Below, piece by piece: positions 1 to 64,000 of a DNA stretch of 64,000 nucleotides. The DNA lies in NCBI RefSeq assembly GCF_001014615.2, contig NZ_LBCQ02000015.1, positions 124,001 through 188,000 on the forward strand, in the 5' to 3' direction. How positions within the stretch are numbered: the stretch's first letter is position 1; each line of letters starts with the position of its first letter. Source of the stretch: Aquamicrobium sp. LC103. Lineage in GTDB: Bacteria > Pseudomonadota > Alphaproteobacteria > Rhizobiales > Rhizobiaceae. The notes beneath the pieces were generated by a model. It searched no databases and had not been told where the DNA came from. It saw only the letters and a list, made by a program, of their open reading frames with translations. The position numbers were made by a program, and so were the translations under genes.

Positions 1-204
1 GTGCTCGACACACTCAAGCGCCTTCAGCGCGACCGTGCCATCACCATGGTTCTGGTCAGCCACGATCTGGGCGTCATCCGCACCATGGCCGACCGCGTAA
101 TGGTGATGCGCCGCGGCCGCGTCGTCGAGGAGGGCCTTGCCGACCAGATCTTCCAGGACCCGCAGCACGAATACACCCAGGCCCTTGTCCATGCCAAACT
201 GTGA
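1..204 (+). CDS. phnK: C-P lyase ATP-binding subunit PhnK (C-terminal part only)
   Basis: The window opens inside this gene; only the last 67 codons are present. They carry the H-loop (LVSHDLGV) and the C-terminal tail of an oligopeptide-type ABC ATPase, including the DPQHEYTQ segment. PhnK is the ABC-like ATPase that docks on the PhnGHIJ carbon-phosphorus lyase core. The assignment rests mainly on context: phnL starts 7 nt after the stop and phnM follows. Walker A, Walker B and the signature motif lie upstream of the window and cannot be checked. Confidence 0.85.
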   Translation: MLDTLKRLQRDRAITMVLVSHDLGVIRTMADRVMVMRRGRVVEEGLADQIFQDPQHEYTQALVHAKL

Positions 205-211
205 GAGCGAC

Positions 212-976
212 ATGACCGACGATATCGCCGTGCTCGCGCATCCGCGAACAAAAGTGGCCCAGTCATCCGCAACCCAAGCAGTGCTGGAGGTGGAAAACCT
301 TACCAAGCACTTCGAGATGCATCATCTAGGCGAACGCCTGTTTGCTTTCGAAGGCGTAACCTTCCGTCTCTTCCCCGGCCAGTTCCTACTTGTGACGGGG
401 CGCAACGGTGCGGGAAAATCCACCCTCCTGCGCACGCTCTATCGCAGCTACCGGCCGAAGGGCGGCCATGTTTGGCTCGACACTGCGGAAGGTCGGATCG
501 ATCTCGCGCGCGCCGCGGATGTCGATATCGCGCTTTTGAGAAGACGCGAGATCGGCTTCGTCACCCAGTTCCTGAACCCGCGCCCGCGCGTGACGGCCGA
601 AGACATCGTGGCCGAGCCGCTGCGGCTCGCCGGCCGCCAAAAAGGCGAAGCGGTTGACGAGGCGCGGCGCTGGCTCGGCGAGTTCGGCGTGAAGCGCGAA
701 CTCTGGGCCGCCTACCCTTCGACCTTCTCGGGCGGCGAGCAGCAGAAGGTGAACCTCGCCCGCGCGCTCATCCTACCCCAGCGCCTGCTGATGCTGGACG
801 AGCCGACCGCCTCGCTCGACGTGAATGCGCGGCACGCGCTGATCCGCCGTCTGTCCGCACTGAAAGAGGCGGGTATCGCCATGGTCGGCGTTTTTCACCA
901 CCGCGCCGACATCGCCGACCTCGTCGACAGCGAACTCGATCTGACCACGCAAGAGGTACACCATGTGGCTGAGTGA
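212..976 (+). CDS. phnL: C-P lyase ATP-binding subunit PhnL
   Basis: A 254-aa ABC-type ATPase associated with carbon-phosphorus lyase. Walker A (GRNGAGKST), the signature FSGGEQQK and Walker B (LLMLDEPTASLD) are intact. PhnL is needed for in vivo C-P lyase activity, in the steps that couple phosphonate to the ATP-derived ribose; it has no membrane partner of its own. I chose the ATG at 212, 7 nt after the phnK stop, because an upstream in-frame start at 137 would overlap phnK. The last codons overlap phnM by 14 nt, which suggests translational coupling. Length and order (phnK-L-M) are as usual in rhizobia. Confidence 0.93.
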   Translation: MTDDIAVLAHPRTKVAQSSATQAVLEVENLTKHFEMHHLGERLFAFEGVTFRLFPGQFLLVTGRNGAGKSTLLRTLYRSYRPKGGHVWLDTAEGRIDLARAADVDIALLRRREIGFVTQFLNPRPRVTAEDIVAEPLRLAGRQKGEAVDEARRWLGEFGVKRELWAAYPSTFSGGEQQKVNLARALILPQRLLMLDEPTASLDVNARHALIRRLSALKEAGIAMVGVFHHRADIADLVDSELDLTTQEVHHVAE

Positions 977-2153
977 TTTTCGCATTGTTCTGCCCGACCG
1001 CGTGATCGAACGCGGCTCGGTCTGCATCGAGGACGGCTTCATCAGGGATATCGCCGAGCGGCCGATATCCGACGCGGCACTCACCGGTAACGGGCTCATC
1101 CTGCTACCGGGCTTTATCGACATGCACGGCGACATGATCGAGCGCGAAATCGAGCCCCGCCCAAATGTAAACATGCCAATGGAGCTTGGCTTGCGCGATC
1201 TCGACCGCAAGCTCGCCGGGTCTGGCATTACAACGGCCTATGCCGCGCTCTCCTTCAGCCCCGCCTCCACCTATGGTCATCTACGCAGCTACGAACACAC
1301 CAGTGCGGTGATCCGTGCGCTCTACGCGATGAAGGACCGGCTTCTGGTCGATCATCGCATCCATGCCCGCTTCGAGATCACCTTTCCCAAGGCGCTCGAA
1401 GTGATCGACGAGCTGATCCGCGAAGGGACGGTGGATCTGATTTCACTCACCGATCATACACCCGGTCAGGGGCAATATCGCGATATCGAGCGGGTTGCTC
1501 AGCGCATGGCCGCCGAGAAGGGTGTGACACGCGAGGAGGCCGCTGCCCTCGTCGCACGCAAGATCGAGGAGCGCACACGGCCGGCCGAAGAACTCGCCGC
1601 AACGCTCGCCCGAATTTCAAAGACGTGTCACGCCCATAATGTGCATCTGGCGAGCCATGACGACGACACCGTCGCCAAGGTCGAGATCATGGCGCAGCTT
1701 GGCGTCACGATAAGCGAGTTTCCAGTGACGGAAGAGGCCGCGCGCGCCGCGCACGATTACGGGTTGTTCAATGCGATGGGTGCCCCCAATGCGATGCGAG
1801 GACAAAGCTATTCAGGCAATCTTTCCGCGCGCGAGGCGCACCGCCAAGGCCTCCTCGATATCCTCGCTGCGGACTACCATCCCTCTGCGATCCTGCCGGC
1901 TGTGCTTGAATTGGCGAAGATTGATCCGGAGGGACTTACGGGTGCTGCCCGACTTTCCGCGGCGAATGCGGCACATGCACTCGGGCTCGACGATCGCGGA
2001 ACAATCGAGATCGGCAAGCACGCCGATCTGGTTGTTGCGGACGACACCGGCATCGGCCACGTCGTCGCGACGCTTCGCAACGGTCGCACGATCTTTTCCG
2101 ACGGCCGCCTGCTTCTCTCCCGCGAGAGAATGGCGCCGGTTCATGCCGACTAA
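963..2153 (+). CDS. phnM: Alpha-D-ribose 1-methylphosphonate 5-triphosphate diphosphatase PhnM
   Basis: A 396-aa amidohydrolase-superfamily enzyme. It removes pyrophosphate from the 5-triphosphate of ribose 1-alkylphosphonate, giving the 5-phosphate on which the PhnJ radical-SAM lyase acts. The N-terminal metal motif is present as DMHGDMIERE near residue 50, followed by later histidines (HLASHDDD, ADYHPS), and the C-terminus has the usual amidohydrolase strand (IEIGKHADLVVAD). The ATG overlaps the end of phnL. phnN, often next in line, is absent here; the Pho-box-like array and phnC follow directly. Confidence 0.95.
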   Translation: MWLSDFRIVLPDRVIERGSVCIEDGFIRDIAERPISDAALTGNGLILLPGFIDMHGDMIEREIEPRPNVNMPMELGLRDLDRKLAGSGITTAYAALSFSPASTYGHLRSYEHTSAVIRALYAMKDRLLVDHRIHARFEITFPKALEVIDELIREGTVDLISLTDHTPGQGQYRDIERVAQRMAAEKGVTREEAAALVARKIEERTRPAEELAATLARISKTCHAHNVHLASHDDDTVAKVEIMAQLGVTISEFPVTEEAARAAHDYGLFNAMGAPNAMRGQSYSGNLSAREAHRQGLLDILAADYHPSAILPAVLELAKIDPEGLTGAARLSAANAAHALGLDDRGTIEIGKHADLVVADDTGIGHVVATLRNGRTIFSDGRLLLSRERMAPVHAD

Positions 2154-2192
2154 AGTCATTCGAATGTCATGACGAATTCATCCGAATGATAA
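2154..2192 (+). promoter_or_regulatory. Pho-box-like array upstream of phnC
   Basis: Immediately after the phnM stop, four 6-nt elements recur with exact 11-nt spacing: AGTCAT at 2154, TGTCAT at 2165, ATTCAT at 2176 and a weaker TGATAA at 2187. Direct repeats resembling TGTCA(T/A) at 11-bp spacing are the known arrangement of PhoB binding sites. The position, 34-72 nt before the phnC start, suits phosphate-starvation activation of phnCDEE as its own transcription unit. The assignment rests on pattern only. Confidence 0.7.
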
Positions 2193-2225
2193 ACCACCGT
2201 TACATACAGCGGGCACGATGGCGAC

Positions 2226-3032
2226 ATGAAAACGGATAGCCTCTCTATTAACGGACTTTCCCGCCGCTTTGGCGCCACCCGCGCCGTAGACCGCGTGACG
2301 CTTGACATTCCATCGGGTCAGTTCGTCGGGGTCATCGGCCCCTCGGGCGCCGGCAAGTCGACGCTGCTTCGGTTGATGAACCGCCTGATCGATCCGACGG
2401 AAGGTTCGATTCATTTTGGAACGACCGAGGTAACCTCGCTTCAAGGCAAGGCGCTGCAACACTGGCGAAGCAACTGCGCGATGATCTTCCAGCAGTTCAA
2501 TCTGGTGGAACGGCTGGATGTCTTGACCAACGTGCTGGTGGGCCGGCTTTCGGACCACAACATCGTCTCATCGATGTTGAAGCGCTTTTGCGATGAGGAA
2601 CGCGCGGAAGCAATTCTTGCCCTCGAACGCCTTGGACTGGCGCATAAGGCACTTGAGCGGGCGGGAAATCTCTCAGGCGGGCAGCAACAGCGTGTGGCGA
2701 TCGCCCGCGCTCTGGTCCAGAAACCCCGTATCATGCTGGCGGACGAACCGATCGCCAGCCTCGACCCCGGTAATGCCACGCGCGTGATGGAAGCGCTCCG
2801 CCGCATCAATCGCGAGGACGGCATCACGGTTATCGTCAATCTGCACACGCTGGATACTGCTCGCACCTATTGCGACCGCATCATCGCCATGCGCAATGGC
2901 CAGGTGATGTTCGACGACCGGGCAAGGCAACTTACCAACCGCATCGTTCGTGATCTCTACGGCGCAGAAGACATGCCGGAGATCGATGAGGAAGTCACAT
3001 CCACAGCCGTGCGCGAGCTCGTCACGGCCTAA
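2226..3032 (+). CDS. phnC: Phosphonate ABC transporter ATP-binding protein PhnC
   Basis: A 268-aa ATPase of the phosphonate importer. Walker A is GPSGAGKST (residues 38-46), the signature is LSGGQQQR and Walker B is [13 protein letters not shown]; the H-loop reads VNLHTLDTA, as usual in PhnC. It energises uptake of alkylphosphonates through the two PhnE permeases, with PhnD as periplasmic receptor. It is the first gene after the Pho-box-like array, 17 nt ahead of phnD. Confidence 0.95.
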
Positions 3033-3049
3033 CTCGGAAGGATACAGAT

Positions 3050-3952
3050 ATGCGTATTGTCACTGCTGCGCTTCTGACGCTTGCCGCCGCCAGTTCGGCA
3101 GTCGCGCAAGACTGGAAAGAAGATTACAAGACCGTCCGCATCGGCGTCACCTCGGCCGAGAACGAGGCCGACCGCATGGCGCGCTGGGAACCCTTCCGGG
3201 AATATCTGGAAAAGACACTGGGCGTCAAAGTGGAGATCTTCACCGCCGGCAGCTATGACGGCGTCGTCCAGGCGCTCGCGGCCGACCAGATCGAATGGGC
3301 TTCTCTCGGCTCTTCCGCATATGCGGCCGCATGGACCGCGAGCGAAGGCAAGGTGCGACCCATTCTCACCGCGCAGGAAAAGGACGGATTGACGGGCTAC
3401 TACTCCGTGATCGCGGTGCGATGCGATTCTGGATACAAATCCATCGCGGATCTGAAGGGCAAGGTCGTGGCCTTCGCCGATCCGGATTCCACCTCCGGCT
3501 ATGCGGTGCCTTATTTTAATCTCGTCCAGCAGGACATCGAGCCCTCGACATATTTCTCGGCCACCCCGTTTTCGGGCAGCCACGAGGCCGGCGTGCAGGG
3601 TGTCGTCAACAAGCAGTTCGACGCCGCCGCCACTTACATCAACAACGAGGCGACCGGCATTCCCCAGCGCATGGTCGAAAAGGGCATGATACCCGATGGC
3701 GAAATCTGCTTCGTCTGGCGGTCGCCCGAAATCACCAACGGACCGGTCACGGTTCGCACCAATCTTCCCAACGAAATGGTCGATGCGGTCAAGGCCGCCT
3801 ATCTTGCGGCTCCCACCGCGGCACCCGAAGCTTTTACGGCGATCAGCGGTGGCGAGGCCGCCAATACGCAAGGCTATGTCGAAGTCACGCATGAGCGCTA
3901 TCAGTGGATCGTCGACATGCGCGAGTGGCTGAAGGCACAGCGCCGGAGCTAA
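3050..3952 (+). CDS. phnD: Phosphonate ABC transporter substrate-binding protein PhnD
   Basis: A 300-aa periplasmic receptor. The first ~20 residues form a Sec signal peptide ending in an AVAQ-type cleavage site. The mature part has the PhnD/periplasmic phosphate-phosphonate binding pattern: an early IGVTSAENEADRM segment, a Y-x-G-V-V loop near residue 67 (SYDGVVQAL) and the FADPDSTSGY segment that forms part of the anion pocket. A strong stem-loop (3962-3987) follows, probably stabilising the phnCD message over the permease part. Confidence 0.95.
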   Translation: MRIVTAALLTLAAASSAVAQDWKEDYKTVRIGVTSAENEADRMARWEPFREYLEKTLGVKVEIFTAGSYDGVVQALAADQIEWASLGSSAYAAAWTASEGKVRPILTAQEKDGLTGYYSVIAVRCDSGYKSIADLKGKVVAFADPDSTSGYAVPYFNLVQQDIEPSTYFSATPFSGSHEAGVQGVVNKQFDAAATYINNEATGIPQRMVEKGMIPDGEICFVWRSPEITNGPVTVRTNLPNEMVDAVKAAYLAAPTAAPEAFTAISGGEAANTQGYVEVTHERYQWIVDMREWLKAQRRS

Positions 3953-3961
3953 GCCTACGCC

Positions 3962-3987
3962 TGCGGCAGCTCGCTCGGGCTGCCGCA
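3962..3987 (+). terminator. Stem-loop after phnD
   Basis: Perfect 9-bp inverted repeat TGCGGCAGC / GCTGCCGCA with an 8-nt loop (3971-3978), in the 100-nt gap between phnD and phnE. No long T-run follows, so it is better read as a 3' mRNA-stabilising or attenuating hairpin than as a full terminator; binding-protein genes often have one before the permease genes. Confidence 0.45.
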
Positions 3988-4052
3988 CTCCGTCCCTTTC
4001 ATCATCCTTACCGGTTGCTCGCAGCACGAACTGCGGCAGCAACAGGACCGCC

Positions 4053-4961
4053 ATGACGCAGACATGCTCCGCCCTTGACACCTTCGAGGCCGACTATCGC
4101 CGGCACAGGACGCGTGAACGCATCTCCTTCTGGACCGTTGCGCTGGCGTTGATGGCAATTTTTCTGATCACTGCCGAGTTTGCCAATTTCTTCACCGTCA
4201 CGCAGGTGACCATGCCCGATGGCAGCCGCGAAGAACGCTGGATTCTTCTCGCGGGCCTTCCCCGCCTGGGCGAATACATCTCCCGCACCATCCCGGAACT
4301 GGCATGGTTCACGCTCAGCCAGGATCTCGTCAACTGGTTCTGGCGCTGGCCGATTTGGATGGAATTGCTCTTGGAAACGATCCTCATCGCCTTCATGGCC
4401 ACGATGTTTGGCGTGGTGGGAGGTTTTCTTTTGAGCTTTCCAGCTGCGCAAAATCTTTCACCGCGTCCCTGGATGATCTGGATAAGCCGACGATATCTGG
4501 AGATCGCGCGCACCGTGCCAGAGCTCGTCTGGGCACTGATCTTCGTCTTCTGCTTCGGCGTAGGACCAATGGCCGGCGTGCTGGCGATTGCCCTCCACTG
4601 CACGGGTTCGCTTGGAAAGCTCTATTCCGAAGCCAACGAAAATATCGATATGCGATCCGTGGAAGGCGTGCGCGCGGCAGGCGGCAGCTGGTTCGACCAA
4701 ATGCGCTACGGCGTCGTGCCGCAGGTTCTGCCCAACACGTTGAGTTACACGCTCCTGCGCTTCGAGATCAACGTACGCTCCTCCTCCATCATCGGCTTCG
4801 TCGGCGCAGGCGGGCTGGGACAGGAACTGCGCACCGCCGTATCGCTGCAGGAATACACCGATCTTTCGGCACTGTTCGTCATCATCTTTGTGGCCGTTTT
4901 CGTCATCGACTGGGCGTCGGAAAAGCTGCGCCACCGCGTCATCGGTCTGGAAAGGATTTGA
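4053..4961 (+). CDS. phnE: Phosphonate ABC transporter permease PhnE (first copy)
   Basis: A 302-aa inner-membrane permease with about six hydrophobic segments and the coupling (EAA-like) loop ENIDMRSVEGVRAAGGSW, followed by the conserved VLPNTLSYTLLRFEINVRSS region of PhnE. It forms the channel with the next gene product. Paired phnE genes are normal in rhizobia. An AGGA ribosome-binding site precedes the ATG at 4053; the stop is 1 nt before the next start. Confidence 0.94.
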   Translation: MTQTCSALDTFEADYRRHRTRERISFWTVALALMAIFLITAEFANFFTVTQVTMPDGSREERWILLAGLPRLGEYISRTIPELAWFTLSQDLVNWFWRWPIWMELLLETILIAFMATMFGVVGGFLLSFPAAQNLSPRPWMIWISRRYLEIARTVPELVWALIFVFCFGVGPMAGVLAIALHCTGSLGKLYSEANENIDMRSVEGVRAAGGSWFDQMRYGVVPQVLPNTLSYTLLRFEINVRSSSIIGFVGAGGLGQELRTAVSLQEYTDLSALFVIIFVAVFVIDWASEKLRHRVIGLERI

Positions 4962-4962
4962 G

Positions 4963-5844
4963 ATGTCGGCCGCTTCGCTTCCCGCCTCGATCGAGATCTC
5001 CCGGCTGAAGGCCGAAATGCCGGCCGCCTTCCGCGCGCCCTTCGCCATCCGGCTGCGCCGGGCGCTTCTGTGGGCAGGCTTCGTTCTCGTCTTTGCCTGG
5101 TGTCTTTACGATTTCGGTTTCTCGCCCGCACGGATCGTCGAGGGGCTCAGCCGGCTCGGCTCGGTGCTTTCCTTCATGTTCCCGCCGCATATCTGGACCG
5201 AGTGGCAACCGCTGAGCGACGTTCTCAAAGGTCTGGCCGAGACATTGGCGATGGCATTTCTCGGCACCTTGCTGGGTGCAGCGATTGCGCTACCGCTCTC
5301 GTTTCTGGGCGCAAAGAACATCAACCGCCTGCCCTTCCTGCGCTTTGGCGTGCGCCGTGGCTTCGACGTCATCCGGGCATTCGAGACGCTCGTTCTCGCG
5401 CTGATCTTCATCCGCGCCTTCGGCCTTGGACCGCTCGCGGGCGTGCTGGCCATCGCTGTCGGCGAGATCGGCGTTCTGGGTAAGCTCTATGCCGAGGCGA
5501 TCGAGAACACCTCGAAGAAACCCGTCGAAGGCGTCATGGCGGCGGGCGGTTCGCGGCTCCAGTCCATCCATTTCGGCATCATGCCACAGGCCCTGCCGGT
5601 GATCCTGTCGATCACGCTCTACAATTTCGAAAGCAATGTACGCTCGGGTACCATTCTCGGCATCGTAGGTGCAGGCGGAATAGGCTTCCTGCTTTCCGAC
5701 CGCATCCGCGCCTATCGCTGGGACGAAGCGTGGTCAATTGTCATACTGATCATCGTGATGGTGTACATCATCGACTGGCTCTCAACCAAAATCCGCACCC
5801 GGATCATCAGAGGACCTGAAACCCCAAAGACTGTCGCGGAATAA
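4963..5844 (+). CDS. phnE: Phosphonate ABC transporter permease PhnE (second copy)
   Basis: A 293-aa paralogue of the preceding permease, with the coupling loop EAIENTSKKPVEGVMAAGGSR and an ALPVILSITLYNFESNVRSGT segment aligned with its neighbour. I chose the ATG at 4963, just after the first phnE stop; a longer form beginning inside the upstream gene is unlikely. It closes the phnCDEE unit. Confidence 0.94.
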   Translation: MSAASLPASIEISRLKAEMPAAFRAPFAIRLRRALLWAGFVLVFAWCLYDFGFSPARIVEGLSRLGSVLSFMFPPHIWTEWQPLSDVLKGLAETLAMAFLGTLLGAAIALPLSFLGAKNINRLPFLRFGVRRGFDVIRAFETLVLALIFIRAFGLGPLAGVLAIAVGEIGVLGKLYAEAIENTSKKPVEGVMAAGGSRLQSIHFGIMPQALPVILSITLYNFESNVRSGTILGIVGAGGIGFLLSDRIRAYRWDEAWSIVILIIVMVYIIDWLSTKIRTRIIRGPETPKTVAE

Positions 5845-6124
5845 GAAAACATAGCCAACATACTGACGTGCCTGCCTTCCCACGCACCATGGCACGGCAC
5901 CTAGTGAGGGATCGCAAAGAAATGGAACTTGCCTGCTCGTTCAATCGGTACGACCGCTTTCCGCGTTCCCGATTTTAAACAGTTGCTTGGCGGTTCGGTG
6001 AACCAAAATATGGTTATGATCAGACAACAAGGGTGAACCAGGAGCTGAAGCCCGCCGCTAGGGTTGGTGTCGTGTAGGCCACAGAGGGGCGGAAAAAATT
6101 TGCCGACACGCGGATGAAATCGGC
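5845..6124. other. Intergenic region between phnE and the ECF sigma gene
   Basis: 280 nt with no convincing ORF or RNA gene. The 3' part must carry the promoter of the sigma-factor operon. A GGAAC at 5927 recalls an ECF -35 element, but I could not find a correctly spaced -10 partner. Confidence 0.5.
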
Positions 6125-6685
6125 ATGCCGCTCCGTATATCGCACATGAACACATCGCGCTCGCGCTTCGACGTCATCGGCCAACTGGGTGCGCTCAGGC
6201 GCTATGCCCGATCGCTGACCCGTGACGGGGCGGACGCCGAAGACCTCGTGCAGGACGCGCTCGTGCGGGCCTATGAACGCCGCTCGAGCTTCCGTGCGGG
6301 CGGCAACATGCGTGCCTGGCTGCTCTCTATCCTCCACAACGCCTTCATCGACCGCGCGCGCAGCCGCAGGTCAGAAGCCGCAAGGCTCGAGCGCGTGGCC
6401 GAGGTTACGCCGCAGTCGCTCGACGCGCCTCAGGACCATGCCGTCCGCCTGGCCCAAGTGCGTGCGGCCTTCATGTGCCTTCCCGAGGAGCAGCGGGCTG
6501 CGTTGCATCTCGTGGCGATCGAGGGCCTCTCCTACCAGCAGGCGGCGGACATGCAGGCAGTTCCGGTGGGCACGCTGATGTCGCGCATCGGCAGGGCCCG
6601 GGCCGCGCTCAGGGCGCTGGAGGACGAGCCGGACGAAGCCCCGTCACTTAGGATCGTAGGAGGCCACGATGTCAGACGTCCTTGA
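6125..6685 (+). CDS. ECF-family RNA polymerase sigma factor
   Basis: A 186-aa sigma factor with region 2 (residues ~20-80, containing DAEDLVQDALVRAYER and the FRAGGNMRAWLLSILHN stretch) and region 4 (residues ~108-165, LPEEQRAALHLVAIEGLSYQQAADMQ-type helix-turn-helix ending in GTLMSRIGRARAALR). It directs core polymerase to stress-type promoters. The next gene overlaps by 17 nt and encodes a membrane anti-sigma factor, the usual ECF pairing. A second ATG at 6146 (MNTSRSRF) is an equally plausible start. Target promoters cannot be deduced here; a role in envelope or oxidative stress is an inference from the downstream membrane genes. Confidence 0.92.
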   Translation: MPLRISHMNTSRSRFDVIGQLGALRRYARSLTRDGADAEDLVQDALVRAYERRSSFRAGGNMRAWLLSILHNAFIDRARSRRSEAARLERVAEVTPQSLDAPQDHAVRLAQVRAAFMCLPEEQRAALHLVAIEGLSYQQAADMQAVPVGTLMSRIGRARAALRALEDEPDEAPSLRIVGGHDVRRP

Positions 6686-7442
6686 CCCTGTCACCGAGCA
6701 GGATCTCGATGCCTATGTCGACGACCAGCTTGAACCCGGCCGCCGGATTGAGGTCGAAGCCTGGTTGGCGGCGCGTCCCGCCGAAGCCGCCCGCGTGATG
6801 GCCGACCTCAGATCGCGCGACGAACTGCGCCTGGCGCTTGCGCTGCCCGGCGCATCGGGCCGTCCCGCCACCAGCGAGGCCGCGCGCCGTCTCGAACGCG
6901 GCCTTCGTCGCGGCCGAGTGTTCGCGCGCCTGCAGCAGGCCGCCGCCGTCGCGATCCTTCTGGGAGCAGGCTGGGCGGCGAACGAGATCGCCGGACCGCT
7001 TTCGGTGACGGAATCGGTCGCCTCCGCTCCCCCGCCCGCCTATGTCGAGGATGCGATGCGCGCGCACCGCACGTCTGTGATCCGCGCAGCGATGGCGTCC
7101 CAGCCGGAGGTGCCTGACTACGACCCAGAGGAGATTCGGGCCATGACCGCCATCGTCATGCCGATGCTGCCCGAAGAATGGCGGGTGAAAGACGTGCAGG
7201 TCTTCCCCTCCCGTTTCGGCCCCAGCGTCGAACTCTCGGCCGAGACGGACGAATTCGGCCCGGTCTCGCTGTTTGCGGTCAGACCTGGCACCTTCGACGT
7301 CGTTTCCCCGACACTCGTACCCGCAGGGCGTACATCGGCCGCCTTCTTCCAGATTGGCGAGGTCGCTTACGCTGTCGTCGCAGCCGGAGACGTCCGCGAA
7401 CTCGACCGCGCGGCCGAACGGCTCGCCGACACGCTTTATTGA
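6669..7442 (+). CDS. Membrane-anchored anti-sigma factor
   Basis: A 257-aa protein overlapping the sigma gene by 17 nt. The N-terminal ~50 residues (EQDLDAYVDDQLEPGRR) match the anti-sigma fold found next to ECF factors, though without an obvious zinc HxxxCxxC motif. A single transmembrane segment lies near residues 93-108 (AVAILLGAGWAA), followed by a ~150-aa soluble C-terminal part, probably periplasmic. It probably holds the sigma factor at the membrane until a periplasmic signal arrives. Confidence 0.85.
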   Translation: MSDVLDPVTEQDLDAYVDDQLEPGRRIEVEAWLAARPAEAARVMADLRSRDELRLALALPGASGRPATSEAARRLERGLRRGRVFARLQQAAAVAILLGAGWAANEIAGPLSVTESVASAPPPAYVEDAMRAHRTSVIRAAMASQPEVPDYDPEEIRAMTAIVMPMLPEEWRVKDVQVFPSRFGPSVELSAETDEFGPVSLFAVRPGTFDVVSPTLVPAGRTSAAFFQIGEVAYAVVAAGDVRELDRAAERLADTLY

Positions 7443-7465
7443 TCCACACAAAGAGGAATCCCCCC

Positions 7466-8182
7466 ATGAGCAGCCCGCAATACGGATACCGCGCCGGCTT
7501 CGGCCAACAGAGCGCCGCCCTCTTCGACGAGGGGCTGCGCCAGCACATGCTGCGTGTCTACAACTACATGGCCCTCGGCCTGGTGCTGACGGGCGTCGTC
7601 GCCTTCACCGTGGCCTCGGTGCCCGCGCTCTACGTGCCGATCTTTTCGACCCCACTGAAGTGGGTGGTGATGCTCGCCCCGCTCGCCTTCGTCTTCCTGT
7701 TTTCCTTCAGAATCCAGACCATGTCGGCGTCAGGCGCTCAGGCCATGTTCTGGGCCTTCTGCGGCGTGATGGGTCTTTCTCTCGCCTCGGTCTTCCTCGT
7801 CTTCACCGGAACCTCGATCGCCCGCACCTTCTTCATCGCGGCCACGATGTTCGGCGCGATGAGCCTCTATGGCTACACGACGAAGACGGACCTGACGAGG
7901 TTCTCGTCCTTCCTGATCATGGGCCTGATCGGAGTCGTCATCGCCGCACTCGTGAACCTGTTCCTCCAATCGTCGGCGTTGCAGTTCGCGATTTCGGTAA
8001 TCGGTATCTTCGTCTTCCTCGGCCTGACAGCGTGGGACACGCAGTCGATCAAGGAGCAGTACGCCGAGAACTTCGATGCCGAATCCAGGCAGAAGCTGGC
8101 GGTCTGGGGCGCATTCTCGCTCTACCTGAATTTCATCAACATCTTCCAGCTGCTCCTCAATTTCACGGGCGAGCGCGAGTAG
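7466..8182 (+). CDS. Bax inhibitor-1/YccA family membrane protein
   Basis: A 238-aa protein of seven predicted membrane segments with the family's C-terminal signature WDTQSIKEQYAE near residues 190-203. The family includes E. coli YbhL and YccA; members act as proton-sensitive ion leak channels or modulators of the FtsH protease. The ATG at 7466 follows an AGAGGAA site, 23 nt after the anti-sigma stop, so it is probably co-transcribed with the sigma operon. A longer in-frame reading from 7178 lies inside the anti-sigma gene and is rejected. Confidence 0.92.
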   Translation: MSSPQYGYRAGFGQQSAALFDEGLRQHMLRVYNYMALGLVLTGVVAFTVASVPALYVPIFSTPLKWVVMLAPLAFVFLFSFRIQTMSASGAQAMFWAFCGVMGLSLASVFLVFTGTSIARTFFIAATMFGAMSLYGYTTKTDLTRFSSFLIMGLIGVVIAALVNLFLQSSALQFAISVIGIFVFLGLTAWDTQSIKEQYAENFDAESRQKLAVWGAFSLYLNFINIFQLLLNFTGERE

Positions 8183-8217
8183 TCCGACGAAGACCCAACC
8201 AGAAGAAGGATTCAAGG

Positions 8218-8784
8218 ATGGATCGCAACGACCAGCAGGCAATCGAGCAGCTCTTCGGCAAGCTCGCCGCCGTCGAGCACCAGTCGCCGCCGCGCGATGC
8301 GGAATCGGAGACATTCATCAGCAAACAGATCGCGGTCCAGCCCGGCGCACCCTACTACATGGCGCAGACGATCATCGTGCAGGAGCAGGCCCTCGAAGCC
8401 GCGCAAGCGCGCATAGAGGAGTTGGAGGTCCAGGCTGCGGCACCGCGCCGGTCGGGCGGCCTGTTCGGCGGTCTTTTCGGCGACAACCGCCAGCCGCAAC
8501 GTTCCGGCTCGGTACCACGCATTGGCAGGCCGGGTGGCGCGACTGCCGCCCAGCCGATCCCAGCGGCCTCCCAGGCCCAACGCGGCGGCAGCGGGTTCCT
8601 GGCGGGTGCCGCGCAGACCGCGATGGGCGTTGCCGGTGGCATCCTGCTCGGCAACGCCATCGCCGGAATGCTGGGGGACTCGGGCGAAGCGCAAGCGGCC
8701 GAAGCCGATCCCGCGGCGGAAGAACCCGCAGCCGACGAGGCGGGCTTCGACGACGGCGGCGACTTCGGCGACATGGAGTTCTAG
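8218..8784 (+). CDS. DUF2076 family protein
   Basis: A 188-aa protein with the N-terminal DUF2076 pattern (DQQAIEQLFGKLAAVE, then APYYMAQTIIVQEQAL), a short helical stretch, and a low-complexity, glycine/alanine-rich centre containing GGLFGGLFG. A hydrophobic glycine-rich patch (AAQTAMGVAGGILLGNAIAGML) near residue 140 may be membrane-associated, followed by a very acidic tail. The function of the family is not established. It sits 35 nt after the BI-1 gene with an AAGGA site, likely in the same operon. Confidence 0.88.
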   Translation: MDRNDQQAIEQLFGKLAAVEHQSPPRDAESETFISKQIAVQPGAPYYMAQTIIVQEQALEAAQARIEELEVQAAAPRRSGGLFGGLFGDNRQPQRSGSVPRIGRPGGATAAQPIPAASQAQRGGSGFLAGAAQTAMGVAGGILLGNAIAGMLGDSGEAQAAEADPAAEEPAADEAGFDDGGDFGDMEF

Positions 8785-8811
8785 GCGCATTTGGAAAACG
8801 CCACACCACGC

Positions 8812-8832
8812 GCGTGGCCCGAACGGCCACGC
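8812..8832 (+). terminator. Hairpin after the DUF2076 gene
   Basis: Perfect 8-bp arms GCGTGGCC / GGCCACGC with a 5-nt loop (CGAAC). It overlaps a second 12-bp palindrome CCACGCGCGTGG at 8806-8817. It sits 28 nt after the stop codon and ends the sigma/BI-1/DUF2076 run. There is no T-run, so an intrinsic terminator is possible but not certain. Confidence 0.45.
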
Positions 8833-9004
8833 TTCGGGAACCCGAATGCCTGACGACGACCCTTACAGTACGTGCTTGAAGCACCCGCGCTCCCGTTGCC
8901 GGAGTGTCGGCGCCTGGCCACTCGCAAACGGCGCGGCCGTTCTTCATCCTCCCGCAATTGAACCCAGGAAAGGCGGTCGCCTGACGGCACCGTGCTGATT
9001 TCTC

Positions 9005-10564
9005 ATGCTCTTTGAATGGATGGCCGATCCCGCGGCTTGGGCAGGCCTCATGACGCTGATCGTGCTCGAGATCGTGCTTGGTATCGACAATCTCGTCTTC
9101 ATCGCAATCCTGGCCGACAAGTTGCCGCCGCACCAGCGCGACAAGGCGCGCATGATCGGTCTATCGCTCGCGCTCGTCATGCGGCTCGGCCTGCTCGCAT
9201 CGATCGCGTGGATCGTGACGCTGACGCAGACGCTCTTTTCGGTCGCCGGATTCGACTTCTCCGGCCGCGACCTGATCCTGATCTTCGGCGGCGTGTTCCT
9301 GCTCTTCAAGGGTACGATGGAACTGCATGAGCGGCTTGAAGGCTCGGTCAGCCACAAGGAAAAGAAGCTGCAGCACGCCGTCTTCTGGCAGGTGATCGTC
9401 CAGATCGTCGTGCTCGACGCGGTCTTCTCGCTCGACAGCGTGATTACCGCCGTCGGCATGGTCGAGCACCTTTCGGTGATGATGATCGCCGTGATCGTCG
9501 CCATCGTCGTCATGATGGTGTCGTCGAAGCCCCTCATGGCCTTCGTGTCGAAACACCCGACAGTCGTCATCCTGTGCCTCGGCTTCCTGATGATGATCGG
9601 CTTCAGCCTCGTCGTGGAGGGTTTCGGCTTCCATATCCCGAAGGGTTATCTTTATGCGGCCATCGGGTTTTCGGTACTGATCGAGGCATTCAACCAGATG
9701 GCCCGCCGCAACAAGGAGAGGCTGGTGACCGCTGGCGACCTTCGCGACCGCACCGCAGACGCCGTGCTGAGACTGCTCGGCGGTAAGCGCGGCGACATGC
9801 CACTGGGCGAAACAGCGGAGGCGATCGCCGAACATGCCGAGGAACAGCAGCTCTTCGCGCGCGAGGAGAAGGAGATGATCCAGGGCGTGCTGACGCTTGC
9901 TGACCGCCCCGTCATCTCCATCATGACCCCGCGCACCGAGATCGACTGGCTCGACCTGGATGCGGACCAGGAGACGCTCAAGACGAAAATCCTGGATCTG
10001 CGCCACTCGCGCTTCCTGCTCGCCCGCGGCAGCCTAGATTCCTTCGTCGGGGTCGCCTTCGCGAAGGACCTGCTGCGCGACCTCCTGCAGGACGGGCGGA
10101 TCGACCTTGCTCGTTCGCTGCGCCAGCCGCTGGTCGTCCACGAAAGCGTCACCGCGCTGCGCGTTATCGAGCAACTCAGGAAGTCGCCACTCCAGATGGC
10201 CGTGATCGTTGACGAATACGGCGCGCTGGAAGGCATCGCCACGCCGACGGATATTCTGGAGGCCATCGCGGGCGATTTCCCCGAAGAGGACGAGGAGGCG
10301 CTCGTCGCGGAACAGGCGGAAGATGGCTCCTGGTTGGTCGACGGCTGGATCGACGTCAGGCGCGCATCCAATCTCCTGGAGACCGACCTGGTCGACGAGG
10401 CGGATCGCTATTCGACGCTTGCAGGCTACATCCTGTGGCGGCTCGGCCATCTTCCCACGGCGGGCGAGAAGGTGAACGCGGGCGATCTCGAATTCGAGGT
10501 CGTGTCCATGACCGAGCGAAACATCAACAAGGTCAGGGTTCGTCGGATAGTGAATTCTTACTGA
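9005..10564 (+). CDS. TerC-family membrane protein with CBS and CorC/HlyC domains
   Basis: A 519-aa three-part protein. Residues 1-~230 are a TerC domain with about seven membrane segments and the acidic motifs [11 protein letters not shown] and [13 protein letters not shown]-domain pair occupies about 290-415 ([39 protein letters not shown]), and the C-terminal ~80 residues form a CorC_HlyC domain. This architecture is that of E. coli YoaE/YegH-type proteins. TerC proteins have been linked to metal (Mn) export and membrane-protein metalation; the ligand here is unknown. Preceded by a 220-nt gap, so it probably has its own promoter. Confidence 0.92.
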
Positions 10565-10607
10565 TCCTCGCTGTTGCTATGGCATTCAAGCAGCCGCCCC
10601 ACGCGAT

Positions 10608-10634
10608 GGAGTTCCCATGAACCGTTGGAACTCC
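10608..10634. terminator. Inverted repeat downstream of the TerC gene
   Basis: Perfect 8-bp arms GGAGTTCC / GGAACTCC separated by 11 nt, 44 nt after the stop. It could form a weak hairpin ending the transcript, or be a binding site; no T-run follows. The rest of the 275-nt gap before the LacI gene (10565-10839) shows no gene. Confidence 0.3.
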
Positions 10635-10839
10635 TGGTCGAACGGCTGATGCTGTCCGTGCGATTATAGACAAGTTCGCCATGCACGACCGGCCCAACGC
10701 GATGAAAAAGGTTCTCGGACATTAGGCGAGTAATGCGACCGCGCGGTTTGCTCGGCTGAGGCGGCTCTTTGGTTTCGTTCGCCCGCCGAATGCTCTAAAT
10801 ATCTGAATCAAGCGCATTTTCGCGCAGCAGCCATTCGGC

Positions 10840-11874
10840 ATGGGAGGGTGTGTGCAGCGAGCCGGCGGAACGACCATAAAGAAGATCGCGGAAGAACTTG
10901 GCGTTCATCCGTCAACCGTGTCGCGCGCGCTGAATCCGACCACACGAGGGCTGATCGGAAAGGAAACCAGCGAGCGCATCGAACGCGCCGCTAAGAAGCT
11001 TGGCTACTATCCAAATGCCGCCGCGGCCAGCCTGCGCACCGGCCGTTCGAAACTGATCGGCGTCTTCCTGCCGGATATCAGCAATCCGGTCTTTTCACCG
11101 ATTCTCAGCGGGATTGCCGAGGTGACGTCCGACGCCGGCTTCGCCACGATCGTCGCGGATGTCGGCTCTGAGGCCAGAAGTCAGACCGAACTGATGTTCG
11201 AGCTGGTAGCGCGGCGTGTCGAGGGACTGGTGCTTGCCACGGTCAGCCGCAATGACGATCTCGTTCAGCAGTGCATGAACGAAAGGCTGCCGGTCGTCCT
11301 GGTCAATCGCGCGGAAAGCCTTATGCGCGTCTCCTCCGTCACCTCCGACGACGTGCATGGGATGCGGCTGGCAATCGAGCATCTTCATGGGCTCGGCCAC
11401 CGCCGAATCGGCCACTTAGCCGGCCCGCAGCACCTGTCCACCGGCTTCTTGCGCAGCAACGGCTTCAAGGAGGCGGTGGCGACCTTGGGTATAGACCCCG
11501 CGGACGCCCCCATCGTCGAAAGCAGTGCCTATACCCGCCCGGCAGGCGCGGCGGCGATGCATGCCCTGCGCGAACTCAGGCCAGACCTGACAGCGGTAGT
11601 CGCCTCGAACGACCTGGTTGCGCTCGGCGCTTATGATGCGTTGCGCGATGTCGGGCTGAGCGTTCCCGATGACATCTCGGTGGTCGGACACAACGATATG
11701 CCGCTGGTCGACATGGTGCATCCGCCCCTCACCACGATCCGCATCAGCCACCGCGAACTCGGTCGGGAAGCTGCCCGCCTTTTGATGAGTGAGATCAATC
11801 ACGATGGCAGCGCTAGGCGCAGCATCGTGCTCGCGCCGGAACTGGTGGTGCGAAGCTCTACTCGCAAGGTCTGA
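10840..11874 (+). CDS. LacI-family transcriptional regulator
   Basis: A 344-aa repressor. Residues ~11-32 form the LacI helix-turn-helix (TIKKIAEELGVHPSTVSRAL), followed by the hinge helix (PNAAAASLRTGRS) and a periplasmic-binding-protein-like effector domain with VVGHNDMPLVDMVHPPLTTI near residues 282-304. It faces the oppositely oriented transporter and catabolic operon (11901-24248). The palindrome GCAATCGATTGC, found three times in that operon, has the CG-centred symmetry of LacI-family operators, so I infer this is its regulator. The effector is probably the imported substrate or an intermediate. The ATG at 10840 lacks a clear ribosome-binding site. Confidence 0.93.
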   Translation: MGGCVQRAGGTTIKKIAEELGVHPSTVSRALNPTTRGLIGKETSERIERAAKKLGYYPNAAAASLRTGRSKLIGVFLPDISNPVFSPILSGIAEVTSDAGFATIVADVGSEARSQTELMFELVARRVEGLVLATVSRNDDLVQQCMNERLPVVLVNRAESLMRVSSVTSDDVHGMRLAIEHLHGLGHRRIGHLAGPQHLSTGFLRSNGFKEAVATLGIDPADAPIVESSAYTRPAGAAAMHALRELRPDLTAVVASNDLVALGAYDALRDVGLSVPDDISVVGHNDMPLVDMVHPPLTTIRISHRELGREAARLLMSEINHDGSARRSIVLAPELVVRSSTRKV

Positions 11875-11900
11875 AAAGATCGGTCCGAAGGAGGCGCCTC

Positions 11901-12719
11901 CTAGGCGGCCACTTTGCCCGGGAACTTCGGAATGGCATCGAGCAACGCGCGAGTGTAGTCGTCGCGCGGACGTTCGAAGACGCTCTCCACGCTGCCGAGA
12001 TCGGTGAACCGGCCATGCTGGAGCACGCCGACGTGATGGCACAGATTCCGCACTACGCCCAAATCATGCGAAATGAACACGTAGCTCAGGCCGCGCTCTT
12101 CCTGCAGGCGACGCAGCAACCCTATGACCTGCGCCTGCGTGGAGACGTCCAGCGCGCTGACGGCCTCGTCGCAGATGACCAGGCGCGGATCGCATGCCAG
12201 CGCGCGAGCGATCGCCACACGCTGCTGCTGGCCGCCGGAAAGCTCGTCGGGATAGCGGTCGCCGAGATGGCGAGGCAGGCCGACATCGTCGAACAGCCGG
12301 GCCACGCGCTCGTCAAGTTCGCGGCCCTGCAATCCCAGATGGAACCGGACCGCCTCGCCCACCGTGTCACGCGCCAGCATGCGGGCGTTGAGCGACAGAC
12401 GCGGGTTTTGGAACACCACTTGCACCGCGCGCCGGTAGGTGACCGGCGTCTTGCCTTCCGGCCAGTCGGTGATCGTCTGCCCCTCGAAGGTGATGCTGCC
12501 CGAGAGCACCGGAATCTGCCGCAGCACCGCCTTGCCGATGGTGCTCTTGCCGGAGCCGGATTCGCCCACCAGTCCAAAAGTCTCGCCCCTCTTGACGGAG
12601 AAGGAGACGCCGTGCACCACTTGGCCATAGCGCGGCGTGCCCCAAATGGAGCGGCCCTTTTCGTAGCGGATGGTGAGGTCCTCGACCCGCAGGATGACGT
12701 CGTCAGCCACAGCGCTCAT
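11901..12719 (-). CDS. Oligopeptide-type ABC transporter ATP-binding protein (DppF/OppF-like)
   Basis: A 272-aa ATPase with Walker A GESGSGKST near residue 52, signature [15 protein letters not shown] and Walker B LVICDEAVSALD (alanine in place of the usual proline). The N-terminal insertion (GRSIWGTPRYGQVV) and the C-terminal DDYTRALLDAIP tail are those of the nickel/dipeptide family. Its ATG overlaps the stop of the upstream permease-ATPase fusion by 4 nt. It is the last gene of the minus-strand transporter run and converges with the LacI gene. Confidence 0.9.
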   Translation of the reverse strand: MSAVADDVILRVEDLTIRYEKGRSIWGTPRYGQVVHGVSFSVKRGETFGLVGESGSGKSTIGKAVLRQIPVLSGSITFEGQTITDWPEGKTPVTYRRAVQVVFQNPRLSLNARMLARDTVGEAVRFHLGLQGRELDERVARLFDDVGLPRHLGDRYPDELSGGQQQRVAIARALACDPRLVICDEAVSALDVSTQAQVIGLLRRLQEERGLSYVFISHDLGVVRNLCHHVGVLQHGRFTDLGSVESVFERPRDDYTRALLDAIPKFPGKVAA

Positions 12720-14500
12720 CTCATCGTCTCCATGGGACCGTCCAGCATCTCGCGCGCCCGCAGCAGCTGGCGCGTATAGGCATGCTGCGGATCGGCGAAA
12801 ATCTCCGCGGTGGTTCCCTCCTCGACCATCTCACCAAGCTTCATGACGCCGACGCGGTCGCAGAGCTGGGCAACGACGGCGAGATCATGAGTGATGAAAA
12901 GGACCGACATGCCCAACGTCTCGCGGAGCCGCAGCAGCAGGTCTAGCACCTGTTTCTGCACGGTCGCGTCCAGCGCGGTCGTCGGTTCGTCGGCGATCAA
13001 CAGCTTCGGCTTGCACATCAACGCCGCCGCGATCATCGCGCGCTGCGCCATGCCGCCGGAGAACTGGTGCGGATAATCGTTGAGGCGGTTACGCGCGTCG
13101 ACGACCCCGACGAGATCAAGCAGCTCGGCCGCCCTCTCAAGCGCCTGCTTGCGCGAGATGCCCTCGTGGCGGACAAGCCCTTCGATCATCTGATCGCCGA
13201 CCTTGTGGACGGGCGACAGCGCCATCATCGGGTCCTGGAAGACCGCGCCGATGTCGCGGCCCCGGATCGCCCGCATCTGGCGCTCCTCCAACCCGACCAG
13301 TTCCCGACCGCCGAGCAGAATAGAGCCGCCGGCCACGCGCCCAGGTCGCGGCACCTGACCGAGGATCGAGGCGGTGGTCATCGACTTGCCCGAGCCGGAC
13401 TCGCCCACCAGACCGTAAATCTCGCCCGACGCGATCGAGAAGGAAACGTCGTTGACTACCTTCTGGAACGCTCCCGCATGGCCGGGAAACTCGACGCTGA
13501 CATTCGACAGGCGCAGCACGCTGTCGGTGTTGCGCTTCTCCACGACTGCCGGCGCCGCATGCGCAGCCGGGGCAGACGCCGGCTCGGACTTCTTGCGTCT
13601 TGTGATGACGAGGTCGCTGTTGAAAGCGTCGCGAAAGCCGTCGCCGAGCAGATTGAAGGCGAGCACCGTGATGGTGATCGCCGCGCCGGGCACCAGCGAC
13701 AAAAGCGGCTGCTGGATCTGGAAGCGGCGCGCATCGTCCAGCATCGCGCCCCAGCTCGGGCTACCCGTGGCGACGCCGAGGCCGAGGAAACTCAACATGG
13801 CTTCCAGCAGGATCGCAACACCGGCGAGGATCGACGTCTGCACGGCGATGGGGCCGATGGCGTTGGGCAGGATGTGACGGAACAGGATGCGCGGCACCGA
13901 ATAGCCCTGGATCTCGGCCGCCTGGACATAGGCCTTGGGACGCTCGGCAAGAACGACGGCACGGGTCAGGCGCAGATACGACATCGCGAAGCCCAGGCTG
14001 ACGGCGAGCATCGCATTGGTCAGGCCACGCCCGAAGATGGCGATGAAGGTGAAAGCGAAGAGCAGCATCGGGATCGCCTGCTCGACCTCGACGAGACGCA
14101 TGACGACGCGGTCCCACCATCCGCCGCGATAGGCGACGAAAAGGCCGATCGGCACGCCGACCAGCAAGGCCGGCCCCACCGCCATGGCCACGGCATGCAG
14201 GGCGACGCGCCCGCCCCACATCGCCCGCGACAGGAGATCGCGCCCGAGATCGTCCGTTCCCAGCCAGTTCTGTGCCGAGAAACCCTGGAGGCGCCGCATC
14301 ACGCTCGACGCGTTGGGATCGTGCGGCGCCAGATAGCTGGCGAAGATCGCGACCACCACCAGCATGATGACCCAGCACAGCGCGAACACCGCCGAGGGTT
14401 GCGAAAGCAGCCGCGCGAGGAAGCCGGGCCGCCGGTCGTTCGTCTCCGCAAGCGCCGTTTCCAGCGGCGCCTCCAGCGAATTCGCTGTCTGGTCGCTCAT
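12716..14500 (-). CDS. Fused oligopeptide-type ABC permease (DppC-like) and ATP-binding protein (DppD-like)
   Basis: A single 594-aa chain. Residues ~1-295 are a DppC-like permease with the N-terminal cytoplasmic tail, LGTDDLGRD motif and coupling loop. A ~30-aa Ala/Pro-rich linker (ASAPAAHAAPAV) joins it to a complete ATPase (~320-594) with Walker A GESGSGKSM, signature FSGGMAQRAMIAAAL and Walker B LLIADEPTTALD. There is no stop or frame break between the halves, so the fusion looks genuine; such DppC-DppD fusions are known in Hyphomicrobiales. With the DppF-like and DppB-like neighbours it completes the importer. Confidence 0.92.
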   Translation of the reverse strand: MSDQTANSLEAPLETALAETNDRRPGFLARLLSQPSAVFALCWVIMLVVVAIFASYLAPHDPNASSVMRRLQGFSAQNWLGTDDLGRDLLSRAMWGGRVALHAVAMAVGPALLVGVPIGLFVAYRGGWWDRVVMRLVEVEQAIPMLLFAFTFIAIFGRGLTNAMLAVSLGFAMSYLRLTRAVVLAERPKAYVQAAEIQGYSVPRILFRHILPNAIGPIAVQTSILAGVAILLEAMLSFLGLGVATGSPSWGAMLDDARRFQIQQPLLSLVPGAAITITVLAFNLLGDGFRDAFNSDLVITRRKKSEPASAPAAHAAPAVVEKRNTDSVLRLSNVSVEFPGHAGAFQKVVNDVSFSIASGEIYGLVGESGSGKSMTTASILGQVPRPGRVAGGSILLGGRELVGLEERQMRAIRGRDIGAVFQDPMMALSPVHKVGDQMIEGLVRHEGISRKQALERAAELLDLVGVVDARNRLNDYPHQFSGGMAQRAMIAAALMCKPKLLIADEPTTALDATVQKQVLDLLLRLRETLGMSVLFITHDLAVVAQLCDRVGVMKLGEMVEEGTTAEIFADPQHAYTRQLLRAREMLDGPMETMR

Positions 14501-14536
14501 GTCAGGACGCCTCTGTCATGGATGCAGTGACCGCGA

Positions 14537-15481
14537 TCATTCCGGCCTCACCTTCGGATCGAGAAGCCCGTAGCCGATGTCGACGATCAGGTTGACTACG
14601 ATGATGAAGACGGCGACCACAACCACCACGGCCTGGAGAACCGGCGTGTCGCCGCGATTGATCGAATCGAGGATCAGCGAGCCGAGGCCGGGCACCGAGA
14701 ACACCTTCTCGATCACGAAGGAGCCGCTCAACATCAGTGCCGTCAGCATGCCGATGATCGCGAGAACGGGCATCATCGCGTTCTTTAGGCAGTAGCGCAT
14801 CACCAGTCGCCCGCGCGGGCAGCCGCGGGCCGTCAATGCGCGGGCATATTGCGAGTCGAGCTGCGCGAGCATCGACGATCGTGTGTGCCGGGCGATGTTG
14901 GCCGTGGCTCCGAGGCCGAGCGCCAGGCAGGGCAGGATGAAGCCCCTGACCCAGGGCCAGATGCCGGCGGAAGGCGGTGTGTATCCGGCGGCGGGCAGGA
15001 GCCGCAACTGCACGGCGAAGAACAGCACCAGCAGCAGCGCCAACCAGAAGCCCGGCATGGCGAGCAGCACCGAGACGATGCCGGTAAGCGCGCGGTCGAT
15101 GAATGAGTTGCGGTTGAGAGCCGCGATGACGCCGGTCGGCACGCCGAGCAGAATCGCTATGAAGATGCCTCCGAGCGCCAGCGTCAGCGTGATCGGCAGA
15201 CGATGCGCGATCTCGGCAGACACTTCCAGCCCAGTGACGTAGGAACGGCCGAGATCGCCGCGCAAAGCATTGCCGACCCATTCGAAGAACAGGACCGGAG
15301 CCGGCCGGTCGAGCCCCATCTCCGCGGTCAGGCGGGCTACCGCTTCCGGTGTGGCGCCGTCGCCGAGGATGGCGGCCGGCGCCTGCACTGGAACGAAACG
15401 GAAGAGGATGAACGCGACCAGCGCGACGAGGATGACGACGGGAAGCGCGGCGACAGTTCTAGCGAATGTCAGTTTCCACAT
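14537..15481 (-). CDS. Oligopeptide-type ABC transporter permease (DppB-like)
   Basis: A 314-aa permease with an N-terminal signal-anchor helix, periplasmic loop, and the conserved GDLGRSYVTG and FVIEKVFSVPGLGSLILDSI motifs of DppB. About six membrane segments. It pairs with the permease half of the fusion 36 nt downstream and with the binding protein upstream, from which it is separated by a hairpin. Confidence 0.92.
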   Translation of the reverse strand: MWKLTFARTVAALPVVILVALVAFILFRFVPVQAPAAILGDGATPEAVARLTAEMGLDRPAPVLFFEWVGNALRGDLGRSYVTGLEVSAEIAHRLPITLTLALGGIFIAILLGVPTGVIAALNRNSFIDRALTGIVSVLLAMPGFWLALLLVLFFAVQLRLLPAAGYTPPSAGIWPWVRGFILPCLALGLGATANIARHTRSSMLAQLDSQYARALTARGCPRGRLVMRYCLKNAMMPVLAIIGMLTALMLSGSFVIEKVFSVPGLGSLILDSINRGDTPVLQAVVVVVAVFIIVVNLIVDIGYGLLDPKVRPE

Positions 15482-15538
15482 CCTGGCCTCGTTCTATTTT
15501 CATGGAAAATAATCGCCTGTCCTTTTGCAAACGGGCGA

Positions 15539-15559
15539 GGGGCGGCTTAGCGCCGCCCC
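15539..15559 (-). terminator. Stem-loop between binding-protein and permease genes
   Basis: Perfect 8-bp GC-only arms (GGGGCGGC / GCCGCCCC on the plus strand) with a 5-nt loop, starting 3 nt past the binding-protein stop. It parallels the hairpin after phnD and probably raises the binding-protein share of the operon message. Confidence 0.55.
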
Positions 15560-15562
15560 GTA

Positions 15563-17065
15563 TCACTTCGCCATCTTCACGTCCTTGTAGCGCAGGGCCG
15601 AAGGCTCCCACGTGGTCGTGGCGATTTCCGCGATGGTCTCGCCATTGTAGTGGACGACGCCCGCGGTATCAAAATAGCCGCAATCGAGCGCCTCGTCATG
15701 GATGATCTGTGTCATCTCCTGAAGCAGCGCCGGCTGCTCCTCGGCCGTCGCGGTGAGGGCCCGCTGGTAGAGTTCCTCCAGACGCGGGGGCGGTGCGACC
15801 TTGAACGTATTGGCCGGGCCGTCCTCTGCGAAGCGGAACGGGTAGTAGTTGAACATGCCGCCGTTCTCCGGCGTCATCGTGTTGACGATGAACGGGTAGC
15901 GGCCGGAATAGAAGGTCTGGAAATATTCCGGCGTCGGCATCATGACGATCTCGGCGTCGACGCCGATCATGCCGAAGCTTTCCTTGGTCAGCTCCGAGAT
16001 GATGCGCATGAAGTCGGGGGAAGGGAACTGCAGCGACAGGTTCGAGACGCCGGCTTCCGCCAGCAGCGCCTTGGCACCCTCTATGTCGTATTCATAGGCC
16101 TTCAAGCCAGAAAGATGCGCAGGGTCGCCCTCGTCGAAACGCTGGCTCGGGAACTTGAGCAGTCCGTCATAGCGCGCGGCATTGATGTGTTGGAGCGGCA
16201 TCGCCATGCACAGTGCCTTGCGCACGCGCACGTCGCCTAGCGCGCCGGCGCGGTCGAACATCAACAAATGATAGCGCAGCGTGCTCCAGACGTGGTTGGA
16301 GAAGCCCTGCGCCTCGGCGGTCGGCATCTGCGTCGGATCCCCGTCGACCGCGTCGACCTGGCCGGCCAGCAGCGCGTTGTAGCGCGAGGCGGCATCGGGC
16401 AGGTAGGAAAGCTCGACGCGCTTCGGACCGACCGATTCCGGATCATAATAGTCCCCGAAATAGTCGAAGACATAGGTCGAGCCGGAAACGGTCTCGGACT
16501 GGTTGAAGACGTAGGGGCCGGTGCCGACTGGTTGGCGTTCCCAGATGCCGTCTGCCAGCGCCTTCGGGCTGATCATGTTCAGGCCGCGCTGCGTCAGGGT
16601 GAAGGGAAGCGACGGGCTCGGACTCAGCAGGTCGAAGCGTACGGTGTGGTCGTCGACCTTGACCACCTTGTCGATACCCCCGATGGCCTCGCGCCAGCGA
16701 TTGGAGGCCTTCTGCACATTCTCGATGTTGGCGATCACGGCGTCGGCATTGAAAGGCGTGCCGTCATGGAAGACCACGTCCTCGCGCAGCTTGAAGGTAA
16801 TCTCGGTCGGCGTGACAGTCCACTCGGTCGCGAGCGCAGGCTCGATCGTGGTGCCGTCCGGCGCCATCCGCATAAGGCCTTCGTAGACGAGCTGTGTATA
16901 GGTGGTGTTGGGAGGAAGCTGGGGGTTCCAACCCTGGGGTTCGAAGCCGATGCCCCAGCGCAGCGTTCCATGAGGTTCTGCATAGACGGCGCCGCCGGAG
17001 AAAGCGACGGCGATGCAGCTTGCGACCGCGGTATATTTAGCGCAATCGATTGCTTTCCTTAGCAT
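15563..17065 (-). CDS. ABC transporter substrate-binding protein, oligopeptide family
   Basis: A 500-aa periplasmic receptor of the SBP_bac_5 family: signal peptide in residues ~1-28 ending in VYAEP, then WNPQLPPNTTYTQLVYEGLMR and the FKLREDVVFHDGTPFNADAV block typical of these proteins. The ATG at 17065 has an AGGAGAAAG site; a 13-codon longer reading is less likely. The ligand is unknown, since this family also binds non-peptide compounds, and the catabolic genes nearby argue for a small cyclic or aromatic compound. The putative LacI operator 17042-17053 lies inside its codons 5-8. Confidence 0.93.
   Translation of the reverse strand: MLRKAIDCAKYTAVASCIAVAFSGGAVYAEPHGTLRWGIGFEPQGWNPQLPPNTTYTQLVYEGLMRMAPDGTTIEPALATEWTVTPTEITFKLREDVVFHDGTPFNADAVIANIENVQKASNRWREAIGGIDKVVKVDDHTVRFDLLSPSPSLPFTLTQRGLNMISPKALADGIWERQPVGTGPYVFNQSETVSGSTYVFDYFGDYYDPESVGPKRVELSYLPDAASRYNALLAGQVDAVDGDPTQMPTAEAQGFSNHVWSTLRYHLLMFDRAGALGDVRVRKALCMAMPLQHINAARYDGLLKFPSQRFDEGDPAHLSGLKAYEYDIEGAKALLAEAGVSNLSLQFPSPDFMRIISELTKESFGMIGVDAEIVMMPTPEYFQTFYSGRYPFIVNTMTPENGGMFNYYPFRFAEDGPANTFKVAPPPRLEELYQRALTATAEEQPALLQEMTQIIHDEALDCGYFDTAGVVHYNGETIAEIATTTWEPSALRYKDVKMAK
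17042..17053. promoter_or_regulatory. Putative LacI operator, copy 1 (inside the binding-protein gene)
   Basis: Perfect 12-bp palindrome GCAATCGATTGC, identical to copies at 21244 and 21362. It overlaps codons 5-8 of the transporter binding-protein gene. A repressor there would act as a roadblock just downstream of the promoter, or loop to the other sites. Confidence 0.6.
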
Positions 17066-17162
17066 TTGGCACTTTCTCCTTAAGTGCAGCAAAAAACCCT
17101 CCATAAGATTGAGGATTTGCTGATTTCGTGTTCCCGAGATGCAGTTAGCGCTTATTGTTAGT

Positions 17163-17176
17163 TTACGAATTCGTAA
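17163..17176. promoter_or_regulatory. 14-bp palindrome upstream of the transporter operon
   Basis: Perfect palindrome TTACGAATTCGTAA about 100 nt upstream of the binding-protein start. The AT-rich symmetry suits a regulator site. It does not match the GCAATCGATTGC motif, so a different protein would be involved. Confidence 0.35.
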
Positions 17177-17256
17177 GTCATCATGCGAACGATTGCAAGC
17201 CTATCGCGGAGGTATCGGATCACCCGGCGGGCCGGCGCTTTCGAGCCCTGTATCGC

Positions 17257-17604
17257 TCACGCTTTCTTCTCCGTCAGAGGCATGCAAAGAACGATCAACG
17301 CGGGGACCTGGCCGCGGTTTTCCAGCTTGCGCGCCTCGCCCGGCGCGATACGGCAACTGTCGAGCCTGTGCAACACGGCTTCCTCGTCGCCGGTGCCGAC
17401 GACGATCTCGCCTTCGACCACCAGATAGAGCTTTTCATATGGCGAGGCCGAGAGCGACGTATGGCCGCCCGGCGCGATCTCGGACATGCCCATCCAAAAC
17501 GTTTCCGACGGCCCCGCCTCCATGCCCTGGAGGCGCAGGCAGCGCATGTCGAAATGCTCCGGCGGGTGGTATTGCGGCGCGGCCTCGATCCGGGTCACGT
17601 TCAT
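17257..17604 (-). CDS. Cupin-domain protein
   Basis: A 115-aa single-domain cupin. The centre shows the beta-barrel pattern PGGHTSLSASPYEKLYLVVEGEIVVGTG, but the classical two-His motif is reduced (one His, then Tyr-Glu-Lys), so metal binding is uncertain. It starts within the last 4 nt of the upstream oxidoreductase gene (ATGA overlap), which ties it to the catabolic operon. It could be a small isomerase, decarboxylase or hydrolase, or a ligand-binding accessory; the sequence does not decide. Confidence 0.85.
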   Translation of the reverse strand: MNVTRIEAAPQYHPPEHFDMRCLRLQGMEAGPSETFWMGMSEIAPGGHTSLSASPYEKLYLVVEGEIVVGTGDEEAVLHRLDSCRIAPGEARKLENRGQVPALIVLCMPLTEKKA

Positions 17605-18632
17605 AGGGCCGTCTCCGGCATGATGAAGACGCGGTCGCGACTCGAAGACATTACGGCGCCATAGGCTTCGGCTATCCGGTCCAGCGGAAACTGCGCGTCC
17701 GGCGTTACCGCGAAGGGTTTCAGCGCGCCGTTTTCGAAACCCGGCAAAAGCTCGCGAAGCACGTCGCCCGTTTCCGCGCAGGACAGCGCCAGCGTGTCGA
17801 TGCCGTGATAGCTGTGGCGGCCGCGATAGAACTCGAAGATGTTGAAGTCGACCACCGGGTTGATAGCGGCGATCAGGATCTGTCGGCCAAGCTTGGCGAG
17901 GCTCTTATGGGCGGCGGCGAAATAGGGGTCGCCGACAGTGTTGAAGACGATGGTCGCGCCGCGTCCACCGGTCAGCGCCATGACGCGTTCCGCGACGTCC
18001 TCGCTGCTCACGTCGATGATCTCCACCCGAGCGACGGAATGGCCGGCATAGTCTTCCGGCCGACGGACGACGCCGATCACCCGCGCGCCGCGCCAGGTAG
18101 CGATCTGGGCAGCGGCCTGCCCGACCTTGCCGTTGACGCCCATGATGACCACGACGTCGCCCTCGCCCGGCAGCCCCGCGCGGCGGAAACCCTCTATGGC
18201 GGTGACGAAGGGAACGCCGATGCCTGCGGCTTCCGCGAAGCTCAGACCGGCCGGCTTAGCGACCAGCCCGCCCTGCGGCACGATCACATGCGTGCCGTGG
18301 CTGCCGTCGCGGCGGATGCCGAGGTCGCCGGACGAGCCGAAGACCTCCTTGCCGACCAGCCCGGACGGGCCGGCGACGACCGTGCCGGCAAAATCCCGGC
18401 CCGGCGTGCGCGGGAAGACGGCATAGGGCATGAGCCCCGTCGCGGCCTTCACGTCGGACGGATTGACGGCTGCGGCATGGACCCGCACGACCGCCTCGTC
18501 GTCGCTTTTCAGGACCAGCGGCCCAGTCTCCACGGCAGGGGCGAGAGAGTGGATATCGGTCGCCTTTGCAAGGAGGCGCGCGCGCGTGGCCGGCGTTTCG
18601 AAGGGGACGGCCGCGGAGGCTGCAAGGTTCAA
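17601..18632 (-). CDS. Zinc-independent MDR oxidoreductase (quinone oxidoreductase-like)
   Basis: A 343-aa medium-chain dehydrogenase/reductase. The GroES-like part has VHAAAVNPSDVKAATG and the Rossmann part VVIMGVNGKVGQAAAQIA. The cysteine/glutamate zinc ligands of alcohol dehydrogenases are missing, so an NADPH-dependent enone or quinone reductase is expected. In an operon with a ring-cleaving dioxygenase it might reduce an unsaturated keto acid such as a maleylacetate-like product; that is inference, since the classical maleylacetate reductase is an iron-type enzyme not found here. Confidence 0.87.
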   Translation of the reverse strand: MNLAASAAVPFETPATRARLLAKATDIHSLAPAVETGPLVLKSDDEAVVRVHAAAVNPSDVKAATGLMPYAVFPRTPGRDFAGTVVAGPSGLVGKEVFGSSGDLGIRRDGSHGTHVIVPQGGLVAKPAGLSFAEAAGIGVPFVTAIEGFRRAGLPGEGDVVVIMGVNGKVGQAAAQIATWRGARVIGVVRRPEDYAGHSVARVEIIDVSSEDVAERVMALTGGRGATIVFNTVGDPYFAAAHKSLAKLGRQILIAAINPVVDFNIFEFYRGRHSYHGIDTLALSCAETGDVLRELLPGFENGALKPFAVTPDAQFPLDRIAEAYGAVMSSSRDRVFIMPETAL

Positions 18633-18669
18633 GACAAGACTCCCGAATGAAGTGAAGGAATGATGTGCG

Positions 18670-19578
18670 TCATGACGCGACCGCCTGCGGCAGCGACAGC
18701 ATGGCGCGCGCCTCTGCGGTGCTTGTCAGCGTGCCGCCGAGGTCTTCGATGATACGCCGTGCCTTGGTGACCAGCGCCGCGTTGGACGGCGCCAGCTCGC
18801 CGCGCGAGAGATAGACGCCGTCTTCCAGCCCGACGCGGGCATGACCGCCGGCAAGGAAGGACTGCGCCACCATCGGGAACGCGGCGCGGCCGATGCCGAT
18901 GGCCGTGAAGCGCGCGCCCGCCGGCAGCATGTTGCGGGCGTAGAGCACCGTTTCCGGCGCGGGCTGGAAGCCGTATTTCACGCCCAGCACGAAGGAGCAG
19001 AGCGCCGGGCCCGCGAGCGTGCCATCTGCCAGCAGGTCGTTCATGAAGGCGATGTCGCCGCTGTCGAACAGCTCGATCTCGGGCAAGGCGCCGGCGTCGC
19101 GGATCACCTTCGCCATGCGGCGCACGTTGCGCGGCGTGTTGATGACGACCTCGCCGCCGGAGTTCATCGTGTTGAGGTCGAGCGTGGCGATCTCGGGCTT
19201 CAGCGCCGCGATATGGCCGACGCGCTTTTCCGGCGCCATCAGCGTGGTGCCGGGGCCGGCGATCTTCGGGTCTTCGTCCGAGGGCACGAAACGCCCGCCG
19301 GGGCCGGTCGTCAGGTTGAGGATCAGGTCCGGCCGTGCCTTGCGCAGTGCCTCCACGACCTGCGCGTAATGATCGAGCTCCATCGAGGGACGCCCGGTCT
19401 CGGGGTCGCGCACGTGGATATGGACCACGGCGGCGCCCGCCTCGGCGGCTTTCAGCGAGGAATCGACGATCTGCGCCGGCGTTATCGGCAGATGCGGCGT
19501 CTGGTCCGGCTTGGTCAGATTGCCGGTGATGGCGCAGGTGAGGACCACCTTGCCCTTGTGCATGGCGACGCCGCTCAC
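18670..19578 (-). CDS. Beta-keto acid cleavage enzyme (BKACE, DUF849 family)
   Basis: A 302-aa TIM-barrel zinc enzyme. The VVHIHVRDPETG motif supplies the HxH zinc ligands, and TGPGGRF and the C-terminal GLEDGVYLSRGE are family marks. BKACE enzymes condense a beta-keto acid with acetyl-CoA and split it to acetoacetate plus a new acyl-CoA; Kce of lysine fermentation is the type member and the family has many substrates. Here it may be the last step that feeds ring-cleavage products into central metabolism. Translation may begin at 19578 or at the second Met (19563, MHKGKVVL). Its ATG overlaps the SDR stop by 4 nt. Confidence 0.92.
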   Translation of the reverse strand: MSGVAMHKGKVVLTCAITGNLTKPDQTPHLPITPAQIVDSSLKAAEAGAAVVHIHVRDPETGRPSMELDHYAQVVEALRKARPDLILNLTTGPGGRFVPSDEDPKIAGPGTTLMAPEKRVGHIAALKPEIATLDLNTMNSGGEVVINTPRNVRRMAKVIRDAGALPEIELFDSGDIAFMNDLLADGTLAGPALCSFVLGVKYGFQPAPETVLYARNMLPAGARFTAIGIGRAAFPMVAQSFLAGGHARVGLEDGVYLSRGELAPSNAALVTKARRIIEDLGGTLTSTAEARAMLSLPQAVAS

Positions 19579-20327
19579 AGCAGCCTCCCGCCGTCGACCA
19601 CCAGCGTCGTGCCGGTGGCATAGGTCAGATGCGTGGCGCAGGCGAGGATCGCGTCGGCGACGTCATCCGCCGTCGCGACGCGTTTGAGCGGGATCGTCTG
19701 GCCGATCTTCTGGTTGAACTCGGCACCGCGGCCGGGCACGAAGCCGGTATTTACGACGCCGGGCGAGACGCCCATGACGCGGATTGATGGGGCCAGCGCC
19801 CGCGCCAGCGACTTCACCAGCGTCTCGGTGCCGGCCTTGGCCGCGCAATAGGCAATGTTGGAGCCCGCGCCGTTGCTGGCCGCGATCGAGGAGATGAACA
19901 CCGCCAGCGCGTCGTCGCTGGCCTTCATGAGCGGCATCAGCTCGCGCATGGTGGCGAACTGCCCGCGCCAGTTGACGGCGAACATGCGGTCGATGAAATC
20001 GTCGTCCAGCGCGTCGAGATCGGCGTGGGGGACGGCCTTGGTGAAGCCCGAGGCGTGCACGAGAATGTCGACGCGGCCGAAGCGCTGCTCCAGCTCGCCG
20101 CGCAGCGTCTTCAGCGATGCGGTATCGGTGACGTCGGCCTCGAAGGCGGCATATCCCCTGCCCTCCAGCCCGGCCCTGAGCGCGGCGGCCTCGCGATCAT
20201 CGCGCTCGCCACGGCGGAAGGTGACGGCGACGGTCGTGCCGGCCTGCGCCAATGTCGCTGCCGTCGCGGCACCCACGCCGCCATTGCCGCCTACCACCAG
20301 AGCGATCTTGCCCGCAACGCTACGCAT
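19575..20327 (-). CDS. Short-chain dehydrogenase/reductase
   Basis: A 250-aa classical SDR: cofactor motif GGNGGVGAA near residue 13, the HASG segment, and catalytic Ser-Tyr-Lys seen as SSIAASNGAGSNIAYCAAKAG. The ending TGTTLVVDGGRLL is typical. The start at 20327 (MRSVAGK) is preferred because 28 further in-frame codons would overlap the dioxygenase gene. It probably oxidises or reduces a hydroxyl/keto intermediate. Coupled at its 3' end to the BKACE gene (4-nt overlap) and 7 nt from the dioxygenase gene. Confidence 0.92.
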   Translation of the reverse strand: MRSVAGKIALVVGGNGGVGAATAATLAQAGTTVAVTFRRGERDDREAAALRAGLEGRGYAAFEADVTDTASLKTLRGELEQRFGRVDILVHASGFTKAVPHADLDALDDDFIDRMFAVNWRGQFATMRELMPLMKASDDALAVFISSIAASNGAGSNIAYCAAKAGTETLVKSLARALAPSIRVMGVSPGVVNTGFVPGRGAEFNQKIGQTIPLKRVATADDVADAILACATHLTYATGTTLVVDGGRLL

Positions 20328-20334
20328 GGCGCAC

Positions 20335-21213
20335 CTATTTGATTGGAGGAACGGGCAGCCGGGCCTCGCCGGGCTGCATGACGAATTCATAGTCGAGCAC
20401 GCAGCGCTCATCGGCGGCGCCCTCGTTCTCGGTCCGGTAGCTGCCGATCAAAGCCGGTGTGACGCCGAAGACGGGATCGTCCTCGAGATGCGCGTCGTCG
20501 CCCGGGAAGACCTGGGTGATCAGCGTCTTGTAACCTTCGCGATGGACGAGGAAATGCAGGTGCGCGGGCCGCAGCGGCTGCCGGCGCTGGGCGCGCAGCA
20601 TGTCGCCCGTCGGGCCGTCCATCGGCACCGGGTAGCCCGCAGGCCGCACGCTGGTGAAATGGAAGCGGCCATCCGCATCCGCGGTGAAGACGCCGCGCAG
20701 GTTCATGTCGGCCTGCTGCTCGTCCTGGTTCTCGTAGAGCCCGGCGGGAGACGCCTGCCAGACGTCGACGCGCGCCCCTGCGATCGGGTTGCCCGCGTGG
20801 TCGCGGACCAACCCGCGCATCAGCAGCGGCGTTCCCTGCGTTTCGCTTCGCAGCAGGCTGGCGCCGCTTTCCAGCTCGGGCGCGTTGAGCCGCCAGAACG
20901 GGCCGAGCAGCGCCGAGGCGGTCTCGGTCACGCCGCCGGCCCCATTGTTCATCAGGCACACCAGCGTCGAGACGCCGAGCGCGTCGGAGAAGAGTGCCGC
21001 CTCGTTGTGGCGGTCGTTGCTCGCCTGGCCGATGCGGTTGACGAAGTCGAAGGCGAATTCGAGCTCTTCTTCCGAAACGCTCACCTCGCGAACGAAGGCA
21101 TGAAGATGGCGCACCAGCGCCGACAGGACCTCGGCATGACGCGCGTCCGGCGCCCGGCCGACGGCCTTCAGCACCGCTTCCGTGACATCGCCCTGGTCCT
21201 GGATGAGCATCAT
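20335..21213 (-). CDS. Intradiol ring-cleavage dioxygenase (hydroxyquinol 1,2-dioxygenase-like)
   Basis: A 292-aa non-haem Fe(III) dioxygenase with an N-terminal helical dimerisation domain (~1-95) and a beta-sandwich core. The Fe ligands are visible as Tyr in SPAGLYENQD, Tyr in PAGYPVP and the two His of RPAHLHFLV. The ALLGPFWRLNAPE and GNPIAGARVDVWQASPAG segments are those of the catechol/hydroxyquinol 1,2-dioxygenase group. It would cleave a catechol or hydroxyquinol between the hydroxyls to a muconate or maleylacetate. It is the first gene of the minus-strand arm, with an AGAGAGG site and a LacI-type operator just upstream. The exact substrate is unknown. Confidence 0.9.
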   Translation of the reverse strand: MMLIQDQGDVTEAVLKAVGRAPDARHAEVLSALVRHLHAFVREVSVSEEELEFAFDFVNRIGQASNDRHNEAALFSDALGVSTLVCLMNNGAGGVTETASALLGPFWRLNAPELESGASLLRSETQGTPLLMRGLVRDHAGNPIAGARVDVWQASPAGLYENQDEQQADMNLRGVFTADADGRFHFTSVRPAGYPVPMDGPTGDMLRAQRRQPLRPAHLHFLVHREGYKTLITQVFPGDDAHLEDDPVFGVTPALIGSYRTENEGAADERCVLDYEFVMQPGEARLPVPPIK

Positions 21214-21236
21214 TGCGCCTCTCTGGTTGCGTACAG

Positions 21237-21265
21237 GCTAACAGCAATCGATTGCATAATGTCAA
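21237..21265 (-). promoter_or_regulatory. Promoter of the dioxygenase-led operon
   Basis: On the minus strand TTGACA (21265-21260) is followed after 17 nt by a weak GTTAGC -10 (21242-21237). The operator palindrome 21244-21255 fills the spacer, so a bound repressor would block polymerase directly. The -10 is poor, which suits a tightly controlled promoter. Confidence 0.5.
21244..21255. promoter_or_regulatory. Putative LacI operator, copy 2
   Basis: Perfect palindrome GCAATCGATTGC between the -35 and -10 of the minus-strand promoter. Same 12 bases as at 17042 and 21362, and centre-to-centre 118 bp from the latter, a distance that could allow looping. Confidence 0.75.
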
Positions 21266-21332
21266 CTGGAAATTTGCTTATCAGAAGATGTGTCGCTGCA
21301 TCTGGCCCATTTCTATAGTGTTTCTGGCGGTA

Positions 21333-21361
21333 TTGACGCCACAAAACCCAATGCCTAATCT
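21333..21361 (+). promoter_or_regulatory. Promoter of the amidohydrolase pair
   Basis: TTGACG (21333-21338), a 17-nt spacer and TAATCT (21356-21361). The operator at 21362-21373 directly follows the -10 and covers the expected start of transcription. The first amidohydrolase codon is about 120 nt downstream. Confidence 0.55.
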
Positions 21362-21373
21362 GCAATCGATTGC
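21362..21373. promoter_or_regulatory. Putative LacI operator, copy 3
   Basis: Perfect palindrome GCAATCGATTGC abutting the plus-strand -10. Placement across the start site is a classical repressing position. Confidence 0.75.
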
Positions 21374-21489
21374 GATTATGAATGTATGATCTGGCGATCG
21401 AAAGGCTAGGAGGGGCGGCGGTTCGCGGCCTTGTCGCGGCCGGAGCCGTGCGGCATCGGCTGGCGCGGAAAACAGGTGGAGCTGACATC

Positions 21490-22863
21490 TTGAAGAAGAC
21501 GCTGATCAAATGTGGCTGGCTGGTCACGCAGGACCCCGCCATCGGGGATTTCACCGGTGGCGAATTGCTGATCGAGGGCGATCGCGTCCTTGCCGCGGGC
21601 AAGGCGCTCGACGCCGCCCATGACGAGGTCATCGACGCGTCCGACATGATCGTCATGCCGGGCCTCATCAACGGCCATATCCACGTCTGGCAATGCGGCC
21701 TGCGCGGCATCGGCTCGGAATGGATGGGGCCGGACTACCACGCCAACATCCACGCCAACATCGCCACCAAATACGGCCCGCGCGACAATTATCTCGGCAA
21801 TCTCGTCGGCGCCCTCACCCAGATCGACAGCGGCGTCACCACGGTCATCGACTTCTGCCACAATCTGAAATCGCTGGAGATGGCGGAAGCCGCCATCGAC
21901 GGGCTGGACGAATCCGGCATCCGCGCCGTCTTCGCGCACGGCACCGCCAAGCCGCCCGCGGCACCCGGCGAGACGCCGTTCACCCACGTCCCGCATCCGC
22001 GCGACCGCATCGAGGCGCTGCGCAAGGGCCGCATGGCTTCTCACGACCAGCGCGTCACGCTGGCCATGGCAATCCTCGGGCCGCATTACGGCACGCAGGA
22101 AGTGTTCGAGACCGACGTGCGGCTCGCCCGCGAGTTCGGCCTGTTCTCCACCACCCATGCCACCAAGCCGAACGACAAGTGCATCTCGCCGCGCGGCTAT
22201 CTGGCGCTCGCCAAGGCCGGGCTTCTGGGTCCCGACCACAATATCGTACATGGCAACTATATCGACGACGAGGAGCTGAAGGCGATCGCAGGTTGCGGCG
22301 CGACGGTGACGGCGACCGTGCTGGTCGAGCTGCACGGCCACGCGCCCGACCCGCTGGTGATGCGCATGCGCGCGCTAGGCTCGATGCCCTCCATCGGCAT
22401 CGACGTCGAGCCGATCGTTACCGGCGACATGTTCCGCGAGATGCAGGCCGCACTCTCGCACGCCCGCTGGTCGGCCCACCGCGACAACGCCGCCGAGGGC
22501 AAGCCGTCGCTCTCCGTCATGCCGGTGCGCTCGCGCGAGGCACTGGAATGGGCGACGATCGGCAACGCGCAGGCGATGGGCATCGACAGGAAGGTCGGCA
22601 GGCTGTCGCCGGGCATGAAGGCCGACATCACCATGCTGCGCGCCCGCGACCTCAACATCTTCCCCGTCCACGACCCGATCTACACGATCGTCGAGCAGGC
22701 CGGCGCCAAGAACGTCGATACCGTCATCGTCGACGGCGTGGTGCGCAAGCGCGCCGGCAAGCTGCTCTTCGACGAGGCGCTGCTCGCCACGCGCATGGAC
22801 GAGATGCGCGCGTCCGCCCTGCGGGCGATGGACGAAGCCAATTTCAAGCTCAACGCCGCCTGA
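21490..22863 (+). CDS. Amidohydrolase, AtzA/TrzN/SsnA-like (first of a tandem pair)
   Basis: A 457-aa amidohydrolase-superfamily enzyme if read from the TTG at 21490, which has a GGAG 8-10 nt upstream and aligns with the start of the next gene (LKKTLIKCGW versus MKKTLIRCGW). Metal-site residues: NGHIHVW (HxH), THATK, NIVHGNY and the Asp of SIGIDVE. The subgroup includes chlorotriazine hydrolases, guanine-type deaminases and methylthioadenosine deaminase, so it hydrolyses a C-N or C-halogen bond on a heterocycle or conjugated ring. The substrate is unknown. An ATG at 21382 would add 36 unaligned residues and lies just past the operator. Confidence 0.88.
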   Translation: MKKTLIKCGWLVTQDPAIGDFTGGELLIEGDRVLAAGKALDAAHDEVIDASDMIVMPGLINGHIHVWQCGLRGIGSEWMGPDYHANIHANIATKYGPRDNYLGNLVGALTQIDSGVTTVIDFCHNLKSLEMAEAAIDGLDESGIRAVFAHGTAKPPAAPGETPFTHVPHPRDRIEALRKGRMASHDQRVTLAMAILGPHYGTQEVFETDVRLAREFGLFSTTHATKPNDKCISPRGYLALAKAGLLGPDHNIVHGNYIDDEELKAIAGCGATVTATVLVELHGHAPDPLVMRMRALGSMPSIGIDVEPIVTGDMFREMQAALSHARWSAHRDNAAEGKPSLSVMPVRSREALEWATIGNAQAMGIDRKVGRLSPGMKADITMLRARDLNIFPVHDPIYTIVEQAGAKNVDTVIVDGVVRKRAGKLLFDEALLATRMDEMRASALRAMDEANFKLNAA

Positions 22864-22883
22864 GCGGACCGGGAGGAACCACG

Positions 22884-24248
22884 ATGAAGAAGACACTCAT
22901 CCGCTGCGGCTGGATCGTTTCGCTGGACGACACGATCGGCGACGTCGTCGGGCAGGACATCCTGATCGGAGACGACAAGATCCTTGGCGTCGGCACCAAT
23001 CTCGGCGAGGCCGACGAGGTCGTCGATGCGCGTGACATGATCGCCATTCCCGGCATGGTCGACGCGCATCTGCACACATGGGAGACGGGCCTGAAGGCGA
23101 TCGGCTGCGACTGGCGCCAGGGCGAGTATCTGCGCGACGTCTTCGCCGGCATGAGCACCTGGTTCGAGCCGGACGACAACCACATCGCCACGCTGGCCGG
23201 CGCGCTGAGCCGGCTCGACGCGGGCGTGACCACCCTGCTCGACTACTGCCACAACGTGCGCTCGACCGAGCAGGCGGAGCGGTCGGTGGACGCATTGGAG
23301 GAAGCGGGCATCCGCGCCGTCTTCTGCCTTGGCACCGGCGTCTACCGCCCCGACCAGAAGCCGACCGACGCGGAGCTGCAGCGCATCCATCCGCGCGACC
23401 GCGTCGAGCAGATCCGCAAGCGGCTCTCCAATGAAGAGCGTCTCGTCACCATGTCGCTGGCGATCCCCGGTCCGCACTGGGCCGAGGAGCCGTCGATCCG
23501 CGCCAACCTCGCACTGGCCCGCGAGCTGGGACTGCGCACCTCTTCGCATGCGACGAAGCGCAAGAGCCAGGAGCTGATGCCGGACGGCTATGCCAGCCTG
23601 ACCAGGGAAGGCCTGCTGGGCCCCGACCACAACATCGTGCACGGCAACTATCTGCCCGACGACGAGCTGAAGCTGATGGTCGATGCCGGCATCACTGTCA
23701 CCTCGACCGTGCAGACCGAGATCCGCGGCTATGGCCGTCCGCCGGCGGTGAGCCGCGTGGTGAATTTCGGTGGCCTGCCCTCGCTCGGCGTCGACGTCGA
23801 GCCGAAGATCCCCGGCGACATGTTCCGCGAGATGCAGCTGGCGCTGGCCTACGCGCTCAACGAGCGCGTGCGCGAGGATATCGTCAAGCCGGAGAAGCCG
23901 GTGGAGAACAAGCCGATCTTCGCCCGCGACGCGTTGAAATGGGCGACGATCGGTGGCGCCGAAGCGCTCGGTCTCGGCCACCGTATCGGCACGCTGACGC
24001 CGGGCAAGCAGGCAGACATCGTGCTCTTGCGCGCCAACGACCTCAACCTGTTCCCGATACGCAATGCGCTCTTTTCGGTCGTCGAATTCGCCCATGCCGG
24101 CAATGTCGACGCGGTGATGGTCGACGGCGAATTCCGCAAGCGTGACGGTAAGCTGCTGTATGGCGAGGACAAGGTGCGATCGGTGCGCGCACGCCTGATG
24201 GAATCGTCCGACCGCATCATCCACGAAGCCGGTTACAGGATTCGCTGA
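22884..24248 (+). CDS. Amidohydrolase, AtzA/TrzN/SsnA-like (second of a tandem pair)
   Basis: A 454-aa paralogue of the preceding gene, alignable over its whole length (GVTTLLDYCHN versus GVTTVIDFCHN; GPDHNIVHGNYLPDDELK versus GPDHNIVHGNYIDDEELK). Metal-site residues are kept: DAHLHTW, SSHATK, VHGNY, GVDVEPKIPGDMFREM. The ATG at 22884 has a strong GGGAGGAA site, 20 nt after the first gene. Differences near the HxH motif (WETGLKAIGCDW versus WQCGLRGIGSEW) suggest different substrates or successive steps. Neither gene shows signs of decay. Confidence 0.92.
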   Translation: MKKTLIRCGWIVSLDDTIGDVVGQDILIGDDKILGVGTNLGEADEVVDARDMIAIPGMVDAHLHTWETGLKAIGCDWRQGEYLRDVFAGMSTWFEPDDNHIATLAGALSRLDAGVTTLLDYCHNVRSTEQAERSVDALEEAGIRAVFCLGTGVYRPDQKPTDAELQRIHPRDRVEQIRKRLSNEERLVTMSLAIPGPHWAEEPSIRANLALARELGLRTSSHATKRKSQELMPDGYASLTREGLLGPDHNIVHGNYLPDDELKLMVDAGITVTSTVQTEIRGYGRPPAVSRVVNFGGLPSLGVDVEPKIPGDMFREMQLALAYALNERVREDIVKPEKPVENKPIFARDALKWATIGGAEALGLGHRIGTLTPGKQADIVLLRANDLNLFPIRNALFSVVEFAHAGNVDAVMVDGEFRKRDGKLLYGEDKVRSVRARLMESSDRIIHEAGYRIR

Positions 24249-24354
24249 AAGCCCACAGGCTCGGCAGCGAGTGGCTTGTAATCCAGTGAACCGACGCCAT
24301 ACCAGATGCTCATGATAGCTGGCGGCAATCGTGAATTCGTGGGTATTGGACGAA

Positions 24355-24392
24355 GCGCGGGATGTGGGTGACAAATCTTCGCGCTCGCGCTG
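24355..24392. repeat. 38-nt dispersed intergenic repeat, copy 1
   Basis: From GCGCGGGATGTGGGTG to CGCGCTCGCGCTG, this stretch matches 54953-54990 on the same strand with one mismatch. It lies in the 160-nt gap between two convergent operons. No ORF spans both copies in a sensible way, so a dispersed non-coding repeat is likely. Confidence 0.6.
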
Positions 24393-24408
24393 TGGGAAAG
24401 AACACCAA

Positions 24409-25638
24409 CTAGGCATTGACGGCAGAGACGCGGCATTGCACGCCTTGTCTCTCGAAGAGAGCCGGTTGGAGCTCGGTGCCGAGTCCTGCTGATTCCGGCG
24501 GCTGGATATGGCCGTTTTCCATTCGAGGCAATTCAGTCACAAGGTCGCGATAGTATCCCTTGAGAAACGTGCGAACCACCTCCTGTTTCAAGGCGGCCGG
24601 TGACGCGATTGCCTGATGGATACCGGCCAGGAGGACGATCGGTCCAGTCGCATCATGTGGCGAGAACGGGCGCCCGAAGCTTCGGCAGAGGGCCGCAATG
24701 TCGCGTGTTTCGCTGACGCCGCCGATCCAGCCGGTATCGAACATGACAATGTCAAGCGCCCGGCGCGGCAGCATTTCGCGAAGCCAGTCCACGGTCGCGT
24801 AGGCTTCCGCTCCGACCACATGGCCTCGCACATGCTCTCGGAAGGTTTGAAGGTCGCCCATATTGTGCATCTGGACGGCATCTTCATGCCAGGCCACGTC
24901 AAAGTCATTGAGCGCGGCGGCGATCTTGAGCGCTCCCGGCAACTGCCAACGCGTGTGATAATCGACGTAGATGTCGATGCGCGCGCCAACCGCCTTCCGG
25001 ATCTTTTCGACCGATTTGATGCCGTCCTTGAGGTCAGACAGCGAGATGTCGTAGCCGCGGGTCTTGTCGGCATAGGCGTCGAAAGGCGAGTATTTCATCG
25101 CTGTAAACCCCTCCGCCAACAGTTCCTCGGCAAGCTCACCGGGCTCTTCGAGATTGTCGCCTGCTATCCCGCCGCGACCGCCCTGGACATTGGTCGTCCC
25201 TTCCGCACCCGGTGCATAATGCATCAGGCGGCGTGCCACGCTGTCGCGGCCGGGTCGAACGCAGGTGTTGTAGACCGGAATTCGATCCCGGCAGGCACCT
25301 CCCAGAAGCTGGTAGAGTGGTTGGCCCAGCGCTTTTCCCAAAAGGTCCCAAAGGGCGATGTCGACAGCAGACACCGACTGCAGTTCGATCGAACGCGTCG
25401 GAAAACCCTGGAAGCGATTGTCGAGCCGGTTACGCATGTCCGAGACCAGCCCGTTGATGGCCATCGGATCGCGGCCGAGCAGCAGCGGCGCCAGGACGTC
25501 GTGAGTATAGGCAGCCACGGCGGCGGCGTTACGGAAAGTCTCGCCGAGACCGGTCAGGCCCTCATCGGTGTGGAGGCGCACCCAGCACAGATTGTAGAAT
25601 GGCGGGACCTGAACGGTTTCAACGGAGGTGATCTTCAC
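24409..25638 (-). CDS. Enolase-superfamily (mandelate racemase/muconate lactonizing type) dehydratase or racemase
   Basis: A 409-aa protein with the N-terminal capping domain (VRLHTDEGLTGLGETF) and a TIM barrel. Metal ligands can be read as Asp in IYVDYHTRW, Glu in AWHEDAVQ and Glu in VGAEAY, with a general-base His in SPHDATGP, the mandelate-racemase layout. Probably a sugar-acid dehydratase; substrate unknown. GTG start at 25638. It is the last gene of the minus-strand arm (gntR-permease-permease-this), 3 nt after the permease stop. Confidence 0.88.
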   Translation of the reverse strand: MKITSVETVQVPPFYNLCWVRLHTDEGLTGLGETFRNAAAVAAYTHDVLAPLLLGRDPMAINGLVSDMRNRLDNRFQGFPTRSIELQSVSAVDIALWDLLGKALGQPLYQLLGGACRDRIPVYNTCVRPGRDSVARRLMHYAPGAEGTTNVQGGRGGIAGDNLEEPGELAEELLAEGFTAMKYSPFDAYADKTRGYDISLSDLKDGIKSVEKIRKAVGARIDIYVDYHTRWQLPGALKIAAALNDFDVAWHEDAVQMHNMGDLQTFREHVRGHVVGAEAYATVDWLREMLPRRALDIVMFDTGWIGGVSETRDIAALCRSFGRPFSPHDATGPIVLLAGIHQAIASPAALKQEVVRTFLKGYYRDLVTELPRMENGHIQPPESAGLGTELQPALFERQGVQCRVSAVNA

Positions 25639-25641
25639 GCA

Positions 25642-26529
25642 CTATCCCTTCAGCCGGCTGTCGAGAGAGTCGCGAAGGGCGTCGCCCAGGAAGTTCAAGG
25701 CCAGCACGGTCAGGAATATTGCAGCGCCCGGGAAGACGCCCATCCACCACGCATCCCAATATTGCATGGAGACCGACAGCATCGAACCCCAGGTGGGCGT
25801 GGGCGGCTGAACCCCCAGGCCGAGGAAGGAGAGAGCGCTTTCGGTGATCAGCGCCGTGGATGCCTTGAGCGAGGCATAGACGATCACGTTGCCACGTACG
25901 CTCGGCCAGATGTGCCGCCAGATGATGCGCGCGTTTGAAAAGCCCGCCGCGCGCGCGGCCTGGACGAACTCCACGTCGCGCAGCGAGAGTACCTGGCCGC
26001 GCACAAGGCGCGCGAAGCCGGGAATGTTGACGATGGCGATGGCGATGATTGCGTTGATCAGATCCGGCCCGAGCGTGGCCACGATGGCGAGCGCGAGGAC
26101 CAACATCGGAAAGGCGAGCAGCCCGTCCATGATGCGCATGACGAGGTCATCGAGCCAGCCGCCGTAATAGCCGGTGATCAGGCCGATGGCGACGCCGAAA
26201 ACCAGCGCTATGGCGATGGAGATACCCATCACCTTGAGCGAAGCCGTCGCGCCGTAAATGATACGCGAGAGAATGTCGCGGCCGAGTTCGTCCGTTCCCA
26301 GCCAGTATTGGGCGCTCGGCGGCAGCAGGATGGCCTCGTAATCGATGGTGGCAGGGCCATGGGGGCTGATCCACGGTGCGGTTAGGGCCGCGACGACGAA
26401 GACACCGAGAACTATGATGCCGATCCGTCCAAGGGAATGGCGCCAGACCTTGCGGAGGATGGCGAAGATGGGGCTGCCCCCGGCCGGAAGACCGGATGCG
26501 GCGATAGTGGGATTGGCTTCTACGGTCAT
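25642..26529 (-). CDS. Oligopeptide-type ABC transporter permease (DppC-like)
   Basis: A 295-aa permease: N-terminal helix near residue 40, APWISPHGP, LGTDELGRDILSR, and coupling loop ARAAGFSNARIIWRHIWP. It pairs with the DppB-like protein upstream (7-nt gap). Its ATPases and binding protein are on the opposite strand (28343-31932), so the transporter is split between divergent arms around the GntR gene. Confidence 0.92.
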   Translation of the reverse strand: MTVEANPTIAASGLPAGGSPIFAILRKVWRHSLGRIGIIVLGVFVVAALTAPWISPHGPATIDYEAILLPPSAQYWLGTDELGRDILSRIIYGATASLKVMGISIAIALVFGVAIGLITGYYGGWLDDLVMRIMDGLLAFPMLVLALAIVATLGPDLINAIIAIAIVNIPGFARLVRGQVLSLRDVEFVQAARAAGFSNARIIWRHIWPSVRGNVIVYASLKASTALITESALSFLGLGVQPPTPTWGSMLSVSMQYWDAWWMGVFPGAAIFLTVLALNFLGDALRDSLDSRLKG

Positions 26530-26536
26530 GTTCGCC

Positions 26537-27478
26537 TCACAACCTCACGCGACGGTCCACGAGGGTGTAGCTGAGGTCAGTCAGGAGATTGACGACCAGC
26601 ACTCCCAGCACCACGACCAGGATCGCGCCTTGCACCACCGGAAAATCGCGCTCGAAGATGCCGTCGACGATCATGCGGCCGAGGCCGGGTAGAGAAAAGA
26701 CCGTCTCCGTGACGACGGCTCCGCCGATGAGCGCGCCCATTTGCAGGCCGACCACCGTGATGACGGGAATAAGCGCGTTACGGAGGGCGTGGAGGACGAT
26801 GACGCGGGCCTCGCCCGCTCCCTTCGCGCGGGCGGTGCGGATGTAATCCTGCGACATCACCTGAAGCATCGCGGTACGGGTCTGGCGCATGACGAGCGCT
26901 GCCTGCGCCGTTCCAATCGTGATGACCGGCATGATCATCAGCTTGAGGTTGGTCAGCGGGTCGGTGTGAAAAGGCACATAGCCTGATGGCGGCAGCCAGT
27001 TGAGGCGGATCGACAGCAACATGATGAGAAGGATGCCGACCCAAAAATAGGGAATTGCCATGCTGGAAAGCGAAAGCGCGCTGACCAGGCTGTCGATCCA
27101 GCTGTTGCGCTTCAAGGCCGCGATGATGCCCAGCGGCACGCCTATTACCAGCGATAGAATAACCGCGAGGATCGCGAGCTCGAAGGTGACCGGAATCCGC
27201 GCCGTCAGCATCTCCGCGACCGGCTCGCGCGTACGCAGGGAACGGCCGAGATCGCCGGACAGGGCACGCGTGAGCCAGCGACCATACTGGACCATTATCG
27301 GCTGATCGAGACCCAGCTCCTCGCGCAGCGCGGCACGGTCGGCCGCGTTCGCATCCTCGCCCAGTATCGTCGTGGTGGGATCGCCTGGCAGCATAAGGGA
27401 GGTCGAGAAGACCACGAGGCTCATAACCAGGAGCACGGGAACAAGCTGGAGAAGACGGCGCACCAGAAACGCAATCAC
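26537..27478 (-). CDS. Oligopeptide-type ABC transporter permease (DppB-like)
   Basis: A 313-aa permease with the N-terminal anchor helix, GDLGRSLRTREPV motif, and ETVFSLPGLGRMIVDGIFERDFPVVQ near the C-terminus. Partner of the DppC-like gene. It follows the GntR gene by 22 nt, so the regulator and permeases are likely co-transcribed. Confidence 0.92.
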   Translation of the reverse strand: MIAFLVRRLLQLVPVLLVMSLVVFSTSLMLPGDPTTTILGEDANAADRAALREELGLDQPIMVQYGRWLTRALSGDLGRSLRTREPVAEMLTARIPVTFELAILAVILSLVIGVPLGIIAALKRNSWIDSLVSALSLSSMAIPYFWVGILLIMLLSIRLNWLPPSGYVPFHTDPLTNLKLMIMPVITIGTAQAALVMRQTRTAMLQVMSQDYIRTARAKGAGEARVIVLHALRNALIPVITVVGLQMGALIGGAVVTETVFSLPGLGRMIVDGIFERDFPVVQGAILVVVLGVLVVNLLTDLSYTLVDRRVRL

Positions 27479-27500
27479 GATGAAGATCCTTCAGCCGGCG

Positions 27501-28232
27501 TCATGACTGCTTGTCGGTTTCGCTGGAGAGCACGGCGACGATTGCCGGTTCCGTGGCATCGAAATGCCGTTGCATGGCGGCGAAGGCCGCCTCGGGATCG
27601 TGCGCCTCCACCGTCGCCAGGATGTCGACGTGTCGGCGGAAAGTTTCGTCGGGGTCGCGGACGTGCCGCTGGGCATGGAGGCGGCGCATGCTCTCCTCAA
27701 TAGGAACGCTCAGCGCCTCAAAAAGCCTGGTCATCAACACGTTGCGGCTCGCCTTCACCAGGATCATGTGAAAGGCGGCGTTGGCGGGGATCCAGACCTC
27801 CGAATTGGTGCGGTTTTGACCGAGCACCTCCACCTGCCGACGCAACGCATCCAACTCCGGCTCGGTGATGTGCCGAGCGGCGAGCGATACCGTGTGCGTC
27901 TCGAGCGCACGTCGCAGATCGACCACCTCGCGCAAGCCGTTCGCTGACATGCGCACGGCGATCTGGAAGTACTGCGCGAGCGGCTCCGAACCCTGCTCAC
28001 GAATCGTGGTCGACTTTCCGTGGCGGATCTCCACCACGCCCATTTCTCCCAGACGCTGCAAAGCCTCCCGTACCACAGCCTTGCTCACGGCGAAGCGCCG
28101 GGCGAGCTCGCTTTCGGCGGGCAATTCGTCGCCCGGCTTCAAGCTGCCGCTGCATATCCATTCCGCCATGTGCTGGACAACCGTGTCGGATAGCCTGGGA
28201 CGGGCGATATTTTCCACTTTCACATCGAACAT
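27501..28232 (-). CDS. GntR-family (FadR subfamily) transcriptional regulator
   Basis: A 243-aa regulator. The winged helix occupies residues ~10-75 (LKPGDELPAESELARRFAVSKAVVREALQRLGEMGVVEIRHG), followed by an all-helical FCD domain with metal-type residues (ALETHTVSLAARHI; FHMILVKASRN). It sits between the two arms of the sugar-acid/transport cluster and probably binds the palindromes at 28260-28286 to control both directions. FCD regulators usually respond to small carboxylic acids. Confidence 0.93.
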   Translation of the reverse strand: MFDVKVENIARPRLSDTVVQHMAEWICSGSLKPGDELPAESELARRFAVSKAVVREALQRLGEMGVVEIRHGKSTTIREQGSEPLAQYFQIAVRMSANGLREVVDLRRALETHTVSLAARHITEPELDALRRQVEVLGQNRTNSEVWIPANAAFHMILVKASRNVLMTRLFEALSVPIEESMRRLHAQRHVRDPDETFRRHVDILATVEAHDPEAAFAAMQRHFDATEPAIVAVLSSETDKQS

Positions 28233-28259
28233 TCGGCACCTCTCTTCAACATATTCGAT

Positions 28260-28286
28260 CAGTAGATATCTACTGTCAAGTTGACA
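28260..28286. promoter_or_regulatory. Overlapping palindromic operators for the GntR regulator
   Basis: Two perfect palindromes overlap: CAGTAGATATCTACTG (28260-28275) and TGTCAAGTTGACA (28274-28286, single-base centre). The second contains the TTGACA -35 of the plus-strand promoter. Their place in the 110-nt divergent gap makes them the best candidates for the GntR binding site. Confidence 0.65.
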
Positions 28287-28309
28287 AATCTGTTTCCGCT
28301 ATTTATGCA
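28281..28309 (+). promoter_or_regulatory. Promoter of the binding-protein/catabolic operon
   Basis: Consensus -35 TTGACA (28281-28286), 17-nt spacer, -10 TATGCA (28304-28309). Transcription would start about 25 nt before the binding-protein ATG. The -35 is embedded in the second operator palindrome. Confidence 0.6.
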
Positions 28310-28342
28310 AAACGGAGAAACCTGGCTAGGGAGGAGAACCAA

Positions 28343-29890
28343 ATGATGCTGGGAAAACTGGGCAGGGCACTCGGCGTCGCCGCCGTGCTCTCTTGTGCAG
28401 CAGACGCGGCGCTCGCGCAGGACGCGCCGGTTCGGGGCGGCGTTTTATCGGCGGCGATGGATCTCGAGCCGGCGACGCTCGACCCCGCGTTCGGCAATGC
28501 ACCGGGCAAGGACCGATCGGTCTACAATCAGATCTTCGAAAATCTCTTCTACCAGAACCATGAAGGAACGCTGACGCCGCAACTGGCGGAAAGCTGGGAG
28601 ATCGCGCAAGATGGCCGGTCCGTCACCTTCAAGTTGCGACGGGGCGTGGTTTTCCATGACGGAACGCCCTTCAACGCCGAGGCGGTGAAGTTCAATTTCG
28701 ACCGGATCGTCGACCCCGGTGTGAAGGCGCGGGCGCGCCAGTTCGTTGCCGATCTTGGCTCGAGCGAGGTCGTCGACGAGTACACGGTGCGCGTCAACTT
28801 CAGCGCACCTTCCGGCGCCGTCCTCGCAGGCCTTGCGAATGAGGCGGGGATGATCGTCTCGCCGACGGCGCTGAAGGCGGATCCGGAGGGCTTCGCGCGC
28901 AATCCGGTAGGCACCGGGCCGTTCCGCTTCGCAAGCTGGAGGGGCGGAGACCGCATCACCGTGGAACGCTTTCCGGATTACTGGGGCAAGGCGCCCGATG
29001 GCGAGCCTCTCCCCTATCTCGACGGAGTGGTCACGCGGTTCATCTCCAATTCCGCCGTGAAGATCGTCGAAGTCCGTTCGGGAAACGTGCATCTCGGCGA
29101 CACGATTCTCGACAAGGACTATGCGCAGATCGAGGCCGATCCGAACGTCGACACGTTCCCGAACCATGTCGGCACGGCGCAGTTCAGCTCGTTCAATCTC
29201 ACCCGACCGCCCTTCGACAACATCGACCTGCGTAAGGCGGTTGCGTACGGCATCAATCGCGAGGTGATATCCCGGGTCATCACGGGCGGAACCGGCATCG
29301 TGACCGCAACCTTCGAACCGCCCTCCTCCTGGGCCAGCGACCCCAACCTGAAGCCGCACGCCTACGACCCCGATCTGGCGCGCAAGCACTATGAGGCCTC
29401 TGGCCACAGTGGCCCGCTGACACTCAGCGTAATCCAGCGCGACCCCGACACGCGGATTGCCCAGATCATCCAGTCCCAGCTGGCCGAGGTCGGCATCACG
29501 ATGAAGATCGAGACGCTGGAACGGCAGGCCTGGCTCGATAAGGTGCTGAGCTACAATTACGACATGGCCCTGCAGCGCGCGAACACCCCGCGTGTAGATC
29601 CCGACATGAGCTTCAGCACCTACTACAGCCGCAACGCGGGATCCAACTATCCCGGCGTCCGCGACGAAGCGATCTTCGATGCTGTCGACCGCGCACGCTC
29701 GACCAACGATCAGGCCGAGCGAGCCAAGATCTACGGCGATATCCAAGGCATGCTGCTGGACAACTACTATCAGACCTACTTCTTCTTCAGGAACAACATG
29801 GACATCATCCGCACCGGGGTGAAAGGTGTGGAGCGCGACTTCAGCGGGCAGTGGATATTCACGCGCACCTGGCTCGATGAGACGGACTGA
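28343..29890 (+). CDS. ABC transporter substrate-binding protein, oligopeptide family
   Basis: A 515-aa SBP_bac_5 receptor: signal peptide ~1-27 (ending AALAQDAP), then LEPATLDPAFGNA and VTFKLRRGVVFHDGTPFNAEAVKFNFDRI. An AGGGAGGAG site lies before the paired ATGs at 28343/28346. It heads the plus-strand arm, whose enzymes handle sugar acids, so the ligand may be a uronate-containing oligomer or conjugate rather than a peptide (inference). Confidence 0.93.
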   Translation: MMLGKLGRALGVAAVLSCAADAALAQDAPVRGGVLSAAMDLEPATLDPAFGNAPGKDRSVYNQIFENLFYQNHEGTLTPQLAESWEIAQDGRSVTFKLRRGVVFHDGTPFNAEAVKFNFDRIVDPGVKARARQFVADLGSSEVVDEYTVRVNFSAPSGAVLAGLANEAGMIVSPTALKADPEGFARNPVGTGPFRFASWRGGDRITVERFPDYWGKAPDGEPLPYLDGVVTRFISNSAVKIVEVRSGNVHLGDTILDKDYAQIEADPNVDTFPNHVGTAQFSSFNLTRPPFDNIDLRKAVAYGINREVISRVITGGTGIVTATFEPPSSWASDPNLKPHAYDPDLARKHYEASGHSGPLTLSVIQRDPDTRIAQIIQSQLAEVGITMKIETLERQAWLDKVLSYNYDMALQRANTPRVDPDMSFSTYYSRNAGSNYPGVRDEAIFDAVDRARSTNDQAERAKIYGDIQGMLLDNYYQTYFFFRNNMDIIRTGVKGVERDFSGQWIFTRTWLDETD

Positions 29891-30914
29891 CGTGTCGCGT
29901 TCCGATCCCGAAAACCCGCTGATCGACGTGCGGAACCTGACTGTCACGTTCCCCGTGCAAAACGGCCACGTCCGGCCGGTGGATGAGGTGAGTTTCAGCA
30001 TCGGACCGGGCGAAACCGTCGCGATGGTCGGAGAATCCGGTTCGGGAAAGTCGGTGACGAGCCTCGCGATCATGGGGTTGCTGCCGCCCCAAGCGCAGGT
30101 GGGCGGCCAGATTCTCTGGCGCAACAATGGGAAGGCGCACGACCTCGCGGGTCTTCCCCAGCGGGCGATGCGGCGCATCCGCGGCAACGACATCGCCATG
30201 ATCTTCCAGGAGCCGATGACCTCGCTCAACCCGCTTCATTCCGTGGGGCGCCAGATCATCGAGGCCATCCGGCTTCACCGCTCCGTCTCCCGTGCACAGG
30301 CACGGGAGCTGGCCGAATCCATCCTGGAGCTGGTGGGGCTGCCCGAGCCGGCCCGCCAGCTCGACCGCTGGCCACATGAAATGTCGGGCGGCCAGCGACA
30401 GAGGGTGATGATAGCCATGGCGCTGGCCGGCCGGCCGGCCCTGCTCATCGCCGACGAGCCGACGACGGCGCTCGACGTCACCATTCAGGCCCAGATCCTC
30501 GATCTTCTGCGCCGCTTGCAGACGGAATTGGGCATGTCCATGCTCTTCATCACCCATGATCTCGGCGTGGTGGCGGAAATCGCCGACCGTATGGTGGTGA
30601 TCTATGCCGGTCGCATCGTAGAGTCAGGCCGTGTCGAGGAAGTGCTTTCCCGGCCAACCCACCCCTATACACGCGGCCTGCTCAGGTCCGTGCCGGCGAT
30701 GAAAAGTGCTGCGCGAAGGTTGGAGGCCATTCCCGGAATGGTGCCCGATCTTGCCATGCTGCCCCCAGGCTGCCGTTTCGCGCCGCGCTGCCGCTATGCC
30801 CAACCCTCCATATGCGACGCACGCGAGCCAGCGCTGGAGAATGCCGGTCAGGGACGATCCGTGCGCTGCGTCCGCTGGCGCGAGATTGAGGAGGCCGTCG
30901 ATGTTGTCGCCTGA
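29877..30914 (+). CDS. Oligopeptide-type ABC transporter ATP-binding protein (DppD-like)
   Basis: A 345-aa ATPase: Walker A GESGSGKSV, signature MSGGQRQRVMIAMAL, Walker B LLIADEPTTALD, and the C-terminal oligopeptide domain with CRFAPRCRYAQPSICD cysteines. Start is either ATG 29877, overlapping the receptor stop by 14 nt, or GTG 29892; I kept the ATG. Overlaps the next ATPase gene by 14 nt. Confidence 0.92.
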   Translation: MRRTDVSRSDPENPLIDVRNLTVTFPVQNGHVRPVDEVSFSIGPGETVAMVGESGSGKSVTSLAIMGLLPPQAQVGGQILWRNNGKAHDLAGLPQRAMRRIRGNDIAMIFQEPMTSLNPLHSVGRQIIEAIRLHRSVSRAQARELAESILELVGLPEPARQLDRWPHEMSGGQRQRVMIAMALAGRPALLIADEPTTALDVTIQAQILDLLRRLQTELGMSMLFITHDLGVVAEIADRMVVIYAGRIVESGRVEEVLSRPTHPYTRGLLRSVPAMKSAARRLEAIPGMVPDLAMLPPGCRFAPRCRYAQPSICDAREPALENAGQGRSVRCVRWREIEEAVDVVA

Positions 30915-31932
30915 GACACCAGCCATGCCGTCGGAAACATCCGACGTGCTGATCGAGGCGCGCAACCTGCGCAAATGGTTTCCCATCCGTCGAGGCGTTC
31001 TCGGTCGGGTGACCGCCCATGTGAAGGCCGTCAACGATGTCTCCTTGTCGATACAACGCGGCGAAGTGCTTGCCGTGGTGGGCGAGAGCGGCTCGGGAAA
31101 ATCCACCCTCGGACGCCTCATCCTGCGGTTGATGGAGGCGACCAGCGGTGAAATCCGGCTTGGAGACGTGGACCTCACACATCTTGGTGCGGCCGAGCTG
31201 CGTGCCATGCGCCGGCGCATGCAGATCGTCTTTCAGGATCCTTTCTCCTCGCTGAACCCGCATATGCGTATCGGCGATGCGCTGCTCGAAATCCTGACCG
31301 TCCAGCGCATCGGCGCCAACGCGGCCGAACGGCGTGCTCGTGTAGGGGCGCTGCTCGAGCAGGTCGGCCTGAGGCCCGGAGCCGCGGATCGGTTTCCGCA
31401 TGAATTCTCGGGCGGGCAGCGCCAGCGCATCGGCATCGCGCGGGCACTCGCCGTCGAACCGGAATTCATCGTGGCGGACGAGCCGGTCTCCGCCCTGGAT
31501 GTGTCGATTCAGGCCCAGGTGGTCAACCTCCTGCAAGACCTCAAGGACGAGCTTGGGCTGACCATCATGTTCATCTCGCACGACCTCGCCGTTGTGCGAC
31601 ACATCGCGGATCGGGTGGCGGTTCTTTATCTGGGCCGGCTCATGGAGATCGGGCCTGCGAGGGACGTGTTCGAGCGGCCGCTTCACCCCTATACGCATGC
31701 ATTGCTTGCGGCGGTTCCCGATCCCCGTGGCGTGCGCAAGGACCGTATCCTGCTCAAGGGCGACATCCCGTCCCCGATCAAGCCCCCCACGGGTTGCGTG
31801 TTTCGTACCCGATGCCCCTACGCGCTGCCTGCCTGCGCCGAGACGGCCCCCCCTCTCCGCACTGCCGAGGCGGGACGACAGAAGGCCTGTATTCGCGAAG
31901 ACATCCTTCTCCCACCCAGAGAGTTGCAATGA
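30901..31932 (+). CDS. Oligopeptide-type ABC transporter ATP-binding protein (DppF-like)
   Basis: A 343-aa ATPase: Walker A GESGSGKST, signature FSGGQRQRIGIARAL, Walker B FIVADEPVSALD, and cysteine-containing tail GCVFRTRCPYALPACAE. ATG at 30901 lies inside the preceding gene; an in-frame ATG at 30925 is an alternative. Its stop shares ATGA with the RraA-like gene, so the transport and enzyme genes are translationally linked. Confidence 0.92.
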   Translation: MLSPETPAMPSETSDVLIEARNLRKWFPIRRGVLGRVTAHVKAVNDVSLSIQRGEVLAVVGESGSGKSTLGRLILRLMEATSGEIRLGDVDLTHLGAAELRAMRRRMQIVFQDPFSSLNPHMRIGDALLEILTVQRIGANAAERRARVGALLEQVGLRPGAADRFPHEFSGGQRQRIGIARALAVEPEFIVADEPVSALDVSIQAQVVNLLQDLKDELGLTIMFISHDLAVVRHIADRVAVLYLGRLMEIGPARDVFERPLHPYTHALLAAVPDPRGVRKDRILLKGDIPSPIKPPTGCVFRTRCPYALPACAETAPPLRTAEAGRQKACIREDILLPPRELQ

Positions 31933-32693
31933 GCATCACATCAAAAGCAGAAAGCCCGCTTTCCGAAGAGGTTCGAGAAAAACTCAGACGGGTCAGCGTC
32001 GCGACCTTGACGACGCTGCTTCTGCGGCGCGGTCTCACCAACACCTTCATGAAAGGGGTGCGCCCGGTGGCTCCCGGCAAACGCCAGATGGTCGGCGAAG
32101 CCTCCACGCTCAGGCTCGTCCCCTACCGCGAGGATCTGGGGAACATCTTCAGCCGCGACAACAGGAGCGATCTTCAGCGCGTCACGGTGGAAACCATGCC
32201 TCCTGGTCATGTTCTCGTGATCGACTCGCGCGGCGATGCGGGTGCCGCCTCGTGCGGCGAGATCCTGATGCTGCGCATGATGGTGCGCGGAGTGGAAGGC
32301 GTGGTGACCGATGGCGGCTTTCGCGACAGCCCGAGCATCGGGGCCCTCGATATTCCCACATTCCATCAGGCGCCGGCCGCCCCGCCCATCATGGTCAGGC
32401 ATCATCCCATCGAGGTAGGAGGCGTGATTGCCTGTGGCGGACTGACGGTCTTTCCCGGCGACATCGTCGTAGGCGACCAGGAGGGCGTCGTCGTCATCCC
32501 GCGCGCGCTTGCCGCCGAGATCGCGGATGAAGCCGTGGAAAAGGAAGACGTCGAGGAGTTCATCGCGCTGTGTGTCCGCGCCGGTGAATCCATCAACGAC
32601 ATCTATCCGCCGACGCCACTTCTGCTGGAGCGCCATGCCGAATGGGTCCGCGGCGGGCGCAAGGCGAACGCAAAGGAGATGCTGCGAGCATGA
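31929..32693 (+). CDS. RraA-like / HMG-type aldolase family protein
   Basis: A 254-aa member of the RraA/4-hydroxy-4-methyl-2-oxoglutarate aldolase family. The active-site signature is intact: GEILMLRMMVRGVEGVVTDGGFRD, with the Arg-Asp pair that binds substrate carboxylate and metal. Characterised members are Mg-dependent class II pyruvate aldolases or oxaloacetate decarboxylases; others bind RNase E. Between transporter and glucarate-dehydratase-like genes, a retro-aldol on 5-keto-4-deoxyglucarate (to pyruvate and tartronate semialdehyde) is plausible but inferred. About 25 residues extend past the usual C-terminus. Confidence 0.88.
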   Translation: MSITSKAESPLSEEVREKLRRVSVATLTTLLLRRGLTNTFMKGVRPVAPGKRQMVGEASTLRLVPYREDLGNIFSRDNRSDLQRVTVETMPPGHVLVIDSRGDAGAASCGEILMLRMMVRGVEGVVTDGGFRDSPSIGALDIPTFHQAPAAPPIMVRHHPIEVGGVIACGGLTVFPGDIVVGDQEGVVVIPRALAAEIADEAVEKEDVEEFIALCVRAGESINDIYPPTPLLLERHAEWVRGGRKANAKEMLRA

Positions 32694-33880
32694 AAATCAT
32701 CGACTTGAAGTCACGTTGTGTCGCCATACCGCTCAATTCGCAGCTGCGCAGCAATACGGGTGTCCATCCCGGCTATTTCATGCGCACCATCATCGAGCTC
32801 GTCACCGACGAGGGGCTGGTCGGACTCGGCGAAGTTGGCGGCGGCGACCAGCGCGGCGCGCTGGCCAAGCTGAAGAGCCGGCTCCTCGGTCTCGATCCCT
32901 TCAATACGGAACTGATCAAGGCGAAGATCCTGCGCAACACCTATTTCCAGTCCAACGCGCGCATCTACGCGGCGATCGAGATCGCCTGCCTCGACATACA
33001 GGGCAAGGCGCTGGGACGGCCGATGCACGACCTGCTCGGGGGCAGGATCCGCGACCGTGTTGCCTTCATCGGGTATCTCTTCTGGCGCTACGACAAGCCC
33101 GGCGGCGGTGACGACGACACGGCGGAGCATGTCGCCGAACATTGCGAGGAGCTTGCCGAAAAGCTCGGCGTTCGTTCGATGAAGCTCAAGGCCGGTGTGA
33201 TGGAACCGCGCGAGGAGGCGCGCGTGCTCGAATTGTGCCGCGACCGCCTGGGGCCCGAGTTCGGGCTGCGCATCGATCCCAACGGCACCTGGTCGATCGG
33301 CACAGCCGTGCGCATCGGCAAAAGGCTTGAAGAGCTGGACATCGAATATTTCGAGGACCCATCCTGGGGTATCGAAGGCAATGCCGCGGTCCGCAGGCAG
33401 GTGCGTGTGCCCATCGCCACCAACATGTATCCGGCGCGCTTCGACGATCTCGGCCCCGGCATTCGGCTGGGCGCCTGCGACGTCATCCTCACCGACCTCC
33501 ATTATTGGGAAGGGCCTCGCGGGGTAAAGGACCTCTGCGCCGTCTGCCGTAGCTTCGGCATCGGGGTTGCCATGCACAGCGGATCGGAATTCGGCATCGA
33601 GCTTGCCGCGATGCTGCACACCGCCGCCACCATTCCCGAGATGATCTATGCCGGCGACGCGCACTATCACTACCTCACCGACGATATCATAGCCGGCGGC
33701 CCGTTGCGCTATGTGGACGGGGCGATCGCCGTGCCCACCGGCCCCGGTCTGGGGGTGGAGCTCGATCCCGAGAAAATGGACAAGTACGAGCGCTACTTCG
33801 AGGAGAAGGGCGACTACTATGCAAGGTTCCGCACCGACCCGCGCCGCCCCGACTGGCATCCCGTCATTGGAGGACGCTAG
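32690..33880 (+). CDS. Glucarate-dehydratase-like enolase-superfamily enzyme
   Basis: A 396-aa enzyme. The barrel shows the KxK base motif (Lys165-Leu-Lys167 in SMKLKAG), Asp196 and Asn198 in LRIDPNGTWS, Glu222 in YFEDPSWGIEG, and the His of AMHSGSEFGIE, which follow the glucarate dehydratase pattern (DPN, EDP-WGIEG, MHS-x-E-GI). The expected reaction is dehydration of D-glucarate or a related aldarate to 5-keto-4-deoxyglucarate. ATG at 32690 in an ATGA overlap with the RraA-like gene. Confidence 0.88.
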   Translation: MKIIDLKSRCVAIPLNSQLRSNTGVHPGYFMRTIIELVTDEGLVGLGEVGGGDQRGALAKLKSRLLGLDPFNTELIKAKILRNTYFQSNARIYAAIEIACLDIQGKALGRPMHDLLGGRIRDRVAFIGYLFWRYDKPGGGDDDTAEHVAEHCEELAEKLGVRSMKLKAGVMEPREEARVLELCRDRLGPEFGLRIDPNGTWSIGTAVRIGKRLEELDIEYFEDPSWGIEGNAAVRRQVRVPIATNMYPARFDDLGPGIRLGACDVILTDLHYWEGPRGVKDLCAVCRSFGIGVAMHSGSEFGIELAAMLHTAATIPEMIYAGDAHYHYLTDDIIAGGPLRYVDGAIAVPTGPGLGVELDPEKMDKYERYFEEKGDYYARFRTDPRRPDWHPVIGGR

Positions 33881-35015
33881 CGCCTTCATCCGGCGCCTCC
33901 GCCGCTGGAGTTTCGGCATACTCCTCCCCTTCTTCACGGAGAAGGGGGTGGCGGAAAGCGGAGCCTTCGTGGAAGAGTTCGATCTGACACAGCGACCGCT
34001 GCCGGCCGCAGCCATCCACACCCGCGTCCAGGCAAGAATGGTCTATGTGTTCGCCCACGCGGCAAACATGCTCAACGAGCCGCGCTACGCCGAGATCGCC
34101 CACTCCGGCTTCGAGAAGACGGCCCGAACTCTCTGGAACCGCCGGGAAGGAGGCTGGATTCACGCAGCGTCAGCCCACGGCGACGTGCTGGACGTTCGGT
34201 GCGATGCCTATGATCAGGCATTCCCGCTTTTGGCGCTGGCCCATCTGCGGCGCCTCGGCATGACGGATGCGGATATCTGGATCGAAAGATCGTTGGAGGC
34301 GCTCGACCGCAGGCTTGTCGATGCAAGGCATGGCGGATATTTCGAGGAAGCTCCGCGCGAACCCTCCAGGCACCTGCTGCGGCGGCAGAACCCCCATATG
34401 CATCTGCTCGAAGCTTTCCTGGCTTTGGAAGAGGCCGGCTGGACCGGAAACGCTCGGGAGCGCGCAACGCATATCGTCGATCTCTTTTCAGCGCTTGCCG
34501 AACGGGACGGCGCGATCGGCGAATATTTCTCGGAGGATTGGAGCACGCCCCCTCCTGACAAGGACACGCGTCAGCCCGGCCATCAGTTCGAATGGGCCTG
34601 GTTGCTCGACAATTACGCCAGAGGTAAAGGCGGCAGCTCGGCGCTCGCCAACCGTCTGGCATCCTTCGCCTGGCGGAATGGAATAGAACGCGACCCGGCG
34701 CATCCTCATGCGCTTTTCGAGGAGGTCGCGCCCGATGGTAAGCTCATCACGCCAAGCAAGCTGCTGTGGCCGCAGACCGAAGCCGTGCGCTACTATGCCA
34801 GACGGGCCCGTCTCGGCGACCGCGAGGCGGAAGCCCGCGCAAACCGCCTTGCAGAAACCATCCTCAGCTCGTTCGTGATGAGCGGCGGACCACTCTGGCA
34901 CAATCAGATCGATCGCAACGGGAAACCGCTTGCGCGGAGCGTGCCTTCGCGCGTGCTCTACCACATCGTCGCCTGTGCGGCCGACGCCACAATAGCGCAG
35001 GGAGGAACAACGTGA
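33819..35015 (+). CDS. N-acylglucosamine 2-epimerase (AGE) family protein
   Basis: A ~390-aa alpha/alpha-barrel protein. Family features include VQARMVYVFAHAANM, RREGGWIHAA, DAYDQAFPLLALAHL, HLLEAFLALEEA, HQFEWAWLLDNYA, and WPQTEAVRYYARRA. Members are sugar epimerases or aldose-ketose isomerases (mannose isomerase, cellobiose epimerase). Start is uncertain: ATG 33819 has AGGAGAAGGG upstream and overlaps the dehydratase by 62 nt; TTG 33867 would trim 16 residues and overlap by 14. I kept the ATG. Its job in a sugar-acid pathway is unclear, perhaps isomerising the freed sugar. Confidence 0.87.
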   Translation: MQGSAPTRAAPTGIPSLEDASAFIRRLRRWSFGILLPFFTEKGVAESGAFVEEFDLTQRPLPAAAIHTRVQARMVYVFAHAANMLNEPRYAEIAHSGFEKTARTLWNRREGGWIHAASAHGDVLDVRCDAYDQAFPLLALAHLRRLGMTDADIWIERSLEALDRRLVDARHGGYFEEAPREPSRHLLRRQNPHMHLLEAFLALEEAGWTGNARERATHIVDLFSALAERDGAIGEYFSEDWSTPPPDKDTRQPGHQFEWAWLLDNYARGKGGSSALANRLASFAWRNGIERDPAHPHALFEEVAPDGKLITPSKLLWPQTEAVRYYARRARLGDREAEARANRLAETILSSFVMSGGPLWHNQIDRNGKPLARSVPSRVLYHIVACAADATIAQGGTT

Positions 35016-36100
35016 TGGCGGACGATCGGCTCGCGCCGGAATGGCTTATTCCGCTTGAGGAAGCCCGGCACCTCGCATCCTCCATTCTAACCGCCGCGGG
35101 GACCTCGCCGGCGCATGCGTCGATCGTTGCCGAACATCTCGTGGAGGCGGAGATGACCGGCCATTCCTCTCACGGCCTTCGCCTTCTTCCCATGTATCTG
35201 CGGCGTCTGGCCAATGGCGAGGTCTCGGGCACTGCCAGCCCCACGATCATCCAGGACAGCGGAAGTATCGTCTTCGTCGAGGGCAACCGCGCTTTCGGAC
35301 AGGTCGCGGGCGATTTCTGCGCCCGTCTCGGCGCGGAACGCGCGGGCAAGAACGGAATTTGCGCCGTGGCGCTTTCCAATTCCGGTCATCTTGGACGGAA
35401 TGGACGATGGCCGGAAATCGCGGCCGATGCCGGCGCGATCTCGATCCACTTCGCCCATGGCGTTGGTGGCGAACCCAATGTGGTGCCCTATGGCGCGCGC
35501 GAGGCCCGTTTGCGGTCCTGTCCGGTGGCCATGGGCGCGCCGGTCGCCGGCGGGGAACATGTCATCCTGGATTTTTCCGTCGCGGAACTGTCCGGGAATT
35601 CGGTCCGGCTTGCCTTTGAGGAGGGCCGGCGTCTGGAGCACGCAAGTCTCATTCGCCGCGACGGGAGCAGCAGCAACGATCCTGCCGACTTTGTCCGCGG
35701 TGACGGCGCCATCGCCGCCTTTGGCGGCTACAAGGGTTACGGCATCGCCGTCTTCGCCGAACTCCTCGGGTCGCTCTTGCCGCGCCACGGAGTGGCGACC
35801 TTGAACACTAACAGCATGTTCTCGATTTACATCGCCGCTGACGACACGCGGCCCGGCTTCCAAGCCGCGGCCGATGCCTTTATGAGGGAAATTCGCTCGG
35901 CCGCTCCCAGAAACGAAGATTGTATCGTGACTGCTCCTGGAGATCGGGCACGCCGCCGGCGTGAGGAGGCGCTCAGGAAGGGCGTGATCGGCGCCTCGGC
36001 GGCCCTGGCCAAAACTCTCCGCGAAACATTTCGCCAGGCAGGACTGGCGATTGAATTCGCCGAAAGCTGGCGCGCTTCAGAAAACGGTCGGCCGCGATGA
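35015..36100 (+). CDS. Ldh-family (malate/L-sulfolactate type) NAD(P)-dependent oxidoreductase
   Basis: A 361-aa member of the Ldh_2 family: active-site HSSHGLRLLPMY near residue 50, SNSGHLGRNGRW, and FGGYKGYGIAVFAELL. The family includes AllD, ComC and delta1-piperideine-2-carboxylate reductase, which act on 2-hydroxy/2-keto acids and do not use the classical LDH fold. It could reduce a 2-keto product of the aldolase or oxidise a hydroxy acid. ATG at 35015 follows GGAGGAA and shares its A with the AGE stop codon. Confidence 0.9.
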   Translation: MADDRLAPEWLIPLEEARHLASSILTAAGTSPAHASIVAEHLVEAEMTGHSSHGLRLLPMYLRRLANGEVSGTASPTIIQDSGSIVFVEGNRAFGQVAGDFCARLGAERAGKNGICAVALSNSGHLGRNGRWPEIAADAGAISIHFAHGVGGEPNVVPYGAREARLRSCPVAMGAPVAGGEHVILDFSVAELSGNSVRLAFEEGRRLEHASLIRRDGSSSNDPADFVRGDGAIAAFGGYKGYGIAVFAELLGSLLPRHGVATLNTNSMFSIYIAADDTRPGFQAAADAFMREIRSAAPRNEDCIVTAPGDRARRRREEALRKGVIGASAALAKTLRETFRQAGLAIEFAESWRASENGRPR

Positions 36101-36918
36101 ACCGGGAAGCCAGGGCATCGGGCAAACAGGGTTTGCGTGTTTTGATGACCGGCGCCGCCGGGCGAGTGGGTCGGCAGCTTTCCCGTGATCTGCGCTTGCT
36201 CGGGCATGACGTGACGGGTTGCGACATCGTCGATGTGCCCGGCCTCATCAAGGCCGATTGCCTCAATACGGAAAGAATGGCCGAGCTTTGCCAGGACATG
36301 GATGCCGTCATTCACCTGGCAGGCATCCCCAACGGGGATCCCGGCTGGGAGACCCTCCGACGATTGAACATCGACGGGCACCGATCAATGTTGCAGGCCG
36401 CTCTTTCAGCGGGCGTGAAGCGCTTCGTCTTTGCCAGTTCCATACATACGATAGGTGCGATGCCGGTCGATATACGGTTCACCCCGTCCCTGCCGCCTGC
36501 GCCGAGCGGCATCTATGGCGCGACGAAGATCGCGGGAGAGGCGCTGCTCTATGTCCATACTCTCGGCGGTGAGATGAGCGGCATATCGGTTCGCATCTGC
36601 ACCTATTGCGAGGAGCCCCGCAACGCCCGGGAGTTGAAGACTTGGTTCAGCCACGCCGACGCGGCGCATCTTTTCGATCGCTGCCTCAGAGCGCCTTTCG
36701 GCGGATACCGCATGGTATGGGGCGTCTCCGCGAATGCGCGGCTGGTGAAGGACGACCCGGCCGCCACCGAGATCGGCTACCGGCCGCGCGAAAATGCCGA
36801 GGCCTTTGCGGAGGTGCTGGCCAAGGCCGGCGTCGATGTCTCCGCCTTGGGGCCCTGGCCGACGATTGGCGGGCGAATGACTGGTGCCGACATCTTGCAA
36901 ACAAGCGGCCCTGGTTGA
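36097..36918 (+). CDS. NAD-dependent epimerase/dehydratase, uronate-dehydrogenase-like
   Basis: A 273-aa extended SDR. Cofactor motif GAAGRVGRQL (~20-29); FASSIHTIG and IYGATKIAGE give Ser, Tyr and Lys; WFSHADAAHL and MVWGVSANARL match the segments around the substrate in uronate dehydrogenases. It would oxidise glucuronate or galacturonate to the aldarolactone, a substrate for the SMP-30 lactonase (36990) and, after opening, for the glucarate-dehydratase-like enzyme. ATGA overlap with the Ldh gene; last gene of the plus-strand operon. Confidence 0.85.
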   Translation: MNREARASGKQGLRVLMTGAAGRVGRQLSRDLRLLGHDVTGCDIVDVPGLIKADCLNTERMAELCQDMDAVIHLAGIPNGDPGWETLRRLNIDGHRSMLQAALSAGVKRFVFASSIHTIGAMPVDIRFTPSLPPAPSGIYGATKIAGEALLYVHTLGGEMSGISVRICTYCEEPRNARELKTWFSHADAAHLFDRCLRAPFGGYRMVWGVSANARLVKDDPAATEIGYRPRENAEAFAEVLAKAGVDVSALGPWPTIGGRMTGADILQTSGPG

Positions 36919-36989
36919 CCCGCCTTGCCGGCGCTGCTGTGTGATTTTTTCGTGCTTGGTTCCGAGTTTCGACGGCGGTAAGTCGGCCG

Positions 36990-37868
36990 CTATGCCGATG
37001 CGCCGGCTTTGAAGCGGCCAACGGGTACGCCGGCGACATCGACCTCCATCATGAAAACGTTCCCGCATTCATCTCCCGCTTCGTCGGGGCGGCGCAGGCT
37101 CGTGAAGAACAGCGTCTTCATATCGGGGCCGCCGAAACAAGGCATGGTAGGCGCCCTGACCGGTACATGAATGCGTTCCAAAAGCCGTCCACTCATGTCG
37201 TAGCGGTTGATGCACCCGGCCGACACGCCCGCGCTCCAATAGCAATCCTCGAGGTCGAAGGCACCTCCGTCGGGGCGACCCTCCGCCTCGCCAGGCGTCG
37301 CGATGCGCGCACGCCCGCTCAGTTCGCCCGTGGCAGGATCGAGAGCGTAGCGGTCGATCCATCCCCCACGGGAATCCGTGTGAATCATCACTCTCCCGTC
37401 ATGCGAAAATGCGAGGCCGTTGGACGTATGAAGTCCCTCCACCTTGCGCTCGCACCGCCCGTCGGGCGTGACCCGATGGAGCGCTGCGGTTGGGGCGCCA
37501 GCATGCATGCTGCCGACCCAGAAGGCGCCATCCGGACCGACCTTCCCATCGTTGAGGCGGTTTGCAGGGCGTTTCTCCCCCTGCTCGGGTTCCGGGTCCA
37601 CCAGAAGTGTCAGGGCGTGACTATGGACATCGAACAGGTAGACACCCGATGTCAGCGCAACAACCAGACGATCATCATCCGTCAGTCCGAACGAGCAGAC
37701 CCGCTCGGGGAAATCCCAATGAGAGAGTTCGTCTTTGTTGAAGTCGTGAACGTATATGCGGCCATGAGGAATGTCCGTCCATAGCAGGCGGTTTTGCCCT
37801 CCATCCCAGACGGGGCACTCTCCAACCGTGCAACGGGTTTCAGCGAGCCGGCTGAATATATAGGGCAT
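36990..37868 (-). CDS. SMP-30/gluconolactonase family lactonase
   Basis: A 292-aa six-bladed propeller. Metal ligands read as Glu in VGECPVWD (~18), Asn in NRLNDGKVGPDG, Asn in TSNGLAFS and Asp in RPDGGAFD. The family opens sugar lactones to acids. It converges with the uronate-dehydrogenase-like operon, and the two fit as consecutive steps, although they are on opposite strands. A start at 37868 (MPYIFSRL) gives the normal length. Confidence 0.9.
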   Translation of the reverse strand: MPYIFSRLAETRCTVGECPVWDGGQNRLLWTDIPHGRIYVHDFNKDELSHWDFPERVCSFGLTDDDRLVVALTSGVYLFDVHSHALTLLVDPEPEQGEKRPANRLNDGKVGPDGAFWVGSMHAGAPTAALHRVTPDGRCERKVEGLHTSNGLAFSHDGRVMIHTDSRGGWIDRYALDPATGELSGRARIATPGEAEGRPDGGAFDLEDCYWSAGVSAGCINRYDMSGRLLERIHVPVRAPTMPCFGGPDMKTLFFTSLRRPDEAGDECGNVFMMEVDVAGVPVGRFKAGASA

Positions 37869-38071
37869 GTTTCTCCCTTTCCTGCGTCTGGTGTGGCCGT
37901 CGCATTCTTCTCCGTAAGTTGAATGGCAGATCCTTTAAGACGCTGTCGGTACTGGGCGGGCTGTCGTGTCCTGGCGCGGCCGGGGCGAGGTAAGAGAGCT
38001 CCGGTCTGTTTCGAACCCGGCACCACCCGGGACCGTTCGAGTTCAGTTCCTGCCATCGCCTAAACCTTCCG

Positions 38072-38470
38072 CTAGCACTCACGCTCTGTCCGCACCGAGA
38101 GAAATGAGCACGTCGCCCACCAGGCCATCGCTGCAATCGCCAGGCAACCGGCTATCAATGATTCTGCCCCGAAGAAGATTGGCGACAATGCCACCCCGAT
38201 CGCCGCGAGCCAATAGCTGAGATAGCGGATCCAGTTCAGCGCCCCATCGAGGCGTATCGACATGGAGCGGGTCACCAGCATGATCGCCGCTGTGGTTGAT
38301 GCGGCTACGATAACGATGGCTGTCACGCTGCCGATCATCAGAAGGGCGGGATCATAGATCCAGATGAAGGGAACCAAATAGGCGACGAACGAAAAACGCA
38401 TTCCAGCCCAGCCGGTCTTCCACATGTCGGCTTGCGCAAGCCCCGCCGCCAATTGAAGAACGTCAAAGAT
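38072..38470 (-). pseudogene. C-terminal remnant of a fused TRAP transporter permease
   Basis: About 130 codons open on the minus strand, preceded by an in-frame stop (38471-38473) and with no normal start nearby. The peptide (ADMWKTGWAGMRFSFVAYLVPFIWIYDPALL, split here for length as ADMWKTGWAGMRF + SFVAYLVPFIWIYDPALL) resembles the C-terminal end of 4TM/12TM fused TRAP permeases, then three more hydrophobic helices. The rest of that ~600-aa protein is not here, so I read it as a deletion remnant. A small stand-alone membrane protein starting at TTG 38452 cannot be excluded. Confidence 0.6.
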
Positions 38471-38586
38471 TTAAGCATACGTCGCTCTGCCGTCATTCGG
38501 CTCTTGTCGGGTGTCGCCGTGAGCCAGCGCAGTGATCCTGATCCGGATCATGCCAGCGAGCGGCCGCGCTTGACCCCATTCCAGCA

Positions 38587-41500
38587 TCAGAAGCGTGCGC
38601 CGAGCCTTGCACCGAGGGTGTGGTCCTGATTTCCCGAACCACCAAAGCTGGTGCGATAATCGAAGCCCAGGCTCCAGTCGTTTTCGATCTGCATGTCGAG
38701 CGAAAGACCGAGCGTCACGAAATCTCGCATCTGCGGATCGACGTCGATCGCATGAGGCAGCCCGCCAAGGTCGGTGTAGCCGAGGCTGGCTCGTGACGAC
38801 CCCGCGAAATCGCGCGTGTATTCGGCCCGGACACCTGGCGTCAGCAGGCCCCAATCCATCCGGAAGGCATAATTGGCGCGGATGCCGAGGACGCCGGAGA
38901 GCGTGTCGACCGTCTGCCCGCCATAGGTGAGCCCGTAGATATTCCCGCCGGTCTCCGTGAACCCGTCGAGCCAGGAGCGCGAGAACGCGACCGTTCCATA
39001 GGGCGAGATCAACCATGTTTCGTCGCGGAATTCATAGGCCGCGGTAAGCGAGCCGAAGATCTGTCTGCCGCTCCTGTTGCCGGTGGCGAACGCGCCATTG
39101 GAGGTGACGTAGCGGGTGGAATCGAAGTCCAGCCAACTTCCGCCCAGCAGGCCATCGATGAACAGGTTGTCGATGGGCTTATAGCTTCCATAGAGCGCCG
39201 CGCTGAAGGCATTGGCGCGGCTTTCCGTGCCGTTCTCGCCGATATCGGTGCGATCCCGGCCATAGCCGATGCCGACGCCACCGACGAATTGCTCGGAGAA
39301 GCGATAGTCGACGCCGCCCGAGACGCCGACCATGGTGTGGTCGAGATCTAGGCCACCAGTGTCGCGCTCACCGAAGTTGACGAAGCCGCCGGACCAGACC
39401 GCGAAGGGTCCAAGGTCGGGACCGACGAAGGATGAGGTACGACCCGTCTCCCCTACTCCGTCGGGCATCCGTCCGGCTTCCGGACCATAGGCAAGCATCC
39501 CCGGCGTCGCTGCCCCATGCGGCGCGGCAACGGCGGAATGGCTGTCGGCGACCAGTTGGTCGATTGCCTGCTCGGCAGAACCTGGATCGTGCTGCGTGAT
39601 GCCGATCCGGATGTTCATGCTCGAGGCGCGCCGCGCGCCCTCATCGTGGAGCTGCTCGAGGCGGCTGTGGAAGTTGCGTATCTGGTTCTGGGCAAAGCGT
39701 GTCGCCGTGTTCGTCTGTGCGTTGATGAGGCCGATGACTTCCGGATCAAGAGACGGATCCGGCCGCACGAGGGCGGCGCGCATCACTGTCACCGTATAGG
39801 TCCGCATCGTCTTGCCGTCCTCGGCCGTGACGACGATGGGGATCGCCGTTTCGCCGATGGCGAGCGTGACCGCTTGGCTGGCGCTGCCGGAAGCGACTGC
39901 TTGCCCGGCGACGGTGATCGTGGCATTCGGCTCGGCGGCCGTCGGCGTCAATGCAACGCTCTCGATCGCGTTGTCGATCTCGACGGCATAGTCGGTTCCT
40001 GCCGGATCGAACGCCGGATCGAGCGCGCCGACGCTCGGCAGCAAGCTCGCGAGGGTGGCATTCGCGGAGGCCGTGCGAGTGACTGTCACCAAGTAGGTCT
40101 GGCTCGTCGTGGCGTCCTCGGCGGTGACGACGATGGGGATCGTCGTTGCACCGACCGTAAGCGCGATCGCCTGGCCGGCACTGCCGGAGGTAACCGCTTG
40201 CCCGGCGACGGTGATGGTCGCATTCGGCTCGGCGGCGGTCGGCGTCAGCGCGATCTCCTTGGTCGCATTGTCGACGGCCACCGCATAGCTGGTCGTTGCT
40301 GCATTGAAGGTGGGATCGAGGATGCCGACGCTCGGAGCAAGACCTGCCAGGGTGGCGTCCGCGGAAGCGGCACGGACGACCGTCACCGTGTAGGTCCGTA
40401 TCGTCGTGCCGTCCTGCGCGGTGACGACGACGGGGATCGCCGTCGCGCCGACGGCGAACGCGATCGCCTGGCTGGCGCTGCCGGAGGCGACCGCTTGCCC
40501 GGCAACGGTGATGGTCGCATTCGGCTCGGCGGCGGTCGGCGTCAGCGCGATCTCTTTGGTCGCATTGTTGACGGCCACGACATAGCTGGTCGTTGCCGGA
40601 TCGAAAGCGGGATCGAATGTCCCCACACTCGGAGCGAGACCTGCCAGGGTGGCGTCCGCGGAGGCGGCGCGGGTGACCGTCACCGTGTAGGTCCGTGTCG
40701 TCGTGCCGTCCTGCGCGGTGACGATTGTGGTGATGGTGTTGGCCCCGACATTGAGGGAGATCGCGCCGGACTGCCCGCCCGAAGCGACGGGCGAGCCGTC
40801 GACGATGATGGTGGCATTGGCGTCGGCCGCCGTCGGGGTGACCGTGATCGACCCCGTCGCGTTGGGAACCGTCGCCGTATAGGTCGGGTTGCCGGGCGCG
40901 AAAGCGGGGTCCAGCGCCCCCTCACTCAGCACCAGAGCCGACAGAGTGGCGTCGATCGAGACAATGAACAGCGCGTACCTTACCGTCGTGATCGACGGCG
41001 TGCCGCCGTTGTCGTCGCTGGCAGTCACGTCGAAATTGAACGTGCCGGGGGCAGTCGGCGTGCCCGACAACGTCCCGTCGTCGTCGAGATCCAGCCCAGG
41101 CGGCAAGGCGCCGGCGGTTATTGCGTAGCTGTAGGGCGAGACCCCGCCGGTGGTACTGAAGCTCTCTTGGTAGGTTGATCCGACAGTGCCGTCGGGCACC
41201 GTCGAGGGCGCCAGTGTCAGCGTCCCGCCGCTCACGATCAGAGTGTAGGCGCGGCTTCCGCTTCGACCGTGGGCGTCCTGCGCCTGCAGCCTGAAGACGA
41301 ACGCGCCGTTTGCGGTCGGCGTACCCGACAAGGTCCCGTTATCGTCGAGGTCCAGCCCGGGCGGCGGATCCCCGCTTTCCACAGAGAATGTGTAGGGGCC
41401 GATGCCGCCGTCGGCGGACAGGGTCTCATTGTAGGCTGTGCCTGCGGTGCCGGCGGGCAGACTGGCCGGGGTGAGCGTGATGGTCGGCGGATTGACGTGC

Positions 41501-44500
41501 ACCGTATAGCTGATGGCCACCGAAAACGGCGCGCCGCTCCCGGTCGAACTGTCGGTCGCCGTGACCGTCACTGGAAAATCGCCGACCTGGGTCGGCGTGC
41601 CTGACAAGACGCCGGTCGTGGTATTGAGGCTTAGCCCGGCCGGCAGAGCACCAGTCAAAGCATAGCCATAGGGCGCTGCGCCACCCTCGGCACTGAAGGT
41701 CTCGCCATAGGCGACGCCATAGTCCAGCACCAGCGTGCCCGCAGCCGGCGATATGGTCAATGCAGGGGGGCTCACCGTGATCGTCACCGTTGCCGGCGCG
41801 GATGCGCCGGCGTCGTTGGCGGCGGTGTAGGTGAAGCTGTCCGTCCCGGCATAGCCCGGTTCCGGCATGTAGGTAATCGAGGTGCCGACGGCTGTAGCCG
41901 TCCCGTGGCTGGGTTCATCGGCGATGGCGACCGATGTGGGCGTGCCGCCGGCGATGTCCAAGGAGATCGGATTCGCTGTGCTGCCGTAGGCTACGGTGGC
42001 GCTTACCGGGTTGGTGGTCACCGGCATGTCGATGATCGTCAGCGTGTAGCCTGCCGACGCCGAACCCCTGACTGCCGCGATTGCGGTGACGGTGATGGGG
42101 AAGGTTCCGTGCTCCGTCGGGATGCCGGAGATCACGCCGGACGCCGCATCGATGTCAAGGCCGTCCGGAAACCCGAAAGCGACGTAGGTGATGGAGCCGT
42201 CGCCGCCGGACGCACTGATCGATGTGTTGCTGTATGGGCTATTGACGGCGCCCGGTGCTAGGGTTGTGCCCGCAGGCGGCGTCAGAACCACAGGCGGCGC
42301 GGGTGCGATGGTGATAATGTAGATGGCCCCGACCCTTCCGCCCAGGGTCGTGGCGGTCGCGGTGACGGTAATCGTGCGGGTGCCGGCCGACGTCGGTGTG
42401 CCGGTGATCGCCCCCGTGCTGGAATCGATGGAGAGACCGTCCGGAAGCCCGAAGGCGTCGTAGGTGATGGCGCCGAGGCCGCCGGAAGCGCTGATCGCGG
42501 TTTCGCTATAAGCCGTTCCGACCTGTCCTGCGTCCAGAATTGTGCCAACGGGAGGCTCCAGGGCAAGCGGCGGGGCAACCGTCAGTGTGGCGCTGTTGGA
42601 CGCAGTGCTGCCGCCCGGTCCGGTGGCGACGACGCGATATATGTAACCACTCATCGAGGCGTCGGCCCCGGTGATGCTCAGCGTCCCGAGCGTCGTGCCC
42701 GAATAGACGCCGCCGTCCGAAATGTCGGTGAAGGCGCCCCCGGTCATGACCTGCCACCGATAGCCGGTCGCGTTTACGGCCGTGGCGGAGAACATCGTGC
42801 TACCCTCGACGAGAATAGTGCTGTTGGTGGGGTGCGCGACGAAGACAGGGAGCGGCGGCACCGGGGCGATGCCGATCGTGTAGGCGCGGCTTCCGACCCG
42901 ACCGTGGGCATCCCGTGCCTGCAGCCTGAAAACGAACGTGCCGGCGGCGGTTGGCGTACCCGACAAGGTCCCGTCATCGGCAAGATTCAGCCCAGGCGGC
43001 AGGTCTCCCGTGTCCACCGAATATGTATAGGGCCCGATGCCTCCGCTTGCGGTCAGGTTTGCACTGTAGACCGTGCCCGCAGTGCCGCTGGGCAGGCTGG
43101 CCGGGGTGAGCGTGATGGTCGGCGGATTGACGTGCACCGTATAGCTGGTGGCCACTGAAAACGGCGCGCCGCTGCCGGTCGAACTGTCGGTTGCGGTCAC
43201 CGTCACCGATGGAAAGGTGCCGATCTGGGTCGGCGTACCCGAGAGCGTGCCGGTCCCTGTATCGAAGCCAAGCCCGGCCGGCAGGGTGCCTGTCAAAGCA
43301 TAGCTGTATGGCTCTGCGCCACCGCTGGCGCTGAACGTCTCGCTGTACTCCTGGCCGTAGTCGAGCGTCAGGGTGCCCGTTGGTGGGGTCATGCTCAATC
43401 TGGGTGGGTTCACCCTAATGGTCACCATCGCCGGCGCGGATGTTCCAGCACCGTTGGTGGCGGTGTAGGTGAAGCTGTCAGGCCCGGCATAGCCAGGTCC
43501 GGGCGTGTACCTAATGATGTTCGTCCCTGAGACGACCGCTGCACCATGCGACGCCGCGGTCGCGATCGACACGCTGTCCGGCGTGCCGCCGGTGATGTGC
43601 AGCATGATCGGGTTCTCGACGCTGCCGTAGGCCATCGAGGCACTGACCGGGTGGGTGATTGGCACTGGGTCGGTATAGGTGAAGCCACCCCCGGCGGTGA
43701 CGCTGCCGCCTTCCGTGGTAATGACTATGTCGAAAGTTCCCGCGGAATGGGGTGGCGTTTCGAACTGGATGGAGTTGGAAGTCCATGCAAGTGGTGGCGT
43801 GGATACGCCGCCGACTGTCACGCTCGGATAGACAAGGTTGGTGCCCTCGACGATGACCCGCGTTCCACCTGTAGTCGGGCCTGTGTTCGGGCTGAACGAG
43901 GTGATGGCCGGTGGGCCGATATACTCGAAGCCACTCCCCAGCGTTGCCGACCCGCCCGGCGTGATGACCGAAACATCGACGAAGCCGGCAACGTGCGCTG
44001 GGGCAATCGCCGTGATCCGAGTGGAACTGTCGACGGTGTAGCTTATGGCAGCTACGCCACCGAAGGTGACCGATGTTGCGTCCGTCAAGTCTGTGCCGGT
44101 GATGGTCACCGTCGTGCCGCCCGCGGTGTGGCCTCTGTACGGCGTCACGCTGCCCATCCTTGGCATGGGTGCAACATCGTCGTTCAGGATTGTGACAATG
44201 CCGACGGTGTCGCCTGGGATTGCGCCGGTGATGTTGGTGACGTTGACGAAGAACCTCTCGTCTGGCTCAACGACGGTATCCCCGAATATATCGACGGAGA
44301 ACCACACGCCGCGCGATCCTGGACCGATGGCGCCGGTGCGACTGGTGGCCTCATAGTCCTCACCGGCGATGGCTGTGTCGTCCGCGGTGGCGATATGGAA
44401 GCTCACGCCGCCTGCCGGAGCGGGCTCGGTCAGCGTTATTCCAAGGACGGCGGACGTCCTGCCCGAATCGCCCTCCATGACAGACACGCTGACGACCGAC

Positions 44501-45258
44501 AGTACGGGCTGCGCGCCGATGTGAAGCGGATAGGTTTGCGAAACCGAGTCCGCGCCGGCGGTCGCCATCACCGTAACCGTGTAGTCACCGGCCAGGGTCG
44601 GGGTGCCGGAGATGACGCCGGTCGTAGCATTAATCGAGAGACCGGTCGGCAGACCGCTGGCGGAATAGGTAATCGCCGAGGACCCGCCAGTGGCGGAGAT
44701 CGCGTTGTCGCTGTAGGCAAGGTTGACCGTGCCGGCGGTGAGCGCCGTGCCGGGCGCCGGTGCCAACGTGAGGAGGGGCCAACCGCCAACGGGACTGCAG
44801 CTGAAGTTGTGGATGAAGACGGATTGGCCGCCTGTGCCAACGCCCTGCAACTCCAAGGTCAGGCCAGCAGCGGCGTCACTCGCCGAAAACGTGTGGCTTC
44901 CGCTCGAATTACTGACGGGGCCGTAATAACCTTCCAGATCGCCTATCCCAAAGTAGCCGTCTACGGGCATGCTTATGCGCCAGGACACGGTGTCGCCGGG
45001 ATCAAACCCTGGAAACTCGACGTATTCTGTCCCTCCGTGTAGCCAAATTATTGTTCCTGTGGCGTAGTGGTTGTTGAAGGCCGTACAGCCAGCTGAAGCC
45101 GCCCAGGTGGCCTGCGTGAATCCGAGGCCGGCAATTGCAAAGAAGAAGAGGCCGAGCAGAAACCGGCGCCCGGCCTTGACCGCCCGCAACACGGTATCGG
45201 TGCATGCTCGGGACTGAACCCGGAACATGTTGATCGTCAGGAACCGGCCATGCCGCAT
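38587..45258 (-). CDS. Giant multi-domain autotransporter adhesin-like protein
   Basis: About 2,223 aa. An extended signal peptide (FLLGLFFFAIAGLG to TWAASAG) comes first. Then, in minus-strand order: a ~110-aa N-terminal part, an Ig-like unit, a Calx-beta domain (~44510-44185; IFGDTVVEPDERFFV), two IPT/TIG domains (~44150-43685), duplicated Ig-type modules (43655-42860 and 42020-41230) around an Ig-like block, four cadherin-like sandwich repeats (40970-39783), and a C-terminal autotransporter beta-barrel (~39410-38590) ending in Phe. The passenger is probably displayed on the surface for adhesion. A GAGGGG site supports ATG 45258; another ATG at 45324 lacks one. Confidence 0.88.
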   Translation of the reverse strand: MRHGRFLTINMFRVQSRACTDTVLRAVKAGRRFLLGLFFFAIAGLGFTQATWAASAGCTAFNNHYATGTIIWLHGGTEYVEFPGFDPGDTVSWRISMPVDGYFGIGDLEGYYGPVSNSSGSHTFSASDAAAGLTLELQGVGTGGQSVFIHNFSCSPVGGWPLLTLAPAPGTALTAGTVNLAYSDNAISATGGSSAITYSASGLPTGLSINATTGVISGTPTLAGDYTVTVMATAGADSVSQTYPLHIGAQPVLSVVSVSVMEGDSGRTSAVLGITLTEPAPAGGVSFHIATADDTAIAGEDYEATSRTGAIGPGSRGVWFSVDIFGDTVVEPDERFFVNVTNITGAIPGDTVGIVTILNDDVAPMPRMGSVTPYRGHTAGGTTVTITGTDLTDATSVTFGGVAAISYTVDSSTRITAIAPAHVAGFVDVSVITPGGSATLGSGFEYIGPPAITSFSPNTGPTTGGTRVIVEGTNLVYPSVTVGGVSTPPLAWTSNSIQFETPPHSAGTFDIVITTEGGSVTAGGGFTYTDPVPITHPVSASMAYGSVENPIMLHITGGTPDSVSIATAASHGAAVVSGTNIIRYTPGPGYAGPDSFTYTATNGAGTSAPAMVTIRVNPPRLSMTPPTGTLTLDYGQEYSETFSASGGAEPYSYALTGTLPAGLGFDTGTGTLSGTPTQIGTFPSVTVTATDSSTGSGAPFSVATSYTVHVNPPTITLTPASLPSGTAGTVYSANLTASGGIGPYTYSVDTGDLPPGLNLADDGTLSGTPTAAGTFVFRLQARDAHGRVGSRAYTIGIAPVPPLPVFVAHPTNSTILVEGSTMFSATAVNATGYRWQVMTGGAFTDISDGGVYSGTTLGTLSITGADASMSGYIYRVVATGPGGSTASNSATLTVAPPLALEPPVGTILDAGQVGTAYSETAISASGGLGAITYDAFGLPDGLSIDSSTGAITGTPTSAGTRTITVTATATTLGGRVGAIYIITIAPAPPVVLTPPAGTTLAPGAVNSPYSNTSISASGGDGSITYVAFGFPDGLDIDAASGVISGIPTEHGTFPITVTAIAAVRGSASAGYTLTIIDMPVTTNPVSATVAYGSTANPISLDIAGGTPTSVAIADEPSHGTATAVGTSITYMPEPGYAGTDSFTYTAANDAGASAPATVTITVSPPALTISPAAGTLVLDYGVAYGETFSAEGGAAPYGYALTGALPAGLSLNTTTGVLSGTPTQVGDFPVTVTATDSSTGSGAPFSVAISYTVHVNPPTITLTPASLPAGTAGTAYNETLSADGGIGPYTFSVESGDPPPGLDLDDNGTLSGTPTANGAFVFRLQAQDAHGRSGSRAYTLIVSGGTLTLAPSTVPDGTVGSTYQESFSTTGGVSPYSYAITAGALPPGLDLDDDGTLSGTPTAPGTFNFDVTASDDNGGTPSITTVRYALFIVSIDATLSALVLSEGALDPAFAPGNPTYTATVPNATGSITVTPTAADANATIIVDGSPVASGGQSGAISLNVGANTITTIVTAQDGTTTRTYTVTVTRAASADATLAGLAPSVGTFDPAFDPATTSYVVAVNNATKEIALTPTAAEPNATITVAGQAVASGSASQAIAFAVGATAIPVVVTAQDGTTIRTYTVTVVRAASADATLAGLAPSVGILDPTFNAATTSYAVAVDNATKEIALTPTAAEPNATITVAGQAVTSGSAGQAIALTVGATTIPIVVTAEDATTSQTYLVTVTRTASANATLASLLPSVGALDPAFDPAGTDYAVEIDNAIESVALTPTAAEPNATITVAGQAVASGSASQAVTLAIGETAIPIVVTAEDGKTMRTYTVTVMRAALVRPDPSLDPEVIGLINAQTNTATRFAQNQIRNFHSRLEQLHDEGARRASSMNIRIGITQHDPGSAEQAIDQLVADSHSAVAAPHGAATPGMLAYGPEAGRMPDGVGETGRTSSFVGPDLGPFAVWSGGFVNFGERDTGGLDLDHTMVGVSGGVDYRFSEQFVGGVGIGYGRDRTDIGENGTESRANAFSAALYGSYKPIDNLFIDGLLGGSWLDFDSTRYVTSNGAFATGNRSGRQIFGSLTAAYEFRDETWLISPYGTVAFSRSWLDGFTETGGNIYGLTYGGQTVDTLSGVLGIRANYAFRMDWGLLTPGVRAEYTRDFAGSSRASLGYTDLGGLPHAIDVDPQMRDFVTLGLSLDMQIENDWSLGFDYRTSFGGSGNQDHTLGARLGARF
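39783..40970 (-). repeat. Four tandem 297-bp repeats coding cadherin-like sandwich domains
   Basis: Equivalent bases (for example the AGGGTGGC/AGAGTGGC segment) recur at 40943, 40646, 40349 and 40052, exactly 297 bp or 99 codons apart. Units 2-4 are nearly identical at protein level (LTPTAAEPNATITVAGQAV in each); unit 1 is more diverged. Exact spacing and high identity suggest recent expansion and likely copy-number variation between strains. Confidence 0.85.
41230..42020 (-). repeat. Duplicated multi-domain module, copy B (autotransporter)
   Basis: This ~790-bp block codes three consecutive Ig-type units (starting near VSATVAYGSTANPISL and ending near AHGRSGSRAYTL). It matches the block at 42860-43655 in order and wording; an anchor string (ATTGACGTGCACCGTATAGCT) recurs 1,635 bp (545 codons) away. 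Confidence 0.75.
42860..43655 (-). repeat. Duplicated multi-domain module, copy A (autotransporter)
   Basis: Partner of 41230-42020, running from VSASMAYGSVENPIML to AHGRVGSRAYTI. It is more N-terminal in the protein. Several stretches are identical at DNA level, others diverged, so the duplication is older than the 297-bp tandem repeats or has been partly homogenised. Confidence 0.75.
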
Positions 45259-45572
45259 CGAGCGCCCCTCATGCCGGGCGCTTGAAACGAGAAAGCGCTC
45301 CGGATTAACCATCGGCGACAGCATTTGAGCAGCGCTTCAGCCTCATTTGCGATGGACGAGCATCGCAAGATGAAGCTCGCGAGATCTCGAACGCAAACCG
45401 GCGGCCCCCCGCCCAATATTCGCCCACGCCTCATATAAAAGAGTGCCGGAAACACGTATGTCGGGCGCGAACCTACAACGCTAAATTTTTGTTTCTGCGA
45501 CGGAAAAGGCTAGGCTGACGCGGCATCTCGCGTACTATCGTTAGGAGCCTTCGTCTTCCTGGGATTACTTCG

Positions 45573-46235
45573 TTGACTGACCTGCCCGGCCGCGTTCTCA
45601 TCGTCGACGACCACCCCGTCGTGCTCTACGGGTTGCGCTTTCTGTTCGAACAGGATGCACGCTACATCATCTGTGGCGAGGCCGCCGACAGCCTATCCGC
45701 CCGAGAGCAGGCGGAGATGCTGCAGCCTGACTTCGTGATCCTCGATCTCGTGCTTGGCGGCCGCGATGGCATCGAGCTTCTGCAGGACCTGACGGCGATC
45801 GTCCCGTCGGCGCGCATCCTCGTCTATTCCAGCCAGAACGAATGGCGCTTCGCAAGACGCACCATCCAGGCCGGAGCCAAGGGCTACGTCGCCAAATCCG
45901 AGGGCCTTGCGGTTGTCGGCCGGGCTCTCGATGTGATCGCCGCCGGCGAGACCTTCATCAGCGAAGCGGTTCGCCAGCGGCTGGTGGATGCTTTCGAGAC
46001 GAACGTCGTGGATCCGCGGCAGACAAGCATCGATCAACTCTCCAATCGCGAGCTGCAGGTGCTCAGGATGATCGGCGAAGGAAGCTCGAGCCGCGATATC
46101 GCAAACGCGCTGAAGCTGTCGATCAAGACGGTCGGTACATATTGCGAGCGTATCAAGGTCAAGCTGCAGCTCGAAAGCTTGCGCGACCTAGAGGAACTGG
46201 CGCGCGATCATGTTCTGGGGCGCCACCCACGATGA
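45573..46235 (+). CDS. NarL/LuxR-family response regulator
   Basis: A 220-aa two-domain regulator. The receiver has the acidic pair in VDDHP, phospho-acceptor Asp58 (FVILDLVLGGRDG) and Lys of YVAKSEG. The C-terminal LuxR helix-turn-helix reads LSNRELQVLRMIGEGSSSRDIANALKLSIKTVGTY. It starts with TTG at 45573; no ATG is nearby in frame. Divergent from the giant autotransporter across 314 nt, it may control that gene (inference). The stop overlaps the kinase ATG (ATGA). Confidence 0.93.
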   Translation: MTDLPGRVLIVDDHPVVLYGLRFLFEQDARYIICGEAADSLSAREQAEMLQPDFVILDLVLGGRDGIELLQDLTAIVPSARILVYSSQNEWRFARRTIQAGAKGYVAKSEGLAVVGRALDVIAAGETFISEAVRQRLVDAFETNVVDPRQTSIDQLSNRELQVLRMIGEGSSSRDIANALKLSIKTVGTYCERIKVKLQLESLRDLEELARDHVLGRHPR

Positions 46236-47551
46236 GCGTCACTTCCTGGAGCATCCGGCGGCTGCTCGATCCCCTGGGCGGCGACAGGGCCGACGAGCCG
46301 GACCGCAAGTTTCGGCTCAATCTGCGACGGGTGGAACTGGCCTCCATCGCCATGATTTTCAATGCGGCGGTTGAAGGCACATTCAGTTTCTTTCGCGATA
46401 GCCCCGGCCTCGGCCTGCTTGCCGTCGTCGCCAGCATCGGCGCGATCGGCTTCATCGTCGCGTCGCGTCGCGGTCAAAGGGAAACCAGCCATGCCGTCTC
46501 GCACCTGCCGGAAATCTTCGTCATTTACGCGCTGGTCTGCTCGCAGGGCGCGGGCTACTTCATCGCACAGAGCGGCCGGATCCCAAGTGGCTATGCCATG
46601 GTCTATCTGGCTTGCGCGGTCTTCTTCCTGATCCCGCCACGCCGCTTCACGGTGATCGGCATCGCCACCTTCGCCCTTTTCGTTCTCTGGGTTTCCACAC
46701 TTGATGTCTCGCTGTTCGAAAAGGTGGTCGCCGCCTTCAACACGGCTCTGGCTGTCGTCGCGGGTATTTTCGGCAGACGAGGCCTCGACCGCATGCAGGA
46801 GGTCGACCGCCAGCAAAGGGCCCAGATTGCCGCCCAGAACGAGGCGCTGGTCGAGGCCAATCAGCGCCTCGCCACCCACAATGCCGAGCTCAACAGCCTG
46901 ATGGCCATCGCAGCCCATGACCTGCGAAGCCCTCTGTTCGGCTTGGGAAACCTGCTGGACCTCGCCGCGGCCCGCCCCCCTTCCTCCCTCGCAAGCCTAC
47001 GGGACTTGCTGCGGGAGGCGAGCAACAGCATCGCCGGCATGCTGGGACTCATCGGAAGAATGCTGGAAGCCCATGAGATCGAAAGCCGATCGCCGCGCAC
47101 GCTGCAATGCCGAGACCTTGAAAAAATGCTCGAGACCGCCGCTCGTCGAGCGCGTGCCGCGGCAGAGCGCGGACGCGTCACCTTGATCGTCGAGGGCCAG
47201 TCGCCATTGGTCCAGACGATGGTTGATCCGGACGCCCTCGATCAGATTCTCGACAATCTGATTTCCAACGCGATCCGATTCTCGCCGGCCGGTTCCACGG
47301 TTCGCCTGAGGACCGGCATCGCGGATGGCGCATTCATCGAGATCGCCGACGAAGGGATCGGCGTTCCGCTGGACGAGAGGGACCAACTCTTCGGCAAGTT
47401 CCGCCGCGGTGCATCCCGCCCACTCAACGGGCCTCGCGGCTCCGGCCTCGGCCTTTACATCGTCCGTAGCCTCGCGACCGCGATGGGTGCCGAAAGCGGC
47501 TACCGCCCGGGAAAAGAGAGGGGCTCGGTTTTCAGAATCGATTTCGGTTGA
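46232..47551 (+). CDS. Membrane sensor histidine kinase
   Basis: A 439-aa kinase. Four to five hydrophobic segments between residues ~35 and 185 form a membrane sensor region with no sizeable periplasmic domain, followed by a coiled-coil-like stretch (~190-225), a HisKA-type dimerisation helix with His229 in IAAHDLRSPLFGL, and an ATPase domain with N box (DQILDNLISNAIRFS), G1 (EIADEGIGVP) and G2 (RGSGLGLYIV). Partner of the response regulator by position and ATGA coupling. The signal is likely sensed in or near the membrane. Confidence 0.93.
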   Translation: MSVTSWSIRRLLDPLGGDRADEPDRKFRLNLRRVELASIAMIFNAAVEGTFSFFRDSPGLGLLAVVASIGAIGFIVASRRGQRETSHAVSHLPEIFVIYALVCSQGAGYFIAQSGRIPSGYAMVYLACAVFFLIPPRRFTVIGIATFALFVLWVSTLDVSLFEKVVAAFNTALAVVAGIFGRRGLDRMQEVDRQQRAQIAAQNEALVEANQRLATHNAELNSLMAIAAHDLRSPLFGLGNLLDLAAARPPSSLASLRDLLREASNSIAGMLGLIGRMLEAHEIESRSPRTLQCRDLEKMLETAARRARAAAERGRVTLIVEGQSPLVQTMVDPDALDQILDNLISNAIRFSPAGSTVRLRTGIADGAFIEIADEGIGVPLDERDQLFGKFRRGASRPLNGPRGSGLGLYIVRSLATAMGAESGYRPGKERGSVFRIDFG

Positions 47552-47859
47552 GCCTCCGACTGCTAGATATTCGATCCCAGTCTTTGATGGTGCATCCTCA
47601 TCACTCGAATCAAAGGATGCGCTATGGGCCAGGTTCACCATGGGGCGCCACCTGGGAATTCCAGGCCCGGCCAATCACATGAACGGAACCGCTTTGCTGC
47701 AGGCGACATGACGCGCGTGGAGATACGTACGGCCATAAGAACGCTTATGCGCCCATATGTTCGCCTACCAGGAATTAAGGCGTGAACAATTGCCGACCGG
47801 CAGGCGCGAATCCTACTGCCCGCGCTGACCTACGCGGCGGCCGGCGCGGGTCGGGCTCG
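47552..47859. other. Gap between the kinase gene and the MDR dehydrogenase gene
   Basis: 308 nt between convergent genes. I see no ORF with coding character, no tRNA-like fold and no strong terminator hairpin. Confidence 0.5.
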
Positions 47860-48918
47860 TCAGGCAGCGAAGGAAAGCTGCACCTTGACGGCCTCCGTAC
47901 GATCCGCAGCGAGCTCGAAGGCGGCAATCGCGTCATTCAGATCACGTGTGGCAGAGATGATCGGCCGCACATCGATGCGCCGTGCGTCGATGAGCCCGAC
48001 GGCTTGCGCATATTCGCTCACGAAGCGATGGGTGCCTGCAAACGTTACCTCCTTGCCGACGACCAAATTGAGCGGCACGGACACCTCGCCGGCGACGCCG
48101 ACCGCCACGATCGTCCCCTGCGGCCGCGTTGCGGCGATGGCGGAACTGATCGCGGGCGCGGCCGCCGAACATTCAAAGGCGACATCGAACGTGCCCTTGT
48201 CGGCCGCGTAGGCCTTGAGCCTGTCCGGCTCGGAGAGCACGTTCACCGTCTCGTCTGCGCCCATCCGGCGAGCGACGGCGAGCGGCGCATCCTGAAGGTC
48301 GGTGACGACGATGCGCCGCGCCCCCGCGTTACGTAGGGCAGCGACGGTGAGTGCACCGATCGGCCCCGCGCCCGTCACCAGGACCGACTTGCCCGCCAGG
48401 TTGCCGGCCGTGGCGCCTGCACGGTTCAGCGCATGGAGGCAGACGGCGAGCGGCTCCGCACAGGCCGCCTCGGCGAGGCTCACTTCTTCATTCGTCACGG
48501 GCACGCATTGATAGGCGTCCACCACCATCAGGTCGCGGAAGCCACCCTGCTCGTGCGGGAAGCGCAGGGCGGAGCCGAAAAAGCGCATGGTCAGGCAATG
48601 CTGTTGCAAACCTTCGAGGCAGTAGCGGCAGTGGTTGCATGGCCGGCTCGGATTGACCGCGACGCGGTCGCCCGGCGAGAGGGCATCGACCCCCTCGCCC
48701 ACCGTCTTCACGGTGCCCGCAACCTCGTGCCCGAGGATGATCGGCTCGCAAACCCGGATGGGACCGAAGCCGCCATCCTGGTAGTAATGGAGGTCTGAGC
48801 CACATATGCCGCCCGCTCCCATGGCCACCAGCACCTCGCCCGGCCCCGGCTCGACCACGTCGAGTTCCTCGACGCGGATGTCGCCCATGCCGTGCAGTCT
48901 CAAGACGCGCGTCTTCAT
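47860..48918 (-). CDS. L-idonate 5-dehydrogenase-like zinc-dependent MDR
   Basis: A 352-aa zinc alcohol-dehydrogenase-family enzyme. Catalytic zinc residues: Cys in GICGSDLHYY and GHE in ILGHEVAG; structural zinc cysteines in PCNHCRYCLEGLQQHC; cofactor motif VLVTGAGPIGALTVAA. The set of residues resembles idonate 5-dehydrogenase and related polyol/aldonate dehydrogenases. It is the last gene of the minus-strand TRAP operon, 11 nt after the large permease, so it likely oxidises the imported aldonate. The exact substrate is not provable from sequence. Confidence 0.88.
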   Translation of the reverse strand: MKTRVLRLHGMGDIRVEELDVVEPGPGEVLVAMGAGGICGSDLHYYQDGGFGPIRVCEPIILGHEVAGTVKTVGEGVDALSPGDRVAVNPSRPCNHCRYCLEGLQQHCLTMRFFGSALRFPHEQGGFRDLMVVDAYQCVPVTNEEVSLAEAACAEPLAVCLHALNRAGATAGNLAGKSVLVTGAGPIGALTVAALRNAGARRIVVTDLQDAPLAVARRMGADETVNVLSEPDRLKAYAADKGTFDVAFECSAAAPAISSAIAATRPQGTIVAVGVAGEVSVPLNLVVGKEVTFAGTHRFVSEYAQAVGLIDARRIDVRPIISATRDLNDAIAAFELAADRTEAVKVQLSFAA

Positions 48919-48929
48919 CGATCCGTCTC

Positions 48930-50210
48930 CTAATTACCCATCAGCGTGTTCGGCAGCCAGGTCGCGAAAGGCGGATAGTAGGACACCAGCAGCAGCACGA
49001 TAATGTTGGAGATCAGGAACGGGATGATCGCCTTGATGACCGGCAGCAGCGGAATGCGTGCGATGTTGCAGGCAACGAAGAGGCACACGCCCACCGGCGG
49101 CGTCGTCAGGCCGATCATCAGGTTCAGCACGGCGAAGGTCGCGAAGTGCAGCGGATCGATGCCGACGCTGGTCGCCAGCGCGAGCAGCGGCACGAACAGG
49201 ATGATCAGCGCCGCGATCGTCTCCATGAACATGCCGACGATCAGCAGCAGGCAGTTGATGAGGAGAATGACGAGGATCTTGTTGTCCGTGATCGAGAGCA
49301 CGGCGCCGACGACCATTTGCGGAATGCGCTCGGATGCGAGGATCGAGCCGAACACATTCGCGAAGCCGACCAGCGCCAGGATACCAGCCGACGAGACCGC
49401 GCTGTCGATGATGATCTTCGGGATGCGGGAGACAGGCAGCTCGCGATAGACGAAGACGCCGATGACGAAGGCATAGATGCTCGCGACGATGGCGGTTTCG
49501 GTCGGCGTGGCGATGCCGGTCAGCAGGCCGCCGATGATGAGGCCGATCATGGCCAGCGCCCAGAAGGCCGAGAAGAAGGCGGAGAAAAGCTCGCCGAAGC
49601 CCTTCCATTCCATGCGAGGGTAGTTGCGGCGCACGGCAATGATGTAGCAGGTGATGCCCATCGCAATGCCCATGAGAATGCCCGGAACCGCACCGGCGAG
49701 GAAGAGCTGCCCCACGGAAATGCCGGAAAGCGCGCCGACGATGATCATCGGAACGCTCGGCGGAAGCATCGGCCCCACAGTCGATGACGCGGCGGTGATG
49801 GCGGCGGAGAAATCTGCCGGATAGCCCGACTTCTTCATGCCGGGAATCATCACGCCGCCGGTCGCCGCGACGTCCGCGACGGCCGTGCCGGAAACGCCGC
49901 CGAACATCATGGAATCGGCGACATTGGCCATGGCGAGGCCGCCACGCATCCAGCCCACCAATGCATTGGCGAGGCGGATGATGCGCTCGGTGACACCGCC
50001 ATAGTTCATGAGATTGCCGGCAAGGATGAAGCCCGGAATGCATAGAAGGACGAAGACGTCCATACCCGCATACATGCGCTGCGGGATGATGACGACCGGG
50101 AGGCCCGCCGCGACGATGTAGGCAAGCGAGGCGAGGCCAAGGCAGACAGCGACCGGCACGCCAAGGGCGAGCGTTCCGAAGAACGTGGCGAGAAGCAGGA
50201 AAAGTTCCAT
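48930..50210 (-). CDS. TRAP transporter large permease (DctM-like)
   Basis: A 426-aa protein of about twelve membrane segments, with the family motifs GVSGTAVADVAATGGVMIPGM and ASSTVGPMLPPSVPMIIVG. It is the Na+-coupled translocating subunit. ATG 50210 (MELFLLLATFFG) follows GAGGAAA, 4 nt after the DctQ stop; the 13-codon longer form overlaps DctQ and is less likely. Confidence 0.93.
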   Translation of the reverse strand: MELFLLLATFFGTLALGVPVAVCLGLASLAYIVAAGLPVVIIPQRMYAGMDVFVLLCIPGFILAGNLMNYGGVTERIIRLANALVGWMRGGLAMANVADSMMFGGVSGTAVADVAATGGVMIPGMKKSGYPADFSAAITAASSTVGPMLPPSVPMIIVGALSGISVGQLFLAGAVPGILMGIAMGITCYIIAVRRNYPRMEWKGFGELFSAFFSAFWALAMIGLIIGGLLTGIATPTETAIVASIYAFVIGVFVYRELPVSRIPKIIIDSAVSSAGILALVGFANVFGSILASERIPQMVVGAVLSITDNKILVILLINCLLLIVGMFMETIAALIILFVPLLALATSVGIDPLHFATFAVLNLMIGLTTPPVGVCLFVACNIARIPLLPVIKAIIPFLISNIIVLLLVSYYPPFATWLPNTLMGN

Positions 50211-50214
50211 GGTG

Positions 50215-50721
50215 CTAGATTTCCTCGGGACGCTGAGGACGTCCGTCATCCGTGCCGGCGAGCATTCCGATCACGCGGACAAGAGCGAATACAAAGAGAA
50301 GAATGGAAAGGAAGAGCACGCTGGCATGGATATAGTCCATCGACCAGCGGAGGCTGGGCGCACGCTGGAAAGCGCCGATCTGCGTGAACTTCCAGGCAGG
50401 GAAGATCATCGCCGCGCCGATAACGGCGGTCAATGCCGCGGACAACAGCCGCATCCACCAGGCGATACGCTCCGACACCGCTTCCTGAAGAAGATCGACG
50501 TTCACGAGTTCCCCGGTGACCAGCGACAATCCCACGCCGAAGGCGGTCATGTAGAGCAGCAGGTAGCGGGAAGCCTCCTCGGTCCAGACCGGCGAGTAGA
50601 GGTCGAAGGTCCGCGTGACGATCTGGATGGTCACAACCACGATCAGAAGGAAGAACGAGAGGCCCACCGCCACCCGGCTTACGGCGGTAAGCAGCCTGGT
50701 CAACAAAGCCAATGAATGCAT
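50215..50721 (-). CDS. TRAP transporter small permease (DctQ-like)
   Basis: A 168-aa protein with four hydrophobic helices and the family stretch YSPVWTEEASRYLLLYMTAFGVGLSL. It couples the binding protein and DctM subunit. Order DctP-Q-M as usual; the 68-nt gap from the DctP gene contains a short GC-rich inverted segment (GGCCGAAGGCC near 50752) that may be a hairpin. Confidence 0.92.
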   Translation of the reverse strand: MHSLALLTRLLTAVSRVAVGLSFFLLIVVVTIQIVTRTFDLYSPVWTEEASRYLLLYMTAFGVGLSLVTGELVNVDLLQEAVSERIAWWMRLLSAALTAVIGAAMIFPAWKFTQIGAFQRAPSLRWSMDYIHASVLFLSILLFVFALVRVIGMLAGTDDGRPQRPEEI

Positions 50722-50789
50722 AAAACTTCTCCCGCTAAGACGACGACGCGGCCGAAGGCCGCGCCGTCATTTCCGTGTCCGAATTGCGA

Positions 50790-51779
50790 TCAGCGATTGA
50801 ACAGTTGCTCGACGACCGGGCGGATTTCCGCGTCGACGCTGTTGATGACCGGCTCGCGGGCAGCCGCGGCGAAGGCTTCCTGATCGACCTCGACGAAGGT
50901 CATGCCCTTGGCCTCGAGATCGGCGCGGATGGCCTCCTCATCCTTGAGGAACTGCTCGCGCTCGAATTCCTGCGCGCGGCGGGCAGCCTCCATCACGTGG
51001 CCCTGGTCCTCCTCGGACAGCCTGTCCCAGACCTGCTCTGCGATGGTCAGGTAAATCCATGAACGGACATGCTCCGTCAGGTTCACATGGCTTTGCACCT
51101 CGTTGAAAGAGGCCGACTGGATCAGCGCCAGCGGATTCTCCTGACCGGCGATGGTGCCGTTCTGGAGCGAGGTGAAGACCTCGGAGAAGGCCATCGGCGT
51201 GGGCTGCGCGCCGAGCGCGGTCCAGGCGTCGACGAAAAGCGGCACGTTCGGCACGCGCATGCGCATGCGGTTGAGCTCGGCAGGCGTGGTGATCGCGCGG
51301 TCGGCGGTCAGGTTGCGCGGGCCGCGCGCGAAATAGGCGATCGGGCGGACCTGGGCGCGCTCGATGACCTGCTCCTCGATCTGCTTGCCGATGTCGCCGC
51401 TGGCAATGGCGTCCATTTGCTCCAGCGTGGTGTAGGCATAGGGCAGCGCCAGAAGCGCGGCCATCGGCGCCCAGTTCTGGAGGCTCTCGCCGGTGATGGT
51501 CATCTCGACGGAGCCGAGCTGCATGCCGTTGATGAGGTCGATCTCGCGGCCGAGCGAATCGTTCGGGTAGACCTGCACGACGATCCGCCCGTCGGTGAGC
51601 GCGGAAAGCTCCTCGCCGAACTTCAGCGAGGCCTTGTGCCACGAGTTCTGCTCGTTGGCGAGGTGGCCGAGCTTGAGCGTCACCTCCTGCGCCCTCGCGG
51701 CCGTGGAAATTCCCGCGGAAAGGGTTGCGGCGAGCGCAATGCCCGCCAGCAGCGTCTTGAAATCAAATCTCGAAGTCAT
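50790..51779 (-). CDS. TRAP transporter substrate-binding protein (DctP-like)
   Basis: A 329-aa periplasmic receptor with signal peptide ~1-30 (STAARAQEV). The conserved carboxylate-binding Arg lies in RMRMRVPNVPLF and the ALGAQPTPMAFSEVFTSLQNGTIAGQENP stretch is the DctP signature. The neighbours (UxuA, aldonate dehydrogenase) suggest a hexuronate, aldonate or similar sugar acid as ligand. Confidence 0.93.
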   Translation of the reverse strand: MTSRFDFKTLLAGIALAATLSAGISTAARAQEVTLKLGHLANEQNSWHKASLKFGEELSALTDGRIVVQVYPNDSLGREIDLINGMQLGSVEMTITGESLQNWAPMAALLALPYAYTTLEQMDAIASGDIGKQIEEQVIERAQVRPIAYFARGPRNLTADRAITTPAELNRMRMRVPNVPLFVDAWTALGAQPTPMAFSEVFTSLQNGTIAGQENPLALIQSASFNEVQSHVNLTEHVRSWIYLTIAEQVWDRLSEEDQGHVMEAARRAQEFEREQFLKDEEAIRADLEAKGMTFVEVDQEAFAAAAREPVINSVDAEIRPVVEQLFNR

Positions 51780-51820
51780 GTCATGCCTCCCTGGCCTGAT
51801 GTTGTTTGAGAATTGCCCCG

Positions 51821-52522
51821 CTATCGAGCGGCGTTGAAAAGCTCCGGACGGGCCTTCGCCAGTTCCGGAAGCGATTTGAGAATTTCACGCAGGTGGGCGC
51901 GCATGGCGGCCTCGGCTCCCACGACGTCGTTTTTCACGATAGCCTCCACCACGTCCTCGTGCTGACCGATCAGGCGGCGGATATGCAGCTTCTCGACGCT
52001 GAGATAGCGGACGCGGTCCATTTGCGCCTTCACGTCCTCGACCACGCGCCAGGCATAGGCCTTGCCCGCCATCTCGGCGAGCGTGCGGTGGAAAAGCTCG
52101 TCGAGCTTGACGAAGCCGTCATTGTCGTCGTCGGCGACGCGCTTTTGGCGCGCGATCTGGTCGGTGAGCTCATCGGCGATCGCCTTGTCGGCACGTTCGG
52201 CCACGATCTTCACCACATCGGCCTCGATCGCCTCGCGCACGAAGCGAGCATCCATGACCGCCTCGGTGGAGATACGCGCGATCATGGTCCCGCGCTGCGG
52301 ACGGACCTCCACAAGGCCGGCTTCAGCAAGCTTGATGAAGGCTTCGCGCACGGGTTGGCGGGAGACATCATAGCCGCGCGCGATCTCGGTCTCCGAGATG
52401 ATCTCGCCTGGCAAAAGCTCGGTGCGGACGATGCGGCTGCGCAAAAGCCGATAGAGCTGGGGCGCGATCGCGGTCCGAGCGTCGATGCCATCAAAATTGT
52501 TTGCGCTTGCAGCGTCGGCCAC
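51821..52522 (-). CDS. GntR-family transcriptional regulator
   Basis: A 233-aa regulator: winged helix at ~18-80 (LLPGEIISETEIARGYDVSRQPVREAFIKLAEAGLVEVRPQRGT) and a C-terminal FCD domain (FHRTLAEMAG; GQHEDVVEAI). GTG start at 52522 with an AAGGAGGAG site. First gene of the TRAP operon and divergent from uxuA, so it likely represses both in the absence of a hexuronate-derived effector. Confidence 0.93.
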   Translation of the reverse strand: MADAASANNFDGIDARTAIAPQLYRLLRSRIVRTELLPGEIISETEIARGYDVSRQPVREAFIKLAEAGLVEVRPQRGTMIARISTEAVMDARFVREAIEADVVKIVAERADKAIADELTDQIARQKRVADDDNDGFVKLDELFHRTLAEMAGKAYAWRVVEDVKAQMDRVRYLSVEKLHIRRLIGQHEDVVEAIVKNDVVGAEAAMRAHLREILKSLPELAKARPELFNAAR

Positions 52523-52542
52523 GGCGTCTCCTCCTTGGCCGA

Positions 52543-52571
52543 ACTATCCTCCATACTTCCATACTAGTCAA
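52543..52571 (-). promoter_or_regulatory. Promoter of the gntR-TRAP operon with tandem 8-bp repeats
   Basis: On the minus strand TTGACT (52571-52566), 17-nt spacer, GATAGT (52548-52543). The spacer is almost wholly an exact tandem repeat of TCCATACT (plus strand 52550-52557 and 52558-52565), a likely binding site for the GntR protein. The predicted start is about 15 nt before the GTG codon. Confidence 0.5.
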
Positions 52572-52651
52572 CGCCAGTGTATGACGCAGCTGATGAACAC
52601 GGGTCGTAGTGCGTCGCCAGACGCACGCCCATCGAGAAAAGAGGCAGGAAT

Positions 52652-53869
52652 ATGCGGCAGACTTGGCGCTGGTTTGGTCCCCACGATCTCACTTCCGTCG
52701 ACGATATGAGGCAGGCTGGAGTGGAGGGAGTGGTAAGCGCCTTGCACCACGTTCCGACCGGAGCCGTCTGGAGCGAGGCGGAGATCGCGAAGCGCCAGGA
52801 AGAGATCCGCCGCATGAAGGACGGCTCACCCTCCGAACTGAAATGGGAAGTGGTCGAGAGCCTGCCCGTCTCCGAGGATATCAAGAAGCAGAAGGGCGCA
52901 TGGTGCGAGCACATCGCCAATTACAAGCAGAGCCTTGAAAACCTGCGGACGCGCGGGCTCGAGACGGTTTGCTACAATTTCATGCCCGTGCTCGACTGGA
53001 CCCGCACCGATCTCGCCTGGCGCGTATCCCATGGCGGCACCTGCATGCGCTTCGACCTGATCGATTTCGCGGCCTTCGACATCCACATCCTCGAACGCGA
53101 GGGCGCCGCCGCCGATTTTGGCGAGGAAGTAGCCGAGGCCGCCGCGGAGCGATTCGCCGGCATGAGCGAGGAGCGCAAAAAGAAGCTCGCCGCCAATGTG
53201 ACCGCAGGCCTGCCAGGCTCGACGGAAAGCATGTCGGTCGCGGACGTGCGCCGCCATCTCGCCGAATATGACGCCATCGACGCGGAGCGGCTGCGCGCCA
53301 ATTTCATCGCCTTCCTCGAAGAGGTGACGCCGGTCGCAGAAAAACTCGGCATGCGGCTCTGCTGCCATCCGGACGATCCGCCCTTCCCGCTGCTCGGCCT
53401 GCCGCGAATCATGTCCACGGCTGATCATTACCGCCGCATCCTCCGCGCGGTGGACAGCGCCGCCAGCGGCATGACGCTCTGCTCCGGCTCGCTCGGCGCA
53501 CGCCCCGACAACGACCTGCCGGCGATCATGCGCGAATTCGCCCCGCGCGTGCATTTCCTGCACCTGCGCAACGTAACGCTGGAGACACCCGGCATCCCCG
53601 CCTCATTCCACGAGGCGGAGCACCTGGGCGGTGGCACGGACATGGTCGCGCTTATCGGCGAAATCCTAACGGAAGAAGCGCGCCGCAGGGCCGAGGGCCG
53701 CGCCGACGACCAGATTCCGATGCGCGCTGACCATGGCCAGGACATCATCGACGATATCGGCCGCAGGGGCCAGCCAGGCTATCCCACGATTGGCCGGCTG
53801 AAGGGGCTCGCCGAACTGCGCGGCATCCTGACGGCGCTCGCGCATCCCTCGGTCGAGTACCGGGCATAA
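52652..53869 (+). CDS. uxuA: Mannonate dehydratase UxuA
   Basis: A 405-aa enzyme that dehydrates D-mannonate to 2-keto-3-deoxygluconate in hexuronate degradation. Typical features: an N-terminal WRWFGPHDLTSV, the metal/substrate motif CYNFMPVLDWTRTDL near residue 105, CCHPDDPPFPLLGLPRI near 252, and C-terminal MRADHGQ. Length is normal. ATG 52652 has an AGAGGCAGGA site. Divergent from the gntR-TRAP operon, with which it probably shares regulation. Confidence 0.96.
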   Translation: MRQTWRWFGPHDLTSVDDMRQAGVEGVVSALHHVPTGAVWSEAEIAKRQEEIRRMKDGSPSELKWEVVESLPVSEDIKKQKGAWCEHIANYKQSLENLRTRGLETVCYNFMPVLDWTRTDLAWRVSHGGTCMRFDLIDFAAFDIHILEREGAAADFGEEVAEAAAERFAGMSEERKKKLAANVTAGLPGSTESMSVADVRRHLAEYDAIDAERLRANFIAFLEEVTPVAEKLGMRLCCHPDDPPFPLLGLPRIMSTADHYRRILRAVDSAASGMTLCSGSLGARPDNDLPAIMREFAPRVHFLHLRNVTLETPGIPASFHEAEHLGGGTDMVALIGEILTEEARRRAEGRADDQIPMRADHGQDIIDDIGRRGQPGYPTIGRLKGLAELRGILTALAHPSVEYRA

Positions 53870-54188
53870 GCCTCCGCCCCTCGGCGACAAGCTATCAGGC
53901 GAGTTTCTTGCAAGGGACAGCTTGCGGGCCGGAAGCTTCAGGGTGCCTGCAAGGAGAATGCTGACATTCCACGATTGATGGCCCGCCGTTGTAAGATGGC
54001 GGCCTCAACTGTGCCGTTGGTCAGCGTAGAGCGCCTCGACCTTTGCGATTTCGTCGTCTGTCAGCGCAGCGAATTCCTTCTCCCGCGCCCGCCTGACCGA
54101 ACCCCGGACCGCGCTCGAAGCTACGGGCAAGGTCACGCTCTGCCGCCGCAAAGTCCTGTCCCGCGCAAAGTCCTGTCCCGCGCAATAT
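53870..54188. other. Gene-free stretch downstream of uxuA
   Basis: 319 nt with no convincing gene. On the minus strand near 54015-54110 a short open stretch (ending EFAALTDDEIAKVEALYAD) has a coding look, but has no start and is cut off upstream; it may be the tail of a lost gene. The right end carries a 17-bp tandem repeat (54150-54183). Confidence 0.45.
54150..54183. repeat. Tandem 17-bp direct repeat
   Basis: AAAGTCCTGTCCCGCGC occurs twice back to back (54150-54166, 54167-54183). It lies right at the left edge of the UTRA pseudogene and may mark a slippage or rearrangement point. Confidence 0.8.
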
Positions 54189-54678
54189 ACACTGAAACCT
54201 ATTCTTCCGTGGAGGAGTTGACCCGCTTCGCTAAGGGCACGCCGATCCGCGTCGGCATGGTGGAGGACGTGGTCGCGGATGCCACGCTCGCGGAGAAGCT
54301 TTGCGCACGCGAGGGGCAGGGCTACGTCCGCATTACCGGCGCGCTACGACAGGGAGGACGCAGATGTCCCCGTCGGCCATGTCGAGGTTTATGTCGACAC
54401 GACCTATAGCGGAATACGCGACCACGTCCGCACGATGAAGGTGTCGGTAGCAGAGACCATAGAGAAGCTTTACGGCATCGCGATCGCCCGCATCGAACAG
54501 GAAATCGCCGTCGAATTGCTGACAGTCGACCAAGCGGCGGCACTCGCGGTTACTCCTGAAACGCCGGCCCTAGTGATCCGCCGCTGGTATTCGGGCGAGA
54601 ATCTTCGAGATCGCTTTCAGCCGTTATCCGATGGGCCGCTTCGCCTATCGCAACGTTCTGCTGCGCCGGGAGCAGTAA
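54189..54678 (+). pseudogene. Degenerate GntR-type regulator, UTRA effector domain only
   Basis: Three reading frames must be joined. Frame 1 gives ETYSSVEELTRFAKGTP and RVGMVEDVVADATLAEKL; after one extra base near 54341, frame 2 gives RYDREDADVPVGHVEVYVD and TPETPALVIRRWYSGE; after an extra base near 54600, frame 3 gives IFEIAFSRYPMGRFAYRN and a stop at 54676-54678. Together they read as a UTRA ligand-binding domain. The DNA-binding winged helix is missing. Two single-base insertions and the lost N-terminus show the gene is dead. Confidence 0.8.
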
Positions 54679-55496
54679 GAATCGTGCAAAGCCTATCTGC
54701 AAGACGCGCTTAAGCGCCTAGCGTCCGGCGGCAATGCAACGAGACTTTCTTGACCGCGCGAAAGGCGGAGTGGTGACGCCCTACCTCGTAGTCTCACCAT
54801 CCGGACGAAGCACTTGAGGCGCTGGCATTGCCTGCCATCATGGATGGCCGCCATCGCATCCTTCCTGTTGAAACAACATCTGATTGGCTGGAAACGCCTA
54901 GGTCGCACCTGTTGTTCAACCGGGCAAGGGACTCAAAACTAATCCTTGGGACGCGCGGGATGTGGGTGGCAAATCTTCGCGCTCGCGCTGCAATGAATGA
55001 ATCCGGCGGCTTCCTGACGCGGGGCTCGAATGCGCCCATTCCCTTTCAACAGGCAAGCGGAGCGATGTCATAAACCTCGCTGATTGTCAGCATCCTTACC
55101 AGCATCCGGCGCTGATGATCCCGCCCTCCGAAGAATATCGCCAAAACCCTGATCAGGTGCTTTTTTTCCAAGACTTCGAAAATGACGGCCCGTATGGTCG
55201 CCGATAGCCGCTTTAGCGGAAGCGATATGCTGACGGTGCGCGTCATCGGATGCGGAATGTGATCCCTGATACACACGGATAGAGGCTGGCCTCGTCTTCG
55301 TCGAGGAAAAGCTAGGTATCCGCAGCCATCACCAGCCCCATTTCCCAACCGCCAACCTGACTCTGGAAAACCGTCTGCTAAAAAAGCATCAGCGCGGGTG
55401 CAGTCAGTTCAAGAGTTGCTAAAAAAACGCACGCCAAGGTCGAATGAAGTATGAACAGGATCATCGCTCTGCACTCCGAAGCGATGCCGTACGGGC
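54679..55496. other. Gene-poor region with degenerate sequence
   Basis: 818 nt without a convincing gene. Short ORFs exist on both strands (for example minus-strand 55046-55348, 100 aa, and plus-strand 54828-55073), but neither has a good ribosome-binding site, recognisable domain or clear codon bias. It holds copy 2 of the 38-nt repeat. With the pseudogene before it, this looks like decayed or recombined DNA between two operons. Confidence 0.5.
54953..54990. repeat. 38-nt dispersed intergenic repeat, copy 2
   Basis: Matches 24355-24392 in the same orientation with one A/G difference. Both copies sit between operons. Confidence 0.6.
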
Positions 55497-56486
55497 CTAT
55501 ACCAGATGGCATGCCGCGGAGTGGTTGCCGGCTATCTCCCTAAGGGCCGGCGCCTCCCCTCTACAGCGAGCGACCGCCATAGGGCAGCGAGGATGGAAAT
55601 GGCATCCCATCGGGGGATTGAGCGGGGACGGAAGCTGTCCCTTGATTGCCACAAATCTCCGCTTTTTGGCCACCAGCTGCGGCATGTCCGCCAGAAGGGC
55701 GCGCGTGTAGGGATGTTGCGGATCGGCGAAGAGCCGGCCCGCAGGAGCGATCTCGACAATGCGGCCGAGATACATGACGCCGACCCGGTCGGCAAGCAGT
55801 CGTACGACACCCAGATCGTGGCTGACGAACAGGTAGGTGAGGCCGAGCTGGGCGCGCAGCCGCATGAACAGATTAAGCACCTGTGCCTGGATCGATACGT
55901 CGAGCGCCGCGGTCGCCTCGTCACATACCAGCACCGACGGCTTCACCGCGAGTGCGCGTGCGATGCCGATGCGCGCCCTCTGCCCGCCGGAAAACTGGTG
56001 CGGATAGTGGTTGCGCGTTGCCGGATCGAGCCCGACTTGCCGCATGATGCCATCGACATAGGGCACGATTTCGCGCGCCGGAACGATGCTGTGCTTCACC
56101 GGCGCCTGGCCGATCGTGTCAACGACCCGCATGCGCGGATTGAGCGACGCCATTGGGTTCTGAAAGACCATCTGCGTCGAAAGCAGGGCCGCCTTTCGGC
56201 GACGATCGTCCAGGCGGTTCAGATGTTCGCCACCCATCAGTATCTCGCCGTCATCGGGTTCGAGAATCCCGGCCAGCATCCGGCCAAGCGTCGACTTTCC
56301 GCAGCCCGATTCCCCCACCAGTCCCACGACCTCGGCCCTGTCGACACGGAGGCTGACCCGGTCCACAGCACTGACGACTTCCTCCCGATAGTTCGCGCCG
56401 ACCAGATTGGCGACGCGCTCCACAAAATCGAGGCTGCGTACGAAACGCTTCGACAGGTTGCGAACTTCGACGGCCGGCTCGCTCAT
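55497..56486 (-). CDS. Oligopeptide-type ABC transporter ATP-binding protein (DppF-like)
   Basis: A 329-aa ATPase: Walker A GESGCGKST, signature FSGGQRARIGIARAL, Walker B VLVCDEATAALD (alanine for the usual proline), and cysteine tail GCHFHPRCPMAVARC. The start at 56486 (MSEPAVEV) is set by a 4-nt overlap with the upstream ATPase stop. Last gene of the third transporter operon. Confidence 0.92.
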   Translation of the reverse strand: MSEPAVEVRNLSKRFVRSLDFVERVANLVGANYREEVVSAVDRVSLRVDRAEVVGLVGESGCGKSTLGRMLAGILEPDDGEILMGGEHLNRLDDRRRKAALLSTQMVFQNPMASLNPRMRVVDTIGQAPVKHSIVPAREIVPYVDGIMRQVGLDPATRNHYPHQFSGGQRARIGIARALAVKPSVLVCDEATAALDVSIQAQVLNLFMRLRAQLGLTYLFVSHDLGVVRLLADRVGVMYLGRIVEIAPAGRLFADPQHPYTRALLADMPQLVAKKRRFVAIKGQLPSPLNPPMGCHFHPRCPMAVARCRGEAPALREIAGNHSAACHLV

Positions 56487-57544
56487 GATCTCGCCCCAAT
56501 ATCGATCACCGGATGGAAGCACCGGATCGACCGCTCACTTGCCTCGCCCCAAGAGACCAACGGAGGCACCTGCCCGCAGACCGCCGTCGATCGCCGGCAG
56601 CGCGGCGCGAAGGCGCATCCCGCCTTGAGACGCGCCAGCGAAGGCGTCGAACCAGGTATCTGCGCAACTTCGGTTCCGGGGATGTTGTGACTGGGGACAC
56701 AAGCGATCAACCCTGCCGTGTAGGGATGCGCGGGCGCCTCCAGCAACTGATCCACCCTGCCGGTCTCGACCAGACGACCCGCATACATGACTGCAATACG
56801 ATCCGCGAGGCCGGCAACGACAGACAGGTCGTGCGTGATCCAGATCATGGCAGTGCCCGCCTCCTCCGCGAGGGACTGCACTTCCGCCAGAATCTGAGCC
56901 TGAATGGAAACGTCGAGCGCAGTCGTCGCCTCGTCGGCGATCAGCACGGCCGGCCGGTGCAGCAAGGCGATCGCGATCGCGATGCGCTGACGCATGCCTC
57001 CGGAGAACTGGTGCGGATAATTCAGCATGCGCTCTCGCGGCGATGGGATTCCGACCCTGGAGAGCATCTCGCATACACGCTCGCGGGCCGCACGCTCGGA
57101 TACCGTATCGTGCGCCCTGATCGCCTCGATCATCTGGGTATCGATCCGCAGGACAGGATTGAGCGTGCTTGTCGGGTCCTGAAGGATCATCGCCATGCGG
57201 CGGCCCCTGATGCGGCGCAGCTCGCTCTCCGGCATCCCGATCAGCTCTTCTCCCTCGAGCATGACGGACCCTCCAGTCAGGCGGCCCGGCCAGCCGATCA
57301 ACCCCATAAGCGCAAGGCCGGTCACCGACTTGCCCGAACCCGATTCGCCGACGATCCCCATTACCTCGCCGGCAGCAAGGTTGAAGCTCACCCCATCCAC
57401 CGCTGTAAGCGCACCCCCGCGGGAGGCGAAGGCGACCGAGAGGTCTCGCACCTTAAGAACCGCGTTTCGGAGTGGCGCCGTGTGATGGCTGGATGTTTCC
57501 TGGGAGGGCAGGACGCGAGCAACGCTGGGAGCGGAAGTCGTCAT
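56483..57544 (-). CDS. Oligopeptide-type ABC transporter ATP-binding protein (DppD-like)
   Basis: A 353-aa ATPase: ~30-residue leader, Walker A GESGSGKSV, signature FSGGMRQRIAIAIAL, Walker B VLIADEATTALD, and C-terminal CAFAPRCRRSTAVC. The ATG at 57544 overlaps the permease stop by 1 nt (TGATG). The open frame extends 130 codons further upstream only as a shadow of the permease gene. Confidence 0.92.
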   Translation of the reverse strand: MTTSAPSVARVLPSQETSSHHTAPLRNAVLKVRDLSVAFASRGGALTAVDGVSFNLAAGEVMGIVGESGSGKSVTGLALMGLIGWPGRLTGGSVMLEGEELIGMPESELRRIRGRRMAMILQDPTSTLNPVLRIDTQMIEAIRAHDTVSERAARERVCEMLSRVGIPSPRERMLNYPHQFSGGMRQRIAIAIALLHRPAVLIADEATTALDVSIQAQILAEVQSLAEEAGTAMIWITHDLSVVAGLADRIAVMYAGRLVETGRVDQLLEAPAHPYTAGLIACVPSHNIPGTEVAQIPGSTPSLARLKAGCAFAPRCRRSTAVCGQVPPLVSWGEASERSIRCFHPVIDIGARS

Positions 57545-58464
57545 CAGTTCGCCAGCCGTGGATTGAGAACGTCGCGCAGCCGGTCGCCCATCAGGTTGAT
57601 GGCCCCCACGGTGATGACAAGGACGACACCCGGATAGGTCGATATCCAATACTGTCCCGACAGAAGATAATTGTAGCCGGAGGCGATCAGCATGCCCAGC
57701 GATGGCTGGGTGACGGGCACGCCTGCTCCCAGGAACGAAAGCGTCGCCTCGAGCGCTATGGCATGCGCGATTTGCGCTGTCGCCACAACGATGATTGGCG
57801 GCATGCAGTTGGGCAGGACGTGCCGGAACACGATCTGCGTGTTCGACAGCATCAGGCACCGGGCAGCCTCCACATATTCCGCACCGCGCTCGACAAGCGC
57901 GGCGGCGCGCACCGTGCGAGCGTAGTAGGCCCACTGTACGATGACGAGTGCGGCGATCACCTTATCGATGCCGCGGCCGAACGCGGCAAGTAGCACGAGC
58001 GCCACCAGAATCGATGGCAGCGAGAGCTGCAGGTCGACGACGCGCATGACGAAACTGTCGACCCATCCTCCGACATAGGCCGAGATGACGCCGATGATCG
58101 TGCCGAGCATGCAGGCGATCGCCGTCGCCAAGAACCCGACCGTCAGCGAGGTGCGTAATCCGAAGAGGATTGCGGAGTAGATGTCGCGACCCTGCTCGTC
58201 CGAGCCGAGCCAGAGCACGCGACCGCTATATGTGCTTTCCCCCGGCGGCAGCAGGCCGTCCATTATATCAAGCTGCGAGAGGTCATAGGGGTTCTGGGGA
58301 ACGAACAGGGGGGCGAAGAAGGCCATCAGGATGAGCGTAGCAACGGTGATCGTCGCGGCGGTGGCCAGCGGGCTGCGGAAATACTCGCGCACTTGCCGCC
58401 GGAGCATGCTTTCTCCTTCCTCGACACCGGCGGTCTCCGTGGGAAGTTGGTCGACGGTGCTCAT
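57544..58464 (-). CDS. Oligopeptide-type ABC transporter permease (DppC-like)
   Basis: A 306-aa permease: N-terminal helix ~40-60, FAPLFVPQNPYDL, LGSDEQGRDIYSAILFG, and coupling loop EAARCLMLSNTQIVFRHVLP. Overlaps the DppB-like gene by 4 nt at its start. Confidence 0.92.
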   Translation of the reverse strand: MSTVDQLPTETAGVEEGESMLRRQVREYFRSPLATAATITVATLILMAFFAPLFVPQNPYDLSQLDIMDGLLPPGESTYSGRVLWLGSDEQGRDIYSAILFGLRTSLTVGFLATAIACMLGTIIGVISAYVGGWVDSFVMRVVDLQLSLPSILVALVLLAAFGRGIDKVIAALVIVQWAYYARTVRAAALVERGAEYVEAARCLMLSNTQIVFRHVLPNCMPPIIVVATAQIAHAIALEATLSFLGAGVPVTQPSLGMLIASGYNYLLSGQYWISTYPGVVLVITVGAINLMGDRLRDVLNPRLAN

Positions 58465-59444
58465 GCCGACTTCCCCCCTCCTGCCAAGCGGACCCGTGGA
58501 TCGATCGCCGCGTAGGCGAGGTCGGCCAGAAGATTGATGAGCACGAACACCACGACCGTGACCATCAGGTAGGCGACGATCACCGGGCGGTCCAGCTGGC
58601 TGATGGAATCGATCAGCAGCTTGCCCATGCCCGGATAGGCGAACACGGTTTCGGTGACGATCGCGAAGGCGATCAGCGAGCCGAGCTCTAGGCCGAGCAC
58701 CGTAATGACCGGGATCATGATATTCTTGAGGATGTGCACCCAGACGATCCTGGTGCGGCTCAACCCCTTGGCACGGGCAAAGACTATGTAGTCTTGCAGT
58801 GCCACTTCGCGCGTTGCCGCCCGCGCCACCCGGATCAGCAGCGCCACCTTGAACAGCGACAGGTTGACGGCAGGCAGCAGGAGATGCCGCAACCCGTCGA
58901 GGCTGAACAGGGCGGATTGCAGCCCCAGCAACATGCCGGGATCACCACGCCCGCCGGCGGGAACCCAGCGCAGGACGATCGCGAAGATCAGGATGAGCAT
59001 TAGCCCCTGCCAGAAACTGGGAAGGCTGAACCCGAAGATGGAGCCGACCATGATGCCGCGACCGCCCAGCGAGTCCGGCCGGAGGCCGGCATATACGCCC
59101 AACGGAACCCCGATCGTCACGGCGAGGAAAGCTGCCAAAAGCGCCAGTTCGAGGGTCGCAGGAAAACGCTCGAGCACAAGCTTGAGAGCCGGTTCTCCAT
59201 ACACGAAGGACCGACCGAGATCGCCTTGCGCGGCATTGGAGAGGAAGAGGAAGAACTGGACATAGATCGGGCGGTCAAGCCCGAGCCGCTGCCTGACGCC
59301 TTCCAACTCTGCCGTGGTGGCATCTTGCGGCGCGAGCGTCGAGACGGGATCGCCGATCGCATAGATTGCTACGAACACCAGCAGCGCTATGGCAATGAGC
59401 ACGAAGACCGACTGGCCGAGGCGGCGAATGACATAAGCGTGCAT
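58461..59444 (-). CDS. Oligopeptide-type ABC transporter permease (DppB-like)
   Basis: A 327-aa permease: N-terminal anchor helix, GDLGRSFVYGEPALKLV, and TETVFAYPGMGKLLIDSISQLDRPV. The periplasmic region near residue 180-205 (VPAGGRGDPGMLLGLQSALFSLDGL) is longer than in the other two DppB-like proteins of this window. A 171-nt gap separates it from the receptor gene; no clear terminator in it. Confidence 0.92.
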   Translation of the reverse strand: MHAYVIRRLGQSVFVLIAIALLVFVAIYAIGDPVSTLAPQDATTAELEGVRQRLGLDRPIYVQFFLFLSNAAQGDLGRSFVYGEPALKLVLERFPATLELALLAAFLAVTIGVPLGVYAGLRPDSLGGRGIMVGSIFGFSLPSFWQGLMLILIFAIVLRWVPAGGRGDPGMLLGLQSALFSLDGLRHLLLPAVNLSLFKVALLIRVARAATREVALQDYIVFARAKGLSRTRIVWVHILKNIMIPVITVLGLELGSLIAFAIVTETVFAYPGMGKLLIDSISQLDRPVIVAYLMVTVVVFVLINLLADLAYAAIDPRVRLAGGGKSA

Positions 59445-59615
59445 TGGCGACGGACTCCTTTTGCGGCAAGGCGGCTTCGTATGCGGCGTCGGTGCCGAGC
59501 GATACTATGAGCGACAGCGCGACCGATGGCATGGTCAAATCCGGCGCCTGAGCCAAAATCCCGATGTCCTGGCAGACGGGCCGGCCCGCAGCGTCAGCCG
59601 CGTACCGGCTGCCGG

Positions 59616-61172
59616 TCATTCCGCCCTAATGTCTGTCGCAAGGGTTGCCTGATCGGAACGGCCTGTCATCCCGATCCCCGGGCGAACCGCCCAGTTGGTA
59701 ATCTCGAAGTAGAGGGGTAGCAACGCGACGTCGTCGATCGCCAGTTCGCTCGCCTGCGCCAGGATGGCGTCGCGTTCCTCGTCGTTCATCGTCCGCATCG
59801 CCTTTTCCAGGATATCGTCGAGCTCGGGATTGGAGTACCGGCCACGGTTGCCACCACCGGCTCCCTTCTCGGGATCGAAGGTGCCGATCGTCACGAGCAT
59901 GCTGACACCCGTTTCCCCGGTAACCGAGCCCCAGCCACCGAAGAACGCGCTGATCTGCCGTTCGCCCAGCCTTGCCACGTAGTTGTTCCACGGCAGCATC
60001 TCGACCTCGGTCTCCACGCCGATGCGGCCGAACATTTGCGCCACCGCCTGCAGCACCTGGCTGGCATTTAGATAACGGTCGCTCGGACCAGTGATCGTGA
60101 GACTGATGCCCTCGGATAGCCCCGCTTCGGCAAGCAGCTCGCGGGCAGCCTCGGGGTTGTATTCAGGAATGCCCAGCCTGTCGGAAACACCAAAGAACCC
60201 ATCGGGCAGGAACTGTCCCGCCGGCATGACCTGTCCGGCCATGATGCGCGCGGCGATCGCTTCGCGGTCGATGGCCATGGACAGCGCCTTGCGCACGCGT
60301 AAATCCTTCAGCGGGTTCTTGCCGCCGGGGCTTGTGGCGAACGGGCTCTCGTCGCGGTCTTGGTCGAGGCCGATGAAGATGACGCGATTCGACGCAGCAC
60401 TGACGATCTTGAATCCTCCGCTCCGGATGCGCTCGATATCCGTGGGAGGCACCGAGTCGATGACGTCCACGTCGCCAGCCAACAGCGCCGCCGAGCGGGC
60501 GCCGTTGTTGGCGATCAGGCGCACCGTCACCTTCTCCCAACTCGGCTGTTCGCCCCAATAATCGGGATTGCGCGTCAGCTCGATCATCTCGTTCGGGACG
60601 TAGCGCTGCGGGATGAACGGACCTGTTCCCACGGCAGCGGCAAGACTGTTGTAGTCTGTCGTCGCGGCGTCAGCGTTGGCGGACGAGATGATCGAGATGT
60701 AGCTGAGCTCCACCGGTAGCGTCGGATTGGGATAGGCCGTTTCGATCACGACGGTGAGCGGATCCTTGACGACCACTTCCTTGATGGAGCGCGTATAGAG
60801 CGCGAAGCTCGACGGGCTGCCCTCGACATCGGGGGCCCGCGCGAGAGAAGCGGCCACGTCCTCTGCGGTGAACGGGTCGCCGTTGGAGAAGGTGACGCTA
60901 TCGCGCAGCCGGAATTCCCAATGCGTGTCGTCGATCGCTTCCCAGCTCGTCGCGAGGCCCGGGATCGGGCGCTGCAGTTCATCCGTCGATACCAACGCGT
61001 CGAAGATGTAGCGCGAGACCATGATGTTGGCCGTGGCGACAAAGAAGTGAGGGTCGAGAGACGTGAACGCCCCGCCGATGCCTATTTTCAGTTCCTCCGC
61101 TTCAGCGGTCTTCGGAGCTGCCAGACCCGTGGTCAGAAGGCCGAGCAAAAGCAATGTTCTGAGCATCATCAT
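59616..61172 (-). CDS. ABC transporter substrate-binding protein, oligopeptide family
   Basis: A 518-aa SBP_bac_5 receptor: signal peptide ~1-25 (APKTAEAEEL), GGAFTSLDPHFFVATANIM, and FRLRDSVTFSNGDPFTAEDVAASLARA. Three consecutive ATG codons (61172, 61169, 61166) can start it. The downstream hydantoinase-type genes suggest a cyclic amide or its peptide-like product as ligand (inference). Confidence 0.93.
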   Translation of the reverse strand: MMMLRTLLLLGLLTTGLAAPKTAEAEELKIGIGGAFTSLDPHFFVATANIMVSRYIFDALVSTDELQRPIPGLATSWEAIDDTHWEFRLRDSVTFSNGDPFTAEDVAASLARAPDVEGSPSSFALYTRSIKEVVVKDPLTVVIETAYPNPTLPVELSYISIISSANADAATTDYNSLAAAVGTGPFIPQRYVPNEMIELTRNPDYWGEQPSWEKVTVRLIANNGARSAALLAGDVDVIDSVPPTDIERIRSGGFKIVSAASNRVIFIGLDQDRDESPFATSPGGKNPLKDLRVRKALSMAIDREAIAARIMAGQVMPAGQFLPDGFFGVSDRLGIPEYNPEAARELLAEAGLSEGISLTITGPSDRYLNASQVLQAVAQMFGRIGVETEVEMLPWNNYVARLGERQISAFFGGWGSVTGETGVSMLVTIGTFDPEKGAGGGNRGRYSNPELDDILEKAMRTMNDEERDAILAQASELAIDDVALLPLYFEITNWAVRPGIGMTGRSDQATLATDIRAE

Positions 61173-61220
61173 GGTTGAAACCTCTGTTCCGCTCTGGTCG
61201 TTCTTATTATCTAGCCGGCG

Positions 61221-61733
61221 TTATCTCGCGCCGATTTCGTCGCGCATTCGGCGCTCGACGTCCTCCCGCCCGGTTTCAGGCCATTCGGAAGCGACGGCGA
61301 TCGCTTTGCCGGAGCCTTCGGCCGCGGTGAAGAGCCCCTTGGCAGCGATCTTCACGGTCTCATCGCCTATCAGCGAGGGCGCGTGCACCTCAAGAAGTGT
61401 GCAGCCTCCATCGCCGACCCGCGACCAGTGAATGGCTCTGCGCGGTATTCGAAACGCGTCGCCCGTCCTAGCGAGAAAACCGCCATCGTCCACGTAGAGC
61501 CAGATTTCGCCCTCCAGAACGTAGTTCAGCTGCTCGCAGTCGTGACGGTGCGGCTTGGAGTGATAGCCGGGTTCGCGACGGGCGATCATCAGGCTGGCGT
61601 CGTTGCCGTGGACGACCTTTGCCGTTACGGAACCGCCCGTCACCCGGCTGGCGGGAACTAGCACCGCGTCGGGAACTTCATCAAGCGCGATGCACAGCCC
61701 CTTGTGGGATGCACTGCCGATATAGTCGTCCAT
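61221..61733 (-). CDS. Cupin-domain protein
   Basis: A 170-aa cupin with the metal-site motif HSKPHRHDCEQLNYVLEGEI, keeping two His and a Glu, then a second strand set with RIPRRAIHWSRVG. It may be an isomerase, epimerase or a small regulatory/lyase enzyme. Its first 53 nt overlap the end of the hydantoinase B gene in another frame, and it precedes the receptor gene by 48 nt. Confidence 0.87.
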   Translation of the reverse strand: MDDYIGSASHKGLCIALDEVPDAVLVPASRVTGGSVTAKVVHGNDASLMIARREPGYHSKPHRHDCEQLNYVLEGEIWLYVDDGGFLARTGDAFRIPRRAIHWSRVGDGGCTLLEVHAPSLIGDETVKIAAKGLFTAAEGSGKAIAVASEWPETGREDVERRMRDEIGAR

Positions 61734-63486
61734 CTTGATCTCCTTCTATTCTGCAGGCCGTAGAGACCCCGGACCGAATCTCACGTGTGGCCTCGTGGTC
61801 GATGGTCAATGCGGTCGCGTCCAGAACGACCCCGTATTCGGCGCTTGCGCTCTTGAGCGAGACCAGTCCCTCCTCGACATCAAAGCGCACGCTTTCGGGA
61901 TCTCTCCGCATCGGATCGCCGTATCCGCCGCCGCCGGGAAGCGTCAGGCAGATCGTGTCCTGCGGTTTGAGGCGCATGGTGGCGCCCTGCTTGCACGGTG
62001 CTCCGTTCAAAGTCAGAGCGTCACCACGGCCCTTGCCGCCTCCCGACAAGCCCAGCACCGGATAGACGGAGTCCTCATGGCGCATCGCGCCGCGGGCTGA
62101 CAACAGGATTTCCGACGGAGGCTCGATCGGGCCGTCGGCAATTTTGAACTCGACGGTTTGTCCCAGGCCGCCCCGCCAGGTGCCGGGGCCTCCGGTGTCC
62201 GTCGCGAGTTCCTTGCGCAGGAACACCAGCGCGGTTTCGTTTTCAGTAACCTCAATGGGGATTGCCGCCGTGTTGTAGGGGAAGCTGAGACAGGATTTGC
62301 CGTCCGCTCCCCTGGAGGCGCCGTAGCCGCCCCGATCGGACTGGAGGGCCAGGAAGGGCGATCCGTCGTAGCGCGTTCCCCGCGAGTAGATTCCACTGAT
62401 CGGCGTCGATCCACAATCGGCGATGAGGCGTTCGGGCATGACGTCGCGAAGTGCGCCGAATATCAGCTCCGGCAAACTGTGCGAAATCACGGCGCGTCCC
62501 CACGTTGGGGCTGGCCGGCGGCAATTCAGGATCGCCCCTTCCGGACAGAGGAAGGAGAAGGCCCGGATGCAGCCTTCATTGTTGGGGACATGCGGGTCGA
62601 GCAGCAGCTTGAGCGCGTAGAAGGCATAGCCCTTGGAGTAGTAAAGTGGGCTGTTGATCGCGGCCTTAACCTCGGACGAGGTGCCCGTCATGTCGAGATC
62701 GATGGCGTCGTTACGGATATGCATCGTCAGCTTCATCGGGATGGATTCGGTGAGGCTGCCATGCGGTGGAAGGGTCACGGTGTTGACGTAGGTGCCGCGC
62801 GGCAGCGACCTGATCGCCGCGCGCATGCTGGAATCCGACAGAGCGATGATGCGGTCGGCAATGTGCTCCATCGTGTAGTCGGGATAGTCTCCTAGAAGGC
62901 GCTGGACGCCTTTTTCGCAGATGTGCAGAGCCGATAACTGCCCGCGCAAATCACCGTCGACCTCGTCGGGCGTACGCACGTTGGCGCGGATCATCGCAGC
63001 GATCGAGGGATCCTCCTCGCCCGCTTTGAAGAGCTTGAGGGGCGGTATCTGAATTCCCTCTTCGTAGATGTCGCGAGAATCGATGTCGGCGCGCCGGCCC
63101 CCAATATCGGAATGGTGGACGATACACAGTGCGTAGCCGACGAGGTTCCCGTTGTGGAAGATCGGCTTGGCGACGGTGATGTCGAGAAGATGGCCGCTCG
63201 ACAGCCAGGGGTCGTTGGTGATTAAGACGTCGCCTTCCTCGACGTTGTCGCCGAAGATCCGGACCAGATGCTTCATCACCTCGCCGATCACGCCAATGAA
63301 CCCGCAGGTCGTGCGCGTTGAGTGGGCGAGCATATAGCCCTTGGTGTCGAAGATACCCGTGCAGTAGTCGTGATAGTCTCGCACAACTTGCGAGTAGCAA
63401 GACCGGACAAGCCCGTTTGCGGCTTCATCCACGGTGGCGATGAGACGATTCCAGATGGCGCTGAGCGTGATGCTTTCAGTGGTCAT
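61681..63486 (-). CDS. hyuB: Hydantoinase B/oxoprolinase subunit (HyuB)
   Basis: A 601-aa protein of the HyuB family, which with HyuA makes ATP-dependent hydantoinases, 5-oxoprolinases and some acetone/acetophenone carboxylases. Recognisable parts: the N-terminal AIWNRLIATVDEAANGLVRSCYS, NDPWLSSGHLLDITVAKPIF, HHSDIGGRRADIDSRDIYEEGIQIPPLKL, and GGGGYGDPMRRDPE near the C-terminus. ATG at 63486 (MTTESITL); a 5-codon longer start also exists. The C-terminus overlaps the cupin gene by 53 nt, unusually long. Confidence 0.93.
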   Translation of the reverse strand: MTTESITLSAIWNRLIATVDEAANGLVRSCYSQVVRDYHDYCTGIFDTKGYMLAHSTRTTCGFIGVIGEVMKHLVRIFGDNVEEGDVLITNDPWLSSGHLLDITVAKPIFHNGNLVGYALCIVHHSDIGGRRADIDSRDIYEEGIQIPPLKLFKAGEEDPSIAAMIRANVRTPDEVDGDLRGQLSALHICEKGVQRLLGDYPDYTMEHIADRIIALSDSSMRAAIRSLPRGTYVNTVTLPPHGSLTESIPMKLTMHIRNDAIDLDMTGTSSEVKAAINSPLYYSKGYAFYALKLLLDPHVPNNEGCIRAFSFLCPEGAILNCRRPAPTWGRAVISHSLPELIFGALRDVMPERLIADCGSTPISGIYSRGTRYDGSPFLALQSDRGGYGASRGADGKSCLSFPYNTAAIPIEVTENETALVFLRKELATDTGGPGTWRGGLGQTVEFKIADGPIEPPSEILLSARGAMRHEDSVYPVLGLSGGGKGRGDALTLNGAPCKQGATMRLKPQDTICLTLPGGGGYGDPMRRDPESVRFDVEEGLVSLKSASAEYGVVLDATALTIDHEATREIRSGVSTACRIEGDQDGRLYRQCIPQGAVHRA

Positions 63487-63497
63487 TGCAGGCTCTC

Positions 63498-64000
63498 TCA
63501 ATGCTCGGCCGTCGCGACGCCGACGTCGATGATGATTGCGCCGCTGGCATCGACGCGGACACGGTCGCCGGGCCAGATGACCGTCGTCGATTCGCGTTCC
63601 TCGATGATCGCCGGGCCGTGGAAGGACGCGCCCGCGCGCAGTGAATGGCGCAGAAAGACGGGCGTGTCGATTTCCATGGCCGGCGAGAAGTAGACCTTTC
63701 TCATTCCAGCGGCCACGGACGCAGCGTCCGAAGCTGTTTGCGGGGGTCTCAGGTCGGGATTGGCTCTCGCGACGACGACGCGCATGGCTGCTATCTGCAG
63801 CGGCTTGCCGTCACCCGCGCGTCCGAACATGCGTCGATATTCGTCGGCGAAGTCGGCACGGGCGCGGGCGCGGGTGGCCGCGATCGTCCAGTCGCCGCTG
63901 CCGTCCACCTCCACCGCCGAATCCTGCCCGCGATGGCAGATCTCAACATGACGTTCCACAATATAGCCGCTGCGGATGCCGCTCTCGGCGAAGGTCTCGG
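63498..64000 (-). CDS. hyuA: Hydantoinase/oxoprolinase subunit A (HyuA), C-terminal part
   Basis: Open to the window edge in frame; the start is outside. The visible ~166 residues form the C-terminal domain: ADFADEYRRMFGRA, then the strand set ending in GPAIIEERESTTVIWPGDRVRVDASG, typical of HyuA. The stop is 11 nt before the HyuB start, so the two subunits are co-translated. The ATP-binding domains lie beyond the window. Confidence 0.9.
   Translation of the reverse strand, partial: ETFAESGIRSGYIVERHVEICHRGQDSAVEVDGSGDWTIAATRARARADFADEYRRMFGRAGDGKPLQIAAMRVVVARANPDLRPPQTASDAASVAAGMRKVYFSPAMEIDTPVFLRHSLRAGASFHGPAIIEERESTTVIWPGDRVRVDASGAIIIDVGVATAEH

Follow-up and report, generated by a model that had tools for sequence, protein, structure and literature searches.

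The window, by which we mean the whole stretch of 64,000 nucleotides analyzed here, contains a gene cluster with a LacI-family regulator, a transporter operon, a catabolic operon and two amidohydrolase genes, which were assigned to families as follows:

10840-11874, plus strand: LacI-family repressor gene (Pfam LacI and Peripla_BP_3; recognition helix VHPSTVSR)
11901-17065, minus strand: ABC transporter operon of four genes, binding-protein gene first (ATG at 17065)
11901-12719, minus strand: ATPase of the transporter operon
12716-14500, minus strand: permease-ATPase fusion of the transporter operon
14537-15481, minus strand: permease of the transporter operon
15563-17065, minus strand: binding protein of the transporter operon, SBP_bac_5 (family-5 solute-binding)
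17257-21213, minus strand: catabolic operon of five genes
17257-17604, minus strand: cupin of the catabolic operon
17601-18632, minus strand: ADH/quinone-reductase-like enzyme of the catabolic operon
18670-19578, minus strand: BKACE (beta-keto acid cleavage enzyme) of the catabolic operon
about 19575-20327, minus strand: SDR of the catabolic operon
20335-21213, minus strand: intradiol dioxygenase, first gene of the catabolic operon
21490-24248, plus strand: two amidohydrolase genes (21490-22863, with a TTG start, and 22884-24248)

The LacI gene lies beyond the transporter operon and is convergent with it. The homology of its product to near relatives begins at residue 5, and its true start may be slightly later than 10840. 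In an NCBIfam scan, the BKACE, ADH, and dioxygenase proteins stayed below every cutoff listed and the SDR stayed below the cutoffs of the best 25 of 226 families, while the first amidohydrolase passed one cutoff among the best 25 of 45, that of a subfamily named 'hypothetical protein'. Judged from the enzyme families, the catabolic operon could catalyze intradiol cleavage, then reduction, and then beta-keto-acid cleavage. A second, separate catabolic cluster at 24409-35015 has an FCD-type GntR regulator (27501-28232), another oligopeptide-type ABC transporter, mandelate-racemase-like enzymes, and an RraA-like protein.

In the region between the dioxygenase and amidohydrolase genes, the earlier note had described a perfect 12-bp palindrome, GCAATCGATTGC, in two copies. 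A search of the window found both copies exactly at 21244-21255 and 21362-21373, and in addition a third perfect copy at 17042-17053, which that note had not mentioned. One perfect copy thereby heads each of the three transcription units of the cluster. The predicted operators and the promoter elements around them are:

17042-17053, no strand: perfect predicted operator GCAATCGATTGC, at codons 5-8 (AIDC of MLRKAIDC) of the binding-protein gene
17185-17196, no strand: imperfect predicted operator GCGAACGATTGC, upstream of the transporter gene in the cupin-transporter gap, 143 bp upstream of the 17042 site
21244-21255, no strand: predicted operator GCAATCGATTGC, between the -35 and -10 elements of the dioxygenase promoter
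21265-21260, minus strand: -35 element of the dioxygenase operon, TTGACA, followed by the palindrome in the spacer
21333-21361, plus strand: promoter of the amidohydrolase operon (TTGACG at 21333-21338, 17 bp, TAATCT at 21356-21361)
21362-21373, no strand: predicted operator GCAATCGATTGC, starting at the base that follows the amidohydrolase promoter's -10 element

Three exact copies in the window compare with 0.03 expected, and none of 100 shuffles reached three. When up to two mismatches were allowed, the window contained 5 copies versus 5.73 expected and thus no excess, so that the signal is confined to the exact copies. The genome-wide search proposed by the earlier note showed that the palindrome is not frequent at unrelated positions: the 6.04 Mb on 34 contigs contain 4 exact copies, three of them in the present cluster and the fourth on contig C32 within a DUF192 coding sequence, together with 17 further places that have one mismatch. 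The relaxed motif GCAAnCGnTTGC occurred 10 times genome-wide versus 8 times for the reversed control, which is control level, and therefore only the exact copies stand out in the genome as well. The six additional GCAAnCGnTTGC matches and the C32 copy all lie within an open frame (7 of 7, which is weak evidence for coding in GC-rich DNA), and an ORF start is found within 350 bp in four of these seven. No GCAAnCGnTTGC site is present in the second catabolic cluster at 24409-35015. A score matrix built from 25 alphaproteobacterial sites of other genomes gave the three perfect window sites scores of 24.7, 24.7, and 21.5, all above the highest score of 40 simulated windows (19.3). A palindrome that had arisen by chance, or that belonged to a general genomic repeat, would be in line with the copy inside the DUF192 gene, with the lack of an excess at two mismatches and with the control-level count of the relaxed motif. 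However, the exact-copy counts in the window and in the genome rule out such an origin, and the copies are also kept in relatives; its probability is negligible.

Orthologues of the LacI protein with 85-87% identity are encoded in L016 and L017 (Mesorhizobium microcysteis, M. sediminum) and in G284 (L075/L076). Between LacI and the first amidohydrolase, the genes follow the same order in L017, G284, and the window; the L016 locus ends at a contig end. When the regulatory regions of three species are aligned, the operator blocks prove to be conserved, whereas much of the flanking DNA has diverged.

The placement of the two divergent palindromes relative to their promoters, in the spacer on the left and after the -10 element on the right, was borne out by the element positions. 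The leftward dioxygenase promoter has a weak -10 element, which is either TTAGCC or GTTAGC at a distance of 18 or 17 bp from the -35 element. A strict consensus promoter scan called neither of the divergent promoters, and promoter and terminator scans of both regulatory regions found nothing at the scan thresholds. Both promoter/operator arrangements are kept in two related species according to the alignment. The conserved block of the left arm in the three-species alignment is CTAACAGCAAWCGATTGCATnATGTCAA, and that of the right arm consists of ATTGAC and later TAA plus two bases plus TGCAATCGATTGC, which means that a -35 element and a TAA-type -10 element adjoining the operator are kept in all three species.

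The transporter operon is preceded by a different arrangement. Its upstream site at 17185, likewise absent from the earlier note, overlaps a weak candidate promoter (TTGCAA at 17198-17193, 17 bp, TACGAA at 17175-17170); a promoter scan of this upstream region found nothing. As the matrix score of 18.5 for the 17185 site is not significant by itself (highest of 40 simulated windows, 19.3), we base this site on its conservation in two other species, where it is found at the same place (L017, 16313; L075, 15979). The conserved block of the three species upstream of the transporter is CTTGCAATCGTTCGCAYGATG, and the one within the binding-protein gene is GCAATCGATTGCGC. The transporter promoter region also contains a perfect 14-bp palindrome, TTACGAATTCGTAA, at 17163-17176. 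Only its TACGAATT part is kept in two relatives, and it may therefore be a part of the transporter promoter.

The in-gene site at 17042 is likewise kept in L017 and L075. As it is located in a coding region, it was in principle possible that this site is kept to preserve the protein sequence KAIDCA rather than as an operator. The peptide KAIDCAKY is indeed kept in all three species, and sites in coding regions make up less than 1% of the LacI-family sites in the compilation of Ravcheev et al. (2014; PMC4052901). However, the 12 bases are invariant in the three species while the neighboring codons vary, and they represent a perfect copy of a motif that has four genomic copies and that recurs in the same cluster. 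We therefore regard conservation for the protein sequence as unlikely and treat the 17042 site as a predicted operator in the following.

The protein encoded at 10840-11874 matched PF00356 with 42.5 bits (cutoff 27) and PF13377 with 138.3 bits (cutoff 26.5), and thus has the helix-turn-helix and the periplasmic-binding-protein-like ligand domain of LacI-family members. Even palindromes with a central CG are the operator rule of this family (PMC4052901), and GCAATCGATTGC is of this kind; the symmetry that had been called typical of LacI-family operators fits the family rules as given in PMC4052901 and PMC2978694. A further rule pairs the TVSR recognition helix (Arg at AA-20) with a G at NT-6 (Camas et al., PMC2978694), and the helix VHPSTVSR and the outermost G of the 12-mer agree with it. 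In every LacI relative that we compared, Ser directly precedes T(V/A)SR, and the position in front of this Ser is variable (P, Y, A, S, R, V). No operator match was found upstream of lacI in the window (best matrix score -4.4). L016 and L017 have an operator with one mismatch upstream of lacI (9958 and 9936, respectively), which has no counterpart in the window, and autoregulation of lacI may therefore come and go among relatives. Autoregulation was reported for 72% of the regulators in PMC4052901 and is thus common, but not defining.

The LacI orthologue is rare and patchy. With a threshold of E 1e-80 or better, it was found in 4 of 394 genomes of the family, 9 of 297 of the order, and 2 of 299 of the phylum, in samples that overlap and that each count the own genome. 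For the analysis of sites, we compiled 21 orthologue genomes of alpha- and betaproteobacteria with identities of about 45% or better; these genomes are not independent, since they include several Mesorhizobium-type, Cupriavidus, and Burkholderia relatives. The set leaves out more distant loci and L025, whose LacI relative is 36% identical and whose fetched locus has no exact GCAAnCGnTTGC copy. In the stretches fetched around lacI, GCAAnCGnTTGC was present in 17 of the 21 genomes with 46 sites, which is the highest total among the 256 CG-centered palindromes of that form. The runner-up, the GC-rich GGCGnCGnCGCC, had 28 sites, also in 17 genomes. Among the 46 sites are several that are not necessarily operators, such as the one at 12254 in L017, which is inside a region that matches the permease-ATPase. 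Of the genomes that lack GCAAnCGnTTGC near lacI, G100 has two copies with one mismatch beside lacI, and in G613, G647, and G457 an exact copy precedes a dioxygenase gene at another genomic location, a few bases past a TTGACC element; lacI is on a different contig or over 1 Mb distant in these three genomes. As these unlinked genes keep the site, mere gene linkage fails to explain the association of site and LacI. Regulation in trans is suggested by L090, L091, and L093, from three genomes of one genus, in which the dioxygenase promoter carries a perfect operator although the LacI and dioxygenase genes are unlinked.

The co-inheritance of site and regulator was analyzed with the dioxygenase homologues (E 1e-70 or better) of 19 of the 297 order genomes. 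All seven homologues from genomes with the LacI orthologue had an exact GCAAnCGnTTGC copy within 400 bp upstream, the nearest one 27-41 bp from the gene; three of these seven genomes are ones with unlinked lacI and dioxygenase genes. Second copies were found at 62 bp in G621 and at 148 bp in the window, the latter being the right-arm operator. In contrast, none of the 12 homologues from genomes without the LacI orthologue had a site even with one mismatch, although only some 340 bases were available in one case. This contrast corresponds to a Fisher p of 2e-5 when relatedness is ignored; five of the seven site-bearing genomes belong to one genus, and the independent evidence amounts to about three lineages. 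The families f1 and f35 include both states. Two LacI-bearing genomes of the order, G550 and G597, have no dioxygenase at E 1e-70, yet have sites near lacI.

The target genes were followed in 15 other orthologue genomes, a search that left out L024, L036, and L082-L084. The dioxygenase-SDR-BKACE-ADH-cupin set was complete in eight (L017, G284, L078, L081, L018, L019, L022, L023). In three others (L020, L079, L080), a part of it was present where the stretch ended, and in four (G171/L016, L085, L086, L021) it was not seen. The operator is thus conserved together with the orthologous regulator and its targets, which is what characterizes a local LacI regulon. Tandem sites occur between divergent lacI and dioxygenase genes in L020 (872 and 895) and L081 (9484 and 9505), and their spacings of 23 and 21 bp are close to the 22-bp peak that is tied to cooperative binding in PMC4052901. 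Additional site pairs, each 129 bp apart, are found in L075 (2462 and 2591) and L016 (2837 and 2966) close to where a paralogous binding-protein gene begins, one of these four sites being exact and three having one mismatch. In L075, genes for an Amidohydro_3 protein and a thiamine-pyrophosphate enzyme lie between this paralogous gene and lacI. Pfam scans covered 20 ORFs of relatives, 8 of which gave no match, probably because their frames were wrong, and were set aside. The regulon may be larger in these relatives.

As the genome contains 12 other LacI-like matches, one of these paralogues, or a PurR-like regulator, could in principle bind the sites. PurR-type operators share the core of the motif, and GCAAACGATTGC is contained in the H. 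influenzae PurR site list (PMC3739930). What argues against another regulator is that the motif follows the orthologues of the 10840-11874 protein across alpha- and betaproteobacteria, and that the site tracks this orthologue despite its patchy occurrence in the family and the order. The 12 paralogue loci, with about 1.5 kb of flank each, lack the motif, which is a weak control as the motif is rare. The binding of the sites by another regulator is thus very unlikely. The assignment made by the earlier note, according to which the LacI protein encoded at 10840-11874 recognizes the palindromes and controls both arms jointly, is strongly supported by comparative genomics as a prediction.

A possible repression loop had also been considered in that note. 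Loops of the lac type need tetramers, and the C-terminal tail of E. coli LacI tetramerizes. Our protein matches E. coli LacI up to LacI residue 327 of 360, which corresponds to residue 339 of 344 of the query. As only five query residues are left, the lac-type tetramer helix is missing. The spacing of the divergent operators is 118, 118, and 121 bp in the window, L017, and G284, corresponding to 11.24, 11.24, and 11.52 turns at 10.5 bp, and the spacing of the transporter pair is 143, 146, and 142 bp, or 13.62, 13.90, and 13.52 turns. Neither the C-terminal tetramerization helix nor a conserved helical phase, both features of lac-type looping, was thus found, and the loop remained unsupported. 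As gal-type loops form between dimers, and as both regulatory regions have two operators each in three species, the repressor could still link the two divergent operators, or those of the transporter, in the manner of lac or gal and shut both arms jointly, and more than one site is also found before about 20% of the regulated operons in PMC4052901. The missing tail and the variable helical phase speak against this, as does the position of the divergent operators, each of which by itself overlaps or adjoins a promoter of its own; bridging is improbable.

We consider it highly likely that the palindromes are operators of the LacI repressor encoded at 10840-11874, which would silence the three transcription units jointly until an inducer releases it. 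The sites, their positions, their rarity, their conservation, and their co-inheritance with the LacI orthologue are directly seen in the genomes, and the binding, the repression, the in-gene roadblock, and the inducer are what we infer. Most likely, the mechanism is promoter occlusion and roadblock at the three transcription units. Without inducer, a repressor dimer on each operator would block all three units at once. At the left arm, the dimer between the -35 and -10 elements would occlude the promoter of the dioxygenase operon, and at the right arm, the dimer just after the -10 element, at the transcription start, would block the amidohydrolase operon. At the transporter operon, one dimer would be positioned over the weak candidate promoter, and another one, 143 bp further on at codons 5-8, could serve as a roadblock or auxiliary site. 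The imported compound or one of its breakdown products is the probable inducer, which would free all three units together.

This type of switch is well known, but here it very probably guards a pathway of the aromatic-ring-cleaving type and not a sugar pathway. In the survey of Ravcheev et al. (PMC4052901), carbohydrate metabolism is controlled by 176 of the 182 groups to which a pathway was assigned, and neither 'aromatic' nor 'dioxygenase' occurs in its main text. A set of intradiol dioxygenase, BKACE, and amidohydrolase is therefore an unusual LacI target. Operators within coding regions are uncommon as well. The open literature, with RegPrecise and subscription papers outside its scope, contained no account of the present regulon among the matches listed. 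We slightly favor the view that this LacI clade of alpha- and betaproteobacteria has left sugar sensing for an aromatic or N-containing compound, or for its ring-cleavage or beta-keto-acid product. The clade would control the dioxygenase/SDR/BKACE/ADH/cupin operon, and in the present lineage also the amidohydrolases and the oligopeptide-type ABC importer, the latter with an in-gene roadblock operator. If the inducer is not a sugar, a rare non-carbohydrate branch would be added to the LacI family. A well-supported regulon with regulator, operator pattern, and targets is now available for an uncharacterized ring-cleavage cluster, which permits a hunt for the substrate via the release of the repressor. 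It would also provide a biosensor part whose operator is short and has few other copies in its genome.

In comparison to known systems, the cluster resembles E. coli lac in that the repressor combines a LacI helix-turn-helix with a periplasmic-binding-protein-like sensor. It differs from lac in that E. coli LacI has a C-terminal tail that is absent from the present protein. The Cupriavidus sites GCAAACGTTTGC match the core of the E. coli PurR operator. The natural lac operator is asymmetric (PMC2978694), unlike the present palindrome, and lac has an operator inside a structural gene besides its promoter operator (the lacZ site, PMC4052901), as we found for the binding-protein gene. PurR-type operators are similar in having GCAA as outer half-site and a CG center, with GCAAACGATTGC occurring in both (H. 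influenzae list, PMC3739930). The present clade is distinguished from PurR by its recognition helix, with PS, YS, AS, and others before TVSR/TASR, and by its local catabolic targets, and the LacI protein scored 167 with the NCBIfam PurR model, the cutoff being 501. The cluster also resembles the local LacI regulons described by Ravcheev et al. (2014; PMC4052901), which have even CG-centered palindromes near promoters, a repressor gene beside its targets, several operators per regulatory region, and transporter as well as catabolic genes; besides its target pathway, the operator inside a coding region, a position held by less than 1% of their sites, sets the present regulon apart from these.
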